A DNA stretch of 64,000 nucleotides, from contig NZ_ANNV01000164.1 in the NCBI RefSeq assembly GCF_000346755.1, forward strand, positions 186,001 through 250,000, written 5' to 3'. This document shows, in pieces, positions 1 through 64,000 of this stretch (position 1 is the first letter of the stretch; each line of letters opens with the position of its first letter). The position numbers and the translations under genes were made by a program. The notes beneath the pieces were generated by a model. The model worked only from the letters and a program-made list of their open reading frames with translations, was not told the origin of the DNA and did not search any database. The stretch is from Pseudomonas sp. CBZ-4 (GTDB lineage: Bacteria > Pseudomonadota > Gammaproteobacteria > Pseudomonadales > Pseudomonadaceae).

Positions 1-1328
1 TTTTCCATCACCGCGCTGCGCGATCCCTTGATCAAAATAGTGGTTTGTTTGTCTTGTTCGGCCGCAGTCAGCGCCTGGATCAGTTCGGCCTGGGTCGCGA
101 AGTGCCGCGCGCCGGCGCCGAAGGCGTTGACCGCGTGGGCCATGTTCGTCCCGACGGCATACAGCGCGTCGACCTTGCCAGCGGCATAGGCACCGACTTC
201 GCGGTGGCCTTGCTCAGCCCAGTCGCCCAACTCGCCGATATCGCCCAGCACCAGAACCTTGCGCCCGGCAAAGCCCTTCAGCAGATCAACGGCGGCATTA
301 ATGGAGGACGGGTTGGCGTTATAGGTGTCATCGATCACGCGCATGCCATTGGTCGCCAACTGCGCCACGGTACGGCCCTTGACCGGCTGCACGGCGCCCA
401 GGCCGGTCGCGATACCAAACAGCGACACGCCCAGGGCGTGAGCGGCGGCGGCGGCGGCCAGTGCATTGGCGACGTTATGGTTGCCCAGCAGGTTCAACTG
501 CACCTGCTCGCTGCCTTGCGGGGTGTGCAAGGTGAAGGACGGGCAACCACGGGCATCAACGGTGATGCTGGAAGCATGGAAATCAGCCGCGGCATTGAGC
601 ACGGCAAACGTCAGCACCTTGCGACCGGCGGCGCGTACACGCCAGGTCTCGAAGGCCTTGTCGTCCAGATTCAATACCGCAGTGCCCGACGCATCGAGGC
701 CTTCAAGGATTTCGCCCTTGGCTTCGACGATCTTCTCCGGGCCGCCGAACTCGCCGACGTGGGCGGTACCGGCGTTGTTGATGATCGCCACGTGGGGCTT
801 GGTCAGCGCCACGGTGTAGGCGATCTCGCCAATGCGCGATGCGCCCAGCTCGATGACGGCCGCCGTGTGTTCCGGGGCCAGTTCGAGCAGGGTCAGCGGT
901 GCGCCGAAATCGTTGTTCAGGTTGCCGCGGGTGGCGAGCACCGGGCCGCGCGTGCGCAGGATGCCGGCCAGCAACTCCTTGACCGTGGTCTTGCCGCTGG
1001 AGCCGGTGATGGCGGCAACCGGCTTATCGAACGCGGCACGGTTCAGCGCGCCCAACTGGCCGAGGGCCAGGCGGGTATCGGCGACCAGCAATTGCGGCAA
1101 GGTGGAATCGGCCACTTCGCGTTGCACCAAGGCGCCCACGGCACCTTTGGCCGCGACGTCATTCAGGTAGTCGTGACCATCGAAACGCGGACCCGCCAAG
1201 GCGACGAACAATTGGCCCGGTTTAATGTTGCGACTGTCGATACTGACACCGTCGAAGCGGCAATCGCTCGACAGCACACGGGCCGCCAGGGCCTGGGTCA
1301 GTTCGCTGAATGTCATCGCCTTAAGCAT
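1..1328 (-). CDS. murF: UDP-MurNAc-tripeptide--D-Ala-D-Ala ligase MurF (3' end outside window)
   Basis: MurF adds D-Ala-D-Ala to UDP-MurNAc-tripeptide in the cytoplasm, the last step of the soluble peptidoglycan precursor. The minus-strand frame is open from an ATG at 1328 to the window edge, about 442 codons of a family of roughly 450-460, so only the C-terminal tail is missing. The Mur-ligase P-loop GSSGKTT and the N-terminal SIDSRNIKPG segment are readable. The ATG overlaps the murE stop by 8 bases; a second ATG four codons downstream is possible. It is the distal gene seen here of the dcw operon running from mraZ. Confidence 0.95.
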   Translation of the reverse strand, partial: MLKAMTFSELTQALAARVLSSDCRFDGVSIDSRNIKPGQLFVALAGPRFDGHDYLNDVAAKGAVGALVQREVADSTLPQLLVADTRLALGQLGALNRAAFDKPVAAITGSSGKTTVKELLAGILRTRGPVLATRGNLNNDFGAPLTLLELAPEHTAAVIELGASRIGEIAYTVALTKPHVAIINNAGTAHVGEFGGPEKIVEAKGEILEGLDASGTAVLNLDDKAFETWRVRAAGRKVLTFAVLNAAADFHASSITVDARGCPSFTLHTPQGSEQVQLNLLGNHNVANALAAAAAAHALGVSLFGIATGLGAVQPVKGRTVAQLATNGMRVIDDTYNANPSSINAAVDLLKGFAGRKVLVLGDIGELGDWAEQGHREVGAYAAGKVDALYAVGTNMAHAVNAFGAGARHFATQAELIQALTAAEQDKQTTILIKGSRSAVME

Positions 1329-2783
1329 GGGCGACCTCCCAGGCGGTCAAGGCGTGATCGGCCTCGACCAGATCGGAGAAGGCATGGCGTTCGCCGTTGA
1401 TTTCCTGGTAGTCCTCGTGACCCTTGCCGGCCAGCACCACGACGTCGTCAACACCGGCGCTGGCAATCAACTGGGCAATGGCGGCGCCACGGCCGGCGAC
1501 AAACTCCGCCTTGGATGCGTCTTTGAAGCCGGCACGGATGTCGTCGAAAATCTGGAGCGGGTCTTCGCTGCGCGGGTTGTCGTCGGTGACGAGCACGCCA
1601 TCAGCCAGACGTTCGACGATCTCGGCCATCAACGGACGCTTGCCGCGATCACGGTCGCCGCCGCAGCCGAACAGGCAGAGCAATTTGCCCTTGGCATGGG
1701 GACGCAGGGCAACCAGGACTTTTTCCAGGGCATCCGGGGTGTGGGCATAGTCGACCACCACCAGCGGCTGCGAGCCGCCACCCAAGCGCTGCATGCGCCC
1801 GACCGGGCCTTCCAGCTTGGGCAGCACCCGCAGGATTTCGTCCAGGGCGTAATCCAGGCCGAGCAACGCGCCGACAGCGGCGAGGACGTTGCTCAGGTTG
1901 AAGCGACCGAGCAGGCTGCTACGCAAGTGGTGCTCGCCTTGTGGCGTCACCAGCGTGGCGCGCACACCCTCGTCATTAAATTGCGCATCGCGGCAATACA
2001 GGTACGCACTGGAATCTTCCAGGCTGTAGCTGATCAGGCGCGACTCATGCTCTTGCGCCGCCAACTGGCGACCGAATTCGTCGTCCAGGTTCACCACCCG
2101 GCACTTCAGGTCATTCCAGGCAAAGAGCTTGGCCTTTTCGGCGGCGTAGGCCTCCATGGTGCCGTGGTAGTCCAGGTGATCGCGGGACAGGTTGGTCATC
2201 ACCGCCACGTCAAAGGCCAGCGCAGCAACGCGGCCCTGATGCAAACCGTGGGACGAGACTTCCATGGCAACCGCCTTGGCGCCGGCCTTTTTCAGGTCGG
2301 CCAGGGTCGCTTGCACGGCGATAGGGTTCGGCGTGGTGTGCAGGCCACTGTGCAGCGCGCCATAAAAACCGGTGCCGAGGGTGCCGATAATGCCGCAGTG
2401 CTGGCCGAGCAGGTCCAAGGCCTGGGCGACCAACTGGGTCACGCTGGTCTTGCCGTTGGTGCCGGTGACCCCCACCAGATTGACGTGGCGGCTCGGGTCG
2501 CCATAAAAACGCCCGGCGATGTCCGACAGCTGTTTGGCCAGCCCCTTGACCGGGATCAACGGCACGTCGGTGATCGGCAGCACGGTGGCGCCTTCCACTT
2601 CATACGCCACTGCCGCCGCACCGCGTTGCAAGGCATCGGCGATATGGTCACGACCATCGACCTTGCCACCCGGCACAGCCAGGAACAGGTCTCCAGCACG
2701 CACATTGCGGCTGTCCAGGCTCAGCTCGCGGATCAGCAGATCGCGGCCAGCGTGGGCAAAAATCTTGTTCAGGCTCAGAGACA

Positions 2784-2784
<1 letters not shown>
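1321..2784 (-). CDS. murE: UDP-MurNAc-L-Ala-D-Glu:meso-diaminopimelate ligase MurE
   Basis: MurE adds meso-diaminopimelate to UDP-MurNAc-dipeptide in the cytoplasm. The 487-residue product has the ATP-binding loop GVTGTNGKTS near residue 110 and the DNPR motif (TDDNPRSEDP) near residue 400, which is characteristic of DAP-adding rather than lysine-adding enzymes. Its start shares one base with the ftsI stop region at 2784, and its stop overlaps the murF start, so translation of the operon is probably coupled. Confidence 0.97.
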
Positions 2785-4815
<2,031 letters not shown>

Positions 4816-4819
<4 letters not shown>

Positions 4820-5763
4820 CGCAGCTTCTCGGCAACGCGCATGACAGCGCTGCGGGAGCGTGGGTTGGCCTTGAGTTCGGCTTCGGAAGCGAACTGCGCT
4901 TTGCCATGGATTTTGATTTTCGGCACAAAGGCTTCGAAACGTACCGGCAGGTTGCGCGGCAGGTTGTCGGACTCACCCTTGACCAGGCGACGCATGAACA
5001 GCTTGACGATACGGTCTTCGAGGGAGTGGAAGCTGATTACCACCAGGCGACCGCCCACTTCCAAGGCATCCAGCGCGGCTTCGAGGCCCGCTTCCAGATC
5101 GCCCAATTCGTTGTTGACGTGAATGCGCAGGCCCTGGAACGCACGGGTTGCCGGGTTCTTGCCCTTTTCCCACGCCGGGTTGGCGACTTTCAGCACTTCG
5201 GCGAGGTCGGCGGTGCGTTCGAACGGCTGGATTTCACGACGTTCGACCACGGCACGGGCCATGCGGCCGGCGAAGCGCTCTTCACCGTATTCCTTGAATA
5301 CGCGGGTGATTTCTTCATGGGGCGCGGTGGCGATGAACTGCGCAGCGCTGATGCCCCGGGTCGGGTCCATGCGCATGTCGAGGGGGCCATCGTTCATGAA
5401 ACTGAAGCCGCGCTCCGGGTCGTCAAGCTGTGGCGAAGACACGCCCAGGTCGAGCAAGACCCCGGCCACCTTGCCTGCCATGCCGCGCTCGGCCACTTCG
5501 GCACCCAGCTCGGCAAAGCTGCGCTGCACAACGACAAAGCGGCCGTCTTCGGCCGCTAGCGCTTGCCCGGTGGCAATCGCTTGGGGGTCTTTGTCGAACC
5601 CGAGGAGCTTGCCGTCGGACCCGAGCTGGCTAAGTATCAACCGGCTATGCCCGCCTCTGCCGAATGTGCCATCCAGATAGCAACCATCCGCGCGCACGGC
5701 GAGAGCCTCAACGGCTTCGTCAAGCAATACGGTGATGTGGTTAAAGCCGCTATCAATAGTCAC
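4816..5763 (-). CDS. rsmH: 16S rRNA (cytosine(1402)-N(4))-methyltransferase RsmH (MraW)
   Basis: RsmH methylates N4 of C1402 in the 16S rRNA decoding centre using S-adenosylmethionine. The 315-residue protein contains the SAM-binding motif [10 protein letters not shown] near residue 31 and the family motif [12 protein letters not shown] near residue 105. Its length matches the family. It overlaps mraZ upstream and ftsL downstream by four bases each, as usual for the dcw cluster. Confidence 0.97.
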
Positions 5764-6215
5764 AGGATCAAATCACGCAGTTCATCAGGCATGGCGCCCG
5801 GTTGTTGAATAGCAGCCAGGTCAGCTGCAGAAACAGCATCCCAGGCATCTTCGTCCCACAATTGGAACTTGTTCAGTTGGCCCACCAGCATTGCGCGCTT
5901 GTCCAGCTTGGCGTACTCGCGCAAACGCGGTGGCACCAGGAAACGGCCGCTGCCATCGAGCTCGAGGTCGACGGCGTTGCCAATCAGCAAACGCTGCAGG
6001 CGACGGTTTTCTTCACGCAATGAAGGCAGGGCACGCAACTTGGTTTCAATCAGCTCCCACTCGTCGAGGGGGTAAACACATAAACAAGGGTCAACGGCAT
6101 CGATGGTGATGATCAACTGCCCGGAACTACGCGAAATCAGCTCGTCACGATACCGGCTCGGCATAGCGAGACGGCCTTTTGCATCGAGACTGATAGCGTT
6201 AGCTCCGCGAAACAC
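5760..6215 (-). CDS. mraZ: Transcriptional regulator MraZ
   Basis: MraZ is a ring-forming AbrB-fold DNA-binding protein that represses its own operon. The 151-residue product starts [15 protein letters not shown] and contains two SpoVT/AbrB-like halves with the DxKGR pattern (residues 11-15) and a second copy ([10 protein letters not shown]). It is the first gene of the dcw operon. Three direct repeats typical of its operator lie 42-69 bases upstream of the start and are listed separately. Confidence 0.96.
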
Positions 6216-6256
6216 AGATGCGTTTCTCCAAATTTTAGCGTTTTACGTTCAAAAAA

Positions 6257-6284
6257 CCCACTTTGTGCCACTTTCCGCCACTTG
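6257..6284 (-). promoter_or_regulatory. MraZ box upstream of mraZ
   Basis: On the minus strand three GTGG cores follow each other at exactly 10-base spacing (AAGTGGCGG, AAAGTGGCAC, AAAGTGGGTT). Known MraZ operators are direct repeats of TGGG/GTGG cores at 10-base period directly upstream of mraZ, so this is very probably the autoregulatory site of the dcw promoter. The site is seen in the sequence; binding is inferred. Confidence 0.75.
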
Positions 6285-6571
6285 CGCACACTATAGGAAT
6301 GCGCCCACCACACCGTCAAGGCGCGGATTCAAGGAAAAGCCTTACAGAACGGAGATTTAGGAGCGTAAAGGGAGGAGAAACGAGAGTTTGGCGTTGTTTT
6401 TGACCCGACAAGCACAAACAGCTCAAAGAGCTATGGCTCGAAGTTAAAGTAATTTATTAAGAGTAAGATTTTTTTGGTATTACGAAGATGCATCTGCCAA
6501 TGATTCGGCAGGGAGGGATTCTTGCGTTACTACCGGGTTTCTGCCCGAGATTCGGACAGAAGGAAAAAAGG
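6285..6571. other. Intergenic spacer between mraZ and rnpB
   Basis: This stretch holds no credible gene. On the minus strand it should contain the mraZ promoter near the MraZ box. It also contains the end of the rnpB transcript: a run of A at 6563-6569 reads as a T-run just after the closing helix of RNase P RNA. Nothing else structured was recognised. Confidence 0.5.
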
Positions 6572-6924
6572 TGGAGAGTCGATCTGTAAGCCGGGTTCTG
6601 TCTTGAACAGTCATTCGTCTACGATGGCCATCACTGGACACCTTTAGCAACCTACCCGGTCCCAGCGCGGGCCACGCCTTGGGACCCTATTTGGTCTTGC
6701 TCCAAGTGGGGTTTACCTAGCCACGAACTGTTGCCAGTCGTGCGGTGCGCTCTTACCGCACCTTTTCACCCTTACCGGCACCGAAGCGCTTAGGCGGTTA
6801 TTTTCTGTGGCACTTTCCGTAGGCTCACGCCTCCCAGGCATTACCTGGCACTTCGCCCTATGGAGCCCGGACTTTCCTCCCCCCCCTAATTTTCATAGAG
6901 GGCAGCGACTGTCCAATCGACTCT
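6572..6924 (-). ncRNA. rnpB: RNase P RNA (type A)
   Basis: The catalytic RNA of ribonuclease P matures tRNA 5' ends together with the RnpA protein. On the minus strand the gene begins AGAGTCGATTGGACAGTCGC and ends with the complementary GATCGACTCTCC, forming the terminal P1 helix. Conserved type A segments are present: GAGGAAAGTCCGGGCTCC near the 5' end, the P10/P11 region GCCTACGGAAAGTGCCACAG, and AGACAGAACCCGGCTTA near the 3' end. The position between mraZ and rsmI is the standard Pseudomonas location. Ends are estimated to within a few bases. Confidence 0.97.
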
Positions 6925-7020
6925 CCGCCGCGCAGGTTAACGGCACGGCGGACTTAGGACAAGTAATAAAAGTTCAGAATTGCCATCACGTTCAGACGAA
7001 ATACAGCTTTAACCCCTGAA

Positions 7021-7893
7021 CTATTCGCCTTTCTGTTTATCCAGCGCTACTTGATACAACACATTCTTGCGCAGACCGGTAATTTCCGCAGCCAACGCAG
7101 CGGCACGCTTGAGGGGCATCTCCTTGAGCAACAGGTCGAGGATGCGCATGGCTTCGCTGCCCACGGCGTCTTCACTCTCCGGCGCCGTCCAGCCAGCGAC
7201 CAGCACCACACACTCGCCGCGCTGCTGGTTGCTGTCACCCTCGACAAACGCCCGCAACTCTTCCAAAGGCAGGCCCTTGAGGGTCTCGAAGGTCTTGGTC
7301 AGCTCGCGGGCCAGCAGCGCCAGGCGCTCGCCGCCGAAGACCAGCTCCATATCCTGCAAGCATTCAAGGATGCGATGGGGTGCTTCATAGAAGATCAATG
7401 TGCGCGGCTCTTCCTTTACCGCCTCAAGGCGCGCACGCCGCCCCACCGCCTTGGCCGGCAGGAAACCTTCGAAAATAAAGCGGTCCGACGGCAGGCCCGC
7501 CGCCGACAATGCGGCAATCAGCGCGCACGCCCCCGGAACAGGCACTACATTGATACCAGCGACACGCGCCTGGCGCACCAGGTGATAACCCGGGTCCGAG
7601 ATCAACGGCGTGCCCGCATCGGAGATCAGTGCCACATCGTCGCCCGCCAGCAGGCGCACGATAAAACGGCTGCCTTCCTCACGTTCATTGTGTTCGTGGC
7701 AGGCCGCCAGTGGCGTGCTGATACCAAAATGCTGCATCAGGCGTTGGGAGTGCCGCGTGTCTTCGGCCGCGATCAATTTAACGTCGCGCAACACTTTCAG
7801 CGCCCGGGCACTGATGTCGTCCAGGTTGCCAATGGGCGTCGCCACGACAAAAAGCGAGCCTGCAGTGGAATTCAAAGGACCTGGAGCAGTCAA
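7021..7893 (-). CDS. rsmI: 16S rRNA (cytidine(1402)-2'-O)-methyltransferase RsmI
   Basis: RsmI adds the 2'-O-methyl group to C1402 of 16S rRNA, the same nucleotide that RsmH methylates on N4. The 290-residue product has the SAM-dependent tetrapyrrole methylase fold with LFVVATPIGNLDD near the N-terminus and LISDAGTPLISDPG. The start chosen is a TTG at 7893 preceded by GAGG seven bases upstream, giving MTAPGPLNS; longer alternatives up to 7926 add a segment atypical of the family. It is transcribed divergently from lpoA. Confidence 0.95.
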   Translation of the reverse strand: MTAPGPLNSTAGSLFVVATPIGNLDDISARALKVLRDVKLIAAEDTRHSQRLMQHFGISTPLAACHEHNEREEGSRFIVRLLAGDDVALISDAGTPLISDPGYHLVRQARVAGINVVPVPGACALIAALSAAGLPSDRFIFEGFLPAKAVGRRARLEAVKEEPRTLIFYEAPHRILECLQDMELVFGGERLALLARELTKTFETLKGLPLEELRAFVEGDSNQQRGECVVLVAGWTAPESEDAVGSEAMRILDLLLKEMPLKRAAALAAEITGLRKNVLYQVALDKQKGE

Positions 7894-8091
7894 AACGCAC
7901 ACCTCGATGGTTGGGAAAAGTCGCATTGTAGCGCGTAGGCGCCTCGATAATATGCCCTCACCCTCAGCCGCAGATGACTGCTGGCAACATTTGCACGACC
8001 TAATTCGACGGTTTCACGCCAGTAACATCGCGCCTGGGCCAGTGCTTGGGTACAATTCCACGCTAATTTGATCGGTATCAGGAACACTTAC

Positions 8092-9902
8092 ATGATCGCT
8101 TGCCTGCGGCTGCTCTCCGCCCTCTGCCTCGCTGCCCTCCTGGCGGCCTGCGCCAGCTCGCCCTCGTCCAGCCTTGGCGACCTTCCACGGACCCCGGATG
8201 CCAGTATCGAGCAATTGCTCGAACAGGCCACCTCCGCCAAGACGCCAGAAAAGGCCGCATTGCTGCGCCTGAGTGCGGCAGACATGGCCTATAAGCAGAA
8301 CAACCCTGGCCGCTCGTCGCAGATTCTTGCGCAAGTGCCCCTGGATGTCCTCAAGCCCGCCGCGCAAGTCTTTGCCAGCACCCTGGCCGCCGAACTGGCC
8401 ATGGCGCGCAACCAGCCCAAGGCCGCACTGACGGCGCTCAGCCATCCCAGCCTGCTCAGCCTGAAGGACCTGCCGACCGAGCAGCAGCTGCGCACCGGCA
8501 GCGTGCATGCCCGCGCCTATGAAGCAGACGGCCAGACACTCGCCGCTGCCCGCGAGCGCGTGGCCATGGCTCCGCTGCTCAGCGGCGATGCCGCCAAAAG
8601 CAATCACGAAGCCATCTGGGCCCTGATTGCCGCAGTGCCTGCCGACCAGCTGCAAGCCAGCGGCAACCCGACGCTCGACGGCTGGATCTCCCTGGCCCAG
8701 GCGGTCAAGGGCGCCGGTACCCTGGAGCAACAACAAGCTGCCATCGATACCTGGCGCGCGCAGAACCCGGGCCATCCGGCAGCACTGCAACTGCCGACAC
8801 CGCTGACCAAGCTCAAGGAGCTGGCCAGCCAGCCCCTGACCAAGATCGCCCTGCTGTTGCCACAGGAGGGCCCGCTGGCTTCCGTGGGCAAGGCACTGCG
8901 CGAAGGTTTCATGGCCGCGCACTACCAGGCTGAGCAAGCCGGGCAGAAGCCGCCGGTCATCGAGTTCTTCGACAGCTCGCGCCTGACCTCCATCGATGAC
9001 TTCTACGCCAAGGCCCAGGCGGCCGGCGTGCAACTGGTGGTCGGCCCGCTGGAAAAACCACTGGTCAAACAGCTGAGCGCCCGCCCGCAATTGCCGATCA
9101 CTACCCTCGCCCTGAACTACAGCGAGGCCGACCAGAACCCGGCGCAGCTGTTCCAGTTCGGCCTGGCGGCTGAAGACGAAGCCCGCGAAGTCTCGCGCCG
9201 CGCCCGTGCCGACGGCCTGCATCGCGCTGCCGCCATGGTCCCGCGTGGCGAATGGGGCGAGCGTGTCTACAAAGCCTTCCGTCAGGATTGGGAAGCCAAT
9301 GGCGGCACCGTTGTCGGCGTCGAATACGTCGATCAACCCGTCGCCCTCGCCCAGCAGATCGCCGACCTGTTCCAGCTGCGCAAAAGCGAAGGTCGCGCCA
9401 AGAGCCTGCAAAGCACCGTCGGCACCGACGTTGCCGCACAACCTTCGCGCCGCCAGGACATCGAGTTCATCTTCCTGGCCGTGACCCCGCAACTGGCCCA
9501 GCAGATCAAGCCGACCCTGAACTTCCAGTACGCCGGTGACGTACCGGTGTATGCGACGTCCCACGTATTCAGCGCCAGTGGCGACAAGAACCAGTACCTG
9601 GACATGACCAACGTGATGTTCTGCGAAACCCCTTGGCTGCTCAACAGCACCGACCCGCTGCGCAACCAGGTTGCCGCACAATGGCCGCAAGCCAATGGCA
9701 GCCTGGGTCGCCTGTACGCGATGGGCGTTGACGCCTATCGCCTGGCGCCGCGCCTGGGTCAGCTCAAGGCATTGCCGGACACCCGCATCGACGGCCTCTC
9801 TGGCAACCTGGGCATCAGCGCCAGCCAACGTGTTGACCGCCAGATGCCATGGGCCAAGTTCGTCGGCGGTGACATCCAGCGCCTGCCCGACACGCCGCGC
9901 TG

Positions 9903-9903
<1 letters not shown>
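8092..9903 (+). CDS. lpoA: Penicillin-binding protein activator LpoA (LppC family lipoprotein)
   Basis: LpoA is an outer-membrane lipoprotein that stimulates PBP1A from outside the peptidoglycan. The 603-residue product starts with a lipoprotein signal ending in LLAACASS (lipobox cysteine near residue 19). It continues with a helical TPR-like N-terminal domain and a C-terminal periplasmic-binding-protein-like domain (KIALLLPQEGPLASVGKALR near 255). The start at 8092 has AGGAA seven bases upstream. Its stop overlaps the yraN start. Confidence 0.93.
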
Positions 9904-11538
<1,635 letters not shown>

Positions 11539-11554
11539 TGTAACCGACGGCCAC

Positions 11555-11596
11555 AAAAAAGGGCGCCGTGCATTGACTGCACGGCGCCCTTTTTAT
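11555..11596. terminator. Bidirectional rho-independent terminator
   Basis: A perfect 12-base stem GGGCGCCGTGCA/TGCACGGCGCCC with a 5-base loop (11561-11589) is flanked by A6 on the left and T6 on the right. It can end the plus-strand lpoA operon and the convergent OmpA-type gene. Confidence 0.93.
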
Positions 11597-11606
11597 TGCT
11601 GCGGCG

Positions 11607-12374
11607 TTACTGGTACTGCGAGTACGGATTGCCCTGGAACTGGTTGTTCTGCTGCGGCGCCTGAGCGCCTGGCTGGCCGTACTGCTGGCCAGGGATAGGG
11701 CCGAGGTTCACTTCTACGCGACGGTTCTGGGCACGGCCGTTGACGTCGGCGTTGCTGGCGATCGGGTTATCCGGGCCGGCACCCCGCACACTCAGGTTGG
11801 CCGAACTCACACCCTGGGAGGTCAGGTAGTTGGCCACGCTCTGCGCACGGCGCTGGGACAGGTCCATGTTCAACTGGCGGCTGCCGGTGCTGTCGGTGTA
11901 GCCGACGATCTGGATGGTGTTCTGGTTGAACTGCTTGAGGGAGTTGGCCAGGTTGTTCAGCGGCTGGTAGAAGCTGCTGGAGATCGCATCCGAGTTGGTG
12001 GCAAAGGTGATGTTGCCCGGCATGATCAGCTTGATCTGGTCGCCCTGGCGTTGCACTTCAACCCCGGTATTGGCCATGCTTTCACGCAGCTTCTTCTCTT
12101 GCTGGTCGGCGTAGTAGCCGTAACCCGCAGCACCCGCGCCGGCCACCACGGCACCAATCAACGCGCCCTTGCCACGGTTGTTATGGTCGATGGCCGCACC
12201 GGCCAATGCACCGGCCAGGGCACCCAGGCCACCGTATTTGGCGGTCTTGCTCATTCCGCCGGATTCATTACTTGCCTGCCCCTGGCTGCTGCCGTCATAA
12301 GGGTTAGGCGTAGCGCAGCCGGATAACAGGGCTACGACGGTAGCGACAACAAGCAGACGACGGGAAGTGAACAT
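11607..12374 (-). CDS. OmpA-family lipoprotein with glycine-zipper segment (YiaD-like)
   Basis: The 255-residue product begins with a lipoprotein signal (LLVVATVVALLSGCATPNPY, cysteine near residue 20). A glycine/alanine-rich zipper follows (GGLGALAGALAGAAIDHN, then GALIGAVVAGAGAAGYGYY), and then a C-terminal OmpA peptidoglycan-binding domain with TDSTGSRQLNMDLSQRRAQS. The tail is rich in Gln, Asn and Pro. Such proteins sit in the outer membrane and tether it to peptidoglycan. The start at 12374 has AGGAG upstream; longer versions lack the signal peptide at the N-terminus. Confidence 0.9.
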   Translation of the reverse strand: MFTSRRLLVVATVVALLSGCATPNPYDGSSQGQASNESGGMSKTAKYGGLGALAGALAGAAIDHNNRGKGALIGAVVAGAGAAGYGYYADQQEKKLRESMANTGVEVQRQGDQIKLIMPGNITFATNSDAISSSFYQPLNNLANSLKQFNQNTIQIVGYTDSTGSRQLNMDLSQRRAQSVANYLTSQGVSSANLSVRGAGPDNPIASNADVNGRAQNRRVEVNLGPIPGQQYGQPGAQAPQQNNQFQGNPYSQYQ

Positions 12375-12605
12375 GAAGGAAGCTCCTACTTTTGCATTCT
12401 GTGATGCAGAGGACATTGGCAATGGACCTGTGCCGAGCTTGGAACACGAGAAAGGGCAAAAATTCCATGGGCGGCAGGCACCCGCGCTACAACAGGTGAG
12501 CACACTAAAACCCTAGCAGACGCTGGCTGAACGGGAATTGTCTTTTTCTCTGTAAGTTTCGTCGGAGAGTGGCCACGGGGTTTCCAGAAAAATACCGAGG
12601 GGCTC

Positions 12606-13250
12606 TCAAGCCCTGACAAATGGATTCTCACGCATCTCGTCACCCAGTCGCGTGTCCCGCCCATGCCCGGTCACGACCGTCGCGTCTTCGTCCAGGGTAT
12701 ACAGGCGTTGCTTGATCGAACGCACGATGGTCGCCTGGTCGCCGCCCCACAAATCCGTACGCCCCACGCCGCGCCGAAACAAGGTGTCACCGGCAATCAG
12801 CAGCTTGGCATCGGCAAACCAGAAGCTCATCGAACCCGGTGTATGCCCCGGGGTATGCAGCGCTACGCCACAACCGCAGGCCAGTTCCTCATCATCTTCC
12901 AGCCAGCGATCCGGCGATGGCACCGGGGTGTAGGGCACGCGAAACATCTGGCACTGCATCTCAAGGTTGTCCCACAGGAATTGGTCTTCCTTGTGCAGGT
13001 GCAAGGTGGCGCCAGTCTTCTCTTTCAACTGGCCGGAAGCCAGGAAGTGGTCCAGATGGGCATGGGTATGGATGATGCTCACCACCTTGAGGCCCAGCGC
13101 ATCCAGGCGCGCGAGGATCAATTCGTGGTTGCCGCCCGGGTCGACCACGATGGCTTTTTTGGTGATGGGGTCGCCGATGATGGTGCAGTTGCACTGCAAA
13201 GGGCCGACGGGGAAGGTTTCGCGGATTATCGCGGGCTTTGCGGGTTCCAT
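12606..13250 (-). CDS. MBL-fold metallohydrolase (glyoxalase II / YcbL-like), 5' end supplied by the integrated element
   Basis: The 214-residue product has the metal-binding motif HTHAHLDH near residues 61-68, further ligands in HTPGHTPG and the terminal TGHGRDT segment, matching small glyoxalase-II-like thioesterases. The 43-bp att repeat lies within codons 9-23. The segment upstream of it, including the start codon (MEPAKPAI) and an AGGAA Shine-Dalgarno, therefore belongs to the inserted element. The displaced native start (METLTPTL) is at 26848. The protein is intact, but its promoter has been exchanged. Substrate is not determinable from sequence. Confidence 0.92.
   Translation of the reverse strand: MEPAKPAIIRETFPVGPLQCNCTIIGDPITKKAIVVDPGGNHELILARLDALGLKVVSIIHTHAHLDHFLASGQLKEKTGATLHLHKEDQFLWDNLEMQCQMFRVPYTPVPSPDRWLEDDEELACGCGVALHTPGHTPGSMSFWFADAKLLIAGDTLFRRGVGRTDLWGGDQATIVRSIKQRLYTLDEDATVVTGHGRDTRLGDEMRENPFVRA
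13184..13226. repeat. attL: left copy of the 43-bp direct repeat
   Basis: Identical to 26782-26824 at 42 of 43 positions. It starts with a perfect inverted repeat TGCAGT-TGC-ACTGCA (13184-13198), a plausible integrase core. The single difference (A here, G on the right, position 13200) is synonymous in the MBL gene: CCT versus CCC for the same proline. Confidence 0.9.
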
Positions 13251-13271
13251 GGGTGTTCCTGTAAAGTTAAT

Positions 13272-13294
13272 GGCACATTTTTGGCACAGTGCGA
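13272..13294. repeat. Left inboard repeat, candidate integrase arm site
   Basis: GGCACATTTTTGGCACAGTG (first 20 bases) recurs in the same orientation at 26636-26658 with 21 of 23 bases identical. Each copy contains two GGCACA units. It lies between the MBL and integrase start codons, so a protein bound here could affect both genes. Confidence 0.6.
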
Positions 13295-13300
13295 AAAACG

Positions 13301-14413
13301 ATGGCGACGTTTAGGAAAAAAGGCCCCCACCAATGGCACGCCCAGATCAGACGTAAAGGGTGGCCCCAACAGACACGCACATTCAATACCCAGCTCGAAG
13401 CAAAAACTTGGGCAACCATGATTGAGCGTGAAATGGATGCTGGAGTATTCGTCAGTCGCAGCGAAGCTGAAGCGACCTCCTTTGCCAGCGCCTTGGAGTT
13501 GTACGCCAAAGAGATAACCTGCAAAAAACGCAGTAGTGCATCCGAGCTGTCACGCATCCAAGCTATGCAACGTCATCCATTGGCCCTTCGCTCCCTTGCC
13601 AGCATTCGTGGCTCCGATATGGCGAGTTACCGTGATAGTCGCCTCGAAGAGGGCCTGGCTCCAGCCACGGTGCGCCGCGAACTCGCCTTGATCTCTCACG
13701 TATTCACCATCGCCCGGAAAGAGTGGCGTATGGAGTCTCTGACCAATCCGGTCGAACTCATCCGCCAACCAAGTGTTGACGACTCACGCGAGCGACGAAT
13801 TCTCAGCGCCGATGTATGGACACAAAAAGGTGGGAAGCTGCTGTACGAACACGTGGACGAGCTCGAAATGATCTGCCGCTACTCTCGTTCGACCGAGCTA
13901 CCACAGATCATGACCTTCGCAGTGGAAACAGCAATGCGCCGCAGTGAAATTACTAGCTTGCAAAGCGCTAACGTCAATCTAGACAAGCGAGTTGCTCTGC
14001 TGCTGATAACCAAGAACGGCTCTTCCCGCGGCGTCCCCCTCTCCAGCAAGGCAGCGGGCATATTGAAAAACCTTGCTGAGCGAGACGACGGTCGCTGTTT
14101 TCGGAGTCGGCCGGACTCAATAACTAAGGCATTTGCAAACGCTATCGCCAACGCACGCCACGCCTACACGGAAGGTCTGTCCCTTCACCTCAAACACAAG
14201 AAACTATCACAGGAAAATATCGACAAGCGCATCGAGGCCGATCCGTTCCTAATGGATTTGCGCTTCCACGATTTACGCCATGAGGCAACCTCGCGTCTAG
14301 CGGAAATCTTCCCGCTGCACGAACTGACCAAGATCACGGGCCATCAAGATACGCGCATGCTCATGCGCTATTACCATCCAAAAACGGAGGACTTAGCCAA
14401 GAAGCTCACTTAA
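13301..14413 (+). CDS. Tyrosine site-specific integrase
   Basis: The 370-residue protein has an N-terminal arm-binding/AP2-like segment (MATFRKKGPHQWHAQIRRKG) and a SAM-like core-binding domain. The C-terminal catalytic domain has the first arginine in TAMRRSEITSL, HDLRHEATSRL (H-x-x-R) and TGHQDTRMLMRYYHP with the tyrosine nucleophile. ATG 13301 fits related integrases; a GTG at 13289 would add four residues. No clear Shine-Dalgarno is seen. The gene reads inward from attL and should insert and, with an excisionase, excise the element. Confidence 0.93.
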   Translation: MATFRKKGPHQWHAQIRRKGWPQQTRTFNTQLEAKTWATMIEREMDAGVFVSRSEAEATSFASALELYAKEITCKKRSSASELSRIQAMQRHPLALRSLASIRGSDMASYRDSRLEEGLAPATVRRELALISHVFTIARKEWRMESLTNPVELIRQPSVDDSRERRILSADVWTQKGGKLLYEHVDELEMICRYSRSTELPQIMTFAVETAMRRSEITSLQSANVNLDKRVALLLITKNGSSRGVPLSSKAAGILKNLAERDDGRCFRSRPDSITKAFANAIANARHAYTEGLSLHLKHKKLSQENIDKRIEADPFLMDLRFHDLRHEATSRLAEIFPLHELTKITGHQDTRMLMRYYHPKTEDLAKKLT

Positions 14414-14659
14414 TTCGACTTGCTGATTATGAGTTAACTAGAAGCGCAGAGAGCCCTGTGAAATCGCGCCTAAATTATCGTAGGTATAATGGAGTTGAAA
14501 TTAGAGTGATAGATGGGCTGAGCGCAATTTAACGCAATCAATAAAAACGGAGGACAACACCGATCGGATACTGCTTTTTGTGCTTCGGCCTAATTAGGCT
14601 TAAGCTATACCCGCGCACTACAAATTAAACCGAACCCGCTAACAATTTACTATTACTAC

Positions 14660-15814
14660 TTATAATTCGCTATACAAAGGATCAGTTTTCTGAAAGATAC
14701 CGTCCTCAGATTTTTTAGTTGCCGCCATGTACGAAAATATCTTGCAGTGACCAAAATTTTCGTCAAGCCGTTTTTTGTATCTATGAAACCTATCAGTATT
14801 AGAGATCTCCTTAAAGCTTTGCTTGCAAAGGTTGCCTAATACAAAGTCCTCACTGAGGGGTAAGCCTTTTTCATTATTAGCCCACGCACTAATTAGCAAG
14901 TCCCCCATAAAATTTATACCAAATGACTTATGCATGAGATCGCAAGGATTGCTTTTTTCCTTGTGGCTGTATAGATGCTTTAATGCGCACTGGAGGCGTA
15001 TATTGGTTTTTGTTTTATCCTCTATTCCTTTGAAGTTTTCAATGATGTCAATTGTTTCCTCCCTGGTTAATTTATGTGTACGCAGATACTCTTCGCCGCG
15101 CCCCACGGGAAATGTTCGCATTAATAATAATTCGCTAATATTAGCTTCGCAAAGATCTGAATATATTCTTTTAATTCTGTGTACCGCCATATTTCCGGCG
15201 TGCATTGGTAGCTGCGCTTTTGTACGGACACCAAGGTCTGAAAACTTTTTTGCAATTCTAAGATTTGACGAGTTATACCCTAAAGGTCTAGAACCTTGGG
15301 GGCTACCAGAAGGCTCATCATAAGTAAATTCGTACTCTCCAATGAAGCTAGCCACTTCTTGAGCACCATATTTTTTTATAAAGGCTCCAGTGGACGTTAT
15401 TGATATAGATTCTTTTCCAAATAACTTTGAAGCTGCTTTTATTAGCAAATAATTTTCATAGCATGCTAGGGGGTCACCACCCGCAAAATCGATTTTTACC
15501 TCGTAACCTTTTAGATGGTTCAGTATTTTAATTTTCTCCTCGTACGTAGGCTCTTTTCCCGAGATTTGTCTATCCAGAAGTGCAAGGTCGAACTTAGTTG
15601 GAATCACTTCTGGATATTTTTCTTTAAATAATGATTCAGTGCTTTTTTCGACAAATGTGATATTTCTTAAAGAGTGCTCCCTTACAATTATATTACTGTT
15701 TTTTGAGGCGACATGGACGGCATCGGTGCAGCAAAATTTGCAATCCCATGGACAGACTAAAGTAATATTCCATATTACATCAAGCATATGACTAGACATT
15801 GTGGTTGCTGACAT
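14660..15814 (-). CDS. Radical SAM protein with SPASM/twitch-like C-terminus
   Basis: The 384-residue protein has the radical SAM cluster motif C-x3-C-x2-C as CPWDCKFC (about residues 22-29). It also has the SAM-contacting IDFAGGDPL near 114, and further cysteines in LQC, NPCDLMHKS, GNLCKQS and GHCK resembling a SPASM/twitch auxiliary-cluster domain (GINFMGDLLISAW, then FVLGNL). The start overlaps the stop of the upstream two-TM gene by 23 bases; internal Met codons at 15799 and 15787 are possible. It is strongly A+T-rich compared with the chromosome. The substrate is unknown. It is probably part of a two-gene defence-type module; viperin-like or peptide-modifying activity would both be speculation. 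Confidence 0.85.
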   Translation of the reverse strand: MSATTMSSHMLDVIWNITLVCPWDCKFCCTDAVHVASKNSNIIVREHSLRNITFVEKSTESLFKEKYPEVIPTKFDLALLDRQISGKEPTYEEKIKILNHLKGYEVKIDFAGGDPLACYENYLLIKAASKLFGKESISITSTGAFIKKYGAQEVASFIGEYEFTYDEPSGSPQGSRPLGYNSSNLRIAKKFSDLGVRTKAQLPMHAGNMAVHRIKRIYSDLCEANISELLLMRTFPVGRGEEYLRTHKLTREETIDIIENFKGIEDKTKTNIRLQCALKHLYSHKEKSNPCDLMHKSFGINFMGDLLISAWANNEKGLPLSEDFVLGNLCKQSFKEISNTDRFHRYKKRLDENFGHCKIFSYMAATKKSEDGIFQKTDPLYSEL

Positions 15815-16661
15815 TCAAGACTAAATCGTTGTAGTTGTCTCTCAGATGATTCAGAATATCTTTGTTATTTCTTTTTGTGTTCTGGTCTTCTTCTAGCTCA
15901 TTCAATGTCTTCCAGTGATAAACTCTATCACCAACATTGAAAACATCGCCCTGCAGTCCACTACCGGTGATTTTTACATGAAAAACTTCGAAGTGATATT
16001 CCTTTACTACTTTTTGCGGAGGGTCAAATTTTTCTGATTTAAAATTGAACTCTTGCAGCAAATCGATTTTAATATTCTTTGCATCAATCCCTAGCTTATC
16101 ACCTAAAGACTTAGTGGTACCTTCTTTTTGATTGTTTGTGTACTCCGTTAGCGCTACCTGTTTAACATAGGGCAAAAAATAGCATGCCCAAGATCCTTTC
16201 TTTTCTACGAGAAGTTCAATTTTGCTATGAGCATCTCGTTTTATTATGAAAATAGACGTTCTGTCCGGCTTGTTTAGGATTGATGTATCTATCTTTCTTA
16301 AAAGGAGTTCGAGTGGATTTTCCGCCTTAGCAGATTTAAAAATTGCAAGTACTGTCCAGATGGTGAACACAATGGTCGCACACCATAGGACCGCACTCAT
16401 TCCATCGGGCATCTGAATTGGATGGTTCAGTATTGGTATAGTTACGCTTGGCTGGAAGCTGGTGGTTGTTAGCGCTATTAAAAGAGAAATTAGCACTGTT
16501 AGCGGCAAGTGCCAGGATTTCTTTGCGTCTTGAACTTCATCATATTCCTTGATGTAAAGTTTTAAGTCTGACCTGTTTATCGTTATCTTCTGACATTGTA
16601 TTGTGTTCTCGTAATCGAGACACTTGCAGATTTTATTCCTGAAATTCTGTGCTTTATTCAT
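15792..16661 (-). CDS. Two-TM membrane protein with C-terminal Nudix-like domain (unrecognised family)
   Basis: The 289-residue product (ATG at 16661) has a soluble N-terminus of about 60 residues. Two membrane helices follow, at about 47-67 (LPLTVLISLLIALTTTSF) and 86-104 (AVLWCATIVFTIWTVLAIF), then a roughly 180-residue C-terminal domain. In that domain, alternating beta-strand segments (SIFIIKRD, KIELLVEKKGSWACYFLPYV) and a SLGDKLGI helix followed by YHFEVFHVKI recall a Nudix fold, but the catalytic Nudix box is degenerate. The topology resembles two-TM effectors fused to ligand-sensing domains. It is translationally coupled to the radical SAM gene. The fold assignment is tentative. Confidence 0.6.
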   Translation of the reverse strand: MNKAQNFRNKICKCLDYENTIQCQKITINRSDLKLYIKEYDEVQDAKKSWHLPLTVLISLLIALTTTSFQPSVTIPILNHPIQMPDGMSAVLWCATIVFTIWTVLAIFKSAKAENPLELLLRKIDTSILNKPDRTSIFIIKRDAHSKIELLVEKKGSWACYFLPYVKQVALTEYTNNQKEGTTKSLGDKLGIDAKNIKIDLLQEFNFKSEKFDPPQKVVKEYHFEVFHVKITGSGLQGDVFNVGDRVYHWKTLNELEEDQNTKRNNKDILNHLRDNYNDLVLNVSNHNV

Positions 16662-17451
16662 AATGCTTTTTTCTTTGTGAAAAGTGAAGCTGGCTGTAGA
16701 TATTGTCCCCACGTCCGAATACATACGGTCCGCTCAGACTCGGCAGAGAATTATTTTGTTTTTAATGTACGCTTCGTCGAATAATTCGCTATCCAACCTC
16801 GGTCACTTGAGTAGCGCATTAGCCGAGGCTGTGCAGAACATCGAGAGTGATGACTGCCCTGACTGGTTGATGACGGACGTAGGTATGCCACGTAGGCGTC
16901 ATCGCCAGCTGGTTCTTGCAGCGGCATACCAAGCTGACTCAGCTGGTACCTGGCAGGTTCAGTCCCGCCTGTTTTGCCCCATCGGATGAGAATGGTGTCC
17001 AGGTGTTCCATCACAGTAGTGCTCTGACTGCATTAAGGGATTGGATTCTATCGGCTTGCACGATAAAGAGCTAAGCCTGGTTTTGGCTTACGGCCTTTGG
17101 AGCTAACGGAGGCTAGCGATTCGAAGCTACCCATCCCTAGACGAAAAAAGGCGTGTAACAGGCGGATATCAAGACGATGGACCCGCACGGACTCGAATCG
17201 TGGACCAAAGGATTATGAGTTGCTTGTGAACGCTGCAAGCCTAATGAAACTGGTAGTAGTATAGAGCAGGTAAAATAAGCTGTAGCTACCGTAACTACTA
17301 GGCTTGAGCGAAATTTCGTGAAATTCGCAGAAACCTGAGAGTGTACCTTTTTGCGACGAGAAACGGTAGTCAGACCGTTCCTCGCGGTTCAGCAGGCAGA
17401 GGCCTAGGGTCAGAGTAAGTTGTCTTCTCATTAGTAGGGCTCTTTAGCATA
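16662..17451. other. Non-coding stretch between the two cargo operons
   Basis: Short reading frames exist on both strands (for example 16684-16989 plus, 16751-17014 minus, 17213-17431 minus), but none has a convincing Shine-Dalgarno, family resemblance or composition. The minus-strand promoter of the two-TM/radical SAM pair should lie near 16670-16750. A tRNA 3' fragment sits at 17178-17222. The mixed GC content suggests a patchwork of older junctions. Confidence 0.5.
17178..17222 (-). pseudogene. 3' fragment of a tRNA gene with CAU anticodon (relic attachment site)
   Basis: The minus strand reads CTCATAATCC (anticodon loop with CAT and the start of the 3' stem), then TTTGGTC, then a T-arm CACGATTCGAGTCCGTG (4 of 5 stem pairs), then the acceptor 3' strand ending GGGTCCA. 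The sequence upstream of the anticodon loop does not form the D-arm or 5' acceptor, so only the 3' half is present. Such halves are left by integrases that recombine in the anticodon loop. It resembles the tRNA-Ile2/Met(CAU) class. Confidence 0.7.
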
Positions 17452-19215
17452 TCAAACTGCCGTTATCTCGACGGTATTCATGTGCATCTCTTGATGCTTA
17501 TTGAGAGGCTGAGAAAGGAAGCTACGTTCTGATTTGCCTCCTCCAATGCAAATAAGTTTCGAGTTTTCCGGGAAATAAGTATCTTTTATTGCGCTGACTT
17601 TTATTCTTTCTATGGGGTTTAAAGTCTCATCAGAACCGGCTTCGTCTTTGACGTGCTCAGATATAGAGATGAAAGCCTGGGTGTCCGAAGGTAGATTATT
17701 ACCAATGAATGACAGGATAATATTGAGGTTCGTTTCGTCAATATCCTCTTTGAGTATCGCATCTAGCAAGAATGGTAGCCTATGAGCAGATTTTGAATTT
17801 GCGATTAAAGAGTTAAGTGCAAAGTGATAAGCCATAACGGTCTTGTGAAGTTCAACCCCTTGCCTAGGGAAAGAACTGATTTTGTAAAGATCTAGATATC
17901 TACTGTCGGTCAGCGGTTTGAGTTCCAATAGCGACATGTATTTTACAAAAAGCCTTTTAAATTCAGTTTCTTTGTTGGCTCGCTTGGATAAGGTTTCCTT
18001 TTCTGTAGCCATTGAGCCAAGAGAAGTCTTTATGTTTTCTAGCTCATCGCCGAACCTCTCAATGTCGGCTTGCATTTTTCTGTATAGCACGACGTTAGCT
18101 TTGTTTGACATCCACCGATCAAAAGTAACTCCATCAATGGTGTTGTTTAGTAGTGTGCCGTAGTTGTTAAGTATTTCATTGGATATGCTCGTAATTTTCT
18201 TGCTGGACGTATGAATCTCTGATTTCTTATCTGTTAACTGCTCTGTGATGTGTGACTCAAGTTCTACGGTGTCATTGTATTTTTGATAATGGCTGTATAA
18301 GCCCTCCAGCGAGTAGGTAAGAACTTGTGTGCAGGCCGGGCAGCGATCCACATCATTATAGTTTTGTTTCTTGATGTTGCTTTTTGTTCTTTTAAGAATC
18401 TTGTGATGATTTTGCAGCAAGGAAAGCTTATTGCAAAGGTTTATGTACTTTCTTCTTTCTTCCTCCAGTGAGCTCGACATTTTTATGTAGCTATCAATGT
18501 ACTCCTCTGCCTGTGCTCCGAACTCTTCGTCGACAAGGTTTGCGAATTGGAATTCTGCTTTTTTTCCGTATCGTCTGAGATTGCTAACGTCGGATGATAA
18601 TTTATCTCTTTTTTGTGTAAGCTGCCTGTGCTCAACACGATCAAAATTATTGCTTACGCCTAGGTAGTAGTCTAGATAGTCGTCTTTGAATCCTTTGTAG
18701 TATTGAAGGTTTGAAAACGACTCTCGCAAATACACCCAGCCTACAGACTGAGAAATATAATACGGCAGGAACATGCTTTCGAGAGGGGCTGATTTTAGCT
18801 CCCCTTTCTGTTCAAGCTGCAGATTAAATCCGACCAGGCTTCGCACGTATTCCTTCAGCGCGATGTGCTCGGCACTATTGTCAGCATTGATGCCATGGAA
18901 AGGGACTACTTTTCCAGTCGGTTCTTTAACGTAAATCGAACTTTGTGTTCTTATAATTGAGTATTTGTCTTTCTGACCCTCAACTGTCTTGGAGAAGTCT
19001 ACTCTGAATGTTGGGTGACAGTTAAGGATTTCACTAAGGTTCTCTTTGAGATCATTAACGCCGAATGTGTACAGTAAGCTCTGTATGAGTGAGCTCTTTC
19101 CCGAAGTATTACGGCCGCTGATTATATTCGCACCTGGCGAAAATTCACCGTAGAAGCAGACGTCATGTGATTCGGAACTGACAAATAGCCGGTCAAACGT
19201 TAGAGTTGCACTCAT
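17452..19215 (-). CDS. Rad50/SMC-like ATPase of a two-gene defence system (LmuB-like)
   Basis: The 587-residue protein has a Walker A loop GRNTSGKSS near residues 34-42 and a Q-loop-like LPYYISQSVGW near 150. Long coiled-coil arms lead to a central CPAC zinc-hook motif near 293, with return coils and a C-terminal Walker B-like LPFLLDAILKEDID. This is the architecture of short Rad50/SMC ATPases in Lamassu and ABC-3C defence systems. ATG 19215 lies two bases after the stop of the nuclease gene, so the two are coupled. No LSGG signature is obvious. It is likely to sense foreign DNA ends and license the nuclease. Confidence 0.8.
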   Translation of the reverse strand: MSATLTFDRLFVSSESHDVCFYGEFSPGANIISGRNTSGKSSLIQSLLYTFGVNDLKENLSEILNCHPTFRVDFSKTVEGQKDKYSIIRTQSSIYVKEPTGKVVPFHGINADNSAEHIALKEYVRSLVGFNLQLEQKGELKSAPLESMFLPYYISQSVGWVYLRESFSNLQYYKGFKDDYLDYYLGVSNNFDRVEHRQLTQKRDKLSSDVSNLRRYGKKAEFQFANLVDEEFGAQAEEYIDSYIKMSSSLEEERRKYINLCNKLSLLQNHHKILKRTKSNIKKQNYNDVDRCPACTQVLTYSLEGLYSHYQKYNDTVELESHITEQLTDKKSEIHTSSKKITSISNEILNNYGTLLNNTIDGVTFDRWMSNKANVVLYRKMQADIERFGDELENIKTSLGSMATEKETLSKRANKETEFKRLFVKYMSLLELKPLTDSRYLDLYKISSFPRQGVELHKTVMAYHFALNSLIANSKSAHRLPFLLDAILKEDIDETNLNIILSFIGNNLPSDTQAFISISEHVKDEAGSDETLNPIERIKVSAIKDTYFPENSKLICIGGGKSERSFLSQPLNKHQEMHMNTVEITAV

Positions 19216-19217
19216 TT

Positions 19218-20336
19218 TTAATTCCCGCTGTAGTATTCTACAAACGCACATAGCGCAGCAAAGAAAATATCAATATCTTTTAGATTTATGTTATTAGTAT
19301 TTTTGATGCTGATTGTGTACGCGTCAAACATTTCTTCATAAGAGTAGAAATCGAGAGTGTAATCATTTTCTTTGATAAAGGTTTTTATTATTTGGTGTTC
19401 GTTGTTGCTCATATCCTTTAGGAGTTCGAAGGTGTTTCTGATGTAATTTTCGTGACTCCTTTGAACTCCTAGAGGAACGCGAAACTTCCGTGTTAGCTCT
19501 ACTGAGTTGGCGCGCCATAGTTCGAATGCTTTCTGCTCTGTCTCAATAACATTAATTGCTTTTTTTATTTCGAAGCCCTCAACCCTTTTGGTTTTGTCGA
19601 GCAGGTTGATAATTTTGCGCTGGTTGTATACGGCTTCGACATCTCTAAAGAGACTTAGAAGCAGTTCGACCGCTGCTGAATGGTCTGGAATATGAGGAAA
19701 TTCTCTATGCATCAAACCGACTAATATATCTTTTTGAGAGTTTTTGTTACGGGGAAAATCTACCCACTGGATGTGTAGATTGCTAAATTCTGCCTCGTTG
19801 AAGGTGCTTGATTCTTTGGTACAGTGTTCGCGTACCTTTTCTTTTATTTTGTTTTTTATCTCTTCAGGGATGTCATCATAACGGCTTTCGCTGTTTTGCT
19901 CGTTGAGAAGGTGGATTACGTCAGTTTTGCCTTTTTGCTTTTCTGCTTTTTTTGGTACGTAGCTTAATTTGATGTCGGTGTTTGATATGAAAGTTAAGCT
20001 ATGCGCGTAATCTTTGCACTTTGGCGATGGATCGTTTCTTAAATCATTTCCAACGTCAAGCATCTTAGCTATGATTTCGGCAAATCGCGCATCAATCGTC
20101 CACATCCCGCCTGAAAGTTTTTTTGCTTGATATGAGTCAATCGATTCTATGTTGCTGAGGCAGTCCGATCTGTAGCAAAATAAAAAGTCATCGTGATGTT
20201 CTATGCATAAGAAAAATTCTCGGCTGCTAATTTGCGCGTAGTTATTAAGCAATAAGTACAGCGCGCAATTGCGTTGAAACTCAAAACCTAGCAGGGCTTC
20301 TACACCGGAATTCGCTGCTTTATTTGTCTTGGTCAA
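19218..20336 (-). CDS. DUF4297/Cap4-type nuclease subunit (LmuA-like)
   Basis: The 372-residue product begins with GVEALLGFEFQRNCALYLLL, then FLCIEHHDDFLF and SYQAKKL. This gives the E...D...QxK arrangement of the restriction-endonuclease-like DUF4297/Cap4 nuclease domain in its first 90 residues; the remaining helical part is unassigned. A TTG start at 20336 is supported by AGGTGAG just upstream. It is the first gene of an operon with the Rad50-like ATPase, the layout of type I Lamassu. Other nuclease-plus-ATPase systems cannot be excluded. Confidence 0.75.
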   Translation of the reverse strand: MTKTNKAANSGVEALLGFEFQRNCALYLLLNNYAQISSREFFLCIEHHDDFLFCYRSDCLSNIESIDSYQAKKLSGGMWTIDARFAEIIAKMLDVGNDLRNDPSPKCKDYAHSLTFISNTDIKLSYVPKKAEKQKGKTDVIHLLNEQNSESRYDDIPEEIKNKIKEKVREHCTKESSTFNEAEFSNLHIQWVDFPRNKNSQKDILVGLMHREFPHIPDHSAAVELLLSLFRDVEAVYNQRKIINLLDKTKRVEGFEIKKAINVIETEQKAFELWRANSVELTRKFRVPLGVQRSHENYIRNTFELLKDMSNNEHQIIKTFIKENDYTLDFYSYEEMFDAYTISIKNTNNINLKDIDIFFAALCAFVEYYSGN

Positions 20337-21240
20337 GGTCTCACCTTTAAAGCCAGAAACATTTTAATTTGCTTTAGCTCTGTGCGCTGCGCAGTAAGAA
20401 GTGAACATTTGATGCGCTCATTTCTATTGTTTGCCCCTCGGACTAGGACGCTAACAGCGTGGGCGTTGTGCATTTTTGTCAAAATGGGATGCGCCTCTTT
20501 TTAAGTCCAACTTTTGTATCGCTAGCTTGCTCTGCTTCGGTGGGTAGTTGGAAAACCCCTAGCAGTCTCAAGATGGCTGAGCTGCGTTTGTATCCGATTT
20601 TATGGTGCATACGTGTGGCGCGTTTCCGCAGTTCGAGCATTGCCGCTCTGACGTCGAAAAGGTCAAAATTTTGGGTAACGTTAACGACGTTTCGGTTTTG
20701 TAAGGGCGGCCACCTGTGAGGTTGATGCTCGAGCACAGATGCTTTGGGTTGGCTCTGAGGTGGGTTTACAAGGCTACTGAGGTATTGGCACTTTTTCCGA
20801 AGCGAGTTCTGGAGCCTGTCTGTGCTCATGTAGAGCTTCCGCGTGCACTGCGCATGGGAAATAACAAGGGTGAAGTCCATTTCGCGACCTTTCGGAGAAT
20901 CCTGCATAGCCGAATAGTACCGAAATTTGGCATAGTGGCACGATAAGATTGCAGGCTTGCGCGTTAGGCCGCTTCGACCTTGTGGTCGGTGCTACGCCGC
21001 TTCCATGCAAACTGACAACGCAGACCTTCGTTCGAGGGACCGCCCGATTCCACGTGGCGGTTTAGCTACCGGGGCAGCAGCTAGGTACCGGGCTGCGCTT
21101 TTGGGGTCGTGGCTTGGTCCTGTCCGATGGTCGCAAGCTTGCCGGTGCTGCGCGCCGTCCGTCCATAGTGGACAACGCTGTCGACTTGATTGTTGATGCC
21201 CCCCTCTGAACATGACATTCACGGTGACCAGGAAAAAAAT
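20337..21240. other. Non-coding stretch upstream of the nuclease operon
   Basis: The minus-strand promoter of the nuclease/ATPase operon should lie at 20340-20460, which is A+T-rich. Beyond that the composition returns to a higher GC content. Frames such as 20479-20907 (minus, 142 codons) and 20716-20946 (plus) overlap each other and resemble no family. A small hairpin GACCTTGTGGTC lies near 20976. It is probably remnant DNA from earlier rearrangements. Confidence 0.45.
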
Positions 21241-21684
21241 GTGTCGATGATTGAGACATTGCTAACATCCGCAGTAGTGGCCGCTCTAGTCGGAGGCTAT
21301 GTCAGTCTCGTGAACTCAGAGCGGAAGATTCAAATCGAGAATGTCACTCAAGAGCGCGCTAAATGGCGAGAGCAGATTAGGGTCAATGCGATCAAGGTGC
21401 ACCGGGTGGCGAGTAAGATACCCCTCGAGGGTGAAAACCCATCGCTAGTCGAGTTGCGGATGGTATTTGAGTTGTTGCTGAATCCGCACGATCCTGAGGA
21501 TGTCGCCATACTCAAGTGCATAGAGAAGCTTGATGACAGCAAAGAACCGGCGAAGCGACTCCCTGAGTTTTCCAAGCGACTGGCATTCTTACTCAAGCAC
21601 GACTGGGAGCGAGCCAAACGAGAGGCGAAGCCTTGGTGGGGTCGCCACCCCTTCAAAAAGCCGCTTCGGGAAAGCCTGGGATAA
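21241..21684 (+). CDS. Small membrane-anchored protein of unknown function
   Basis: The 147-residue product starts at GTG 21241, with AGGA seven bases upstream; an ATG two codons later is the alternative. One N-terminal membrane helix (residues about 3-20, IETLLTSAVVAALVGGYVSL) is followed by a charged helical region with RAKWREQIRVNAIKVH and a basic C-terminus (HPFKKPLRESL). No family was recognised with certainty. It lies in the position where the relaxase gene traI would follow traJ in IncP-type elements, but on the opposite strand. Confidence 0.6.
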   Translation: MSMIETLLTSAVVAALVGGYVSLVNSERKIQIENVTQERAKWREQIRVNAIKVHRVASKIPLEGENPSLVELRMVFELLLNPHDPEDVAILKCIEKLDDSKEPAKRLPEFSKRLAFLLKHDWERAKREAKPWWGRHPFKKPLRESLG

Positions 21685-21913
21685 TCGCCATGAGTCAACC
21701 ATCGAAACACAGTGGAAAGTCCCTAGCATAACCAGACTTGCCAGCAAGCAGCATCACGACCGAATCACCGGGTCTGTAGCTATGGTCTGCTTTGGCGCCG
21801 ACCTGGGTGGCCAGCCCTTAATGTGTATTTCGTCGCCTGCGTGCCGATTGTCCTTCCTGGCTGCGCCAACATCCAAAGGGAAGCACGTTTCTGAAAGATT
21901 GGTTTTTTAGCGG

Positions 21914-22288
21914 CTAAAATTTGAGTGACTGCACCAGTCGTAGCATTTTGTCTTGATTGGCTTCTATGCGCTTCAGCAGTGCCCTCACAACGCCCGGCGT
22001 CCAAGCGATGTTGGCTAACGCCAGCTTAGGGTCGTCAGTCAGCCAGAGCTTAAGGAGCCCTCCCAGACGTCCTTGATCAGCATTGATCCTTACGAGCTTC
22101 AGCACGTTCTCCGAGTCGATCGTCCCCTTAATCACATGCCCCAAACTAAGGCGCCTCAGATATTCCGCGACAGTCAGGCTTGCGCGGGCAGCATTTTCTT
22201 TAATCAGGGTTTCCTCGTCGGGTAGAACGGGCACTCGCAAGTGCTTGCCATGTTTTCTGGTGTCGAGACCAGGCTTCTTCGTTTGCAT
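21914..22288 (-). CDS. TraJ/MobC-like oriT-binding relaxosome protein
   Basis: The 124-residue product has an N-terminal ribbon-helix-helix region (HLRVPVLPDEETLIKENAARASLTVAEYLRRL) and a C-terminal helical tail (ALLKRIEANQDKMLRLVQSL), matching IncP TraJ/MobC accessory proteins. In RP4, TraJ binds the inverted repeat next to nic and recruits the TraI relaxase. The start has GAGGAAACC upstream. An IncP-type oriT lies 110-150 bases upstream of the start, as expected. No relaxase gene follows it. Confidence 0.82.
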   Translation of the reverse strand: MQTKKPGLDTRKHGKHLRVPVLPDEETLIKENAARASLTVAEYLRRLSLGHVIKGTIDSENVLKLVRINADQGRLGGLLKLWLTDDPKLALANIAWTPGVVRALLKRIEANQDKMLRLVQSLKF

Positions 22289-22398
22289 AACGGTTTCCTC
22301 ATATGTTCATGGTGAACTTCACTTCGCGGATGCGAATGGCCTCGCAGAGCAAGTCCACGTTGAGTGCCGGCAGGCGCGAATGAGTGATAGTGAAATTG

Positions 22399-22441
22399 GC
22401 TGACCGGCTTGCCGGTTAGCTAACCTCACCTATCTTGCCCT
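22399..22441. other. IncP/RP4-type origin of transfer (oriT) with nick region
   Basis: A near-perfect inverted repeat GCTGACCGGC-TT-GCCGGTTAGC (22399-22420) is followed after five bases by TCACCTATCTTGCCC. RP4 oriT has TCACCTATCCTG^CCCG just beyond a TraJ-binding inverted repeat, so only one core base differs. The predicted nick would be after G22437. It lies between the TraJ-like and TraK-like genes, also as in IncP. Confidence 0.82.
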
Positions 22442-22631
22442 GCACTTCGATGCTCCTCTAGCCTTCAATCGGGTGTTGTTTTGGTAAGTAATGCGGTGTT
22501 TTATCTCGGACAATCAATATTATTCGCTATAAGAACGCTCCTAATCAGGTTTTGACCGTACTAAGAACGGTTGATCGACTTAAGAAAGGTAGAGGATCGG
22601 CTTAGCAACGCTTTATTAGCGATTGCGACAC

Positions 22632-22868
22632 TCACCCATCTGATTTCGAGCAAAGCTGGTGGACGTAACGCCGAAACGCCTGATAGCCAAAATTGATTGA
22701 ATTGTCATCTCGTAGTACCTCCCATATTTTTAAAATCGAGCAACCGTGATCAATAGCGCTTTGGATCTCGGCTCTCAGCAGGATGAATGCGGCCCGATTT
22801 TTATCCCCTGTTGATGCGTCTATCGAAGCTGCTACGCGCTCCGCTATTCTCAGTGACAATGACTTCAT
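22632..22868 (-). CDS. TraK-like oriT-binding protein (DUF5338 type)
   Basis: The 78-residue product starts at ATG 22868 with GGAG five bases upstream. Its C-terminal half, ILKIWEVLRDD...FGYQAFRRYVHQL, matches the pattern of IncP TraK-type proteins, which wrap oriT DNA and help the relaxosome form. It lies on the oriT side opposite traJ; unlike in RP4 it is not divergent from traJ but reads in the same direction, towards oriT. A longer reading from 22982 has no ribosome binding site. Confidence 0.65.
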   Translation of the reverse strand: MKSLSLRIAERVAASIDASTGDKNRAAFILLRAEIQSAIDHGCSILKIWEVLRDDNSINFGYQAFRRYVHQLCSKSDG

Positions 22869-22988
22869 GATCGCTCCTAGGGAAGCTAGATTCTTCAACT
22901 GCGTTTTGCCCCTCAATTTTTTATGGCCACCGGTCGGCGCTGATGCTCTATTACAGCCAATACTCTTTAATTGGCCAGGCATATCGAA

Positions 22989-23228
22989 TTAATCATAATC
23001 TTGGCGATCAAGGTCGCCGTTAAGCAATGCGGCTACAGCATCCGTAGGGAAGTAAATACGTCGCCCAATACGCCGCTTAACCCGATTCAATTCAAACATC
23101 CAGGGCTCCGTTGGTTTCTGCAGTACGCCACGAAGCCCTGATGGCTTGCGACTTAGGGCTTGTGCCAACTGATCAATGGTCATCAGTGAGCCGTATTTAC
23201 CCTGTAGAAAATCTATTATTGACTTCAT
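22989..23228 (-). CDS. Small helix-turn-helix DNA-binding protein
   Basis: The 79-residue product, MKSIIDFLQGKYGSLMTIDQ at the start, contains a helix-turn-helix (LMTIDQLAQALSRKPSGLRGVL) and a beta-wing (RRIGRRIYFPTDAVAALLNGD) like plasmid-borne excisionase or AlpA-type regulators. The start at 23228 is preferred over 23378 because a perfect 11-bp inverted repeat lies directly upstream of it, as an operator would, and because the longer form would collide with the divergent gene. Confidence 0.65.
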   Translation of the reverse strand: MKSIIDFLQGKYGSLMTIDQLAQALSRKPSGLRGVLQKPTEPWMFELNRVKRRIGRRIYFPTDAVAALLNGDLDRQDYD

Positions 23229-23234
23229 ATGATT

Positions 23235-23269
23235 CCGGTATATCGAATGGATAAATTTCGATATACCGG
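23235..23269. promoter_or_regulatory. Perfect inverted repeat, candidate operator
   Basis: CCGGTATATCG (23235-23245) and CGATATACCGG (23259-23269) are exact inverse complements separated by 13 bases. They lie 7-41 bases upstream of the HTH gene start. Half-site centres are 24 bases apart, compatible with dimeric binding on one DNA face. Autoregulation by the adjacent HTH protein is inferred. Confidence 0.65.
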
Positions 23270-23370
23270 CAGCAAGCTCCCAGACAATATCGAAAGCGAT
23301 TTGGACAGATGCAGATTGCGTCAGGTTGGTATAGATTTGCAGGTATAAATTTTTCTGGAAATCCACCTTG

Positions 23371-24231
23371 ATGGCCATGACAACCTCATTTTCCGAGAAA
23401 CAGACTCGAGTTTTCCGAAATCGCCTTAGAACAAAGGCGCTCGTAAATGAGCTATCGTTGCGAGTTACCTTGCCATTCGCGGACACTTTCGCAAGGTGGT
23501 TCGACCAAGAGATGATAAAAGAAGGACTATACAACCGAGCCAATACAGCCGAGAGCAATAGATGGACAGGTAGCTTTAAAGGAAGCACAGCATTACAGAA
23601 TGAGCAGCTGGATCTATTACAGGAACTATTTAGCGATGCACAAGACCTCTTTCACAAAGGTCCATCAAACATTTGGCATGCATTATGGGGAGAGCCCGAC
23701 CAGCTCTGGAAACTTTGCAAAACCAGGATAAATGTAGATGCGCACTTCATGAATGACAAGTCATGCAATGATGAACTTTACAACCAAAACAACCAATACG
23801 ACATTTGCGAAGCATTGAGGATATTCGAAGGCGAAGTAATGCTCGCAACGGAATCAAATTTTCACGAGCTGCCGTTCGAATACTTTATAGAGGCCGTTGC
23901 CCTTTACAGGTTGCACACTCACGCGATCAGATTATTTAAAATAAACTCCGATGGAATAGGAGCTTATAGAGGCCTATTTCAATGCATATCCAATTCCGAC
24001 ATTCAACTCAGGCTAATTCTACTAGGCATACTTGACGACCTAAAAGACGAACTAATTCGGATGGAAACCATAAAGCTACAATCGTATCCAGATTACTGTG
24101 AGAAGGCTGGATTGAGGTATCCACCATCTGACGACGCTGCCAGAAAATATGCTAGCGACCCTTTAGCGATCCATCCCAATTCCAAACGATGGGATGACCT
24201 GAAGTTCGACTGGGTCAGTAGCGATGCGTGA
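23371..24231 (+). CDS. Hypothetical protein, possibly an accessory/defence factor
   Basis: The 286-residue soluble protein (start at 23371 or 23377, no clear Shine-Dalgarno) is not recognised. It is predicted helical, with tryptophan-rich patches (SNIWHALWGEPDQLWKLCKTR near 100; SKRWDDLKFDWVSSDA at the C-terminus) and no membrane helix, signal peptide or known catalytic motif. It is the only plus-strand gene in the transfer/replication half of the element, and is divergent from the HTH gene and its operator. It is moderately A+T-rich, which suggests cargo rather than backbone. Confidence 0.6.
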   Translation: MAMTTSFSEKQTRVFRNRLRTKALVNELSLRVTLPFADTFARWFDQEMIKEGLYNRANTAESNRWTGSFKGSTALQNEQLDLLQELFSDAQDLFHKGPSNIWHALWGEPDQLWKLCKTRINVDAHFMNDKSCNDELYNQNNQYDICEALRIFEGEVMLATESNFHELPFEYFIEAVALYRLHTHAIRLFKINSDGIGAYRGLFQCISNSDIQLRLILLGILDDLKDELIRMETIKLQSYPDYCEKAGLRYPPSDDAARKYASDPLAIHPNSKRWDDLKFDWVSSDA

Positions 24232-24337
24232 TGGTGACGTCGCTGAATCACTCAAGTGTCAGCGTCCCGGCCATTCTGCTGACAAAACAGCACGGCCCAC
24301 TTAGCTTCAGAGTTGTTAACACAAGAGGGACAGTGAG

Positions 24338-24568
24338 ATCTCTTTGATTAAATAAGGATTAAAAAAGGATTAGGGCATTTTCTCCACGCTGCGCTATCCC
24401 TTGCTGCGCAAGGCCTACAGCCGATTATACCCTGTGGATAGTGTGCATCGTATCCCATACTTTCGTGCATCGTATCCCACAACTCTGTGCACCGTATCCC
24501 ATTTCGAGTGCATCGCATCCCATGTCCTGGTGCATCGTATCCCACGTCCAAAAATGCACTTATCCACA
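24338..24568. other. Iteron-type replication origin (oriV) with DnaA boxes
   Basis: Five 15-bp direct repeats of GTGCATCGTATCCCA lie at 24443, 24465, 24487, 24508 and 24530 (periods 22, 22, 21, 22; copies 3 and 4 have one change each). They are bracketed by DnaA boxes: TGTGGATAG at 24433-24441 (8/9 to consensus) and a perfect TTATCCACA at 24560-24568. An A+T-rich stretch with two AAGGATTA units (about 24340-24375) could be the unwinding element. The TrfA-like gene 600 bases away is the expected initiator. Confidence 0.85.
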
Positions 24569-25160
24569 GGCTCACCTACCCAGTTTTTTGTAAGCGTCTG
24601 CCCAACAAACCTTGCATGGATAAATGGGCGGCCACTTAGATGACTTGGCCGGACGGATGTAAGCGTTGGTCATCGATGGAAAGATGTTTTGAACCTCATG
24701 CCCACCGACGCCAAATCGCTCAACAAGCATTGTTATGGCGAGTTGCTCTACAAGCGCTACACGGTTTTTTGAGGGCAAAGAAAAGGGCTACTGGTGACAG
24801 TAGCCCTCGAATTTGGAGCTTGATATTCATATACACACCCTCAAGCAGGGGTGTGGAGGTCTCACCCTACGCCAATGTTCAGCCATCGCCGGGGTTCCTA
24901 CGCAAGTCATTGCCGCTGAAGGCCACTGATTTCGCGCTCGATTGCATCGTATACAAGGTGAGACTTGTGTCAACCAAATTGATCGCACCGTTAGTCCTGG
25001 CGTGGCGGTTGGCGAACAGATAAGCACAGTGCGACTTCGCCGCTCCGAACACAGCGACTACCTTGCCAGCGCCGTCTCAGTGCCTGCACGCATGTCCATC
25101 GGCTACGCAAAGATTTACGCGGACACAATCGTCCTTATTGGCTGGGGGCGGTAGGTGTGT
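24569..25160. other. Non-coding stretch between oriV and rep
   Basis: Small frames occur on both strands (24572-24778 minus, 24640-25023 plus), but none is convincing. An isolated iteron-like TTGCATCGTAT is at 24942-24952, and a short inverted repeat ACAAG/CTTGT lies just after it. A strong hairpin at 24784-24807 is listed separately. Confidence 0.45.
24784..24807 (-). terminator. Candidate terminator downstream of rep
   Basis: AGGGCTACT-GGTGAC-AGTAGCCCT is a perfect 9-bp stem. On the minus strand it is followed by TTTTCTTTG, a moderate U-tract, so it may end the rep transcript before it runs into oriV. Confidence 0.5.
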
Positions 25161-26024
25161 TTACCGACCCCCTTTACGTTTTTTCTTAATCAAATGACGT
25201 TGCTGGCTTGATGTTGGTGTGCGAATCACACATACCCGGTGACCACTCAACCTCCATGAGACGAGAGCCCCAATCAAAACAAGTTCATCAAGCGCTTTAC
25301 TCAGCTGACGTTTAAAACTGGCCGGATGCGCGTTCACGCTCCCACTCAGCCGTTGAATTGTATCTATGCCAAGAGGGAAAGGTTCGGCATGGCTGCAAAA
25401 CCAACCATGGAGCCACAGAGCAAGTGGTTTGCGTCTGAGGAGTACACGCTCATCCCATTCGATTTGAGTCCAGCCTGCCATGTATAGCGCCTCAAGCCGT
25501 GACTCAAGCTCTATGACGTACAAGCCGGTCATCTCGTCCCCAGCCCCTTTGAGCAATGCTCCAAAGAACATGAGGTTGCCATATTTCATTTCAATTGTTG
25601 CCCCCGCAAGACGGACCAGTGCTGATCTCAACCACAATCGATCGCTGGTTCCTGTGGAGCGCTTCAATGTCTTTAACACTTGAACTTCGCTGAACTGAAC
25701 TCGGTTGCCGATCCTATGATGGCGTGCCAAATGAATGACCGTTTCCCAGACGTCTAAATCTGATTGGTCAAGCTGCCATCCAGAAAAGCGAATCTCGACT
25801 CCATCGACAGTAGCTAGCAGTTCACGCTTCAAGGCCTTTCGCCCCTTGCCTTGAATACCTGCAAACAATGCGCACCGCAGCCAAACATTCGGGACTCCTC
25901 GCGTGGAGTCCGGCCAAAGCGGGAGCTGTACCGGAGGTGTCACCGTTTGCGGCGACTTGGCGCGAATTTTTTGTATGCGTGCGTCGAATGTACCTGGAGG
26001 ATTGGAAGTACAGCCAAAACTCAT
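25161..26024 (-). CDS. TrfA-like plasmid replication initiator
   Basis: The 287-residue product has a proline-rich N-terminus, PLWPDSTRGVPNVWLRCALF near residue 35, then LDVWETVIHLARHH. This pattern is typical of the TrfA family of IncP initiators: two winged-helix domains that bind iterons and load the replicative helicase. Length agrees with the short TrfA form (285 residues). Its ATG follows the stop of the AlpA-like gene by two bases, so the two are coupled. The iteron origin lies downstream. It is intact, which suggests that replication is still selected. Confidence 0.85.
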   Translation of the reverse strand: MSFGCTSNPPGTFDARIQKIRAKSPQTVTPPVQLPLWPDSTRGVPNVWLRCALFAGIQGKGRKALKRELLATVDGVEIRFSGWQLDQSDLDVWETVIHLARHHRIGNRVQFSEVQVLKTLKRSTGTSDRLWLRSALVRLAGATIEMKYGNLMFFGALLKGAGDEMTGLYVIELESRLEALYMAGWTQIEWDERVLLRRKPLALWLHGWFCSHAEPFPLGIDTIQRLSGSVNAHPASFKRQLSKALDELVLIGALVSWRLSGHRVCVIRTPTSSQQRHLIKKKRKGGR

Positions 26025-26026
26025 GA

Positions 26027-26353
26027 TCAGACACCAACAGAGGCTGTGCTGCTGTGGCTTCCTGATGAAGGCAAACGAGTCTTCTGCTTTCTGATTTGTT
26101 GCGACTTTGTAGGCCGACCCGGCTTGGCTTTAACAGCCTCATCGGTGGCTGTCCCTGTCGTCAGAGCAAAACCTGATACGTGATCTGCCAACCAGTGCTC
26201 TACGTCTTCTGCGCGCCATAGAAGCCTTTTGGTGCCAGGTAGCCGACAGATCGGTGGCAAGGACAGCGGGTTGCGGGTTACGTCGCTGCGAATGCTTGTG
26301 ACCGATTTATGAATGCAACCAGACAGATCATCAACGGTAAGTAGCGCTTTCAT
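26027..26353 (-). CDS. AlpA/excisionase-like DNA-binding protein
   Basis: The 108-residue product (ATG 26353, AGGAG eight bases upstream) starts MKALLTVDDLSGCIHKSVTS. It has a MerR-like winged helix (SIRSDVTRNPLSLPPICRLPGTKRLLWRAEDVEHWL) typical of AlpA-type regulators and excisionases. The basic, serine-rich tail is disordered. The location beside attR and directly upstream of rep suggests a recombination directionality factor that could link excision to replication; this role is inferred. The longer frame to 26545 lacks an upstream ribosome binding site. Confidence 0.72.
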   Translation of the reverse strand: MKALLTVDDLSGCIHKSVTSIRSDVTRNPLSLPPICRLPGTKRLLWRAEDVEHWLADHVSGFALTTGTATDEAVKAKPGRPTKSQQIRKQKTRLPSSGSHSSTASVGV

Positions 26354-26734
26354 CCTCAAGACTCCTGGCCAGGCCATACAGGCCTCGACACGCATTGGTT
26401 GGTTCGAATGCGCACAGGTTCTCGAGTTACCTACTTCGCTTGTAGGTGAATATTTGGAAAGAGTTTTACCTTGATTACCGCATCGCACAGATACGCACAG
26501 CAGGACATTGCTACAGAGTGCTAGAAAGTGCCCGAGTCGGGTCACCCTGCCAGTGACTGGTTTTGAGGGTTCACATCAGAAGGGTTTTTGAAGAGGATTC
26601 AGAAAGGCCTAGAGCTCTGACACAACAATTATGCGGGCACAATTTTGGCACACTGCGAGAGCAAAACACTGCAAAAGTACGCTTAGAAACGCACATCACT
26701 GCAAGAACACAAACATTTGAAATAAAAGAGGTTT
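26354..26734. other. Right terminal region of the element
   Basis: No gene was found. It contains the promoter side of the AlpA-rep operon (minus strand) and the right inboard repeat at 26636-26658. Confidence 0.5.
26636..26658. repeat. Right inboard repeat, candidate integrase arm site
   Basis: This is the second copy of the 23-bp repeat described at 13272-13294, 123 bases inside attR. Paired copies just inside both ends fit arm-type binding sites of a tyrosine integrase; this is an inference. Confidence 0.6.
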
Positions 26735-26848
26735 TTATACAAACACCTTATAAATCAACGTCATCGCCAGTCGCGTGACATTGCAGTTGCACTGCAAGGG
26801 GCCGACGGGGAAGGTTTCGCGGATAAGTGTCGGGGTCAGGGTTTCCAT
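26735..26848 (-). pseudogene. Stranded native 5' end of the MBL-fold hydrolase gene
   Basis: From ATG 26848 the frame reads METLTPTLIRETFPVGPLQC and then, beyond the att repeat, 15 element-encoded codons to a stop at 26735. Residues 9-22 are the same as in the intact gene at 12606-13250. The native Shine-Dalgarno AGAGGA is six bases upstream. This is the displaced start of the split gene and is still able to be transcribed and translated into a 37-residue peptide. Confidence 0.88.
26782..26824. repeat. attR: right copy of the 43-bp direct repeat
   Basis: Same sequence as 13184-13226 apart from one base. Immediately to its right the native start of the MBL gene continues (complement of 26825-26848), which shows that the chromosome was split inside this gene. 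Confidence 0.9.
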
Positions 26849-26935
26849 GAACGGTCCTCTAGTGCAAATCACATGGCGTTGTCGGGCGACTATCGCCGGA
26901 ACAATTGCACTATTAAACCAGACTGGCCTCAGGCG

Positions 26936-29665
26936 TCAGCCAATCAACCGCAATTCCTGCGCCCGCGCCACCGCCTGGGTGCGCCGCTCCACGCCCAGCT
27001 TGCTGTTGATATGGCTCGCGTGAGTCTTGACCGTGTGCAGGGAGATGAACAACCGGTTGCTGATTTCCTGGTTCGAACAGCCCTCGGCGATCAATTGCAG
27101 CACCGCCATCTCCCGCGCGCTCAGGGTTTCCTGCATCGGCACGGCGTCCGCCACTACGACCGCCGGCAACATCGCCAGTAGCGCTAGGTTCAAGAGGCCA
27201 TGGGGATCCTTGCCCAGTTGTTCGCGCATCCACTCGGGGTGGTTCTCCAGCAGGCGCTGGAACGGTTGCAAAGCGCCACCGGCGCCCGACTCGAGGGCTT
27301 GAGCCACGATCAGGCGCGCCCTGGCGTCTTGACCGCTCTCCAGCAGCAACTGCGCCTGCTGGGTCAGGGCCATGAGGGCGATCATCTGCCGGCCGCTGTT
27401 ATGTGCCTGTTGCGCCAGCTCTTCAAGGCGATGCAGGGCGGCAGCAGATTGATGGCGCGTGGCATCCAGCGCGGCCTGCTGCAAACCGATATGCTGCGGC
27501 AGGTGTGGATGAAATTCCGGCGCGGCCGCAGCGTGTTCACCGTTGTAGGTTTGCCCCAGCCGGGTCAACCAGGCATCGGCCAGGTCGGTGCGGCCCTGTG
27601 CCAGCCACAGTTCGCACTTGATCAGGGTGATCATCGCCAGGTAGTAGATCGGCGGCACGTCCCAGATATGCATCAAGCGCTCGGCCTCGGCCAGTTCAGC
27701 GAATGCCTTGGGGAACTCGCCACGCCGCCCTTCGTAGTTGGCGATCACGCAATGCCCGATGAGCACGCTGATATCACGGCAAGCGCGGGCTTCGGCCAGG
27801 CCCGCACGCAAACGCACGATCCCGGCTTCGGGCTGGCAGCGCATCAGCAACAAGTAGCCTTCGTACAGCGCCAGGCGTGCGCGCACCGCGTACAGCCGCT
27901 GCGGTGCCAGCCCTTGCAAACGCTGCAAACCCTGGCGGACTTCGTCCAAAGAACGCAGGATTTCGCCCCGAGCCTGTAGGACGCGTGCGCGATCGTAGTG
28001 GGCCAAGGCTTCAAACAGTGGATTGCCGACACGCTGCGCCAGCTCCAGGGATTCGCGGTTCAGGCCCCGCGCGCGCCACAGGTCGGCATCGACGATGGCC
28101 AGGTTGGAGAGCGTCGACAGACACATCAACCGCTGGCCGTAACGGCGCTGCGGCAGGCTTTCCAGCGCTTCAGTGCAATAACGCTGGGTCAGCTCGCGAT
28201 CACCCCGGCCGCGCGCGATGATCCCGCTCAGCGCCAGCCACTGGGCCAGCATCGATTTTTGCGCGGTGGCCGACGGCGCCGGCAGGAAGCGGCTGAGGTA
28301 GCCGGACAATTCTTCCGCCGCATCCAGTTGGCACGCCAGGCCCAGGGCCCAGCTGTAGAGCACGATCAAGCGCGGCGTGCTGATCAGCAGGCTGTCAGGC
28401 AAATCCATCTTCCAGCGCAGCAGCATGCCGACATTCTGCTCGGCCAGCAGTTGCTCTTCGGACAGGTTCTGCACCAGGTTGGCCGCCACATCCAGGTGAC
28501 CGGCGCGTAACGCCTGCTCCACTGCTTCGTCGATCAAGCCCTGGGCATTGAACCAGCGGCAGGCGCGCAAATGCAGGCTGGCGGGCGGCAACACGTTGCT
28601 GCTGGCGCGACGGGTGCGCAGCAAGTCGGAGAACAGATGGTGATAACGGTACCAGTGGCCTTGGTCGTCCAGCGGTACCAGGAACACTTGGTGGGCTTGC
28701 AGGTAGCGCAGGATTTCGGCGCTGTCGTGGGCTTCGCGGACGGCGTCGCACAATTCGCTGCAAAACCGCTCTTGCGGCGCGGTGTCGTAAAGGAACGCCT
28801 GCACTTCCGGGGGCAGGCAGTCGATGACCTCTTCCAGCAGGTAATCGCGGATCAGCCCTTCGCCACCATGCAGGCTTTGCGGCAACGCGCCGTCGCTGCC
28901 AGCTTCGGAAGCCGCCAGCACCCAGAAGCGCAGGCCAGCCACCCAGCCTTCGCTGCGGCGGATCAGGTTGTCGAGGGCTTCGCCGCGCAATGAGCTGCTG
29001 TGGCGGTCCAGTAAGGCCAGGGACTCGGCATGGGTCAGGCGCAGGTCTTGCTCATGCAGCTCCAGCAAGTGCCGTGACAAACGCAGCCGCGCCAGGTGCC
29101 AATCGGGACGCTGGCGGCTGGTGACCAATACCACCAGGCCATCGGGTAAATGATTGAGGAAAAATTGCAGGCAGCGGTCGAGCACCGGGCCCTGGGCCAG
29201 ATGATAGTCATCCAGCACCAGCAACAGCGGCGCACGGGTGGACAGGTGGACGGTCAACTCGTCGAGCAGGCCATCGAGCCATTCTTCAAAGGCGAACGGT
29301 TGATGACGCTGGCGCATCTTCAACAGGCCCAGGGATTGGGCGCCAAGTTGCGGAAAATAGTGCTGCAAGCCATCGAGCAGGCGCTCCAGGAAGCGGCCGG
29401 GATCATTGTCCCGTGGGCTCAGGCCCAGCCACAGGCTTTGCCAGTGCGCGGGCAGGCTCTGGCAGAACTCCACCGCCAGCGAACTCTTGCCGAACCCCGC
29501 CGGCGCGCTGACCAGCAACAGACGCCCGTCCAGCCCGGCAGCCAGCCGTTCGCACAGCCGCGGTCGCAGCACGTAGCCGTCAGGCAGGGGGGGCCTGTAG
29601 AAGCGACCTTCCAGGGTCGGAATCACCGCACTGGCAGGCCCTTGGATTCGGGACAGATCAGTCAT
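26936..29665 (-). CDS. MalT-like LuxR-family transcriptional activator
   Basis: The 909-residue protein has an N-terminal STAND NTPase with Walker A (SAPAGFGKSS near residue 55) and Walker B-like LLLVLDDYH near 150. A long helical TPR-like sensor region follows, then a C-terminal LuxR helix-turn-helix (SAREMAVLQLIAEGCSNQEI...TVKTHASHINSKL). MalT-type regulators are ATP- and ligand-dependent activators. The start at 29665 (MTDLSRIQG) has AAGAG upstream; earlier starts add unrelated residues reaching into a REP element. It probably controls the neighbouring DUF1329-DUF1302-acyl-CoA ligase genes, all on the same strand. Confidence 0.9.
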   Translation of the reverse strand: MTDLSRIQGPASAVIPTLEGRFYRPPLPDGYVLRPRLCERLAAGLDGRLLLVSAPAGFGKSSLAVEFCQSLPAHWQSLWLGLSPRDNDPGRFLERLLDGLQHYFPQLGAQSLGLLKMRQRHQPFAFEEWLDGLLDELTVHLSTRAPLLLVLDDYHLAQGPVLDRCLQFFLNHLPDGLVVLVTSRQRPDWHLARLRLSRHLLELHEQDLRLTHAESLALLDRHSSSLRGEALDNLIRRSEGWVAGLRFWVLAASEAGSDGALPQSLHGGEGLIRDYLLEEVIDCLPPEVQAFLYDTAPQERFCSELCDAVREAHDSAEILRYLQAHQVFLVPLDDQGHWYRYHHLFSDLLRTRRASSNVLPPASLHLRACRWFNAQGLIDEAVEQALRAGHLDVAANLVQNLSEEQLLAEQNVGMLLRWKMDLPDSLLISTPRLIVLYSWALGLACQLDAAEELSGYLSRFLPAPSATAQKSMLAQWLALSGIIARGRGDRELTQRYCTEALESLPQRRYGQRLMCLSTLSNLAIVDADLWRARGLNRESLELAQRVGNPLFEALAHYDRARVLQARGEILRSLDEVRQGLQRLQGLAPQRLYAVRARLALYEGYLLLMRCQPEAGIVRLRAGLAEARACRDISVLIGHCVIANYEGRRGEFPKAFAELAEAERLMHIWDVPPIYYLAMITLIKCELWLAQGRTDLADAWLTRLGQTYNGEHAAAAPEFHPHLPQHIGLQQAALDATRHQSAAALHRLEELAQQAHNSGRQMIALMALTQQAQLLLESGQDARARLIVAQALESGAGGALQPFQRLLENHPEWMREQLGKDPHGLLNLALLAMLPAVVVADAVPMQETLSAREMAVLQLIAEGCSNQEISNRLFISLHTVKTHASHINSKLGVERRTQAVARAQELRLIG

Positions 29666-29798
29666 CGCCGGGCTCTTGTAGAAGGCTGTTGTCGGCATTG
29701 CAGATGTCCGCAGACTAGCGGTAAAAGCAGCAGGTTTGTAGATCTTTGCAACATTTGCCTGAAAAAGAACTGCGACAAAAAAATTCGACACAAGCAAA

Positions 29799-29901
29799 TG
29801 TGGGAGCTGGCTTGCCTGTGATAGCATCACTTCGGTCTATCAGACATACCGAGGTGATGTTATCGCAGGCAAGCCAGCTCCCACACAAGCCAGCTCCCAC
29901 A
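29799..29901. repeat. REP pair (REPIN), GCTGGCTTGCCTG subtype
   Basis: TGTGGGAGCTGGCTTGCCTG at the left and its inverse complement at the right enclose about 45 bases containing a GCATCAC/GTGATG inverted repeat. An extra half copy (AAGCCAGCTCCCACA) follows at 29887-29901. This is the typical intergenic REP element of fluorescent pseudomonads. Confidence 0.88.
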
Positions 29902-29919
29902 TGGGTGAGTTATCGCGGT

Positions 29920-31284
29920 TTAGCGAACACCATCCTGGCGCAGGGCCGCTGGGGTGAAGTCGCTGGTGGTAGCGGTGAAGCCGAAGTCATACGCCTTCTT
30001 CTCTTCGTTCTTCATGCCCAGGGCCAGGTAGCGACCGGATTGCAGGTCGTAGATGGCTTCCAGGGCGTACCACGGCACTTGCTTGTCGTAGTAGTTCTCG
30101 GCATGGGCTTCAGACACGCGCCACAGCTGGTTGCGACCGTCGTACTGGTCGATCACCGCTGCCTGCCAGGTGTCTTCGTCAATGTAGAAGTCACGCTTGG
30201 CGTAGATGTGACGCTGGCCTTCCTTCAAGGTGGCGACCACGTGCCAGACGCGACGCAGCTCGTAACGGGCCAGGTCCTGGTTGATGTGGCCGGCCTTGAT
30301 GATGTCGGCATACTTGAGTTTCGGGTCGTCAAGCTTGTAGCTGTTGGAGGCGATGTACATCTCTTTCTTGCCTTCCAGCTTCCAGTCGTAGCGATCCGGC
30401 GCGCCGTTGTACATGTCGAGGTTGTCGGAGGTGCGCAGGCCGTCGGCGGCGGTACCCGGGCCGTCATAGGACACTTGCGGGGCCCGGCGCACACGGCGCT
30501 GGCCAGCGTTGTAGACCCACGCCGAACGTGGCTCCTTCACCTGGTCCAGGGTTTCATGCACCAGCAACACGGTACCCGCCAGGCGTGCTGGCGCGGTTAC
30601 TTCCTGCTTGAAGTAGAACAGGATGTTTCCCGGATTTTTCGGATCGTAGTCCTTCATCTTGTCGCGGAAAACGAACTGATCGCGGAAATACACCAGGCTG
30701 TAGGAACCGTTCGTTTGCGGAGTAGCCTGGGTCACCAGGCGCGTCACACTGCCGCCGCGATAGCGGGTGATGTGGTTCCAGATGACTTCGACGCCGCTTT
30801 TCGGAATAGGGAACGGAATGGCGGACTCGAAGTTTTCCAGGCCGTTGCCGCCAGACACCAGGTTGGTGCTGGTGGCGTTCCTCTTGATCGAGGCAAACAC
30901 ATCAGCCGGCACCGTGGCGCCACGATGGGTCGGGTAGACCGGCATCTTGAACGTGTCCGGGTAGCGCTTGAACATCGCGTACTGCCCAGGTGACAACGCG
31001 TCCTTGTACTGATCGACGTTCTGCGCGGTGATAACGAACTTGGGCTGCTCGCTGGCGTAAGGGTTGGCCAGGAAACCACGGGCATCAACGCCGCCGGCGT
31101 TGGTCGCCAAGGGTTGCCAGGCGGTGATGGTGCCCGCAGCGTTGGCGCCGCGTTCAGCGCCCATCGGGGTCAGGGTTGTGTCGAGCTTGGCGGCCTCGCT
31201 CGCCGAGACTGCCGCCATGACGTTGCTCGCCAGGATCGACAGCCCAAGCACACCCACGTGCAACAGACTTTTGGTTATTTTCAT
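29920..31284 (-). CDS. DUF1329 family outer-membrane-associated protein
   Basis: The 454-residue exported protein has a signal peptide (LHVGVLGLSILASNVMAAVS) and the DUF1329 pattern: NPYASEQPKFVITAQNVDQY near 76, repeated aromatic beta-strand segments and RKEVxxY-like LEGKKEMYIASNSYKL near 300. The family has a LolB-like fold and nearly always occurs beside DUF1302 genes, as here (29-base gap). It has been linked to transport of hydrophobic compounds across the outer membrane. A precise substrate cannot be given. Confidence 0.88.
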   Translation of the reverse strand: MKITKSLLHVGVLGLSILASNVMAAVSASEAAKLDTTLTPMGAERGANAAGTITAWQPLATNAGGVDARGFLANPYASEQPKFVITAQNVDQYKDALSPGQYAMFKRYPDTFKMPVYPTHRGATVPADVFASIKRNATSTNLVSGGNGLENFESAIPFPIPKSGVEVIWNHITRYRGGSVTRLVTQATPQTNGSYSLVYFRDQFVFRDKMKDYDPKNPGNILFYFKQEVTAPARLAGTVLLVHETLDQVKEPRSAWVYNAGQRRVRRAPQVSYDGPGTAADGLRTSDNLDMYNGAPDRYDWKLEGKKEMYIASNSYKLDDPKLKYADIIKAGHINQDLARYELRRVWHVVATLKEGQRHIYAKRDFYIDEDTWQAAVIDQYDGRNQLWRVSEAHAENYYDKQVPWYALEAIYDLQSGRYLALGMKNEEKKAYDFGFTATTSDFTPAALRQDGVR

Positions 31285-31312
31285 ATGCTGGTTCTTCCTG
31301 AAATACGGTCGC

Positions 31313-33253
31313 TTAGAAGTTCATGCCGAAGCTGAGCGCAACAAAATCCCGGTCATCCACCGTGGTGTACTTGCCATCAAAGAAGTTGGTGTACGACAGG
31401 CCGGCGGTGTAGGTGTTCTGGTATTCCGCATCCAACCCAAGGCTGACAGCCTTGCGGCCTTCTTCGAAGTTGCCACCAGGGCCTGGCGAATAGCCGCTCA
31501 CGTCATGGGACCAAGCCACGCTCGGTCTGAGGTTGATACCCGCAAACACGCTGTTGTAATCCCAGATGGCGCGAGCGCGGTAACCCCAGGAGTTGGCCGT
31601 GGTGAAGCCGTCGTTTTCGCAGTAGCGCGACAGGTTGTTCTGTGCGGCCCCAGTCAAGGTTCCGCTGTTCAAGGTCTGGCACGTGTTGTTTGGCAGCGGG
31701 CCAGGGCCGTAGCTAGGGTCGCGGCCGTAGCGGGCCTTGGAGGTTTTTTCCAGGCCGCCCACGTGGGTGAAGCCGACTTCACCGACAACCGTCAGTCGTT
31801 CAGCGCCCATCACCTGGTCGAAGAAGTGGGTAAAGGTGGTTTGCAGCTGGGTGACTTCTTTACGGCGATAGCCCGGTTGATCCTGATCCGCCTTGCCTTG
31901 CAGTACCGAATAGTTGGCGGCTGCCGGGTTTACGGCGGCCAGAGGCGTCAGCCCCGAATACAGAATGTCCGTGGTGTTCAGCTGCACAGGCGCATTCGGG
32001 CGGTAGCTGATCTCACCGCTCCACGCGGTGCCGGTAGGCAATGTGGTGGAGAAGCTGAGGCCGTACAGACGGATGTCCTCAGGGTATTCAACGTAGTAAC
32101 TCGAATTGCCCGCAACCACGAACGGCAACAGCGATGGTGCGATCGCGCTGGCTTGCCCCTGGGACAAACCCTGCCCCATCAATGATCTAACCAGGTTGGC
32201 AGGGCTGTACTTGCTCGCCGCCGCCCCGCGCCCGCTGAAGATCGGCGCGCGGCTGTGGTAGTTCATGAAGTAAGCGCCGAACTCGGTGTCCAACGGCTCG
32301 AACATGTAGTGGGCGGCGAAACCAAATTGACCGCTGTCCCGTGCATCACGATCAGGACCACGACGCACGATGGCGCCTTCATCCGGTGAGCCGAAGTTCA
32401 CGCCCTGGGCCGCCAGTGCGCCAAATGCCGCATTCCGGAACGGCGCCGGCAAGGCATTGGACAAGCCTTGCTTGGTTCGCAGCACTGCCAGGTTATTGTC
32501 GCAACCGTCGGCAATCACGTCTGGCTGCGAGAAGAATGTCCCGCAGTTATCGACAACGGTCTGGTCCCATTCCAACTGGTAGAAACCATCCACCGACAGG
32601 TTGTCCGTCACGCTTTGCGACAGGTAGAACATGTTGACCGGAATCAAGCCTTCCTTGATCTCGGCCCCCGGACGACGGAACGCGGACACGTCGATCGGGT
32701 TGATGGAGTTGATACCGCCGCCGATGAAGGTACTTTCACCCCAGCTCACAACTTGCTTGCCGAAACGCACCGAACCCGGCAGGTCGGCAATGTTGTAGTT
32801 GTGGTAGATGAAGGCGTCGAGGATCTGCGCGCCCGAGGACTTGGCGCCCTCCTTGCGGTTGCTGTCGCTGATGTCCTTGAACGGACGGCTTTCATCCTTG
32901 AGTTCGAAGTCGTACCAATACTTGCCACGCACAAATACACCGGTGTCGCCGTACTTCAGTTCCAGGTCGTGGATGCCCTTGAAGATCTTCGAGAACGTTT
33001 CGCCGCGCTTGAAGTTCAAGTGCCCATCGTCAGACGTCTGCGAGAGACCATGCCCGCCGTTGTTGGAACCGATGAGGTTCTTGTTGGCTTTTTCTGTAGA
33101 CCAACTGGCACCCACGGAAAGAGACGAGTCAAAACTCCCTTCGATTTCACCGACGTTGAAACTGACGCCGAATGCGGGCCCGGCGAGCGTAGAAGCGAGA
33201 CTGACGGCCAGGGGCAGTCTTGCCCGGCGCCAGAACTGGTTTACTGAGGTCAT
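31313..33253 (-). CDS. DUF1302 family outer membrane protein
   Basis: The 646-residue product has a signal peptide (about residues 1-29, LPLAVSLASTLAGPAFG). A long series of beta-strands with alternating aromatic residues ends in a terminal aromatic (VALSFGMNF), as required for beta-barrel insertion. DUF1302 proteins are predicted outer membrane porins paired with DUF1329. With the adjacent acyl-CoA ligase, this suggests uptake of a fatty-acid-like or other hydrophobic substrate. Confidence 0.88.
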   Translation of the reverse strand: MTSVNQFWRRARLPLAVSLASTLAGPAFGVSFNVGEIEGSFDSSLSVGASWSTEKANKNLIGSNNGGHGLSQTSDDGHLNFKRGETFSKIFKGIHDLELKYGDTGVFVRGKYWYDFELKDESRPFKDISDSNRKEGAKSSGAQILDAFIYHNYNIADLPGSVRFGKQVVSWGESTFIGGGINSINPIDVSAFRRPGAEIKEGLIPVNMFYLSQSVTDNLSVDGFYQLEWDQTVVDNCGTFFSQPDVIADGCDNNLAVLRTKQGLSNALPAPFRNAAFGALAAQGVNFGSPDEGAIVRRGPDRDARDSGQFGFAAHYMFEPLDTEFGAYFMNYHSRAPIFSGRGAAASKYSPANLVRSLMGQGLSQGQASAIAPSLLPFVVAGNSSYYVEYPEDIRLYGLSFSTTLPTGTAWSGEISYRPNAPVQLNTTDILYSGLTPLAAVNPAAANYSVLQGKADQDQPGYRRKEVTQLQTTFTHFFDQVMGAERLTVVGEVGFTHVGGLEKTSKARYGRDPSYGPGPLPNNTCQTLNSGTLTGAAQNNLSRYCENDGFTTANSWGYRARAIWDYNSVFAGINLRPSVAWSHDVSGYSPGPGGNFEEGRKAVSLGLDAEYQNTYTAGLSYTNFFDGKYTTVDDRDFVALSFGMNF

Positions 33254-33585
33254 CGACGCTACTCCATGTGCATTATTGTTATGGCAGTGAGTTCAATCTT
33301 CTGGATGCATGTAACGGCCGGAATACAACGATTCCAATGCCGGACGGCAACCGAGCCCCCATGGCCCGAAGCGCAACATCCTTGAAAAACTCAGGGGGGA
33401 CTATAGCCAGCAGGGGGTAGTGCTTGATCCCTCTAAAGTGTGATTTGCATCACCGACCCGTCTGCCTCAACCCTTTCGCCACGTCGGCGAGGGCCGACGC
33501 GGCAAGGATGGCTGAAAATCGGCAAATCACAAGTAAAGGTGCCAGATAGAGCGTTGCCGTGCCCGAACGGGCACGGCGAGGGGCG
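33254..33585. other. Spacer with hairpins between acyl-CoA ligase and DUF1302
   Basis: A perfect 10-bp hairpin GCCGTGCCCG-AA-CGGGCACGGC lies at 33556-33577, 9-30 bases after the ligase stop. It lacks a clear U-tract on the minus strand but may still be the end of the ligase transcript. A second hairpin (GCCACGTCGGC/GCCGACGCGGC type) is near 33477-33503. The DUF1302 promoter is expected at 33260-33450. No gene is seen. Confidence 0.5.
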
Positions 33586-35268
33586 TCAGAGGGTGGACAG
33601 GAACGTACTGTTGTTGGCCTGCCATTCAATGATGTCGATGCGGATACGCTTTTTGTCGAGCTTGCCGACACTGGTCTTGGGAATTTCCGTAACAACGGCA
33701 ATCTGGCTCGGGATCGCCCACTTGCTCAAATGGCCCAATTCCACAAACGGCTTGAGGTGTTCCTTGAGCTCGCGAGCCCCTATCACATGGCCATCACGCA
33801 CCACCAGCAAGGCAAACGGGCGCTCGCCCCACTGCGGATCGGCAATCCCCACCACCGCTACTTCGCGTACCGCCGGGTGACGGCTGACCAGGTCTTCGAG
33901 GGCCAGGGACGAAATCCACTCGCCACCGGTCTTGATCACATCCTTGATGCGGTCACGGATATCGATCACCCCAAACGCGTCCAGTGTGGCCACGTCGCCG
34001 GTGTGCATCCAGCCGCCTTCCCACAGCTCGGCGCCCTTCTGCGGCTCGTTGTAATAGCCTTCGGTCAGCCACGGCGCGCGCAGTACCAGTTCGCCCTGGG
34101 ACTCGCCATCGGCGGGCAGGAAGTTGCCGTCACCGTCGACAATCGCCGCCTCCACCAACGGACCGGGCACGCCGGCCTTGATACGGTAGGTGGTGCGCTC
34201 GTCTTCGCTGCCGGCCATCAACTCTTCGTTGAGGTGGGCGCAAGACACCAACGGCCCGGTCTCGGACATGCCGTACGCAGCCGTCAGCTGGATCCCACGC
34301 GCCTTGGCCGCTTCGTACAGCGTGCGGTTAAGCGCACTGCCGCCAATGACGATTTTCCACCCGCCAAAGTCCACGCCCTGCGCCGCCTTGGCGTTGAGCA
34401 GCATTTGCAGGATGGTCGGCACGCAGTGGGAGAACGTGACCTTTTCCTTGCGCCACAACTCCACCAGGTATTCCGGGTCGTAGCGCCCGGGATAGACCTG
34501 CTTGAGGCCGAGCATGGTCGCCACATACGGCAGGCCCCAGGCATGCACGTGGAACATCGGCGTGATCGGCATGTACACATCGTTGGTGCCCAGCAGCCGC
34601 ACGCTGTCGACGCTGCCCATGATGGTCGCCACACCGATGGTGTGCAGCACCAGTTGGCGGTGGGTGAAGTACACGCCCTTGGGATTGCCGGTGGTGCCGG
34701 TGGTGTAGAAGGTGGTCGCGACGGAATGCTCGTCGAAGTCCTGGAAATCGTAGGTCGGGCTGGCGGCGGCCAGCAGGGTTTCGTACTCGCCGACGAGGTT
34801 GGGCAGCTCGGCGGTTTTCGCCTCCCCATCGGTCAGCAGCAGGGTCTTGTCGACGGTGGTGAGCTGCCCGGCAATCGCCTGGTAGAGGCCCACGAACTCA
34901 CTGTTGACCAGCACGAAGCGGTCCTCGGCGTGGTTCATGGTGTAGAGGATCTGTTCCGGCGACAGGCGCACGTTGATGGTGTGGATCACCGCGCCGATCA
35001 TCGGGATGGCAAACATGCATTCCAGGTAGCGATGGCTGTCCCAATCCATCACCGCCACGGTATCACCGGCCTTGACCCCGGCTTCGCTCAACACATTGGC
35101 CAGGCGCGCGACGCGCTCGATCAGGGTCGGGTAGGTGTAGCGCAGCTTGTCGCGGTACACGATTTCGCGGGTTTTCTCGTAGCGGGCCCCGGACATCAGC
35201 AGGCGCTTGATCAACAACGGGTATTGGTACGCGCCTTCGGCGGGCGGGATAACACGGGTCTGCAACAT
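33586..35268 (-). CDS. Fatty-acid--CoA ligase (AlkK-like, medium-chain type)
   Basis: The 560-residue AMP-forming synthetase has the P-loop YTTGTTGNPKGV near 175-186, TPMFHVHAWGLPYV, the acyl-adenylate motif AAYGMSETGP near 315, and the hinge DRIKDVIKTGGEWIS with the C-terminal lysine region SVGKLDKKRIR. It activates a fatty acid to its CoA thioester in the cytoplasm. The motif spacing is closest to AlkK-type medium-chain enzymes, but chain length cannot be fixed from sequence. It is upstream of, and on the same strand as, DUF1302/DUF1329. Confidence 0.9.
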   Translation of the reverse strand: MLQTRVIPPAEGAYQYPLLIKRLLMSGARYEKTREIVYRDKLRYTYPTLIERVARLANVLSEAGVKAGDTVAVMDWDSHRYLECMFAIPMIGAVIHTINVRLSPEQILYTMNHAEDRFVLVNSEFVGLYQAIAGQLTTVDKTLLLTDGEAKTAELPNLVGEYETLLAAASPTYDFQDFDEHSVATTFYTTGTTGNPKGVYFTHRQLVLHTIGVATIMGSVDSVRLLGTNDVYMPITPMFHVHAWGLPYVATMLGLKQVYPGRYDPEYLVELWRKEKVTFSHCVPTILQMLLNAKAAQGVDFGGWKIVIGGSALNRTLYEAAKARGIQLTAAYGMSETGPLVSCAHLNEELMAGSEDERTTYRIKAGVPGPLVEAAIVDGDGNFLPADGESQGELVLRAPWLTEGYYNEPQKGAELWEGGWMHTGDVATLDAFGVIDIRDRIKDVIKTGGEWISSLALEDLVSRHPAVREVAVVGIADPQWGERPFALLVVRDGHVIGARELKEHLKPFVELGHLSKWAIPSQIAVVTEIPKTSVGKLDKKRIRIDIIEWQANNSTFLSTL

Positions 35269-35415
35269 ACGAATCCCTTTTTATGACTGCACGGTCTTGG
35301 CTGAAAGATCTGCACTGTAGAGCGCTTATGTTTCAGCCAAATCAGCCAAAGGAATGATTTGCAGAGGGGGTGAATGCTAGCTTTGCGCCATCATCGTGGG
35401 TAGATGAAGATCAAA

Positions 35416-35505
35416 TGTGGGAGCGGGCTTGCCCGCGATTGCGGCATGCCAGCTAACAAATGTGTCGGCTGACAGGCCCCCATCGCGGGCAAGCCCGCTC
35501 CCACA
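35416..35505. repeat. REP pair (REPIN), GCGGGCTTGCCCG subtype
   Basis: TGTGGGAGCGGGCTTGCCCG and its inverse complement enclose about 45 bases. The element lies between the acyl-CoA ligase and the LysE-family gene. Confidence 0.9.
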
Positions 35506-35526
35506 GGGACTGTGTTCACTCACGTC

Positions 35527-36159
35527 TTATTTCATGCTGGTGAAGGCCAGCTTTACACCGATAGCAATCAACACCGCGCCCATCGTCCGATCAAACCAAT
35601 GCCCCATCCGCGCAAACCCCGCGCGCACGCGCTGCTGGCTGAACAACATCGCCACCAGGCAGAACCACACCGCCGTCGCCACCGCCAGGTACAGGCCATA
35701 ACCCGCCTGGATCGCCAACGGCGTGTGCGGATTGATCACCACGGTAAACAGCGACAGGAAGAACAACGTCGCCTTGGGGTTCAAGCCATTGGTCACGAAC
35801 CCTGCGGTAAAGGCCCCGCGCGGGGTGCGCTCGCCGGCTTCGCGGTGCAACTCGCCTTCGGCGGCAGGCGCTGCCGGCTTGGCACGCAGGGCCTTGAAGC
35901 CGATGTACAGCAGGTACGCGGCGGCGGCCCATTTCAGCGCGTTGAACAGCACGATGGACTGGGACACGATCAAGCCAATCCCCAGCAACGAATACCCTAC
36001 GTGCAGGAAAATCGCCGAGCCGACGCCCAGCGCGGTCCAGGTCCCGGCACGGCGGCCGTGGGTAACACTTTCACGGACCACCACGGCGAAATCCGGGCCC
36101 GGGCTGGCCACCGCCAACAAGTGAATCAAGGCCACGGTCAAAAACTCGGCGACGTACAT
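35527..36159 (-). CDS. LysE/RhtB family amino-acid exporter
   Basis: The 210-residue inner-membrane protein has about six hydrophobic segments. The family signature near the N-terminus is LAVASPGPDFAVVVRESVTHG, followed by GFVTNGLNPKATLFFLSLF in the middle. Such proteins export amino acids or derivatives using the proton gradient. The substrate is unknown. It is divergent from the D-2-hydroxyacid dehydrogenase. Confidence 0.92.
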   Translation of the reverse strand: MYVAEFLTVALIHLLAVASPGPDFAVVVRESVTHGRRAGTWTALGVGSAIFLHVGYSLLGIGLIVSQSIVLFNALKWAAAAYLLYIGFKALRAKPAAPAAEGELHREAGERTPRGAFTAGFVTNGLNPKATLFFLSLFTVVINPHTPLAIQAGYGLYLAVATAVWFCLVAMLFSQQRVRAGFARMGHWFDRTMGAVLIAIGVKLAFTSMK

Positions 36160-36245
36160 GCGCGCTCCAATTCAAGTAACTGATTATTTCATCTGATAGG
36201 CTCGGGAGATTACGCCTTCGAACCCTGTCGCAAAAGGTACAGTTG

Positions 36246-37211
36246 ATGACGAACAATCGCCGCGCGGTCTTCCTCGATCACCCCTCCCTGGACCTGGGAG
36301 ACCTCGACCTCAGCGAGCTGCAAAACAGCTTCAGCAACCTCCAGTTATTCGAACAGACCACGCCGCAGAATGTGATCGAACGCCTGCAGGGCGCCCAGGT
36401 GGCGATCAGTAACAAAATCGCGATCAACGCCGAAACCCTGGCGGCTTGCCCGGACCTAAAGCTGATCCTGGTGTCAGCCACCGGTACCAACAATATCGAT
36501 CTGCAAGCCGCCCGCGCCCTGGGCATCACCGTGAGCAACTGCCAGGGTTACGGCACGCCGTCGGTGGCGCAGCATACGATCATGCTGTTGCTGAACCTGG
36601 CGACACGCTTGCAGGACTATCAACGGGACGTCAGTGCCGGCCAGTGGCAGCAAGCCAAGCAGTTCTGCCTGCTGGACCATCCGATTGTCGAGCTGGAAGG
36701 CAAGACCCTCGGCCTGCTCGGCCACGGTGAGTTGGGCAGCGCCGTGGCGCGCCTGGCCGAAGCCTTTGGCATGCGCGTGCTGCTCGGGGCGATTCCCGGG
36801 CGCCCTGCCCGCGCCGATCGCGTGCCGCTGGATGAACTGCTGGCCCAGGTGGATGCCCTGACCTTGCACTGCCCCCTCAACGAACACACCCGTGACTTTA
36901 TCGGCGCCCGTGAGTTGGCGCTGCTCAAGCCGGGCGCGTTTATCGTCAATACCGCACGCGGTGGTTTGATCAACGAACAGGCCCTGGCCGATGCGTTGCG
37001 CAACGGCCATCTGGGCGGCGCGGCGACCGACGTGCTCAGCGTGGAGCCACCGGTCAACGGCAATCCGCTGCTGGCCGGCGACATTCCTCGGTTGATCGTC
37101 ACGCCCCACAACGCCTGGGGCAGTCGCGAAGCGCGCCAGCGCATCGTCGGCCAACTGGCGGAAAACGCCCGGGGCTTTTTCAGCGGCGCCCCGCTACGCG
37201 TCGTCAGTTGA
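36246..37211 (+). CDS. D-2-hydroxyacid dehydrogenase (glycerate dehydrogenase-like)
   Basis: The 321-residue NAD(P)-dependent enzyme has the nucleotide loop LGLLGHGELGSAVARL near 150, the catalytic arginine in NTARGG, and the catalytic histidine in VTPHNAWGSREARQR. The first part of the substrate domain (NKIAINAETLAACPDLKLIL) fits hydroxypyruvate/glycerate dehydrogenases. ATG 36246 has AAAGG eight bases upstream; a TTG just before it is the alternative start. Confidence 0.9.
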   Translation: MTNNRRAVFLDHPSLDLGDLDLSELQNSFSNLQLFEQTTPQNVIERLQGAQVAISNKIAINAETLAACPDLKLILVSATGTNNIDLQAARALGITVSNCQGYGTPSVAQHTIMLLLNLATRLQDYQRDVSAGQWQQAKQFCLLDHPIVELEGKTLGLLGHGELGSAVARLAEAFGMRVLLGAIPGRPARADRVPLDELLAQVDALTLHCPLNEHTRDFIGARELALLKPGAFIVNTARGGLINEQALADALRNGHLGGAATDVLSVEPPVNGNPLLAGDIPRLIVTPHNAWGSREARQRIVGQLAENARGFFSGAPLRVVS

Positions 37212-37241
37212 TAAACTGCGCTCCTTTTCAAGGAGCAGACC

Positions 37242-38240
37242 ATGGATCCGCGCAGTGAAGTACTGCTTCGTCAGGCCGAACTTTTTCAAGGCAACCTGCT
37301 GCTGGTAGGGTTGCCCGCCGACGACCTGCTCGGTCGCCTGCCCAACGCCCACGGCTGGTGCTGGCACGCCGGCGACCAGGCGGCACTCGATGCACGCTTC
37401 CCCGAACGCAGCCAGTTCGGGGTCAATGTGCCCGAGCGCGCATTTGATGCGGCGGTGATTTTCCTGCCCAAATCCAAGGACCTCACCGACTACCTGCTCA
37501 ATGCCGTGGCCGCACGTTTGCCCGGCGCCGAGCTGTTTCTGGTGGGCGAGAAAAAAGGCGGTATCGAAAGCGCCGCCAAGCAGATGATCCCTTTCGGCAA
37601 GCCACGCAAGCTGGACAACGCGCGGCATTGCCAACTGTGGCAAGTCACCGTGGCCAACGCGCCGCAAGCGGCCGAGCTGGAAAGCCTGGCCCAGGTCTTC
37701 GAAGTGCCGCTGCCTGAAGGGCCGCTCAAGGTCGTGAGCCTGCCGGGCGTGTTCAGCCACGGTCGCCTGGATCGCGGCACTGAACTGCTGCTGGAGCATC
37801 TGGACAAACTGCCCAGCGGTCACCTGCTGGACTTCGGTTGCGGCGCGGGCGTGTTGGGCGCTGCGGTCAAGCGGCGTTACCCGCATAACACGGTAACGAT
37901 GCTCGACGTGGATGCCTTCGCCGCCGCCAGCAGCCGCCTGACCCTGGCAGCCAATGGTCTGGAAGCCGAGGTGCTGACCGGCGACGGGATCGACGCCGCA
38001 CCGATGGGCTTGAACACGATTCTGAGCAACCCGCCGTTCCATGTCGGCGTGCACACGGATTATTTCGCCACGGAGAACCTGCTGCGAAAAGCGGCGAAAC
38101 ACCTGGCAAAAGGCGGCGAACTGCGGTTGGTCGCCAATAGCTTCCTGAAGTACCAACCGCTGATCGAAGAGCATCTGGGCGTGTGCGCAATCAAGGCCGA
38201 AGGCAATGGTTTCCGCATCTACCGTGCCAAGCGCGGCTGA
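37242..38240 (+). CDS. rsmC: 16S rRNA (guanine(1207)-N(2))-methyltransferase RsmC
   Basis: RsmC methylates N2 of G1207 in the 30S subunit. The 332-residue protein is a tandem of a degenerate N-terminal and an active C-terminal methyltransferase domain. The active half has [20 protein letters not shown] (SAM loop near 206) and SNPPFHVG (catalytic NPPF near 263). Its length is typical. AAGGAG is well placed upstream of ATG 37242. Confidence 0.94.
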
Positions 38241-38294
38241 CGGGCGTTTGAAAAAGAAGGCTTGCCGAATGGGTTTTGCCTAGGCAGAATCCGC

Positions 38295-38469
38295 TCCGTC
38301 CTAGGGGAGTAGTCTCCCACGAGCGCCATGCTCGTCCGGCATACGTCAACATACTTGGTCAACAGGCCATGGCGTATGCGACCCAGGTGTCCGCACAGAC
38401 GGACCGGGGTTTGACAAGACCTATGACACGCACACCTTACCCGGGGCGGGAAGGCTGTACGTGTCATAG
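38295..38469 (+). promoter_or_regulatory. yybP-ykoY manganese riboswitch
   Basis: Conserved aptamer segments appear in order: CCTAGGGGAGTAGTCTCCC (L1 region), GTCAACATACTTGGTC, and GACCGGGGTTTGACAAGACC. They are followed by a perfect 10-bp inverted repeat CTATGACACG (38421-38430)/CGTGTCATAG (38460-38469) that can serve as the expression platform. This class senses Mn2+ and sits upstream of Mn exporters, including GDT1-type genes, as here. Confidence 0.9.
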
Positions 38470-38500
38470 CCGTGTCGACCCGCCCCTGGAAACCTACCTG

Positions 38501-39085
38501 ATGCTGGATTCATTACTCGTTCCTACCGCAATCGTTGCCTTGGCCGAAATCGGCGACAAGACGCAACTGCTCGCGCTCATCCTGGCCGCACGCTTTCGCA
38601 AACCCTGGCCGATCATCGCCGGCATCGTCGCTGCGACCCTGGCCAACCATGCGGCGGCCGGTGCCGTGGGGGCGTGGTTTGGCAGCTTCTTCTCGGATGC
38701 GGTGTTGCACTGGATCCTCGCGGCAAGCTTCTGCGCCACCGCGTTGTGGACCCTGGTGCCAGACAAACTCGACGACGACGAAGCCAGCACCACCCGCAAG
38801 TTCGGGCCGTTCCTGACCACGCTGATCGCGTTCTTCCTGGCCGAAATCGGTGACAAGACCCAGATCGCCACGGTGATGCTGGCGGCCCAGTATCCCGAGT
38901 TGTGGCTGGTGATTATCGGCACCACCCTGGGCATGCTGATTGCCAACGTGCCGGTGGTTCTGGCGGGGAATTTTGCGGCCGAGAAGCTGCCGCTGACCTT
39001 GATTCGTCGATTGGCGGCGACGGCGTTCTTCGTATTGGCGGTGGTTGCGGTGTACAAGGCGATGCAGAGCAGCGGCTGGATCTAG
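38501..39085 (+). CDS. TMEM165/GDT1 family cation exporter (probable Mn2+ exporter)
   Basis: The 194-residue inner-membrane protein has six hydrophobic segments in two repeats, each carrying the signature EIGDKTQ (near residues 16 and 110). These are the metal-binding motifs of the GDT1/UPF0016 family, which exports Mn2+ or Ca2+. A manganese riboswitch in the leader strongly supports a role in relieving Mn excess. The chosen ATG follows the riboswitch directly; its Shine-Dalgarno is weak or sequestered. Confidence 0.93.
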   Translation: MLDSLLVPTAIVALAEIGDKTQLLALILAARFRKPWPIIAGIVAATLANHAAAGAVGAWFGSFFSDAVLHWILAASFCATALWTLVPDKLDDDEASTTRKFGPFLTTLIAFFLAEIGDKTQIATVMLAAQYPELWLVIIGTTLGMLIANVPVVLAGNFAAEKLPLTLIRRLAATAFFVLAVVAVYKAMQSSGWI

Positions 39086-39104
39086 ATTTGTAAACCCAAT
39101 CCCA

Positions 39105-39194
39105 TGTGGGAGCGGGCTTGCCCGCGATTGCGGTGGGTCAGCTAGGGATGTGCAAGCTGACATACCGCTATCGCAGGCAAGCCTGCTCCCACAC
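39105..39194. repeat. REP pair (REPIN), mixed half-sites
   Basis: The left half is GTGGGAGCGGGCTTGCCCG, while the right half is CAGGCAAGCCTGCTCCCACA, so the two halves belong to different subtypes. It separates the GDT1 gene from the M48 protease gene. Confidence 0.88.
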
Positions 39195-39210
39195 TTGGAT
39201 CTTCACAGGA

Positions 39211-40029
39211 TCAAGATTTCTTGGCCTGCTGGTACAGCGGCATCACCTTCGGAATCGCCGCTTGCAACGAAGCGATCCGGCTATCCGACGCCGGGTGAGT
39301 GCTCATGAACTCCGGCGGCGCCCCTTCCGAAGCCTTGGCCATCTTGTTCCACAGCGTGATCGCCGCATTCGGGTTGTAACCGGCGCGAGCCGACAGCTCC
39401 AGGCCGATCAGGTCTGCCTCGTTTTCATTGGCCCGGCTGTTGGGCAAGGTCATGCCGTAGTTGGCCACGGTATCGGCCAATGCCAGGCTGTCCTGGCCGA
39501 GGCCGAACAGCGCGCCCGCGCCCTGCTTCGCCATCTGGATACCATAGGCCTTGGACATGGCTTCGCGGCCGTGCTCGCGCAAGGCGTGGGCGATTTCATG
39601 GCCCATCACCGCGGCCAGTTCGTCATCCGTCAGCTTGAGGTTGTCGATCAACGCGCTGTAAACGAAGATCTTGCCGCCAGGCCCGCAGTTGGCATTCATC
39701 TCGTCGCTTTTGATCAGGTTCACTTCCCACTTCCACTGCGCCGCATCGGGGCGGAAGGTCGGTGCCTGGGCGATCAAGCGGTTGGCGATGGCCTGCACAC
39801 GCTTGGCATTGGCGCTGCTCTTGTCCAGTTGGCCCTTGCTGCTGGCCTCACCCAACGTCTGCTGGTAGGACTGGGCGTACATCTGGTCGACTTCCTGGCT
39901 CGACAGCATGCTGAACATGTACTGCTTGCGCTCCACGCCGACGGCACCGCCGCTGGTGGTGTTGACCGACTGGCAACCAGCCAGCAGCAGCGCGGCTGCC
40001 AAAACGTTTATCGCCAATGATTTCTTCAT
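39211..40029 (-). CDS. M48 family metalloprotease lipoprotein (LoiP/YggG-like)
   Basis: The 272-residue product has a lipoprotein signal ending LLLAGCQS (cysteine near 18) and the zinc motif MGHEIAHALREHGR near 135, with the third ligand in NENEADLIGLEL. M48 lipoproteases of this type degrade misfolded outer membrane proteins from the periplasmic face. The start at 40029 has GGGAGAG upstream. Confidence 0.92.
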   Translation of the reverse strand: MKKSLAINVLAAALLLAGCQSVNTTSGGAVGVERKQYMFSMLSSQEVDQMYAQSYQQTLGEASSKGQLDKSSANAKRVQAIANRLIAQAPTFRPDAAQWKWEVNLIKSDEMNANCGPGGKIFVYSALIDNLKLTDDELAAVMGHEIAHALREHGREAMSKAYGIQMAKQGAGALFGLGQDSLALADTVANYGMTLPNSRANENEADLIGLELSARAGYNPNAAITLWNKMAKASEGAPPEFMSTHPASDSRIASLQAAIPKVMPLYQQAKKS

Positions 40030-40135
40030 GACACTCTCCCTGAAAACATGGCGCGTATCGTAGGCGGTCATTTGTATCGACGCCAGATACAACAGACGTG
40101 TAACCGCAGAATTTCAGATACGTCCCACGCAGCGC

Positions 40136-40756
40136 TCAACCTGGCGTCAAACACTCCGGCCCGTTCAGCTTCGGGTCATTGACCATATTGGCCAGCACGC
40201 GCTCGCGCAACGCAGCCGGTTCACTGGCCAGCAACGCCTGGAGCGTGTGCAAAGGCGTCTCGGGATCAAGCCAGGCCTCCTGCCCCGCCGCATCCAGGAT
40301 CAGCGGCCGGCGCTGGCTCTGCGCCGCCTGGGTGACCACCGCCGTGCTCAGCCAGACTTGCTCCTGCACCGGATAGGCTTCCCAGATCGCCGCAAAAAAC
40401 AGCGTGGAACCCTCCCCCGGCGTCAACCAGTACGGGCGCTTGCGCTGGGTGCCGCGCCATTCGTAGAAGCCATTGGCGGGCAGCAGGCAACGGCGCTGGC
40501 GAAACGCTTCGCGAAACATCGGTTGCTCGGCCAGGGTTTCGGCGCGGGCATGGGCGGGCGTGCGCGAAAGGTCGGTCAGCCAGGGCGGCGTCAGGCCCCA
40601 GCGCGCACGGGCCAGGGTGCGCTGGCCGGCGTCGGCGCGCTGGATCAGCACCGAGTCATTCGGGGAGATGTTCCACTGGGCCTGCTGGTCGGCCGGAAAG
40701 CCCGGCAAGGCAGCAAACGAGGGGTTCCAGCGAAACAGGGCATAACGTCCACACAT
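40136..40756 (-). CDS. SRAP (HMCES/YedK) abasic-site processing protein
   Basis: The 206-residue protein starts MCGRYALF, exposing the catalytic Cys2 after Met removal. It has the SRAP motifs AHARAETL and LLPANGFYEW with the active-site glutamate. YedK/HMCES proteins form a thiazolidine crosslink with abasic sites in single-stranded DNA to protect replication forks. The length is close to the usual 220 residues. Confidence 0.93.
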   Translation of the reverse strand: MCGRYALFRWNPSFAALPGFPADQQAQWNISPNDSVLIQRADAGQRTLARARWGLTPPWLTDLSRTPAHARAETLAEQPMFREAFRQRRCLLPANGFYEWRGTQRKRPYWLTPGEGSTLFFAAIWEAYPVQEQVWLSTAVVTQAAQSQRRPLILDAAGQEAWLDPETPLHTLQALLASEPAALRERVLANMVNDPKLNGPECLTPG

Positions 40757-40792
40757 GGGGCAACACGACTCTTGGGTAAACCGACCGACAGC

Positions 40793-41053
40793 CTAACAGA
40801 CCAACACGTCGGGGAAGCTGTCGGGTTCATCGCCCGGCATGGGTTGCGCGCCGATGTAGGCGGTAATCAACTCACGGGCGCACACGGCCTGGTCATTGTC
40901 CACCTCCAGGCCCAGCAGGCCGAAAATCGGCAGCTCGCCCGTGCCACCGAGCAGATGGCGCCCCACCAGATGCGCCTCGATACCCTCGCTGGCGAGCATC
41001 TGTTGCAGCAACTCGCCCTCCATCAGGTTTTCCGGTTCGTAGATTCGCTGCAT
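40793..41053 (-). CDS. DUF2007 family small protein
   Basis: The 86-residue product starts MQRIYEPENLMEGELLQQML and contains EAHLVGRHLLGGTGELP and LLGLEVDNDQA, the pattern of the DUF2007/putative signal-transducing family, whose role is unknown. ATG 41053 has AGGA six bases upstream; an ATG at 41068 would overlap the preceding gene by four bases. It is coupled to the zinc-ribbon gene. Confidence 0.82.
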   Translation of the reverse strand: MQRIYEPENLMEGELLQQMLASEGIEAHLVGRHLLGGTGELPIFGLLGLEVDNDQAVCARELITAYIGAQPMPGDEPDSFPDVLVC

Positions 41054-41064
41054 GGGCGGTCCTG

Positions 41065-41247
41065 TCATTCGTTTTCGCTGCGGGTTTCAAGCATCCACTC
41101 GTCGCCATGGACCTGTAGATCGAAAATGATCGGGCGGCAACACACCTGGCAGTCCTCTATATAGTTCTGGTCACCGCCAGACAAATCCACCGTTGTCTCA
41201 ACCTCTTCACCACAATAAGGACAATCGTACGTCGCGGTTTCCAGCAT
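41065..41247 (-). CDS. CPXCG-motif zinc-ribbon small protein
   Basis: The 60-residue product carries [20 protein letters not shown] and then [14 protein letters not shown], two cysteine knuckles typical of the CPXCG-containing family (a small zinc ribbon). The function is unknown. It is cotranscribed with the DUF2007 gene. Confidence 0.85.
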
Positions 41248-41376
41248 CGCAGCCTCCAGAGTGACTTGTGCGTATAATCGCCGGTCTATTTACAGGGCTA
41301 TTTCCGGCCGGGCCCATTTCCCGGACCGCTCCCTGGCATTTCCTTTACTTACCCTAGCCGTTTCTAACAAGAGAGC

Positions 41377-42543
41377 ATGATGGGCCAATTCGATACCATC
41401 CGACCTTACAACGACAGCGAAGTCCCGGCAGTGCTGGACCGGCTGTTCAGTGACAAGGCCTTTCTGGACATCCTGACCCACTTCCGCTTTCCGCGCTTCG
41501 CCGGCGCCCTGGGCTGGCTGCTCAAGCCGATGATCGCCCGCAAGCTGCGCCGTGAATTCGCCGGCGTCACCACCGTGGCGACGCTGCAGGACAAAGTCGA
41601 GTACTACGTCGATCACACCATCGACCGCGCGACCGACGGCGTGACCTACACCGGCGTCGAGCAGCTCAAGTCCGGCACCGCCTACCTGTTCCTGGCCAAC
41701 CACCGCGACATCGTGATGGACCCGGCCTTCGTCAACTACGCCGTGTACCACGCCGGCCTGCCGACGCCGCGCATCGCCATCGGCGACAACCTGCTGCAAA
41801 AGCCGTTTGTCAGCGACCTGATGCGCCTGAACAAGAGCTTTATCGTGCACCGCTCGATCACCGGGCGAAAAGAAAAGATGGCGGCGTTCAACTTGCTGTC
41901 GGCCTATATCAACCATTCGATCCGCAACGACGGCGAGTCGATCTGGATCGCCCAGGCCGAAGGCCGCGCCAAGGATGGGGATGACCGTACCGAGTCGGCG
42001 ATCCTCAAGATGTTCCACGTCAGCCGCAAGGACGAGCCGTTTGCCGAGGTGATCCAGTCGCTGAACCTGACGCCGGTGTCCATCAGCTACGAATACGACC
42101 CCTGCGATTCGGCCAAGGCCCGCGAGCTGTACATCCGCGCCACCACCGGCACCTACTGCAAGGCGCCGGGCGAAGATGACGTGAGCATCGCCCTGGGCAT
42201 CACCGGCTACAAGGGCCGGGTGCATGTGAACTTCGCGCCGCCAATCACCGAGCGTTTTGAAGACACCAAAGTGCTGGCGATGGAAATGGACCGGCAGATT
42301 CTCGGCGGTTATCGCTTGTTTCCGGTGCATTACCTGGCGTATGCGCAGTGGAGCGAGGCTGACCCGCAATTGCAGGTGCCGACGGCGGCCGAGGTGTTCC
42401 CGGCGGACGAACTGGCCAAGGCGAAGGCGGAGTGGGAACGGCGCTTGAACGAATGCCCGGTTGAGCATAGGCCGTTTCTGGTGGTGCAGTATGCGACGCC
42501 GGTGCGCAATCAGTATCGCGTCAAGGCGGGCATCCCGCTGTAA
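41377..42543 (+). CDS. Glycerol-acyltransferase (PlsC-like) family protein
   Basis: The 388-residue protein has the acyltransferase core LFLANHRDIVMDPAFV near 106 and IWIAQAEGRAKDGDD near 190, corresponding to the catalytic His/Asp block and the glycerophosphate-binding EG block of 1-acylglycerol-3-phosphate acyltransferases. It is longer than PlsC and has no obvious membrane helix. It probably acylates a lysophospholipid-type acceptor at the membrane; the exact substrate is not inferable. Confidence 0.85.
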   Translation: MMGQFDTIRPYNDSEVPAVLDRLFSDKAFLDILTHFRFPRFAGALGWLLKPMIARKLRREFAGVTTVATLQDKVEYYVDHTIDRATDGVTYTGVEQLKSGTAYLFLANHRDIVMDPAFVNYAVYHAGLPTPRIAIGDNLLQKPFVSDLMRLNKSFIVHRSITGRKEKMAAFNLLSAYINHSIRNDGESIWIAQAEGRAKDGDDRTESAILKMFHVSRKDEPFAEVIQSLNLTPVSISYEYDPCDSAKARELYIRATTGTYCKAPGEDDVSIALGITGYKGRVHVNFAPPITERFEDTKVLAMEMDRQILGGYRLFPVHYLAYAQWSEADPQLQVPTAAEVFPADELAKAKAEWERRLNECPVEHRPFLVVQYATPVRNQYRVKAGIPL

Positions 42544-42562
42544 AAATGTGGGAGATAGCTTG

Positions 42563-42652
42563 TGTGGGAGCGGGCTTGCCCGCGATTGCAGTGGGTCAGT
42601 GAATGCATCTTTGCCTGACACACCGCTTTCGCGGGCAAGCCCGCTCCCACAT
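42563..42652. repeat. REP pair (REPIN), GCGGGCTTGCCCG subtype
   Basis: The two inverted half-sites enclose about 45 bases. A decayed half-site (ATGTGGGAGATAGCTTG) at 42546-42561 precedes it, suggesting an older copy. Confidence 0.88.
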
Positions 42653-42670
42653 TTGGTTTTGTGGTGTGTT

Positions 42671-42928
42671 TTAGAGGCGGGTGCTGATCCAAGAAACAAG
42701 CAGCGCCAACCCCAGACAGGCGAACCCGATACGGTATGCCAAGCGATGCGCCCGTTCGGTGCGCACATCCAGAAACAGCATCGGCTGGTCAATCGCGCGC
42801 TGTTCGCTTTGCGTGGTCAGGTCAGCCATCGCGCGCTGCTCGCGCAGGCGCGTAATCGCCAGCAGCGCCGCCCCCGGGAAGGCCACCGTTAAAGCCACAG
42901 CATTGATCAATAGTGCGGGCAGCGCCAT
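42671..42928 (-). CDS. Small two-TM membrane protein, unknown function
   Basis: The 85-residue product (ATG 42928, GAGG six bases upstream) has membrane segments at about 1-24 (ALPALLINAVALTVAFPGAA) and 66-82 (IGFACLGLALLVSWI) with a charged loop between. Longer starts (to 43012) have no ribosome binding site. No family was recognised. Confidence 0.65.
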   Translation of the reverse strand: MALPALLINAVALTVAFPGAALLAITRLREQRAMADLTTQSEQRAIDQPMLFLDVRTERAHRLAYRIGFACLGLALLVSWISTRL

Positions 42929-43111
42929 CGCAAACCTCGGTAACACAGTGTCTGGGTATCGGTTCTGATACATGGCTGGACGTAGCAGCCTCATCAGCCA
43001 CCAATATTGCATCCCAACATGAACGGCTAATGTATCCAGTAATTTACGGCGTCACCTGAACGTCACCTTAACAAGCCACTCTGTTGCCCTTCGAACGTTC
43101 GGGAGCTTGTC

Positions 43112-43321
43112 ATGCTGCACGCGCACAACCAGGATCGGCTGTATCTGATCGCCCCCAGCGACGAGCAAGAGGCGCTGGTCGGCGGCCTCGCGTTCAACGT
43201 GCAGGACCGCCACTGGCTGGTGTATTGCGCCCTCGGCGGGCACCAGCATGCCGACTTGCCGGAAGCGGATTTGTTGACCGGCGTGAGCCTGCTGGACTTC
43301 TGTATCGACACCGCCGCGTGA
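43112..43321 (+). CDS. Small conserved-type hypothetical protein
   Basis: The 69-residue acidic soluble product has GGGAG six bases before its ATG and is followed by a strong terminator, so it appears to be a real single-gene unit. No motif was recognised. Confidence 0.65.
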   Translation: MLHAHNQDRLYLIAPSDEQEALVGGLAFNVQDRHWLVYCALGGHQHADLPEADLLTGVSLLDFCIDTAA

Positions 43322-43333
43322 AACTCAAGGCAC

Positions 43334-43369
43334 AAAAAAACCGGGCTCATCACTGAGCCCGGTTTTTTT
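43334..43369. terminator. Bidirectional rho-independent terminator
   Basis: A7, then CCGGGCTCA-TCAC-TGAGCCCGG, then T7: a perfect 9-bp stem serving the small plus-strand gene and the convergent YajG-type gene. Confidence 0.94.
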
Positions 43370-43378
43370 ATGCAGCGG

Positions 43379-43966
43379 TTATTGCGAGCTGAGCAACGAA
43401 CCGATGCTTGGGTCCTTGAACAGGCGGGTCAAGGCGTCGCTCAACACGTCGCTGACCAGCTTGGTGTTGGTTTCCTGGTTCGGCGACATGCCAAAGCGCT
43501 GGTTCAGCGATGCGCCGTAGCGGCCACTGTAGCGACGGGTGCCCGCCGTGACGTCGGACTTGAACGTCGCGCCGATCGAGGCTTCGGTTACATACAGGCC
43601 TTCCTTGGGCGACTGGTATTTCAGTTCAGCCAAAGTGATGGTCAACTGCGGTGCGCCCGGCGCATTCGGGCTTGGGGTAAAGCCCAGCAGGCGCACGGCG
43701 GCTTCGGCCTGGGCTTGCAGCTTGGGCAACACGTCCTGGCCGGTGACCGAAATCAGCGCAGTCTCCGGGTACAGGCCACCACGGGAACCCAGGGTTGGCG
43801 ACGGACGGCCATCCACCACACGCACCGACACCGGCTGGCCGTGGCCCACTGGCGCCAGCTGCGTGGTGAGCTTCGGTTGCGGGCTGAGTTGTTGCGGGCT
43901 GTTGGCGCAGCCAGCCAGGGCCAAACTGGTCACAGTGATCAAACCGAACAACAGGCGTTGCAACAT
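43379..43966 (-). CDS. YajG family lipoprotein
   Basis: The 195-residue product has a lipoprotein signal LLFGLITVTSLALAGCANSP (cysteine near 20) and the YajG features SVRVVDGRP and a long amphipathic body ending in LTRLFKDPSIGSLL. GGAGAG lies well placed upstream of ATG 43966. It is an outer-membrane-anchored periplasmic protein of unsettled role. Confidence 0.87.
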   Translation of the reverse strand: MLQRLLFGLITVTSLALAGCANSPQQLSPQPKLTTQLAPVGHGQPVSVRVVDGRPSPTLGSRGGLYPETALISVTGQDVLPKLQAQAEAAVRLLGFTPSPNAPGAPQLTITLAELKYQSPKEGLYVTEASIGATFKSDVTAGTRRYSGRYGASLNQRFGMSPNQETNTKLVSDVLSDALTRLFKDPSIGSLLSSQ

Positions 43967-44159
43967 GCGCTTCTCTCCAGAAATCAGGTACCGACAGGCG
44001 GGCAGTATAGCGGTGCGCCACTGCCGGGAACTAGCATCAGTTACATCCTGTGACCGGCGCCGCTCGCAGCGGTTCGATGTCACCGAGATGTCACAGCCGA
44101 TACATGCGCTCGTCATCCCGGGCTGGCAAGCTTTGCCTCAATCTCAGGAGGCTATCACC

Positions 44160-44393
44160 ATGAATTTTCTCTGGTCGCTGTTCATGCGCAAACCCGCCCT
44201 GCGTCAGTTCGCCCTGCTCGATGCACAAGGCCGCTGCCAGGCCTTTAAAGAGTGCAGCCAGCCGCCCGTGGGCAATGGCTGGGTGGAAATCGACGAGATT
44301 CGCCTGAGCTGGATGCACCGCCCGCTGCCGGCCCGTGCCCGCGTAAGCCCACGTCCAGCGCAGTCGTCCCGGCACCAGCCGTTGGCCGCCTGA
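44160..44393 (+). CDS. Small basic hypothetical protein
   Basis: The 77-residue product has AGGAGG nine bases before ATG 44160. It starts MNFLWSLFMRKPALRQFALL and ends in a proline/arginine-rich tail. Such short proteins are common in Pseudomonas, and no function is known to me. It lies divergent from yajG. Confidence 0.65.
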   Translation: MNFLWSLFMRKPALRQFALLDAQGRCQAFKECSQPPVGNGWVEIDEIRLSWMHRPLPARARVSPRPAQSSRHQPLAA

Positions 44394-45120
44394 CCGAACG
44401 CCTAATAAAAGTCATAAAACACGCCCATTTCCTTGGCGTTCTTCGCTACAATCTCCCCCCGATTATAAGGACGTCTCCTGATCGGGCCCCGCAGCATCGT
44501 TAATGCCTCGGTATTAACCCCCCAATCGCCCACAGAGAGCCGCCCACACAGATCGAATAGAGCTGGCGTGCTTGCTGTTTTCGTTGCAAACCACCCCTCT
44601 TTATATCGCATCTGCCAGAGCTGCCATTGCGCTCGGCCACTTGAGTTGTTTGCCCGTTTTGCCGCGTGTCGGCAAGGTATCCGGGCCAGGTGCCAGGCTG
44701 AGGCAGCCCTTTTTTGAGGTTCACGTCTTCAAAAGAGCGTGAAAAAAACGGGTTTTCACAACTTCACAAGAGTGTGGCGAGCAAATGAATAGTTTGGCGT
44801 TTGTACAAGCACCATCAGCGTCTTTAACAGCCCAACCACACAGGACCGAGCACTCCTCAAAAACCGGAGCTTGAGCCTGTCCGCTACGGATTGGTTGCAC
44901 GAATCGCACGCTTTGACCATAAGTCGAATTGCCACAGGCGCCCATGAATGCGTTCATAGGCAGATTAGCCCGGCAGGAAGCGTGTGCTGAAGTTGCAAAG
45001 AATTGCGAAACGGACATGGCGATCCTGGCCATGGGTAACCTGGGGCAACACGTGAACCGCCCCGTCACTCCTGGCAGCCATGCCGTCAATTTGGTGCTGC
45101 AGATTTTGGAGACGCGTTAA
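44394..45120. other. Long 5' region upstream of mqo
   Basis: A 727-bp stretch with no convincing gene; frames at 44402-44611 (minus) and 44929-45120 (plus) have no recognised content. There are C-rich and A-rich tracts (CTCCCCCCG near 44453; CGTGAAAAAAACG near 44738). The mqo ribosome binding site GGAG is nine bases before its ATG. The length suggests a complex promoter or an untranslated RNA. Confidence 0.4.
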
Positions 45121-46629
45121 ATGGCGCATAACGAAGCAGTCGACGTAGTACTGGTAGGGGCCGGCATCATGAGTGCCACCCTGGCCGTGCTGCTCAAGGA
45201 GCTCGACCCCGGCCTCAAGCTGGAAGTCGTTGAGCTGATGGATTCGGGTGCCGCGGAAAGTTCCAACCCGTGGAACAACGCCGGTACCGGCCACGCCGGG
45301 CTGTGTGAGCTGAACTACACGCCGCAGGCCGCCGATGGCTCCATCGACATCAAGAAAGCCGTGCACATCAACACCCAGTTCGAGGTGTCGAAGCAGTTCT
45401 GGGCGTACCTGACTAAAAAGGGCACCTTTGGCTCGTCCAAGTCCTTTATCAGCCCGGTGCCGCACCTGAGCTTCGTGCAGGGCGAAAAAGGCGTGGACTT
45501 CCTCAAGAAGCGCTTTGAATCCCTCAGCCAGCACCACGCGTTTTCGGACATGCACTACACCGAAGACCGCAGCGAAATGGCCGAGTGGATGCCGCTGATG
45601 ATGCCGGGCCGCCCGCTCGACGAAAAAATCGCCGCCACCCGTGTGCTCAACGGCACCGACGTCAACTTCGGCGCCCTGACCAACCAGTTGCTGGGTCACC
45701 TGACCAGCTCGGCGGATGCCCAGGTCAAGTACTGCAAGCGCGTTACCGGCCTCAAGCGCAACGGCGCCGGCTGGACCGTGAGCATCAAGGACGTCAACAG
45801 CGGCAACAGCCGTGAAGTGGACGCCAAGTTCGTCTTCCTCGGCGCCGGTGGCGCGGCCCTGCCGCTGCTGCAAGCCTCGGGCATCGAAGAAAGCAAAGGG
45901 TTTGGCGGCTTCCCGGTCAGCGGCCAGTGGCTGCGTTGCGACAACCCGGACGTGGTCAAGCACCACCAGGCCAAGGTCTACAGCCAGGCCGCCGTGGGTT
46001 CGCCGCCGATGTCCGTGCCGCACTTGGACACCCGTGTGGTGGATGGCAAGAAATCCCTGCTGTTCGGGCCATACGCCGGCTTCACCACCAAGTTCCTCAA
46101 GCACGGCTCGTTCCTTGACCTGCCGCTGTCGATCCGCGCCGGCAACATCGGCCCGATGCTGGCCGTGGCCCGCGACAACATGGACCTGACCAAATACCTG
46201 GTCAGCGAAGTGCGCCAGTCCATGGAGCAGCGCCTCGAATCCCTGCGCCGCTTCTACCCTGAAGCGAAAGCCGAAGACTGGCGCCTGGAAGTGGCCGGCC
46301 AACGGGTGCAGATCATCAAGAAAGACCCGAAGAAAGGCGGCGTGCTGCAATTCGGCACCGAGCTGGTCGCGGCCAAAGATGGTTCGCTGGCTGCGCTGCT
46401 GGGCGCGTCCCCGGGCGCTTCGGTGACGGTTTCGATCATGCTGGAACTGATCGAGAAGTGCTTCCCGCAAAAAGCGGCGGGTGAATGGGCTGCCAAGCTG
46501 CACGAGATCTTCCCGGCACGGGAAAAGGTTCTGGAAACGGATGCCGACCTGTACCGCAAGATCAACACGCAGAACAACATCAGTCTGGAACTGGTTGAAC
46601 CTGCCGCCGAGACCGAGAGCTACGCTTGA
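45121..46629 (+). CDS. mqo: Malate:quinone oxidoreductase
   Basis: Mqo is a peripheral FAD enzyme that oxidises malate to oxaloacetate and passes electrons to quinone, replacing NAD malate dehydrogenase in the TCA cycle of pseudomonads. The 502-residue product has the FAD-binding segment [18 protein letters not shown] near residue 8, [20 protein letters not shown] near 50 and [14 protein letters not shown] near 320, all typical of Mqo. Its length matches the family. Confidence 0.96.
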
Positions 46630-46683
46630 GGGTGTGACGCATAGCGTCACCGGATGCATTCCCACGCAGAGCGTGGGAACGAG

Positions 46684-46719
46684 CGCCCCGCTCTCGTGAT
46701 GAGAGCGGGGCGTTTTTTT
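46684..46719 (+). terminator. Rho-independent terminator after mqo
   Basis: CGCCCCGCTCTC-GTGAT-GAGAGCGGGGCG followed by T7: a perfect 12-bp stem. A second hairpin (TTCCCACGC/GCGTGGGAA) lies just upstream at about 46659-46679. Confidence 0.93.
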
Positions 46720-46731
46720 ATGCCTTGGACA

Positions 46732-47019
46732 TCAGCCGCGGGCTTTTTCGATCAACTCGATGTATTCGTCCGCGTTGCGCTGGTCCTTGATCAGGTCGAC
46801 AAAGGTCTGGCCATGCTCGTCCTTGCCGTCGAGGTCCAGGCCGGCTTCCTTGAAAAAGCCCAGGAAACGCTCGAAGTCGTCGATACGCAGGCCACGGTAG
46901 GCCTTGATCAGTTTGTGCAGGGACGGGGAAGTCGCGTCGACCGGCTCGAAGTCCAGGAACAACTTGATTTGATCGTCGCCGATCTCGTCACCAATCACCT
47001 GTTTCTTATCTTTACGCAT
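46732..47019 (-). CDS. PA4642-like hypothetical protein
   Basis: The 95-residue soluble acidic protein (ATG 47019, GGAG six bases upstream) reads KQVIGDEIGDDQIKLFLDFE near the N-terminus and ends LIKDQRNADEYIELIEKARG. It matches the small conserved protein next to mqo in Pseudomonas. The function is unknown. It is convergent with mqo. Confidence 0.82.
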   Translation of the reverse strand: MRKDKKQVIGDEIGDDQIKLFLDFEPVDATSPSLHKLIKAYRGLRIDDFERFLGFFKEAGLDLDGKDEHGQTFVDLIKDQRNADEYIELIEKARG

Positions 47020-47101
47020 TACCGACTCCAGCCTGCAGACATTTACACGGGACTGGAAGTCTACCTGCCGGACACCACCTTCGAAAACAACCAAACACGC
47101 C

Positions 47102-47190
47102 TGTGGGAGCTGGCTTGCCTGCGATAGCGGCCTGTCAGTTGAAAACTATTGCGCTGACACACCGCTATCGCAGGCAAGCCGGCTCCCACA
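47102..47190. repeat. REP pair (REPIN), GCTGGCTTGCCTG subtype
   Basis: TGTGGGAGCTGGCTTGCCTG and an inverse complement with one change (GCCGGCTCCCACA end) enclose about 45 bases. Confidence 0.88.
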
Positions 47191-47227
47191 TTGATTGGGT
47201 TCACATAGCGGTATCGGTGTCGTTTGG

Positions 47228-47707
47228 TTATTTGGTGCGAACGGCGCCGGTGTGCAGATCCGCCCAGATATGGCCGTTGGCGTAGCTGAGGAATTGCACA
47301 TACAGGGTGTCGTTGCGCAGCAAGTCGACGATGACGCGGTACTGCGCCACCGGATACGACAAGGTCAGGGTCTTGCTCTTGTCGTCATACGCCGGTTTTT
47401 TCAGGCTTTTGCTTTCCGCATCGAAATTGAGCACCACTTGATTGATGGTCGCGCCCTTGTTCAGGGACTTGCCCTTGAGGCGGATCATCAGCGGCGACGT
47501 CACCGGAATCGGTTGCTGGCTGGATTGACGCTGATTGCCCACCACCACCGAGTACTCGGTGACTTGCAGCAATTGCTGCTGGTCGGGCGCTTCGGCGCGC
47601 AGGGTCAGGTCGTCGGGCGGCAGGAATTGGCTGTGCAGGGGGGCTGCAGCCAGGGGCAAACTGAGGGTCAGCGCCAGGGCGGCGCACGTGCGGATCAACA
47701 GGCTCAT
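47228..47707 (-). CDS. Secreted hypothetical protein
   Basis: The 159-residue product has a signal peptide (about 1-21, LLIRTCAALALTLSLPLAAA). Its body alternates short beta strands (LTLSYPVAQYRVIVDL). A distant likeness to the YccT/DUF2057 periplasmic family is possible but unproven. It is on the same strand as the PA4642-like gene and hpt. Confidence 0.72.
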   Translation of the reverse strand: MSLLIRTCAALALTLSLPLAAAPLHSQFLPPDDLTLRAEAPDQQQLLQVTEYSVVVGNQRQSSQQPIPVTSPLMIRLKGKSLNKGATINQVVLNFDAESKSLKKPAYDDKSKTLTLSYPVAQYRVIVDLLRNDTLYVQFLSYANGHIWADLHTGAVRTK

Positions 47708-47770
47708 GACAGGCTCCAGACGCAGGGCCAGGCACTCTAGCATGCCGGCCCCACACCTGATGACGCGCGT

Positions 47771-48328
47771 TTACATGCCTTTGACGGCGTAGATGCCATT
47801 GGCGTTGCGCCAGTAGCCTTTGTAGTCCATGCCGTAACCGAAGATGTAGCGGTCAACGCACGGCAGGCCGACGAAATCGGCTTTCAGCTCAGGCCGCGCC
47901 TTGCGGTCGTGGTCTTTGTCGATCAGCACCGCGGTGTGCACTTTGCGCGCGCCGGCGTGTTTGCAGAAATCGATGATCGCGCCCAGGGTGTGACCTTCGT
48001 CGAGGATGTCGTCGATGATCAGCACGTCGCGGTCGATGAACGAGACTTCCGGCTTGGCTTTCCAGAACAGGTCGCCGCCGCTGGTTTCGTTGCGATAACG
48101 GGTGGCGTGCAGGTAGGACGCTTCCAGCGGGAACTGCAGGTGCGTGAGCAATTTGCCGGCGAAAATCAGGCCGCCGTTCATCACACAGAACACCACCGGG
48201 TTGGTGTCGGCCATTTCGCGGCTGATATGGGCGCCGACCTTGGCGATCGCCTCTTCGACTTGCGCTTCGGTGTACAGGCAGTCAGCCTCGCGCATGATTT
48301 GACGGATATGCTCGAGATCAGCGGACAT
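47771..48328 (-). CDS. hpt: Hypoxanthine-guanine phosphoribosyltransferase
   Basis: Hpt converts hypoxanthine or guanine plus PRPP to IMP or GMP in purine salvage. The 185-residue product has the PRPP-binding loop VLIIDDILDEGHTLGAI near 107 and the C-terminal base-binding DFVGLPCVDRYIFGYGMD. ATG 48328 has GGAGAG upstream. It is divergent from upp. Confidence 0.95.
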   Translation of the reverse strand: MSADLEHIRQIMREADCLYTEAQVEEAIAKVGAHISREMADTNPVVFCVMNGGLIFAGKLLTHLQFPLEASYLHATRYRNETSGGDLFWKAKPEVSFIDRDVLIIDDILDEGHTLGAIIDFCKHAGARKVHTAVLIDKDHDRKARPELKADFVGLPCVDRYIFGYGMDYKGYWRNANGIYAVKGM

Positions 48329-48492
48329 GGCGCTCTCCAAGGGGGTGCTGTGGCAAGAAAAGCGGGCGAAGGTACGCTTCTCGTGCGCTCTGATCAAGCC
48401 TTAATGGACTAACGTACTAGATGTCTATAGGACAACACCCTCGGATAGATTAATCTAGGCCGGTTTTTTTGCCCGCCGCCGGAGCCTTTCCC

Positions 48493-49131
48493 ATGCCCAC
48501 TCGCGAGATCCGCCACCCGCTGATCCAACATAAACTCGGCCTTATGCGCCGCGCCGACATCAGCACGAAGAATTTCCGTGAGCTTGCTCAGGAAGTCGGA
48601 GCGTTGCTCACTTACGAAGCCACCAAGGATCTGCCCCTGGAGACCTACGAGATCCCAGGTTGGGCCGGTCCCGTGCAGGTCGAGAAAATCGCCGGCAAGA
48701 AGATCACCGTGGTGCCGATCCTGCGCGCCGGTATCGGCATGCTCGAAGGCGTGCTCAGCCTGATCCCGGGCGCCAAGGTCAGCGCTGTGGGCGTCGCCCG
48801 CAACGAGGAAACCCTGGAAGCCCACACCTACCTGGAAAAACTCGTCCCGGAAATCGACGAGCGCCTGGCCATGATCATCGACCCGATGCTCGCCACCGGC
48901 AGCTCCATGGTTGCCACCATCGACCTGCTGAAAAAAGCCGGCTGCAAGGACATCCGCGCCATGGTGCTGGTGGCCGCTCCCGAAGGCATCGCCGCCGTCG
49001 AGAAAGCCCACCCGGACGTGCAGATCTATACCGCATCCATCGATCAGTGCCTGAACGAACACGGCTACATCATCCCCGGCCTGGGCGATGCCGGTGACAA
49101 GATCTTCGGCACCAAGCAGAAGGACGCGTGA
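48493..49131 (+). CDS. upp: Uracil phosphoribosyltransferase
   Basis: Upp converts uracil plus PRPP to UMP. The 212-residue product starts [20 protein letters not shown] and has the PRPP motif [13 protein letters not shown] near 130 and the uracil-binding [12 protein letters not shown] near the C-terminus. It has a Shine-Dalgarno GGAG upstream of ATG 48493 and is followed after two bases by the permease gene. Confidence 0.96.
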
Positions 49132-49133
49132 GC

Positions 49134-50408
49134 ATGCAGGATGAATTCAACGACCCGCTTTGGCGCCAGATCCTGTCTGGCGCACAAATGCTCTTCGTGG
49201 CATTTGGCGCGCTGGTGTTGATGCCGCTGATCACAGGTCTTGATCCAAACGTTGCACTGTTTACCGCAGGCTTGGGCACGTTGTTGTTCCAGGTCGTGAC
49301 GGGGCGGCAGGTGCCGGTGTTCCTGGCATCGAGCTTTGCCTTTATCACCCCGATCATTCTCGCCAAGCAGCAATTCGGCCTGGCGGCGACCATGGGTGGG
49401 GTGATGGCGGCCGGTTTCGTCTACACCTTCCTCGGCGCTGCCGTGAAGATCAAGGGCACCGGCTTCATCGACCGCTTGCTGCCACCCGTGGTGATCGGTC
49501 CGGTGATCATCTCCATCGGCCTGGCCATGGCGCCGATTGCCGCCAATATGGCCATGGGCAAAGCCGGTGATGGCAGCGAGCTGATTCACTACCAGACGGC
49601 GATGATGATCTCGATGCCGGCGCTGCTGACCACGTTGATCGTGGCGGTGTTCGGCAAGGGCATTTTCCGCCTGGTGCCGATCATCTCCGGCGTGCTGGTG
49701 GGCTTTGCGATGGCGTTCTACTTTGACGTGGTCGACACGGCGAAGATCGCCGCCGCGCCCTGGTTCGCCCTGCCCCACTTCACCGCGCCGGAGTTCAACT
49801 GGCAGGCGATCCTGTTCATCGTCCCCGTGGCCCTGGCCCCGGCGATCGAACATATCGGTGGTGTGATTGCGGTGGGCAGCGTGACCGGTCGCGACTACCT
49901 GAAGAAGCCGGGCCTGCATCGCACCCTGCTGGGTGACGGCATCGCCACCACAGCCGCCGGCATGTTTGGCGGCCCGCCGAACACCACCTACGCCGAAGTG
50001 ACTGGCGCGGTGATGCTGACCAAGAACTACAACCCGAAGATCATGACCTGGGCGGCGGTGTTTGCCATCAGCCTGGCGTTTATCGGCAAGTTCGGCGCAC
50101 TGCTGCAAAGCATCCCGGTGCCGGTGATGGGCGGGATCCTGTGCCTGCTGTTCGGCTCGATTGCTGCGGTGGGGATGAACACGCTGATTCGCCACAAGAT
50201 CGACCTGGGCGAGGCGCGCAACCTGGTGATTGTCTCGGTGACCCTGGTGTTCGGGATTGGCGGTGTGCTGGTCGGCACCGGTACGGGCCCGAATGATTTC
50301 GGCCTGAAGGGCATCGCCCTGTGTGCGGTGGTGGCGATTGCCTTGAACCTGCTGCTGCCGGGCAATGATGGCTGGAAGAACAAGAAGCCTGACGAGCCAC
50401 TGCTTTAA
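49134..50408 (+). CDS. uraA: Uracil permease (NCS2/UraA family)
   Basis: The 424-residue inner-membrane symporter has about 12-14 membrane segments and the NCS2 features VFLASSFAFI near 61 and GGPPNTTYAEVTGAVMLT near 280. Coupling with upp argues for uracil uptake followed by conversion to UMP. ATG 49134 follows the upp stop directly. Confidence 0.94.
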   Translation: MQDEFNDPLWRQILSGAQMLFVAFGALVLMPLITGLDPNVALFTAGLGTLLFQVVTGRQVPVFLASSFAFITPIILAKQQFGLAATMGGVMAAGFVYTFLGAAVKIKGTGFIDRLLPPVVIGPVIISIGLAMAPIAANMAMGKAGDGSELIHYQTAMMISMPALLTTLIVAVFGKGIFRLVPIISGVLVGFAMAFYFDVVDTAKIAAAPWFALPHFTAPEFNWQAILFIVPVALAPAIEHIGGVIAVGSVTGRDYLKKPGLHRTLLGDGIATTAAGMFGGPPNTTYAEVTGAVMLTKNYNPKIMTWAAVFAISLAFIGKFGALLQSIPVPVMGGILCLLFGSIAAVGMNTLIRHKIDLGEARNLVIVSVTLVFGIGGVLVGTGTGPNDFGLKGIALCAVVAIALNLLLPGNDGWKNKKPDEPLL

Positions 50409-50433
50409 CCATTCGGTGAGGCTGATTGCCTCA

Positions 50434-50497
50434 TCGCGGGCAAGCCCGCTCCCACAATGGAATGCATTTCCCTGTGGGAGCCGGGCTTGCCCGCGAT
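50434..50497. repeat. REP pair in outward orientation
   Basis: CATCGCGGGCAAGCCCGCTC comes first and GTGGGAGCCGGGCTTGCCCG second, the reverse of the order in the other copies, with only about 14 bases between the two half-sites. Confidence 0.88.
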
Positions 50498-50521
50498 GGG
50501 GCCAGCCAAGCCAATAAAGAT

Positions 50522-51574
50522 TTAAAGCTCGCCGAGCCCATCGATCAACGCCTGGTTCTGCTCCGGCGTACCAATGCTGATCCGCAGGAACTGGGCAATC
50601 CGCTCCTGCTTGAAGTGCCGCACGATCACACCCTGCTCACGCAACTTGGCCGCCAGGCCGGCAGCGTCGTGCCTGGGGTGACGGGCAAAGATGAAGTTGG
50701 CCGCCGACGGCAACACTTCAAAGCCCTTCCCTTCCAACTGTGCAACCACCGCGTTGCGGCTGTCGATCACCAACTGACACGTCTTCTCGAAGTACTCACG
50801 GTCTTCAAACGCCGCCGCCGCGCCGACAATCGCCAGGCGATCCAGCGGATAGGAGTTGAAGCTGTTCTTGACGCGCTCCAGCGCCTCGATCAGGTCCGGG
50901 TGGCCCACGGCCAGGCCCACGCGCAAACCGGCCAGTGAGCGCGATTTGGACAGGGTCTGCGTCACCAGCAGGTTCGGGTAGCGGTCCACCAGGCTGATGG
51001 CGGTTTCGCCGCCGAAGTCGATATAGGCTTCATCGACCACCACCACCGAATCCGGGCTGGCCTTGAGGATCTGCTCCACCGCATCCAGCGCCAGCACGCA
51101 GCCGGTCGGCGCGTTCGGGTTGGGGAAGATGATCCCGCCGTTCGGCTTGGCGTAGTCCGCCACGCGGATCTGGAATTGCTCGTCCAGCGGCACCGGATCG
51201 GACTGGATGCCGTACAGGCCGCAGTACACGGGATAGAAGCTGTAGCTGATGTCCGGGAACAGCAGCGGCAAATCGTGCTGGAACAGGCCGTGGAAGATGT
51301 GCGCGAGGACTTCGTCGGAACCGTTGCCGAGGAATACTTTGCCCGCATCCACCCCGTAATACTTGGCCACCGCCTGCTTGAGCAGGTCGCTGTTGGGGTC
51401 CGGGTACAGGCGCAGGTTGTCGTTCAACTCGGCCTGCATCGCCGCCAACGCCTTGGGCGATGGGCCGTAGGGGTTTTCATTGGTGTTGAGCTTGACCAGC
51501 TTGGTCAGCTTCGGTTGTTCACCCGGCACGTAAGGCACGAGGTCCTTGACGAAGGGGCTCCAGAATTTGCTCAT
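50522..51574 (-). CDS. hisC: Histidinol-phosphate aminotransferase
   Basis: HisC converts imidazole acetol phosphate and glutamate to histidinol phosphate. The 350-residue PLP enzyme has [15 protein letters not shown] near 30, [14 protein letters not shown] near 85 and the PLP lysine in [14 protein letters not shown] near 211. It follows hisD by three bases. Confidence 0.95.
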
Positions 51575-51577
51575 GCC

Positions 51578-52894
51578 TCACTCTCCCTTGACGATGCGGT
51601 ATTCGGCGCTACGTGCGTGTGCGCTCAGCGATTCACCACGGGCCAGCACCGAGGCGGTCTTGCCCAGCTCGGACGCGCCTTGTGGCGAGCAGAAGATGAT
51701 CGACGAACGCTTCTGGAAGTCATACACCCCCAGCGGCGACGAGAAGCGTGCGGTGCCAGAGGTCGGCAACACGTGGTTGGGGCCTGCGCAGTAGTCACCC
51801 AGGGCTTCGCTGGTGTGGCGGCCCATGAAGATCGCACCGGCATGGCGAATCGACGGCAGCCAGGCTTGTGGGTCGGCGACCGACAGCTCCAAGTGCTCCG
51901 GCGCGATGCGGTTGGCCACTTCGATGGCCTGCTCCATGTCACGCACCAGGATCAGCGCGCCACGGCCGTTGATCGACTTCTCGATGATCTCGGCGCGGTC
52001 CATGGTCGGCAGCAGCTTGTCGATGCTCGCGGCGACCTTGTCGAGGAACGCGGCGTCAGGGCTGACCAGGATCGCCTGGGCGTCTTCGTCGTGCTCGGCC
52101 TGGGAGAACAGGTCCATGGCGATCCAGTCCGGATCGGTCTGGCCGTCACACACCACGAGGATTTCCGAGGGGCCGGCGATCATGTCGATACCGACCTGGC
52201 CAAACACGTGGCGCTTGGCAGTGGCGACATAGATGTTGCCGGGGCCGACCACCTTGTCCACTTTCGGCACGCTTTCGGTGCCATAGGCCAGGGCGGCAAC
52301 CGCTTGGGCGCCGCCGATGGTGAACACGCGGTCGACACCGGCGATGCACGCAGCGGCCAGCACCAGCTCGTTGATTTCACCGCGCGGGGTCGGCACGACC
52401 ATGACCACTTCGGTCACGCCCGCCACTTTGGCCGGAATCGCGTTCATCAGCACCGACGACGGGTATGACGCCTTGCCGCCCGGCACGTACAGGCCGGCAC
52501 GGTCCAGCGGTGTGACCTTCTGGCCCAGCACAGTGCCGTCGGCCTCGGTGTAGCTCCAGGAATCCTGCTTCTGCTTTTCGTGGTAGCTGCGTACTCGCGT
52601 TGCCGCCACTTCCAACGCTTTGCGCTGCGGGGCAGTGATGCGCGTGAGCGCCAGTTCCAGGCGTTCGCGGGGCAGGATCAGGTCGGACATCGACGCCACA
52701 TCGAGGCCGTCGAACTGGCGGGTGAAATCCACCAGCGCCGCATCACCGCGCTCGCGCACGGCCTTGATAATGTCGAGTACTCGCCCGTTGACCGACTCGT
52801 CGGACACACTTTCCCAGCTCAGCAGATGATCCAGATGATGGGCGAAATCCGGGTCGGCAGCGTTGAGTCGGGCAATTGCAGTGGACGTGGTCAT
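51578..52894 (-). CDS. hisD: Histidinol dehydrogenase
   Basis: HisD performs the last two oxidations of histidine synthesis, from histidinol to histidine. The 438-residue product has the NAD-binding/zinc-site segments [20 protein letters not shown] and [19 protein letters not shown] with the family signature around 230-265, and [14 protein letters not shown] near 368. It lies between hisG (128-base gap) and hisC. Confidence 0.96.
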
Positions 52895-53022
52895 AGCGAG
52901 GGCCTCAATAGAATTGGCAAAAACTCAGGCGCCCTAAACTAGCAGTCGTTTCCGCTTGGGCACCTGAGAATTCTGGCTATGAGGCGGATAGACGGGCGCA
53001 GCCTTGCGGCTACGCAGGTAAG

Positions 53023-53658
53023 TCAACCGCGGTGTCGCGACTCCACTGCCTTGCGCAGGGTGTCGATCAACGCCTGGATACGGGCGTGCTGCATCTTCAT
53101 CGAAGCCTTGTTGACGATCAGGCGGGAGCTGATGTCGGCAATGAATTCTTGCGGTTCAAGACCGTTGGCACGCAGGGTGTTGCCGGTGTCGACCACGTCG
53201 ATGATCTTGTCGGCCAGGCCGATCAGCGGCGCCAGTTCCATCGAACCATAGAGCTTGATGATATCGACCTGACGACCTTGCTCGGCGTAGTAACGCTTGG
53301 CGACATTGACGAACTTGGTGGCCACGCGCAGGCGGCCCTTGGGCTCGACGTCACCGACACGGCCGGCGGTCATCAGCTTGCACAGGGCGATACGCAGGTC
53401 CAGGGGCTCGTACAGGCCCTGGCCGCCGTATTCCATCAGCACATCTTTACCGGCGACACCGAGGTCGGCTGCGCCATGTTCAACGTAGGTCGGCACGTCG
53501 GTAGCCCGCACGATCAACAGGCGAACGTCGTCCTGGGTCGTGGGGATGATCAGCTTGCGGCTCTTGTCCGGATTCTCGGTCGGCACGATGCCCGCTTCAG
53601 CCAGAAGCGGCAAAGTGTCGTCAAGGATGCGGCCCTTGGACAGTGCGATGGTCAACAT
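53023..53658 (-). CDS. hisG: ATP phosphoribosyltransferase, short form (HisG_S)
   Basis: HisG starts histidine synthesis by joining ATP and PRPP. The 211-residue length, with no C-terminal regulatory domain, marks the short form, which needs the HisZ regulatory subunit encoded elsewhere. [18 protein letters not shown] at the start and the PRPP loop [14 protein letters not shown] near 155 are present. It is the first his gene after murA in this operon. Confidence 0.95.
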
Positions 53659-53800
53659 GGGAAACGTCAGTCCTTCATCAGGCTATTGCGGTCCGGTCGC
53701 AAACGGCGCCGGACACAGATCGAGGCCATGACAGCCTCGACTTGAAACAAATCCTGTGGTGAGAGAGCACGCTCCCTCACCAGCATTGCAGCCTCGGGAA

Positions 53801-55329
<1,529 letters not shown>

Positions 55330-55375
55330 GCTCAACCTCTATCGGCGCCCAGTGCGCACGGGTCGCACATCATAC

Positions 55376-55430
55376 AAAAAAGCCCCGCGCCTGCGAACCC
55401 CGCATAGCAGGACTCTGACGGGGGGCTTCT
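55376..55430 (-). terminator. Possible terminator between mlaB and ibaG
   Basis: On the minus strand AAGCCCC...GGGGCTTTTTT closes a long (about 35-base) loop and ends in a U-run. The loop is unusually large, so read-through into ibaG-murA is likely. Confidence 0.45.
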
Positions 55431-55443
55431 CCAATAATGTGTA

Positions 55444-55749
55444 TTAAGGATGTGCCAACAGTTCGGTCAGGCCGGAAACTTCGGCAATTTCGCGCATGTC
55501 TTCGGGCATGGCACGGATGCTGACCGTTTTATCAGCCGCCTCGGCATCACGCATGAAGCACAGCAGCAAGGACAAACCCACGCTGCTGGATTTGGTCACT
55601 TGCGAGCAATCCACCACCAGCGCGGACGCGCTGCTGCTATTGATCAGTGCCTGGCCCTGCTTGCGCAGGCCCGGCCCGGAGCGATAGTCCAGCACGCCAC
55701 TGATGAACAACTCGCCGGCATCGCCGAGACGAACGGCCGATTCGGTCAT
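55444..55749 (-). CDS. mlaB: STAS-domain protein MlaB
   Basis: MlaB is the cytoplasmic STAS subunit that stabilises the MlaFEDB transporter. The 101-residue product has the STAS pattern ELFISGVLDYRSGPGL and the conserved VVDCSQVTKSSSVGLSLL. It overlaps mlaC by four bases. Confidence 0.92.
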   Translation of the reverse strand: MTESAVRLGDAGELFISGVLDYRSGPGLRKQGQALINSSSASALVVDCSQVTKSSSVGLSLLLCFMRDAEAADKTVSIRAMPEDMREIAEVSGLTELLAHP

Positions 55750-56396
55750 TGCGCTGGCTTCCCGGCAGCTTGCTTGTCGGTTTCTTCCTTGGCCTTGGCG
55801 ACTTCACCGGCCCAACCATTGATGGTCTTGTCCAGGTCGTTGCCATTGCGCTGCATGGCGTCGGCGAACTGGTCACGGAACAGCTTGCCGATGTTGATGC
55901 CGTTGATGATCACGTTGCGCAGTTTCCACTCGCCGTTGATCTTCTCCAGGGTGTACTGCACGGGGTAGACCGCGCCGTTGGTGCCCTTGACGGTCATGTT
56001 GACGCTGGTGCGATCGCCCGACTCATCGCCTGGCGGCGCCACGGTAATGCCCTGGTTGTTGTACTCAAGCAGCGCGTTGCCGTAGAACTGGAACAGGCCC
56101 TTCTTGAAGTTTTCCTGGAAGGTCTGCATCTGTGCAGGCGTGGCCTTGCGCGAGTACTTGACCGTCATGATGCTGCGGGAGATGCCTTCGGCATCGACCA
56201 CCGGGCCGACAATGGTGTTCAGCGCGTCGTAGAACCTGGTCGGGTCTTGCTTGTACTGTTCTTTGTTGGCCGTCAGGTCAGCCAACATCTTGTTGGTCGT
56301 GTCCTGCACCAGCTCGTGCGCAGAACCTGCCGCGTTGGCCATCAGCGGCAGCGCTGCAAGCAGTACCAGCAGGCCACGTCGCAAGGTAGAGATCAT
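55746..56396 (-). CDS. mlaC: Periplasmic phospholipid carrier MlaC
   Basis: MlaC shuttles phospholipids between the outer membrane MlaA complex and MlaD. The 216-residue product has a signal peptide (LLVLLAALPLMANAAG, cleavage near 23) and the Ttg2D/MlaC core RFYDALNTIVGPVVDAEGIS. ATG 56396 has GAGGAA seven bases upstream; the ATG 15 bases earlier is less supported. Confidence 0.94.
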   Translation of the reverse strand: MISTLRRGLLVLLAALPLMANAAGSAHELVQDTTNKMLADLTANKEQYKQDPTRFYDALNTIVGPVVDAEGISRSIMTVKYSRKATPAQMQTFQENFKKGLFQFYGNALLEYNNQGITVAPPGDESGDRTSVNMTVKGTNGAVYPVQYTLEKINGEWKLRNVIINGINIGKLFRDQFADAMQRNGNDLDKTINGWAGEVAKAKEETDKQAAGKPAQ

Positions 56397-56407
56397 GAAC
56401 AGATTCC

Positions 56408-56875
56408 TCATTTGGCGTCTTTATTGACCGTATTGAGCAGGAATTTACCGATCAGGTCCTCAAGCACCAGCGACGACTGCGTGTCGTGGATGGTCGAGCC
56501 ATCCTTGAGCAGGGCTGTCTCCCCACCCACGCTGACACCGATGTACTTCTCGCCCAGCAGACCCGCAGTGAGGATAGATGCCGTGGAGTCAGTCGGCAGA
56601 TTATCTACCTTCTTGTCCAACTGCATCGTCACTCGACCGGTGAAGCTGTCGCGATCCAGATCGATTGCCGTGACCTTGCCGATGGTGACACCGGCCATGG
56701 TCACTTTAGCTCTGACAGTCAAACCGGCGATATTGTCGAAGTACGCGTAAAGTTTATAAGTATCGGCGGTCGGGCTGGCCGAAAGGCCGCTGACTCGCAG
56801 GGCCAGCAACAGTAAAGCCAGGATGCCAGCCAGCAAGAAAAGGCCGACACCGATTTCCACAGTGCGGTTTTGCAT
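56408..56875 (-). CDS. mlaD: MCE-domain lipid transport protein MlaD
   Basis: MlaD forms the periplasmic hexameric MCE ring on the MlaFEB transporter. The 155-residue product has one N-terminal membrane helix (GLFLLAGILALLLLALRVSG) and an MCE domain (YFDNIAGLTVRAKVTMAGVT). It shares one base with mlaE. Confidence 0.95.
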   Translation of the reverse strand: MQNRTVEIGVGLFLLAGILALLLLALRVSGLSASPTADTYKLYAYFDNIAGLTVRAKVTMAGVTIGKVTAIDLDRDSFTGRVTMQLDKKVDNLPTDSTASILTAGLLGEKYIGVSVGGETALLKDGSTIHDTQSSLVLEDLIGKFLLNTVNKDAK

Positions 56876-57672
56876 CAGAAATCTCCAAACATCAAGGCGG
56901 TCAAAATGAAGTCAAGGCCCAGTACCGCCAGCGAGGCGTACACAACGGTCTTGGTGGTGGCGCGACTGATCCCTTCTGAGGTGGGCTCACAGTCGTAGCC
57001 TTGGAATACGGCGATCCAGGTCACTACAAAGGCGAAGACGATGCTCTTTATGATGCCATTGAGCACGTCACCGCTGAAGGTCACGCTGTTTTGCATGTTG
57101 GCCCAGTAGGAGCCGTCGTAGACCCCCAGCCAGTCCACCGCCACCCACGAACCGCCCCAGATACCCACCACGCTGAAGATCATCGCCAGCAGAGGCAGGG
57201 AAATGAAGCCGGCCCACAGGCGCGGGGCAACAATGTACTTGAGTGGGTCCACGCCGATCATTTCCAGGCTGGACAACTGCTCGGTGGACTTCATGTTGCC
57301 GATCTCGGCGGTCAGCGCAGAACCTGCGCGCCCGGCAAACAGCAAGGCGGTGACCACCGGCCCCAGCTCACGCAGCAGCGTCAGGGCAACCATCTGCCCT
57401 ACCGCCTGCTCCGAACCGTAGCTGGAGAGAATATTGAAGCCCTGCAACGCCAGCACCATGCCGATAAAGACCCCGGAGACCACGATGATCACCAGGGACA
57501 TCACGCCCACGGCATGCAGTTGCTTGATCAGCAGGCCAAACCCGCCGCCAATGCCGCCGCGACCGAGCAAGGCGTGGAAGAGGAAAATCGTCGAACGGCC
57601 GAGCACTTCGATGATGTCGATGCCGGAGCGACCGAAAAGGCGGACCTTCTCGATAAGTGAAGTCTTGCGCAT
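56875..57672 (-). CDS. mlaE: ABC transporter permease MlaE
   Basis: MlaE is the integral permease of the Mla complex. The 265-residue product has five to six membrane segments and the MlaE signature LLREKGPV-like [20 protein letters not shown] near 105. Its ATG overlaps the mlaF stop (TGATG). Confidence 0.95.
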
Positions 57673-58481
57673 CAACGCTTCCCCAGAAGATCTGAGCGGT
57701 AGTCCGCTGCCGGAAAATGAAAAGGCACCGGGCCATCGGGGTCGCCCGTCATGAATTGGCGAATGCGCGGGTTGTCGGCGTTCATCAGCTCTTCAGGCGT
57801 GCCCTGCCCCAGCACCTGGCCATCGCCGACTACATAAAGGTAGTCAGCGATGCTCGCGGTTTCTGCCAGGTCGTGGGACACCACGATACTGGTAATGCCC
57901 AGCGCATCGTTGAGCAGGCGGATCAGGCGCACCAGCACGCCCATGGCGATCGGGTCCTGGCCCACGAAAGGCTCGTCGTACATGAGGATCTGTGGGTCGA
58001 GGGCGATGGCGCGGGCCAGGGCCACCCGGCGCTTCATGCCGCCGGACAGCTCGTCGGGCATCAGGTCGATGGCACCACGCAGCCCTACGGCCTGCAGTTT
58101 CAGCAACACGATGTCACGAATCATTTCATCGGACAGCTGGGTATGCACCCGCAGCGGGAACGCTACGTTTTCGAAAACATCGAGGTCGGTGAACAGCGCA
58201 CCGCTCTGAAACAGCACACCCATGTGCTTGCGTGCATCGAACAGATCGCTGCGCGACAACGTCGGCAGGTTCTGGCCGTTGACCCACACTTCGCCGGCAG
58301 TCGGGCGCAATTGCATGCCCATCAGGCGCAGCAGGGTGGTCTTGCCGCAACCGGAAGGCCCCATGATGCCCGTGACCTTGCCGCGGGGAATGCGGATATC
58401 GACGTTATTGAAGATGCTGCGCGTCCCGCGCTTGAAGGTAAGACCCTTCAGCTCGACCGCGTAGGCGTTATCGGCACTCAT
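57672..58481 (-). CDS. mlaF: ABC transporter ATP-binding protein MlaF
   Basis: MlaF powers phospholipid transport between the membranes. The 269-residue ATPase has Walker A ([11 protein letters not shown] near 41), the signature [16 protein letters not shown] near 145 and Walker B ([10 protein letters not shown]). It is first in the mlaFEDCB operon, divergent from kdsD across a 298-bp spacer that should hold both promoters. Confidence 0.96.
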
Positions 58482-58779
58482 CTAAACTCCTTGGGATGCA
58501 GCCTCTCACTCAGACACCACGTTTGCGACAAACGTTTGCAACGTTCGCGCAATAGTTAGCCCCATGGGCTGGGCGGACCGAACTGGCGGCGAACTATATC
58601 ACCGCTGGTACAACGCGCCCAAGGCCGGAACCGCGCTTGTTCAGACAGAGGACAGGGAAAAAGGGTTGCTTAAGATGAATCTCACGGGCATTGCGAATAA
58701 ACCCTGACGAACTTGCGTGAGGGAATTGCGCATTGCCGCTATAATCGCCGACTTTTCGTCAGGCTATACGATTTCAGAC

Positions 58780-59754
58780 ATGAGCCAATCCAGCGACCTT
58801 ATTCAATCCGCACAACGTACCATCCGCCTTGAGCTTGAAGCCGTAGAAGGCTTGCTGGCCCATATCGACGCGGATTTCGTACGCGCCTGCGAGATGATTC
58901 TGGCCAGCAAAGGCCGCGTTGTCGTGGTCGGCATGGGCAAATCCGGCCATGTCGGCAACAAGATTGCCGCCACCCTGGCCAGCACCGGAACCACCGCCTT
59001 TTTCGTACACCCGGCCGAAGCCAGCCACGGCGACATGGGCATGATCACCAAGGATGACATCATCCTGGCATTGTCCAATTCGGGCACCACCAACGAGATC
59101 GTCACCCTGCTGCCGCTGATCAAGCGCCTGGGCATCAAGATGATCAGCATCACCGGCAACCCCGATTCGACGCTGGCCAAGGCTGCCGAAGTGAACCTCA
59201 ATGTTCACGTGGCCCACGAAGCCTGCCCGCTGAACCTGGCGCCGACCTCGTCCACCACCGCCGCACTGGTCATGGGCGACGCCTTGGCGGTAGCGTTGCT
59301 GGAGGCTCGCGGCTTTACTGCAGAAGACTTCGCGTTTTCCCACCCGGGCGGTGCCCTGGGCCGTCGCCTGCTGCTGAAAGTGGAAAACGTCATGCATTCG
59401 GGCGATGAATTGCCCCACGTTCAGCGCGGCACGCTGCTGAAGGACGCGCTGATGGAAATGACCCGCAAGGGCCTGGGCATGACCGTGATCCTGGAAGCCG
59501 ACGGCAAACTGGCCGGCGTCTTCACGGACGGCGACCTGCGCCGCACCCTGGACCGCACCATCGACATCCACACCGCGACCATCGACGCGGTGATGACGCC
59601 CCACGGCAAGACTGCCCGCCCCGATATGCTGGCGGCCGAAGCCTTGAAAATCATGGAAGACCACAAGATCGGTGCGCTGGTGGTCGTTGACAGCAACGAC
59701 TGCCCAATCGGCGCCCTGAACATGCACGACTTGCTGCGTGCGGGAGTGATGTAA
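58780..59754 (+). CDS. kdsD: D-arabinose 5-phosphate isomerase KdsD
   Basis: KdsD converts ribulose 5-phosphate to arabinose 5-phosphate for Kdo synthesis. The 324-residue product has a SIS domain (VVGMGKSGHVGNKIAATLAS near 48, SNSGTTNEI near 99) and two C-terminal CBS domains. ATG 58780 is chosen to match the family start; the Shine-Dalgarno is weak. It is followed without a gap by kdsC. Confidence 0.94.
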   Translation: MSQSSDLIQSAQRTIRLELEAVEGLLAHIDADFVRACEMILASKGRVVVVGMGKSGHVGNKIAATLASTGTTAFFVHPAEASHGDMGMITKDDIILALSNSGTTNEIVTLLPLIKRLGIKMISITGNPDSTLAKAAEVNLNVHVAHEACPLNLAPTSSTTAALVMGDALAVALLEARGFTAEDFAFSHPGGALGRRLLLKVENVMHSGDELPHVQRGTLLKDALMEMTRKGLGMTVILEADGKLAGVFTDGDLRRTLDRTIDIHTATIDAVMTPHGKTARPDMLAAEALKIMEDHKIGALVVVDSNDCPIGALNMHDLLRAGVM

Positions 59755-60279
59755 ATGACCAGCGACCTGCTGCAACGCGGCAAACACATCAAATTGGCGA
59801 TTTTCGACGTGGACGGCGTGCTGACTGACGGCCGCCTGTACTTCCTCGAAGATGGCAGCGAATTCAAAACCTTCAACACCCTCGACGGCCAAGGCATCAA
59901 GATGCTGATGGCGGCGGGCGTGCAAACGGCAATTATCAGCGGCAGAAAAACCCCGGTTGTGGAACGCCGCGCACAAAACCTGGGGATTCCTCACCTGTAT
60001 CAGGGCCGCGAGGATAAACTGGTGGTCCTGGACGAGCTTCTTGGCCAACTCAACCTAAGCTATGAGCAGGTCGCCTACTTGGGCGACGACTTGCCTGACC
60101 TGCCGGTGATCCGCCGGGTCGGCCTGGGCATGGCCGTCGCCAATGCGGCGGCGTTTGTTCGCGAACACGCCCACGGCATCACCACCGCCCGTGGCGGTGA
60201 AGGTGCCGCCCGCGAATTCTGCGAGCTGATCCTGCGTGCCCAAGGCAGCCTTGAAGCGGCCCACGCCGCCTACCTATAG
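59755..60279 (+). CDS. kdsC: 3-deoxy-D-manno-octulosonate 8-phosphate phosphatase KdsC
   Basis: KdsC removes phosphate from Kdo 8-phosphate. The 174-residue HAD-family enzyme has the nucleophile motif IFDVDGVLTDG near 17, IISGRKTP near 60 and YLGDDLPDLPV near 105. It starts directly after the kdsD stop (TAAATG). Confidence 0.95.
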   Translation: MTSDLLQRGKHIKLAIFDVDGVLTDGRLYFLEDGSEFKTFNTLDGQGIKMLMAAGVQTAIISGRKTPVVERRAQNLGIPHLYQGREDKLVVLDELLGQLNLSYEQVAYLGDDLPDLPVIRRVGLGMAVANAAAFVREHAHGITTARGGEGAAREFCELILRAQGSLEAAHAAYL

Positions 60280-60287
60280 AGCGTTTT

Positions 60288-60860
60288 ATGCTGAGCAAAA
60301 AGATTCGCAACTTCCTGTTATTCGGGGTCATCGCCGCGCTGTTCCTGGCGGTGGGCTACTGGAATATCAGCCCGGAGCGCTTTCTCGACCAGCCTGTCGC
60401 GCAGGTTGATCAAGGCGCTATCGACTATTACGCCACCAATGCGTACAGCATCCAGTACCTGCCGGACGGCAAGGTGCAGTACGAGATCACCTCGGACAAG
60501 GTCGAGCACGTGAAGACCAGCGAAGTGACCCTGCTGACCAACCCGGACATGAACATCTACCGCGGCACCGAGTTTCCGTGGCACGTCACCAGCAAGCGTG
60601 GCGAGGTCAACCCGGACGGCACCGAAGTGGAACTGATCGATTCGGTACGCGTTGCGCGCACCGATGATAAAAACCGTGACACCGTGATTACCAGCAGTCG
60701 CATGACCGTATTCCCGCAGAAGCAATATGCGCAGACCGAGCAAGACGTTAGAATCGACGGCGCTGGCGGGGTATCGACTGGCAAGGGAATGAAAGCGTAT
60801 TTGAAAGAAAGCAGGATACACCTGCTATCGAACGTAAGAGGACAGTATGAGGCTCGTTAA
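60288..60860 (+). CDS. lptC: Lipopolysaccharide transport protein LptC
   Basis: LptC is a bitopic inner-membrane protein that passes lipopolysaccharide from LptB2FG to LptA. The 190-residue product has one N-terminal helix (FLLFGVIAALFLAVGYW) and an LptC/OstA beta-jellyroll fold. It overlaps lptA by 14 bases. Confidence 0.94.
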   Translation: MLSKKIRNFLLFGVIAALFLAVGYWNISPERFLDQPVAQVDQGAIDYYATNAYSIQYLPDGKVQYEITSDKVEHVKTSEVTLLTNPDMNIYRGTEFPWHVTSKRGEVNPDGTEVELIDSVRVARTDDKNRDTVITSSRMTVFPQKQYAQTEQDVRIDGAGGVSTGKGMKAYLKESRIHLLSNVRGQYEAR

Positions 60861-61380
60861 AACTCTCCCTATTTTGCTCAGTCTGGGCGCAGCACTGGGA
60901 AGCGTGAGCGCCTGGGCTCTGCCGAACGATAGCCAGCAACCGATCCACATTTCGGCTGACGATGCGCAACTGGACGACAAGCAAGGCGTCGCCACCTACA
61001 CCGGCGGCGTGATCATCACCCAGGGCTCGATGAAGATCACCGGCAATACGGTGACACTGACTCGCACCCAGTCCGGCGACATCGACGTGGTGACTTCGGT
61101 GGGCAACCTGGCCTACTTCGAACAGAAGCAGTCGCCTACCGACACCGGCCCGATGAAGGGCTACGGCAAGACCATCCAGTACCACGCCCAGCAGAACCGC
61201 ATTGTCCTGATCGACCAGGCCAAGGTGCTCAGCCCCAATGGCAACTCTACCGAGGGCGAGAAGATCGTCTATAACACGCAGACCCAAGTCGCACAGGCGG
61301 GTCGCGCCAATGGCTCCAAGGTGACCGCACCACGTCCGCGCATCGACATGGTTATCCAGCCGAAGAAGAAGGCCGAGTAA
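60847..61380 (+). CDS. lptA: Lipopolysaccharide transport protein LptA
   Basis: LptA polymerises into the periplasmic bridge for lipopolysaccharide. The 177-residue product has a signal peptide ([18 protein letters not shown]) and an OstA-like domain ([20 protein letters not shown] near 37). It shares one base with lptB. Confidence 0.95.
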
Positions 61381-62105
61381 TGGCAACCCTGAAAGCCCAG
61401 CATCTGGCCAAGGCCTACAAAAGCCGTCAGGTCGTGCGTGACGTCAGCCTGTCGATCGACAGCGGCCAGATCGTCGGCTTGCTCGGCCCCAACGGCGCCG
61501 GCAAGACGACCTGCTTCTATATGATCGTCGGCCTGGTCCAGGCGGATCAGGGTCGTGTACTGATCGACGACCTGGACGTGAGCCACCAGCCGATGCACGG
61601 TCGTGCACGGGCCGGTATCGGCTATCTCCCACAGGAGGCGTCGATCTTCCGCAAACTGTCGGTAGCCGACAACATCATGGCGATCCTCGAGACCCGCAAG
61701 GAACTCGACCGTGACGGCCGTCGCCAGGAGCTGGAAAGCCTGTTGCAGGAATTCCACATCAACCACATCCGCGACAACCTCGGCATGAGCTTGTCCGGTG
61801 GTGAGCGTCGTCGTGTGGAAATCGCCCGCGCCCTGGCCACCGCGCCGAAGTTCATCCTGCTGGACGAACCGTTTGCCGGCGTCGACCCGATTTCGGTCGG
61901 CGATATCAAGCAGATCATCCACCACCTCAAGGCGAAGGGCATCGGCGTACTGATCACCGACCACAACGTGCGTGAAACCCTCGATATCTGCGAAACCGCG
62001 TATATCGTCAACGATGGCCAACTGATCGCCGAAGGCGATTCAGCCACTATCCTGGCCAACGAACTGGTGAAGGAAGTGTACCTGGGTCACGAGTTCCGCC
62101 TGTAA
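61380..62105 (+). CDS. lptB: Lipopolysaccharide export ATPase LptB
   Basis: LptB is the cytoplasmic ATPase that drives lipopolysaccharide extraction. The 241-residue product has Walker A ([12 protein letters not shown] near 37), signature [15 protein letters not shown] near 139 and Walker B ([12 protein letters not shown]). Coupling to lptA and proximity to rpoN are the standard gammaproteobacterial order. Confidence 0.97.
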
Positions 62106-62290
62106 ACACCGTGGTGTCACGGCCGTTTGCCAAGGTGCGCGGAAATCAATAGGAACCTCCGGATTTTTATTGTTACCGCGCTCTAGGCAAAGCCCGCGAT
62201 ATCAGGCATATAATTTGCTTATGTTTGGCGCTCACGCGCCCTGTCGTGGATGGCGCATTGCGCCGGCGAATAAGGTGTTAAGCCCCTGCC

Positions 62291-63784
62291 ATGAAACCAT
62301 CGCTAGTCCTGAGAATGGGCCAGCAGCTGACGATGACACCGCAGCTGCAACAGGCCATCCGCCTGCTCCAATTGTCGACCCTGGACCTGCAACAGGAAAT
62401 CCAGGAGGCCCTGGAGTCCAATCCGATGCTCGAACGCCAGGAAGAAGGCGACGACTTCGACAATGCAGACCCACTGGCCGACAACATCGAGCAAAAACCC
62501 AACTCCGACGTGCAGGAACCCTCCTACCAGGAAACCGCCCCGACGGTGGACAACCTGGAAGAAGGCGAATGGAACGAACGCATTCCCAACGAGCTTCCCG
62601 TGGACACCGCCTGGGAAGACGTCTACCAGACCAGCGCCAGCAGCCTGCCCAGCAACGATGACGACGAGTGGGACTTCACCACCCGCACCTCCGCCGGCGA
62701 GAGCCTGCAGAGCCATCTGCTGTGGCAACTGAACCTCGCGCCGATGTCGGACACCGATCGCTTGATCGCCGTGACCCTGATCGACTGCATCAACAACCAG
62801 GGCTACCTGGACGAGACGCTGGAGGAAATCCTCGAAGCGTTCGACCCGGAACTGGACATCGAACTGGACGAGATCGAAGCCGTCCTGCACCGCATCCAAC
62901 AGTTCGAGCCCGCCGGTATTGGCGCCCGCACCCTCAGCGAATGCCTGCTGCTGCAATTGCGCCAACTGCCCGCCAAGACCCTTTGGCTCGCTGAAGCCCA
63001 GCGCCTGGTCACTGACTACATCGACCTGCTGGGCAGCCGCGACTACAGCCAGTTGATGCGCCGCATGAAGCTCAAGGAAGACGACCTGCGCCAGGTCATC
63101 GAGCTGGTGCAGAGCCTCAACCCGCGTCCGGGCTCGCAGATCGAGTCCAGCGAAGCTGAGTACGTGGTCCCTGACGTGATCGTGCGCAAGGACAACGAGC
63201 GCTGGCTGGTGGAGCTGAACCAGGAATCGGTTCCACGCCTGCGGGTCAACCCGCAATACGCCGGCTTCGTGCGCCGCGCCGACACCAGCGCCGACAACAC
63301 CTTCATGCGCAACCAGTTGCAGGAGGCCCGCTGGTTCATCAAGAGCCTGCAGAGCCGCAACGAAACCCTGATGAAAGTCGCCACCCAGATCGTCGAGCAC
63401 CAGCGCGGCTTCCTGGAATATGGCGATGAAGCGATGAAACCGCTGGTGCTGCATGACATCGCCGAAGCGGTCGGCATGCACGAATCGACGATTTCCCGGG
63501 TGACCACGCAAAAATTCATGCATACCCCACGGGGTATTTATGAGCTGAAATACTTTTTCTCCAGCCACGTCAGCACCTCCGAAGGCGGCGAATGCTCGTC
63601 CACGGCGATTCGCGCGATCATCAAAAAACTGGTTGCCGCGGAAAATCAGAAAAAGCCATTGAGTGACAGTAAGATCGCTGGTTTACTGGAGGCACAAGGC
63701 ATTCAGGTCGCCCGTCGAACCGTCGCCAAGTACCGCGAGTCCCTCGGGATCGCGCCTTCCAGCGAGCGTAAGCGTTTGATGTGA
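62291..63784 (+). CDS. rpoN: RNA polymerase sigma-54 factor RpoN
   Basis: RpoN directs RNA polymerase to -24/-12 promoters for nitrogen, motility and other genes. The 497-residue product has region I ([20 protein letters not shown] near 13), an acidic region II, the core-binding region and the C-terminal RpoN box [14 protein letters not shown] near 480. Its length matches other Pseudomonas RpoN. Confidence 0.97.
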
Positions 63785-63859
63785 CGGGCGGGCCACAGCG
63801 TTCCAGTGGTGGGTATTCCTGCCCACCGCTTTATGCACTGGCAACGAAGGAGAAGCTGT

Positions 63860-64000
63860 ATGCAAGTCAACATCAGTGGACACCAACTGGAAGTGACCGA
63901 ACCGCTGCGCGCCTATATCGGCGAAAAACTCAAAAGAATTGAGGGGCATTTCGACAAGATCACCAACGTGCAAGTCATCATGACTGTCGAAAAGCTGAAG
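63860..64000 (+). CDS. hpf: Ribosome hibernation promoting factor (start only)
   Basis: The first 47 codons are present, starting MQVNISGHQLEVTEPLRAYI, the N-terminus of short HPF/YfiA-type proteins that bind the 30S subunit and promote 100S dimer formation. The gene is cut by the window edge. AAGGAGAAG is eight to ten bases upstream of the ATG. Placement after rpoN is standard. Confidence 0.93.
   Translation, partial: MQVNISGHQLEVTEPLRAYIGEKLKRIEGHFDKITNVQVIMTVEKLK

Follow-up and report, generated by a model that had tools for sequence, protein, structure and literature searches.

Several integrative islands that carry a plasmid-type replicon have been described, and the closest to the locus studied here is SGI1. 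Passages of three reports present SGI1 and its related elements as integrative mobilizable islands with an int gene and an iteron oriV located directly downstream of rep, accompanied by a DnaA box and A+T-rich regions (PMC7433901, PMC8409611, PMC9035990). The rep families of these elements vary and include TrfA (PF07042) and RepA_C (PF04796), according to part of PMC9035990. SGI1 sits in trmE and is described with the atypical relaxase MpsA, IncA/IncC helpers and AcaCD in excerpts of PMC8409611. In a section of PMC7433901, deletion of rep or oriV was reported to abolish replication of the excised form and still to allow excision, and SGI1 serves here as the model for the working of our element. 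A second group consists of GIsul2 and its relatives, which a portion of PMC5704250 proposes to be IncP-mobilised islands devoid of a relaxase and in which GIsul2 is listed with RepA/RepC; the alpA gene of GIsul2 and its integration downstream of guaA are mentioned in an extract of PMC9376610. The IncP islands of Burkholderia glumae and Brucella, treated in the same portion of PMC5704250, have IncP-type TraJ and TraK, a proposed IncP helper and a MobP relaxase of their own.

We analysed a stretch of 64,000 nucleotides (64 kb) from Pseudomonas sp. CBZ-4, called here the window, and found a 13.6-kb element in the chromosome, the features of which are collected in Table 1. Unlike SGI1, it is inserted in an MBL-fold hydrolase gene and not in trmE, and carries an IncP-type oriT, traJ and a KorB-like site. 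Like GIsul2, it showed no relaxase of its own (TraI and MobQ queries, Pfam on 19 proteins), and two related Pseudomonas elements, G012 and G303, share with GIsul2 the IncP-type trbJ-trbK-trbL genes (PMC5704250, in part). In contrast to GIsul2, the window element has TrfA with iterons and traJ/traK, lacks trbJ-trbK-trbL and is not inserted at guaA; it differs from the Burkholderia glumae and Brucella islands in that no IncP-type relaxase was found. With the IncP-1 plasmid pB1 it has in common the TrfA family, the oriT type, traJ, the KorB-like site and IncP-1-iteron-like motifs in the origin region, whereas its own iterons differ in sequence and only traJ and traK matched among the pB1 transfer genes. 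The closest plasmid initiators, at about 50% identity, are those of pNWAT02 (Nitrosococcus) and of large P. aeruginosa plasmids; arrays of about 22-bp period follow trfA in L041 and L042, but these are plasmids with other iteron sequences and have no close relative of the window integrase. In the open-access literature, searched by titles and abstract openings, we found no paper on MBL-gene-targeted Pseudomonas islands with TrfA. We consider it probable that the feature at 24.4 kb is the rep and oriV replication module of an integrative mobilizable element that would replicate after excision and be mobilised by an IncP-like helper.

Table 1 Features of the integrated element and its insertion site, with positions in the window
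Feature	Position	Strand	Description
MBL-fold hydrolase gene	12606-13250	-	chromosomal; insertion site in its 5' end
attL core	13184-13226		43-bp overlap aligning the window flanks to the G302 empty site; repeat pair; within the 5' end of the MBL-fold hydrolase gene
Tyrosine integrase gene	13289-14413	+	374 aa; Pfam Phage_integrase E 4.2e-22; relatives in 10 other genomes adjoin the same MBL gene
KorB-operator-like site	21906-21918		TTTAGCGGCTAAA; at the traJ stop; sole exact match in the window
traJ	21914-22288	-	relaxosome accessory gene; NCBIfam TraJ equivalog 142.6 bits, cut-off 134; Pfam NikA-like
IncP-type oriT-like stretch	22335-22445	+	limits approximate; nic-like CCTATCTTGCC at 22429-22439
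traK-like gene (DUF5338)	22632-22982	-	start codon uncertain; Pfam E 3e-15; 46% identity to pB1 TraK over 79 aa
Gene with no assigned function	23368-24231	+	replicon neighbour; G012, G266 and G303 also have a distant homologue (23-30% identity) near the replicon
IncP-1-iteron-like site	24249-24261	-	TGACACTTGAGTG; 1 mismatch
Weak second IncP-1-iteron-like site	24317-24329	+	3 mismatches; L009 and G012 have their exact copy at this place
A+T-rich block	about 24340-24376		contains TAATC repeats and is likely the DNA-unwinding element; L009 and G012 conserve it
DnaA box CTATCCACA	24433-24441	-	8/9, one mismatch; kept in L009 and G012
Five iterons	24443-24544	+	15-mer GTGCATCGTATCCCA at 24443-24457, 24465-24479, 24487-24501, 24508-24522 and 24530-24544; spacing 22, 22, 21, 22
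Perfect DnaA box TTATCCACA	24560-24568	+	kept in L009; not seen in G012
Insertion scar	about 24583-25160		about 580 bp separating oriV from trfA; approximate edges; L009 and G012 lack it
trfA-family initiator gene	25161-26024	-	287 aa; Pfam TrfA
HTH gene	26027-26353	-	108 aa counted from the conserved ATG; its end is 2 bp upstream of trfA; homologues lie between attR and rep at 8 right ends
Repeats GGCACA and CACTGCAA	26636-26704		in the interval from attR to the HTH gene; might be integrase-arm or promoter sites
attR core	26782-26824		repeat pair and empty-site alignment

Insertion site and element family

The initial annotation had taken the replicon to lie in an integrated element, and this was borne out by the empty site of the same-species genome G302, which lacks the element and aligns to window positions 11501-13226 and 26782-28500 with an overlap of 43 bp, the att core. 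Integrase relatives (E <= 1e-110) were present in 11 of 398 genomes of the genus, that of the window included, each beside a homologue of the same MBL gene, and in the DNA fetched a clear second att core was found in seven of the eleven (six besides that of the window). The element has thus the site-specific integration, the att repeats and the empty site elsewhere that characterise an integrative mobilizable element. Among the remaining genomes, the integrase match of G178 is partial (residues 1-324) and its second core degenerate (12 mismatches), and G154, G369 and G317 gave no second core in the 20 kb fetched, which says nothing for or against. The presence of a plasmid-type rep, oriT and oriV inside a chromosome would also be expected if a plasmid had integrated a single time and left a remnant there, with no recurrent mobile element. 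This origin is scarcely credible, because the clean empty site and the integrase relatives, which adjoin the same gene in 10 further genomes and have a second att core at six of these, form a multi-genome family that already contradicts it.

No plasmid holding most of the element was found among 72,556 plasmid records, in which integrase relatives at E <= 1e-60 occurred in only three, all with less than 45% identity; a plasmid form of the whole element was therefore rejected. We observed also 18 other chromosomal TrfA stretches in the genus (L048-L065), most of them with their own arrays of about 22 bp, and in 8 of the 18 the same 17-20-kb stretch also encodes an integrase that is less closely related (35-42% identical). 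At the insertion site, the upstream DNA, the start and the first codons of the MBL-fold hydrolase gene are exchanged for element-supplied ones (12606-13250, 26782-26861), and the N-terminus of the hydrolase reads METLTPTLIRETFPVG at the empty site and MEPAKPAIIRETFPVG in the window.

Initiator gene, origin and the module next to attR

The trfA gene, described at first sight as intact, proved to be an ORF without stops, and its product matched Pfam TrfA (PF07042) with an E value of 2.5e-11 and 43.6 bits for a cut-off of 22; its initiator domain is thus above the curated cut-off, as in a TrfA-family theta replicon. The identity with pB1 TrfA is 26% over 228 aa, and when TrfA was searched again across the family, a single additional genome, with 46% identity, came up at E <= 1e-60. 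The dN/dS ratio was 0.075 for trfA compared with L009 (at a high dS of 1.6), 0.057 for int compared with G012 and 0.15-0.18 for the HTH gene; with dS of 1.0-1.9 across the comparisons these ratios are rough, and trfA compared with G012 allowed no dS estimate. No solved structure related to Rep by sequence was found at E <= 1, and the structure predicted from a two-row alignment had a pLDDT of 36 and was not used for a fold search. A phage origin was rejected, as 50,697 phage records gave no TrfA match and viral contigs contained neither TrfA by peptide-pattern scan nor the exact iteron-pair pattern.

The five regular iterons of about 22-bp period, the flanking DnaA boxes, one of them perfect, and the A+T-rich zone reported in the initial annotation were all found again, with the boxes on either side of the array. 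Within two mismatches, GTGCATCGTATCCCA had eight matches in the whole 6.5-Mb genome, namely the five array copies and three scattered copies with two mismatches, and the reversed control pattern had five. The perfect box is the only exact match to TTWTNCACA in the window. The locus shows therefore direct repeats of helical-turn spacing near rep together with a DnaA box and an A+T-rich region, as in iteron-type theta replicons. The Pseudomonas yangonensis locus L009 and G012 keep the iteron cores, the spacing, which is 22, 21, 22, 22 when counted from rep, the CTATCCACA box and the TAATC-rich block, while the TrfA protein has diverged to 80% and 61% amino acid identity, respectively (aligned codons). 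Iterons of the TGGGATACGRTGCAC type were found only in the window, L009 and G012, and TAATC-type blocks were also seen by eye after the iterons of the TrfA plasmids L041, L042 and L043.

The occurrence of such arrays was examined by two scans. When 453 stretches, each 1.5 kb long and taken from 34 sources picked for rep or integrase relatives or the empty site, were scanned de novo for repeats, 23 of them had at least four copies. Eighteen of these adjoin rep genes, with a spacing of about 22 bp or multiples, and the other five, which do not, belong to L055 (one, 14-bp period) and L089 (four, 24-bp period), so that arrays of about 22-bp period were seen solely beside rep genes. The second scan covered both sides of rep at 26 TrfA loci (the window, L009, five of 562 plasmid records and 19 chromosomal loci from 35 genomes with matches). 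An array of at least three copies was located downstream of rep at 21 loci and upstream at none; by the same method L055, L056, L059, L062 and L064 had no array, and shuffled controls gave zero arrays. Iteron arrays can serve as incompatibility determinants, and the repeats might thus mainly regulate or titrate Rep, for copy control or incompatibility with related plasmids, and not form an origin. We judge this very unlikely, as the DnaA box and the TAATC-rich block are conserved together with the iterons, the array follows trfA instead of occupying a trfA promoter, and plasmids with TrfA relatives show a similar layout.

The replicon had been called apparently complete, and all of its parts are indeed present; it is nevertheless not undisturbed, since a scar of about 580 bp that had passed unmentioned separates trfA from oriV. 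The gap from the aligned end of trfA to the start of the array is 619 bp in the window versus 36 bp and 19 bp in its two closest relatives, L009 and G012, respectively. One piece of the scar (24659-24983) resembles P. syringae plasmid DNA and another (about 24998-25104) resembles tnpB of IS66. On its minus strand, downstream of trfA, we noted a hairpin of 11 pairs with a T-rich tail (24783-24808), which could stop trfA transcription ahead of the origin, such patterns being equally frequent in shuffled sequences. The scar might indicate that the replicon is a fossil from a plasmid-like ancestor that no longer works in CBZ-4. We find this unlikely: the scar breaks neither trfA nor oriV and changes only the trfA end, the iterons, DnaA boxes and A+T block are intact, and trfA, the HTH gene and int are all open, with dN/dS of 0.057-0.18 where it could be estimated. 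Moreover, the same-species G302 has no element, so its acquisition may be recent.

The order inward from attR is HTH gene, rep and iteron array at eight of the nine right ends read, the eighth being that of L009, where the integrase end is off the contig and one further ORF stands between attR and the HTH gene. The right end of G178 has neither rep nor iterons. The rep gene is of the TrfA type (PF07042) at seven of the eight ends, including that of the window, and of the RepA_C type (PF04796) in G078; in G147, the match to the window TrfA ran across a TGA, yet the 348-aa ORF of G147 is open. An exact DnaA box is located near the array at seven of the eight ends, G012 showing only a box of 8/9. 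The iteron sequence follows the clade, with TCGGGGTTG..TTCC-like repeats in G266 and G303 and TCGGGGTA.CTGCGC-like repeats in G395 and G147. The module is thus constant in place and variable in kind, as part of PMC9035990 reports for the SGI1-related elements.

The HTH protein is likely an excisionase or a regulator; its homologues in G266, G395 and G012 match HTH_17 below the Pfam cut-off. None of the five TrfA plasmid loci read matched it at E <= 10, and it was therefore taken as belonging to the integrative elements; weak HTH matches precede trfA in the chromosomal TrfA loci L053 (E 5e-4) and L061 (E 0.15). Given the operon-like order of the HTH gene and trfA near attR, excision and replication may be switched on together. 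A promoter scan ahead of the HTH gene gave no promoter-like site. In the stretch separating attR from the HTH gene, seven of eight elements share an aligned TGTGnCA...TGTGCC pair, which might correspond to integrase-arm sites.

IncP-type mobilisation region and IncP-1 iteron-like sites

Three plasmids, of which pB1 is typed IncP and the others MOBP, also have the KorB-like motif directly after traJ. The oriT was recognised by eye from its likeness, hairpin and nic region included, to these three plasmids and to the elements G303 and G012; the window element has accordingly mobilisation genes and, by likeness, an oriT, as an integrative mobilizable element does. Three TraI N-terminal parts and one MobQ, used as queries at E <= 1, detected no IncP-type relaxase in the element, while the TraI controls matched; other relaxase families were sought via Pfam on the 19 proteins. 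Neither the IncP-type mobilisation region nor the lack of such a relaxase figures in the initial annotation. When 32 pB1 protein queries were used, with a partial TraI and a cut, out-of-frame and thus uninformative TraH, only TraJ, TraK and TrfA matched the element (E <= 1e-3). Mating-pair formation genes, which a conjugative, self-transmissible element would have, were absent from these matches, and pB1 TrbE had no match in the host genome, so that no IncP-type helper was detected in this search, run without a positive control.

A search for trbJ-trbK-trbL at E <= 1e-3 gave nothing in the window element. In G012 and G303 all three genes matched, with TrbJ 69% identical to that of pB1 and TrbL matching in two pieces, and this difference counts in favour of a replicon that no longer works in CBZ-4; the presence of the genes in two family members also counts for the mobilizable element that we favour. 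Exact KorB-operator-like sites numbered four in G012 (L082, L047) and three in G303 (L084), some of them near trbJ-trbL; KorA operators, sought with the motif GTTTAGCTAAAC, had no exact match in the stretches scanned.

The IncP-1 iteron is printed as TGACACTTGAGGGGC for another IncP-1 plasmid in an excerpt of PMC3614916, and TGACACTTGAGGG occurs in eight exact copies in the pB1 stretch read. The window element is not an IncP-1 replicon of this kind, its array being made of GTGCATCGTATCCCA and not of TGACACTTGAGGGGC iterons. L009 and G012 each have a single exact copy of TGACACTTGAGGG in the origin region, and G012 has an additional inverted copy with one mismatch there. The copies of the window are degenerate where those of L009 and G012 are exact, which also speaks for a loss of function in CBZ-4. 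Within one mismatch, TGACACTTGAGGG had three matches in the 6.5-Mb genome, one of them in the origin region, and the reversed control also had three, so that only its position is notable. In dinucleotide shuffles of the origin regions, a match within one mismatch was obtained in 4, 2 and 0 of 3000 (window, L009 and G012, respectively) and an exact match in none; these numbers overstate the case, as TGACACTTGAGGG was picked after viewing the sequence and the three origins share ancestry. The other fetched loci (about 948 kb, duplicates included and pB1 left out) had one further site, in G303 between attR and the HTH gene, and we estimate that about one such match is expected by chance in this length. 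TGACACTTGAGGG was missing from the five TrfA plasmid loci read, as well as, within two mismatches, from the vicinity of the origins of G266, G395, G078 and G147, and the IncP-1 iteron is thus not general in the family.

It is conceivable, although we hold it rather doubtful, that the origin responds to two initiators, the helper-type iteron TGACACTTGAGGG beside the A+T block allowing the IncP-1 TrfA of the helper to bind the island origin. The island would then sense the helper and replicate only when transfer is possible; alternatively, handcuffing with the origin of the helper would lower the helper copy number.

Proposed working of the element and its cargo

For the mobilizable element that we favour, we propose that a signal, probably tied to an IncP-like helper, would switch on the HTH gene and trfA pair, and that the HTH protein would direct Int toward excision. 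TrfA would bind the five iterons, DnaA would join at the two boxes and the TAATC-rich block would open, and the excised circle might undergo theta replication for a limited time. The helper relaxase would nick the IncP-type oriT, its mating apparatus would transfer the circle, and the element would re-integrate in the recipient at the 5' end of the MBL-fold hydrolase gene. The initial annotation had proposed that the excised circle could replicate, and comparison supports this, through the rep-oriV module at the right ends, the conserved iterons and the trfA dN/dS ratio with its high dS. Weighing against the proposal are the scar with its hairpin, the missing promoter-like site ahead of the HTH gene, the high dS, the five TrfA loci that gave no array, the G178 right end, the lack of a plasmid with most of the element and the unmatched TrbE. 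Repression of the origin while the element is integrated is a reasonable guess.

If this is true, IncP-like-dependent Pseudomonas islands would maintain themselves by a complete plasmid origin located after a gene that likely acts in excision, and the strategy of SGI1 and IncC in enterics would extend to a second helper system. How islands may detect or harm helper plasmids could then be approached through the helper-type iterons of the origin region. As cargo, the element carries a Lamassu-type defence pair (17452-20336), with LmuA and LmuB detected by PADLOC at E 1.4e-148 and E 2.8e-247, respectively, and the replication module may in that case also aid the spread of anti-phage defence. Next to the Lamassu genes (14660-16724) are encoded a radical SAM/SPASM protein with weak viperin similarity only (E 7e-5) and a neighbour without family match.
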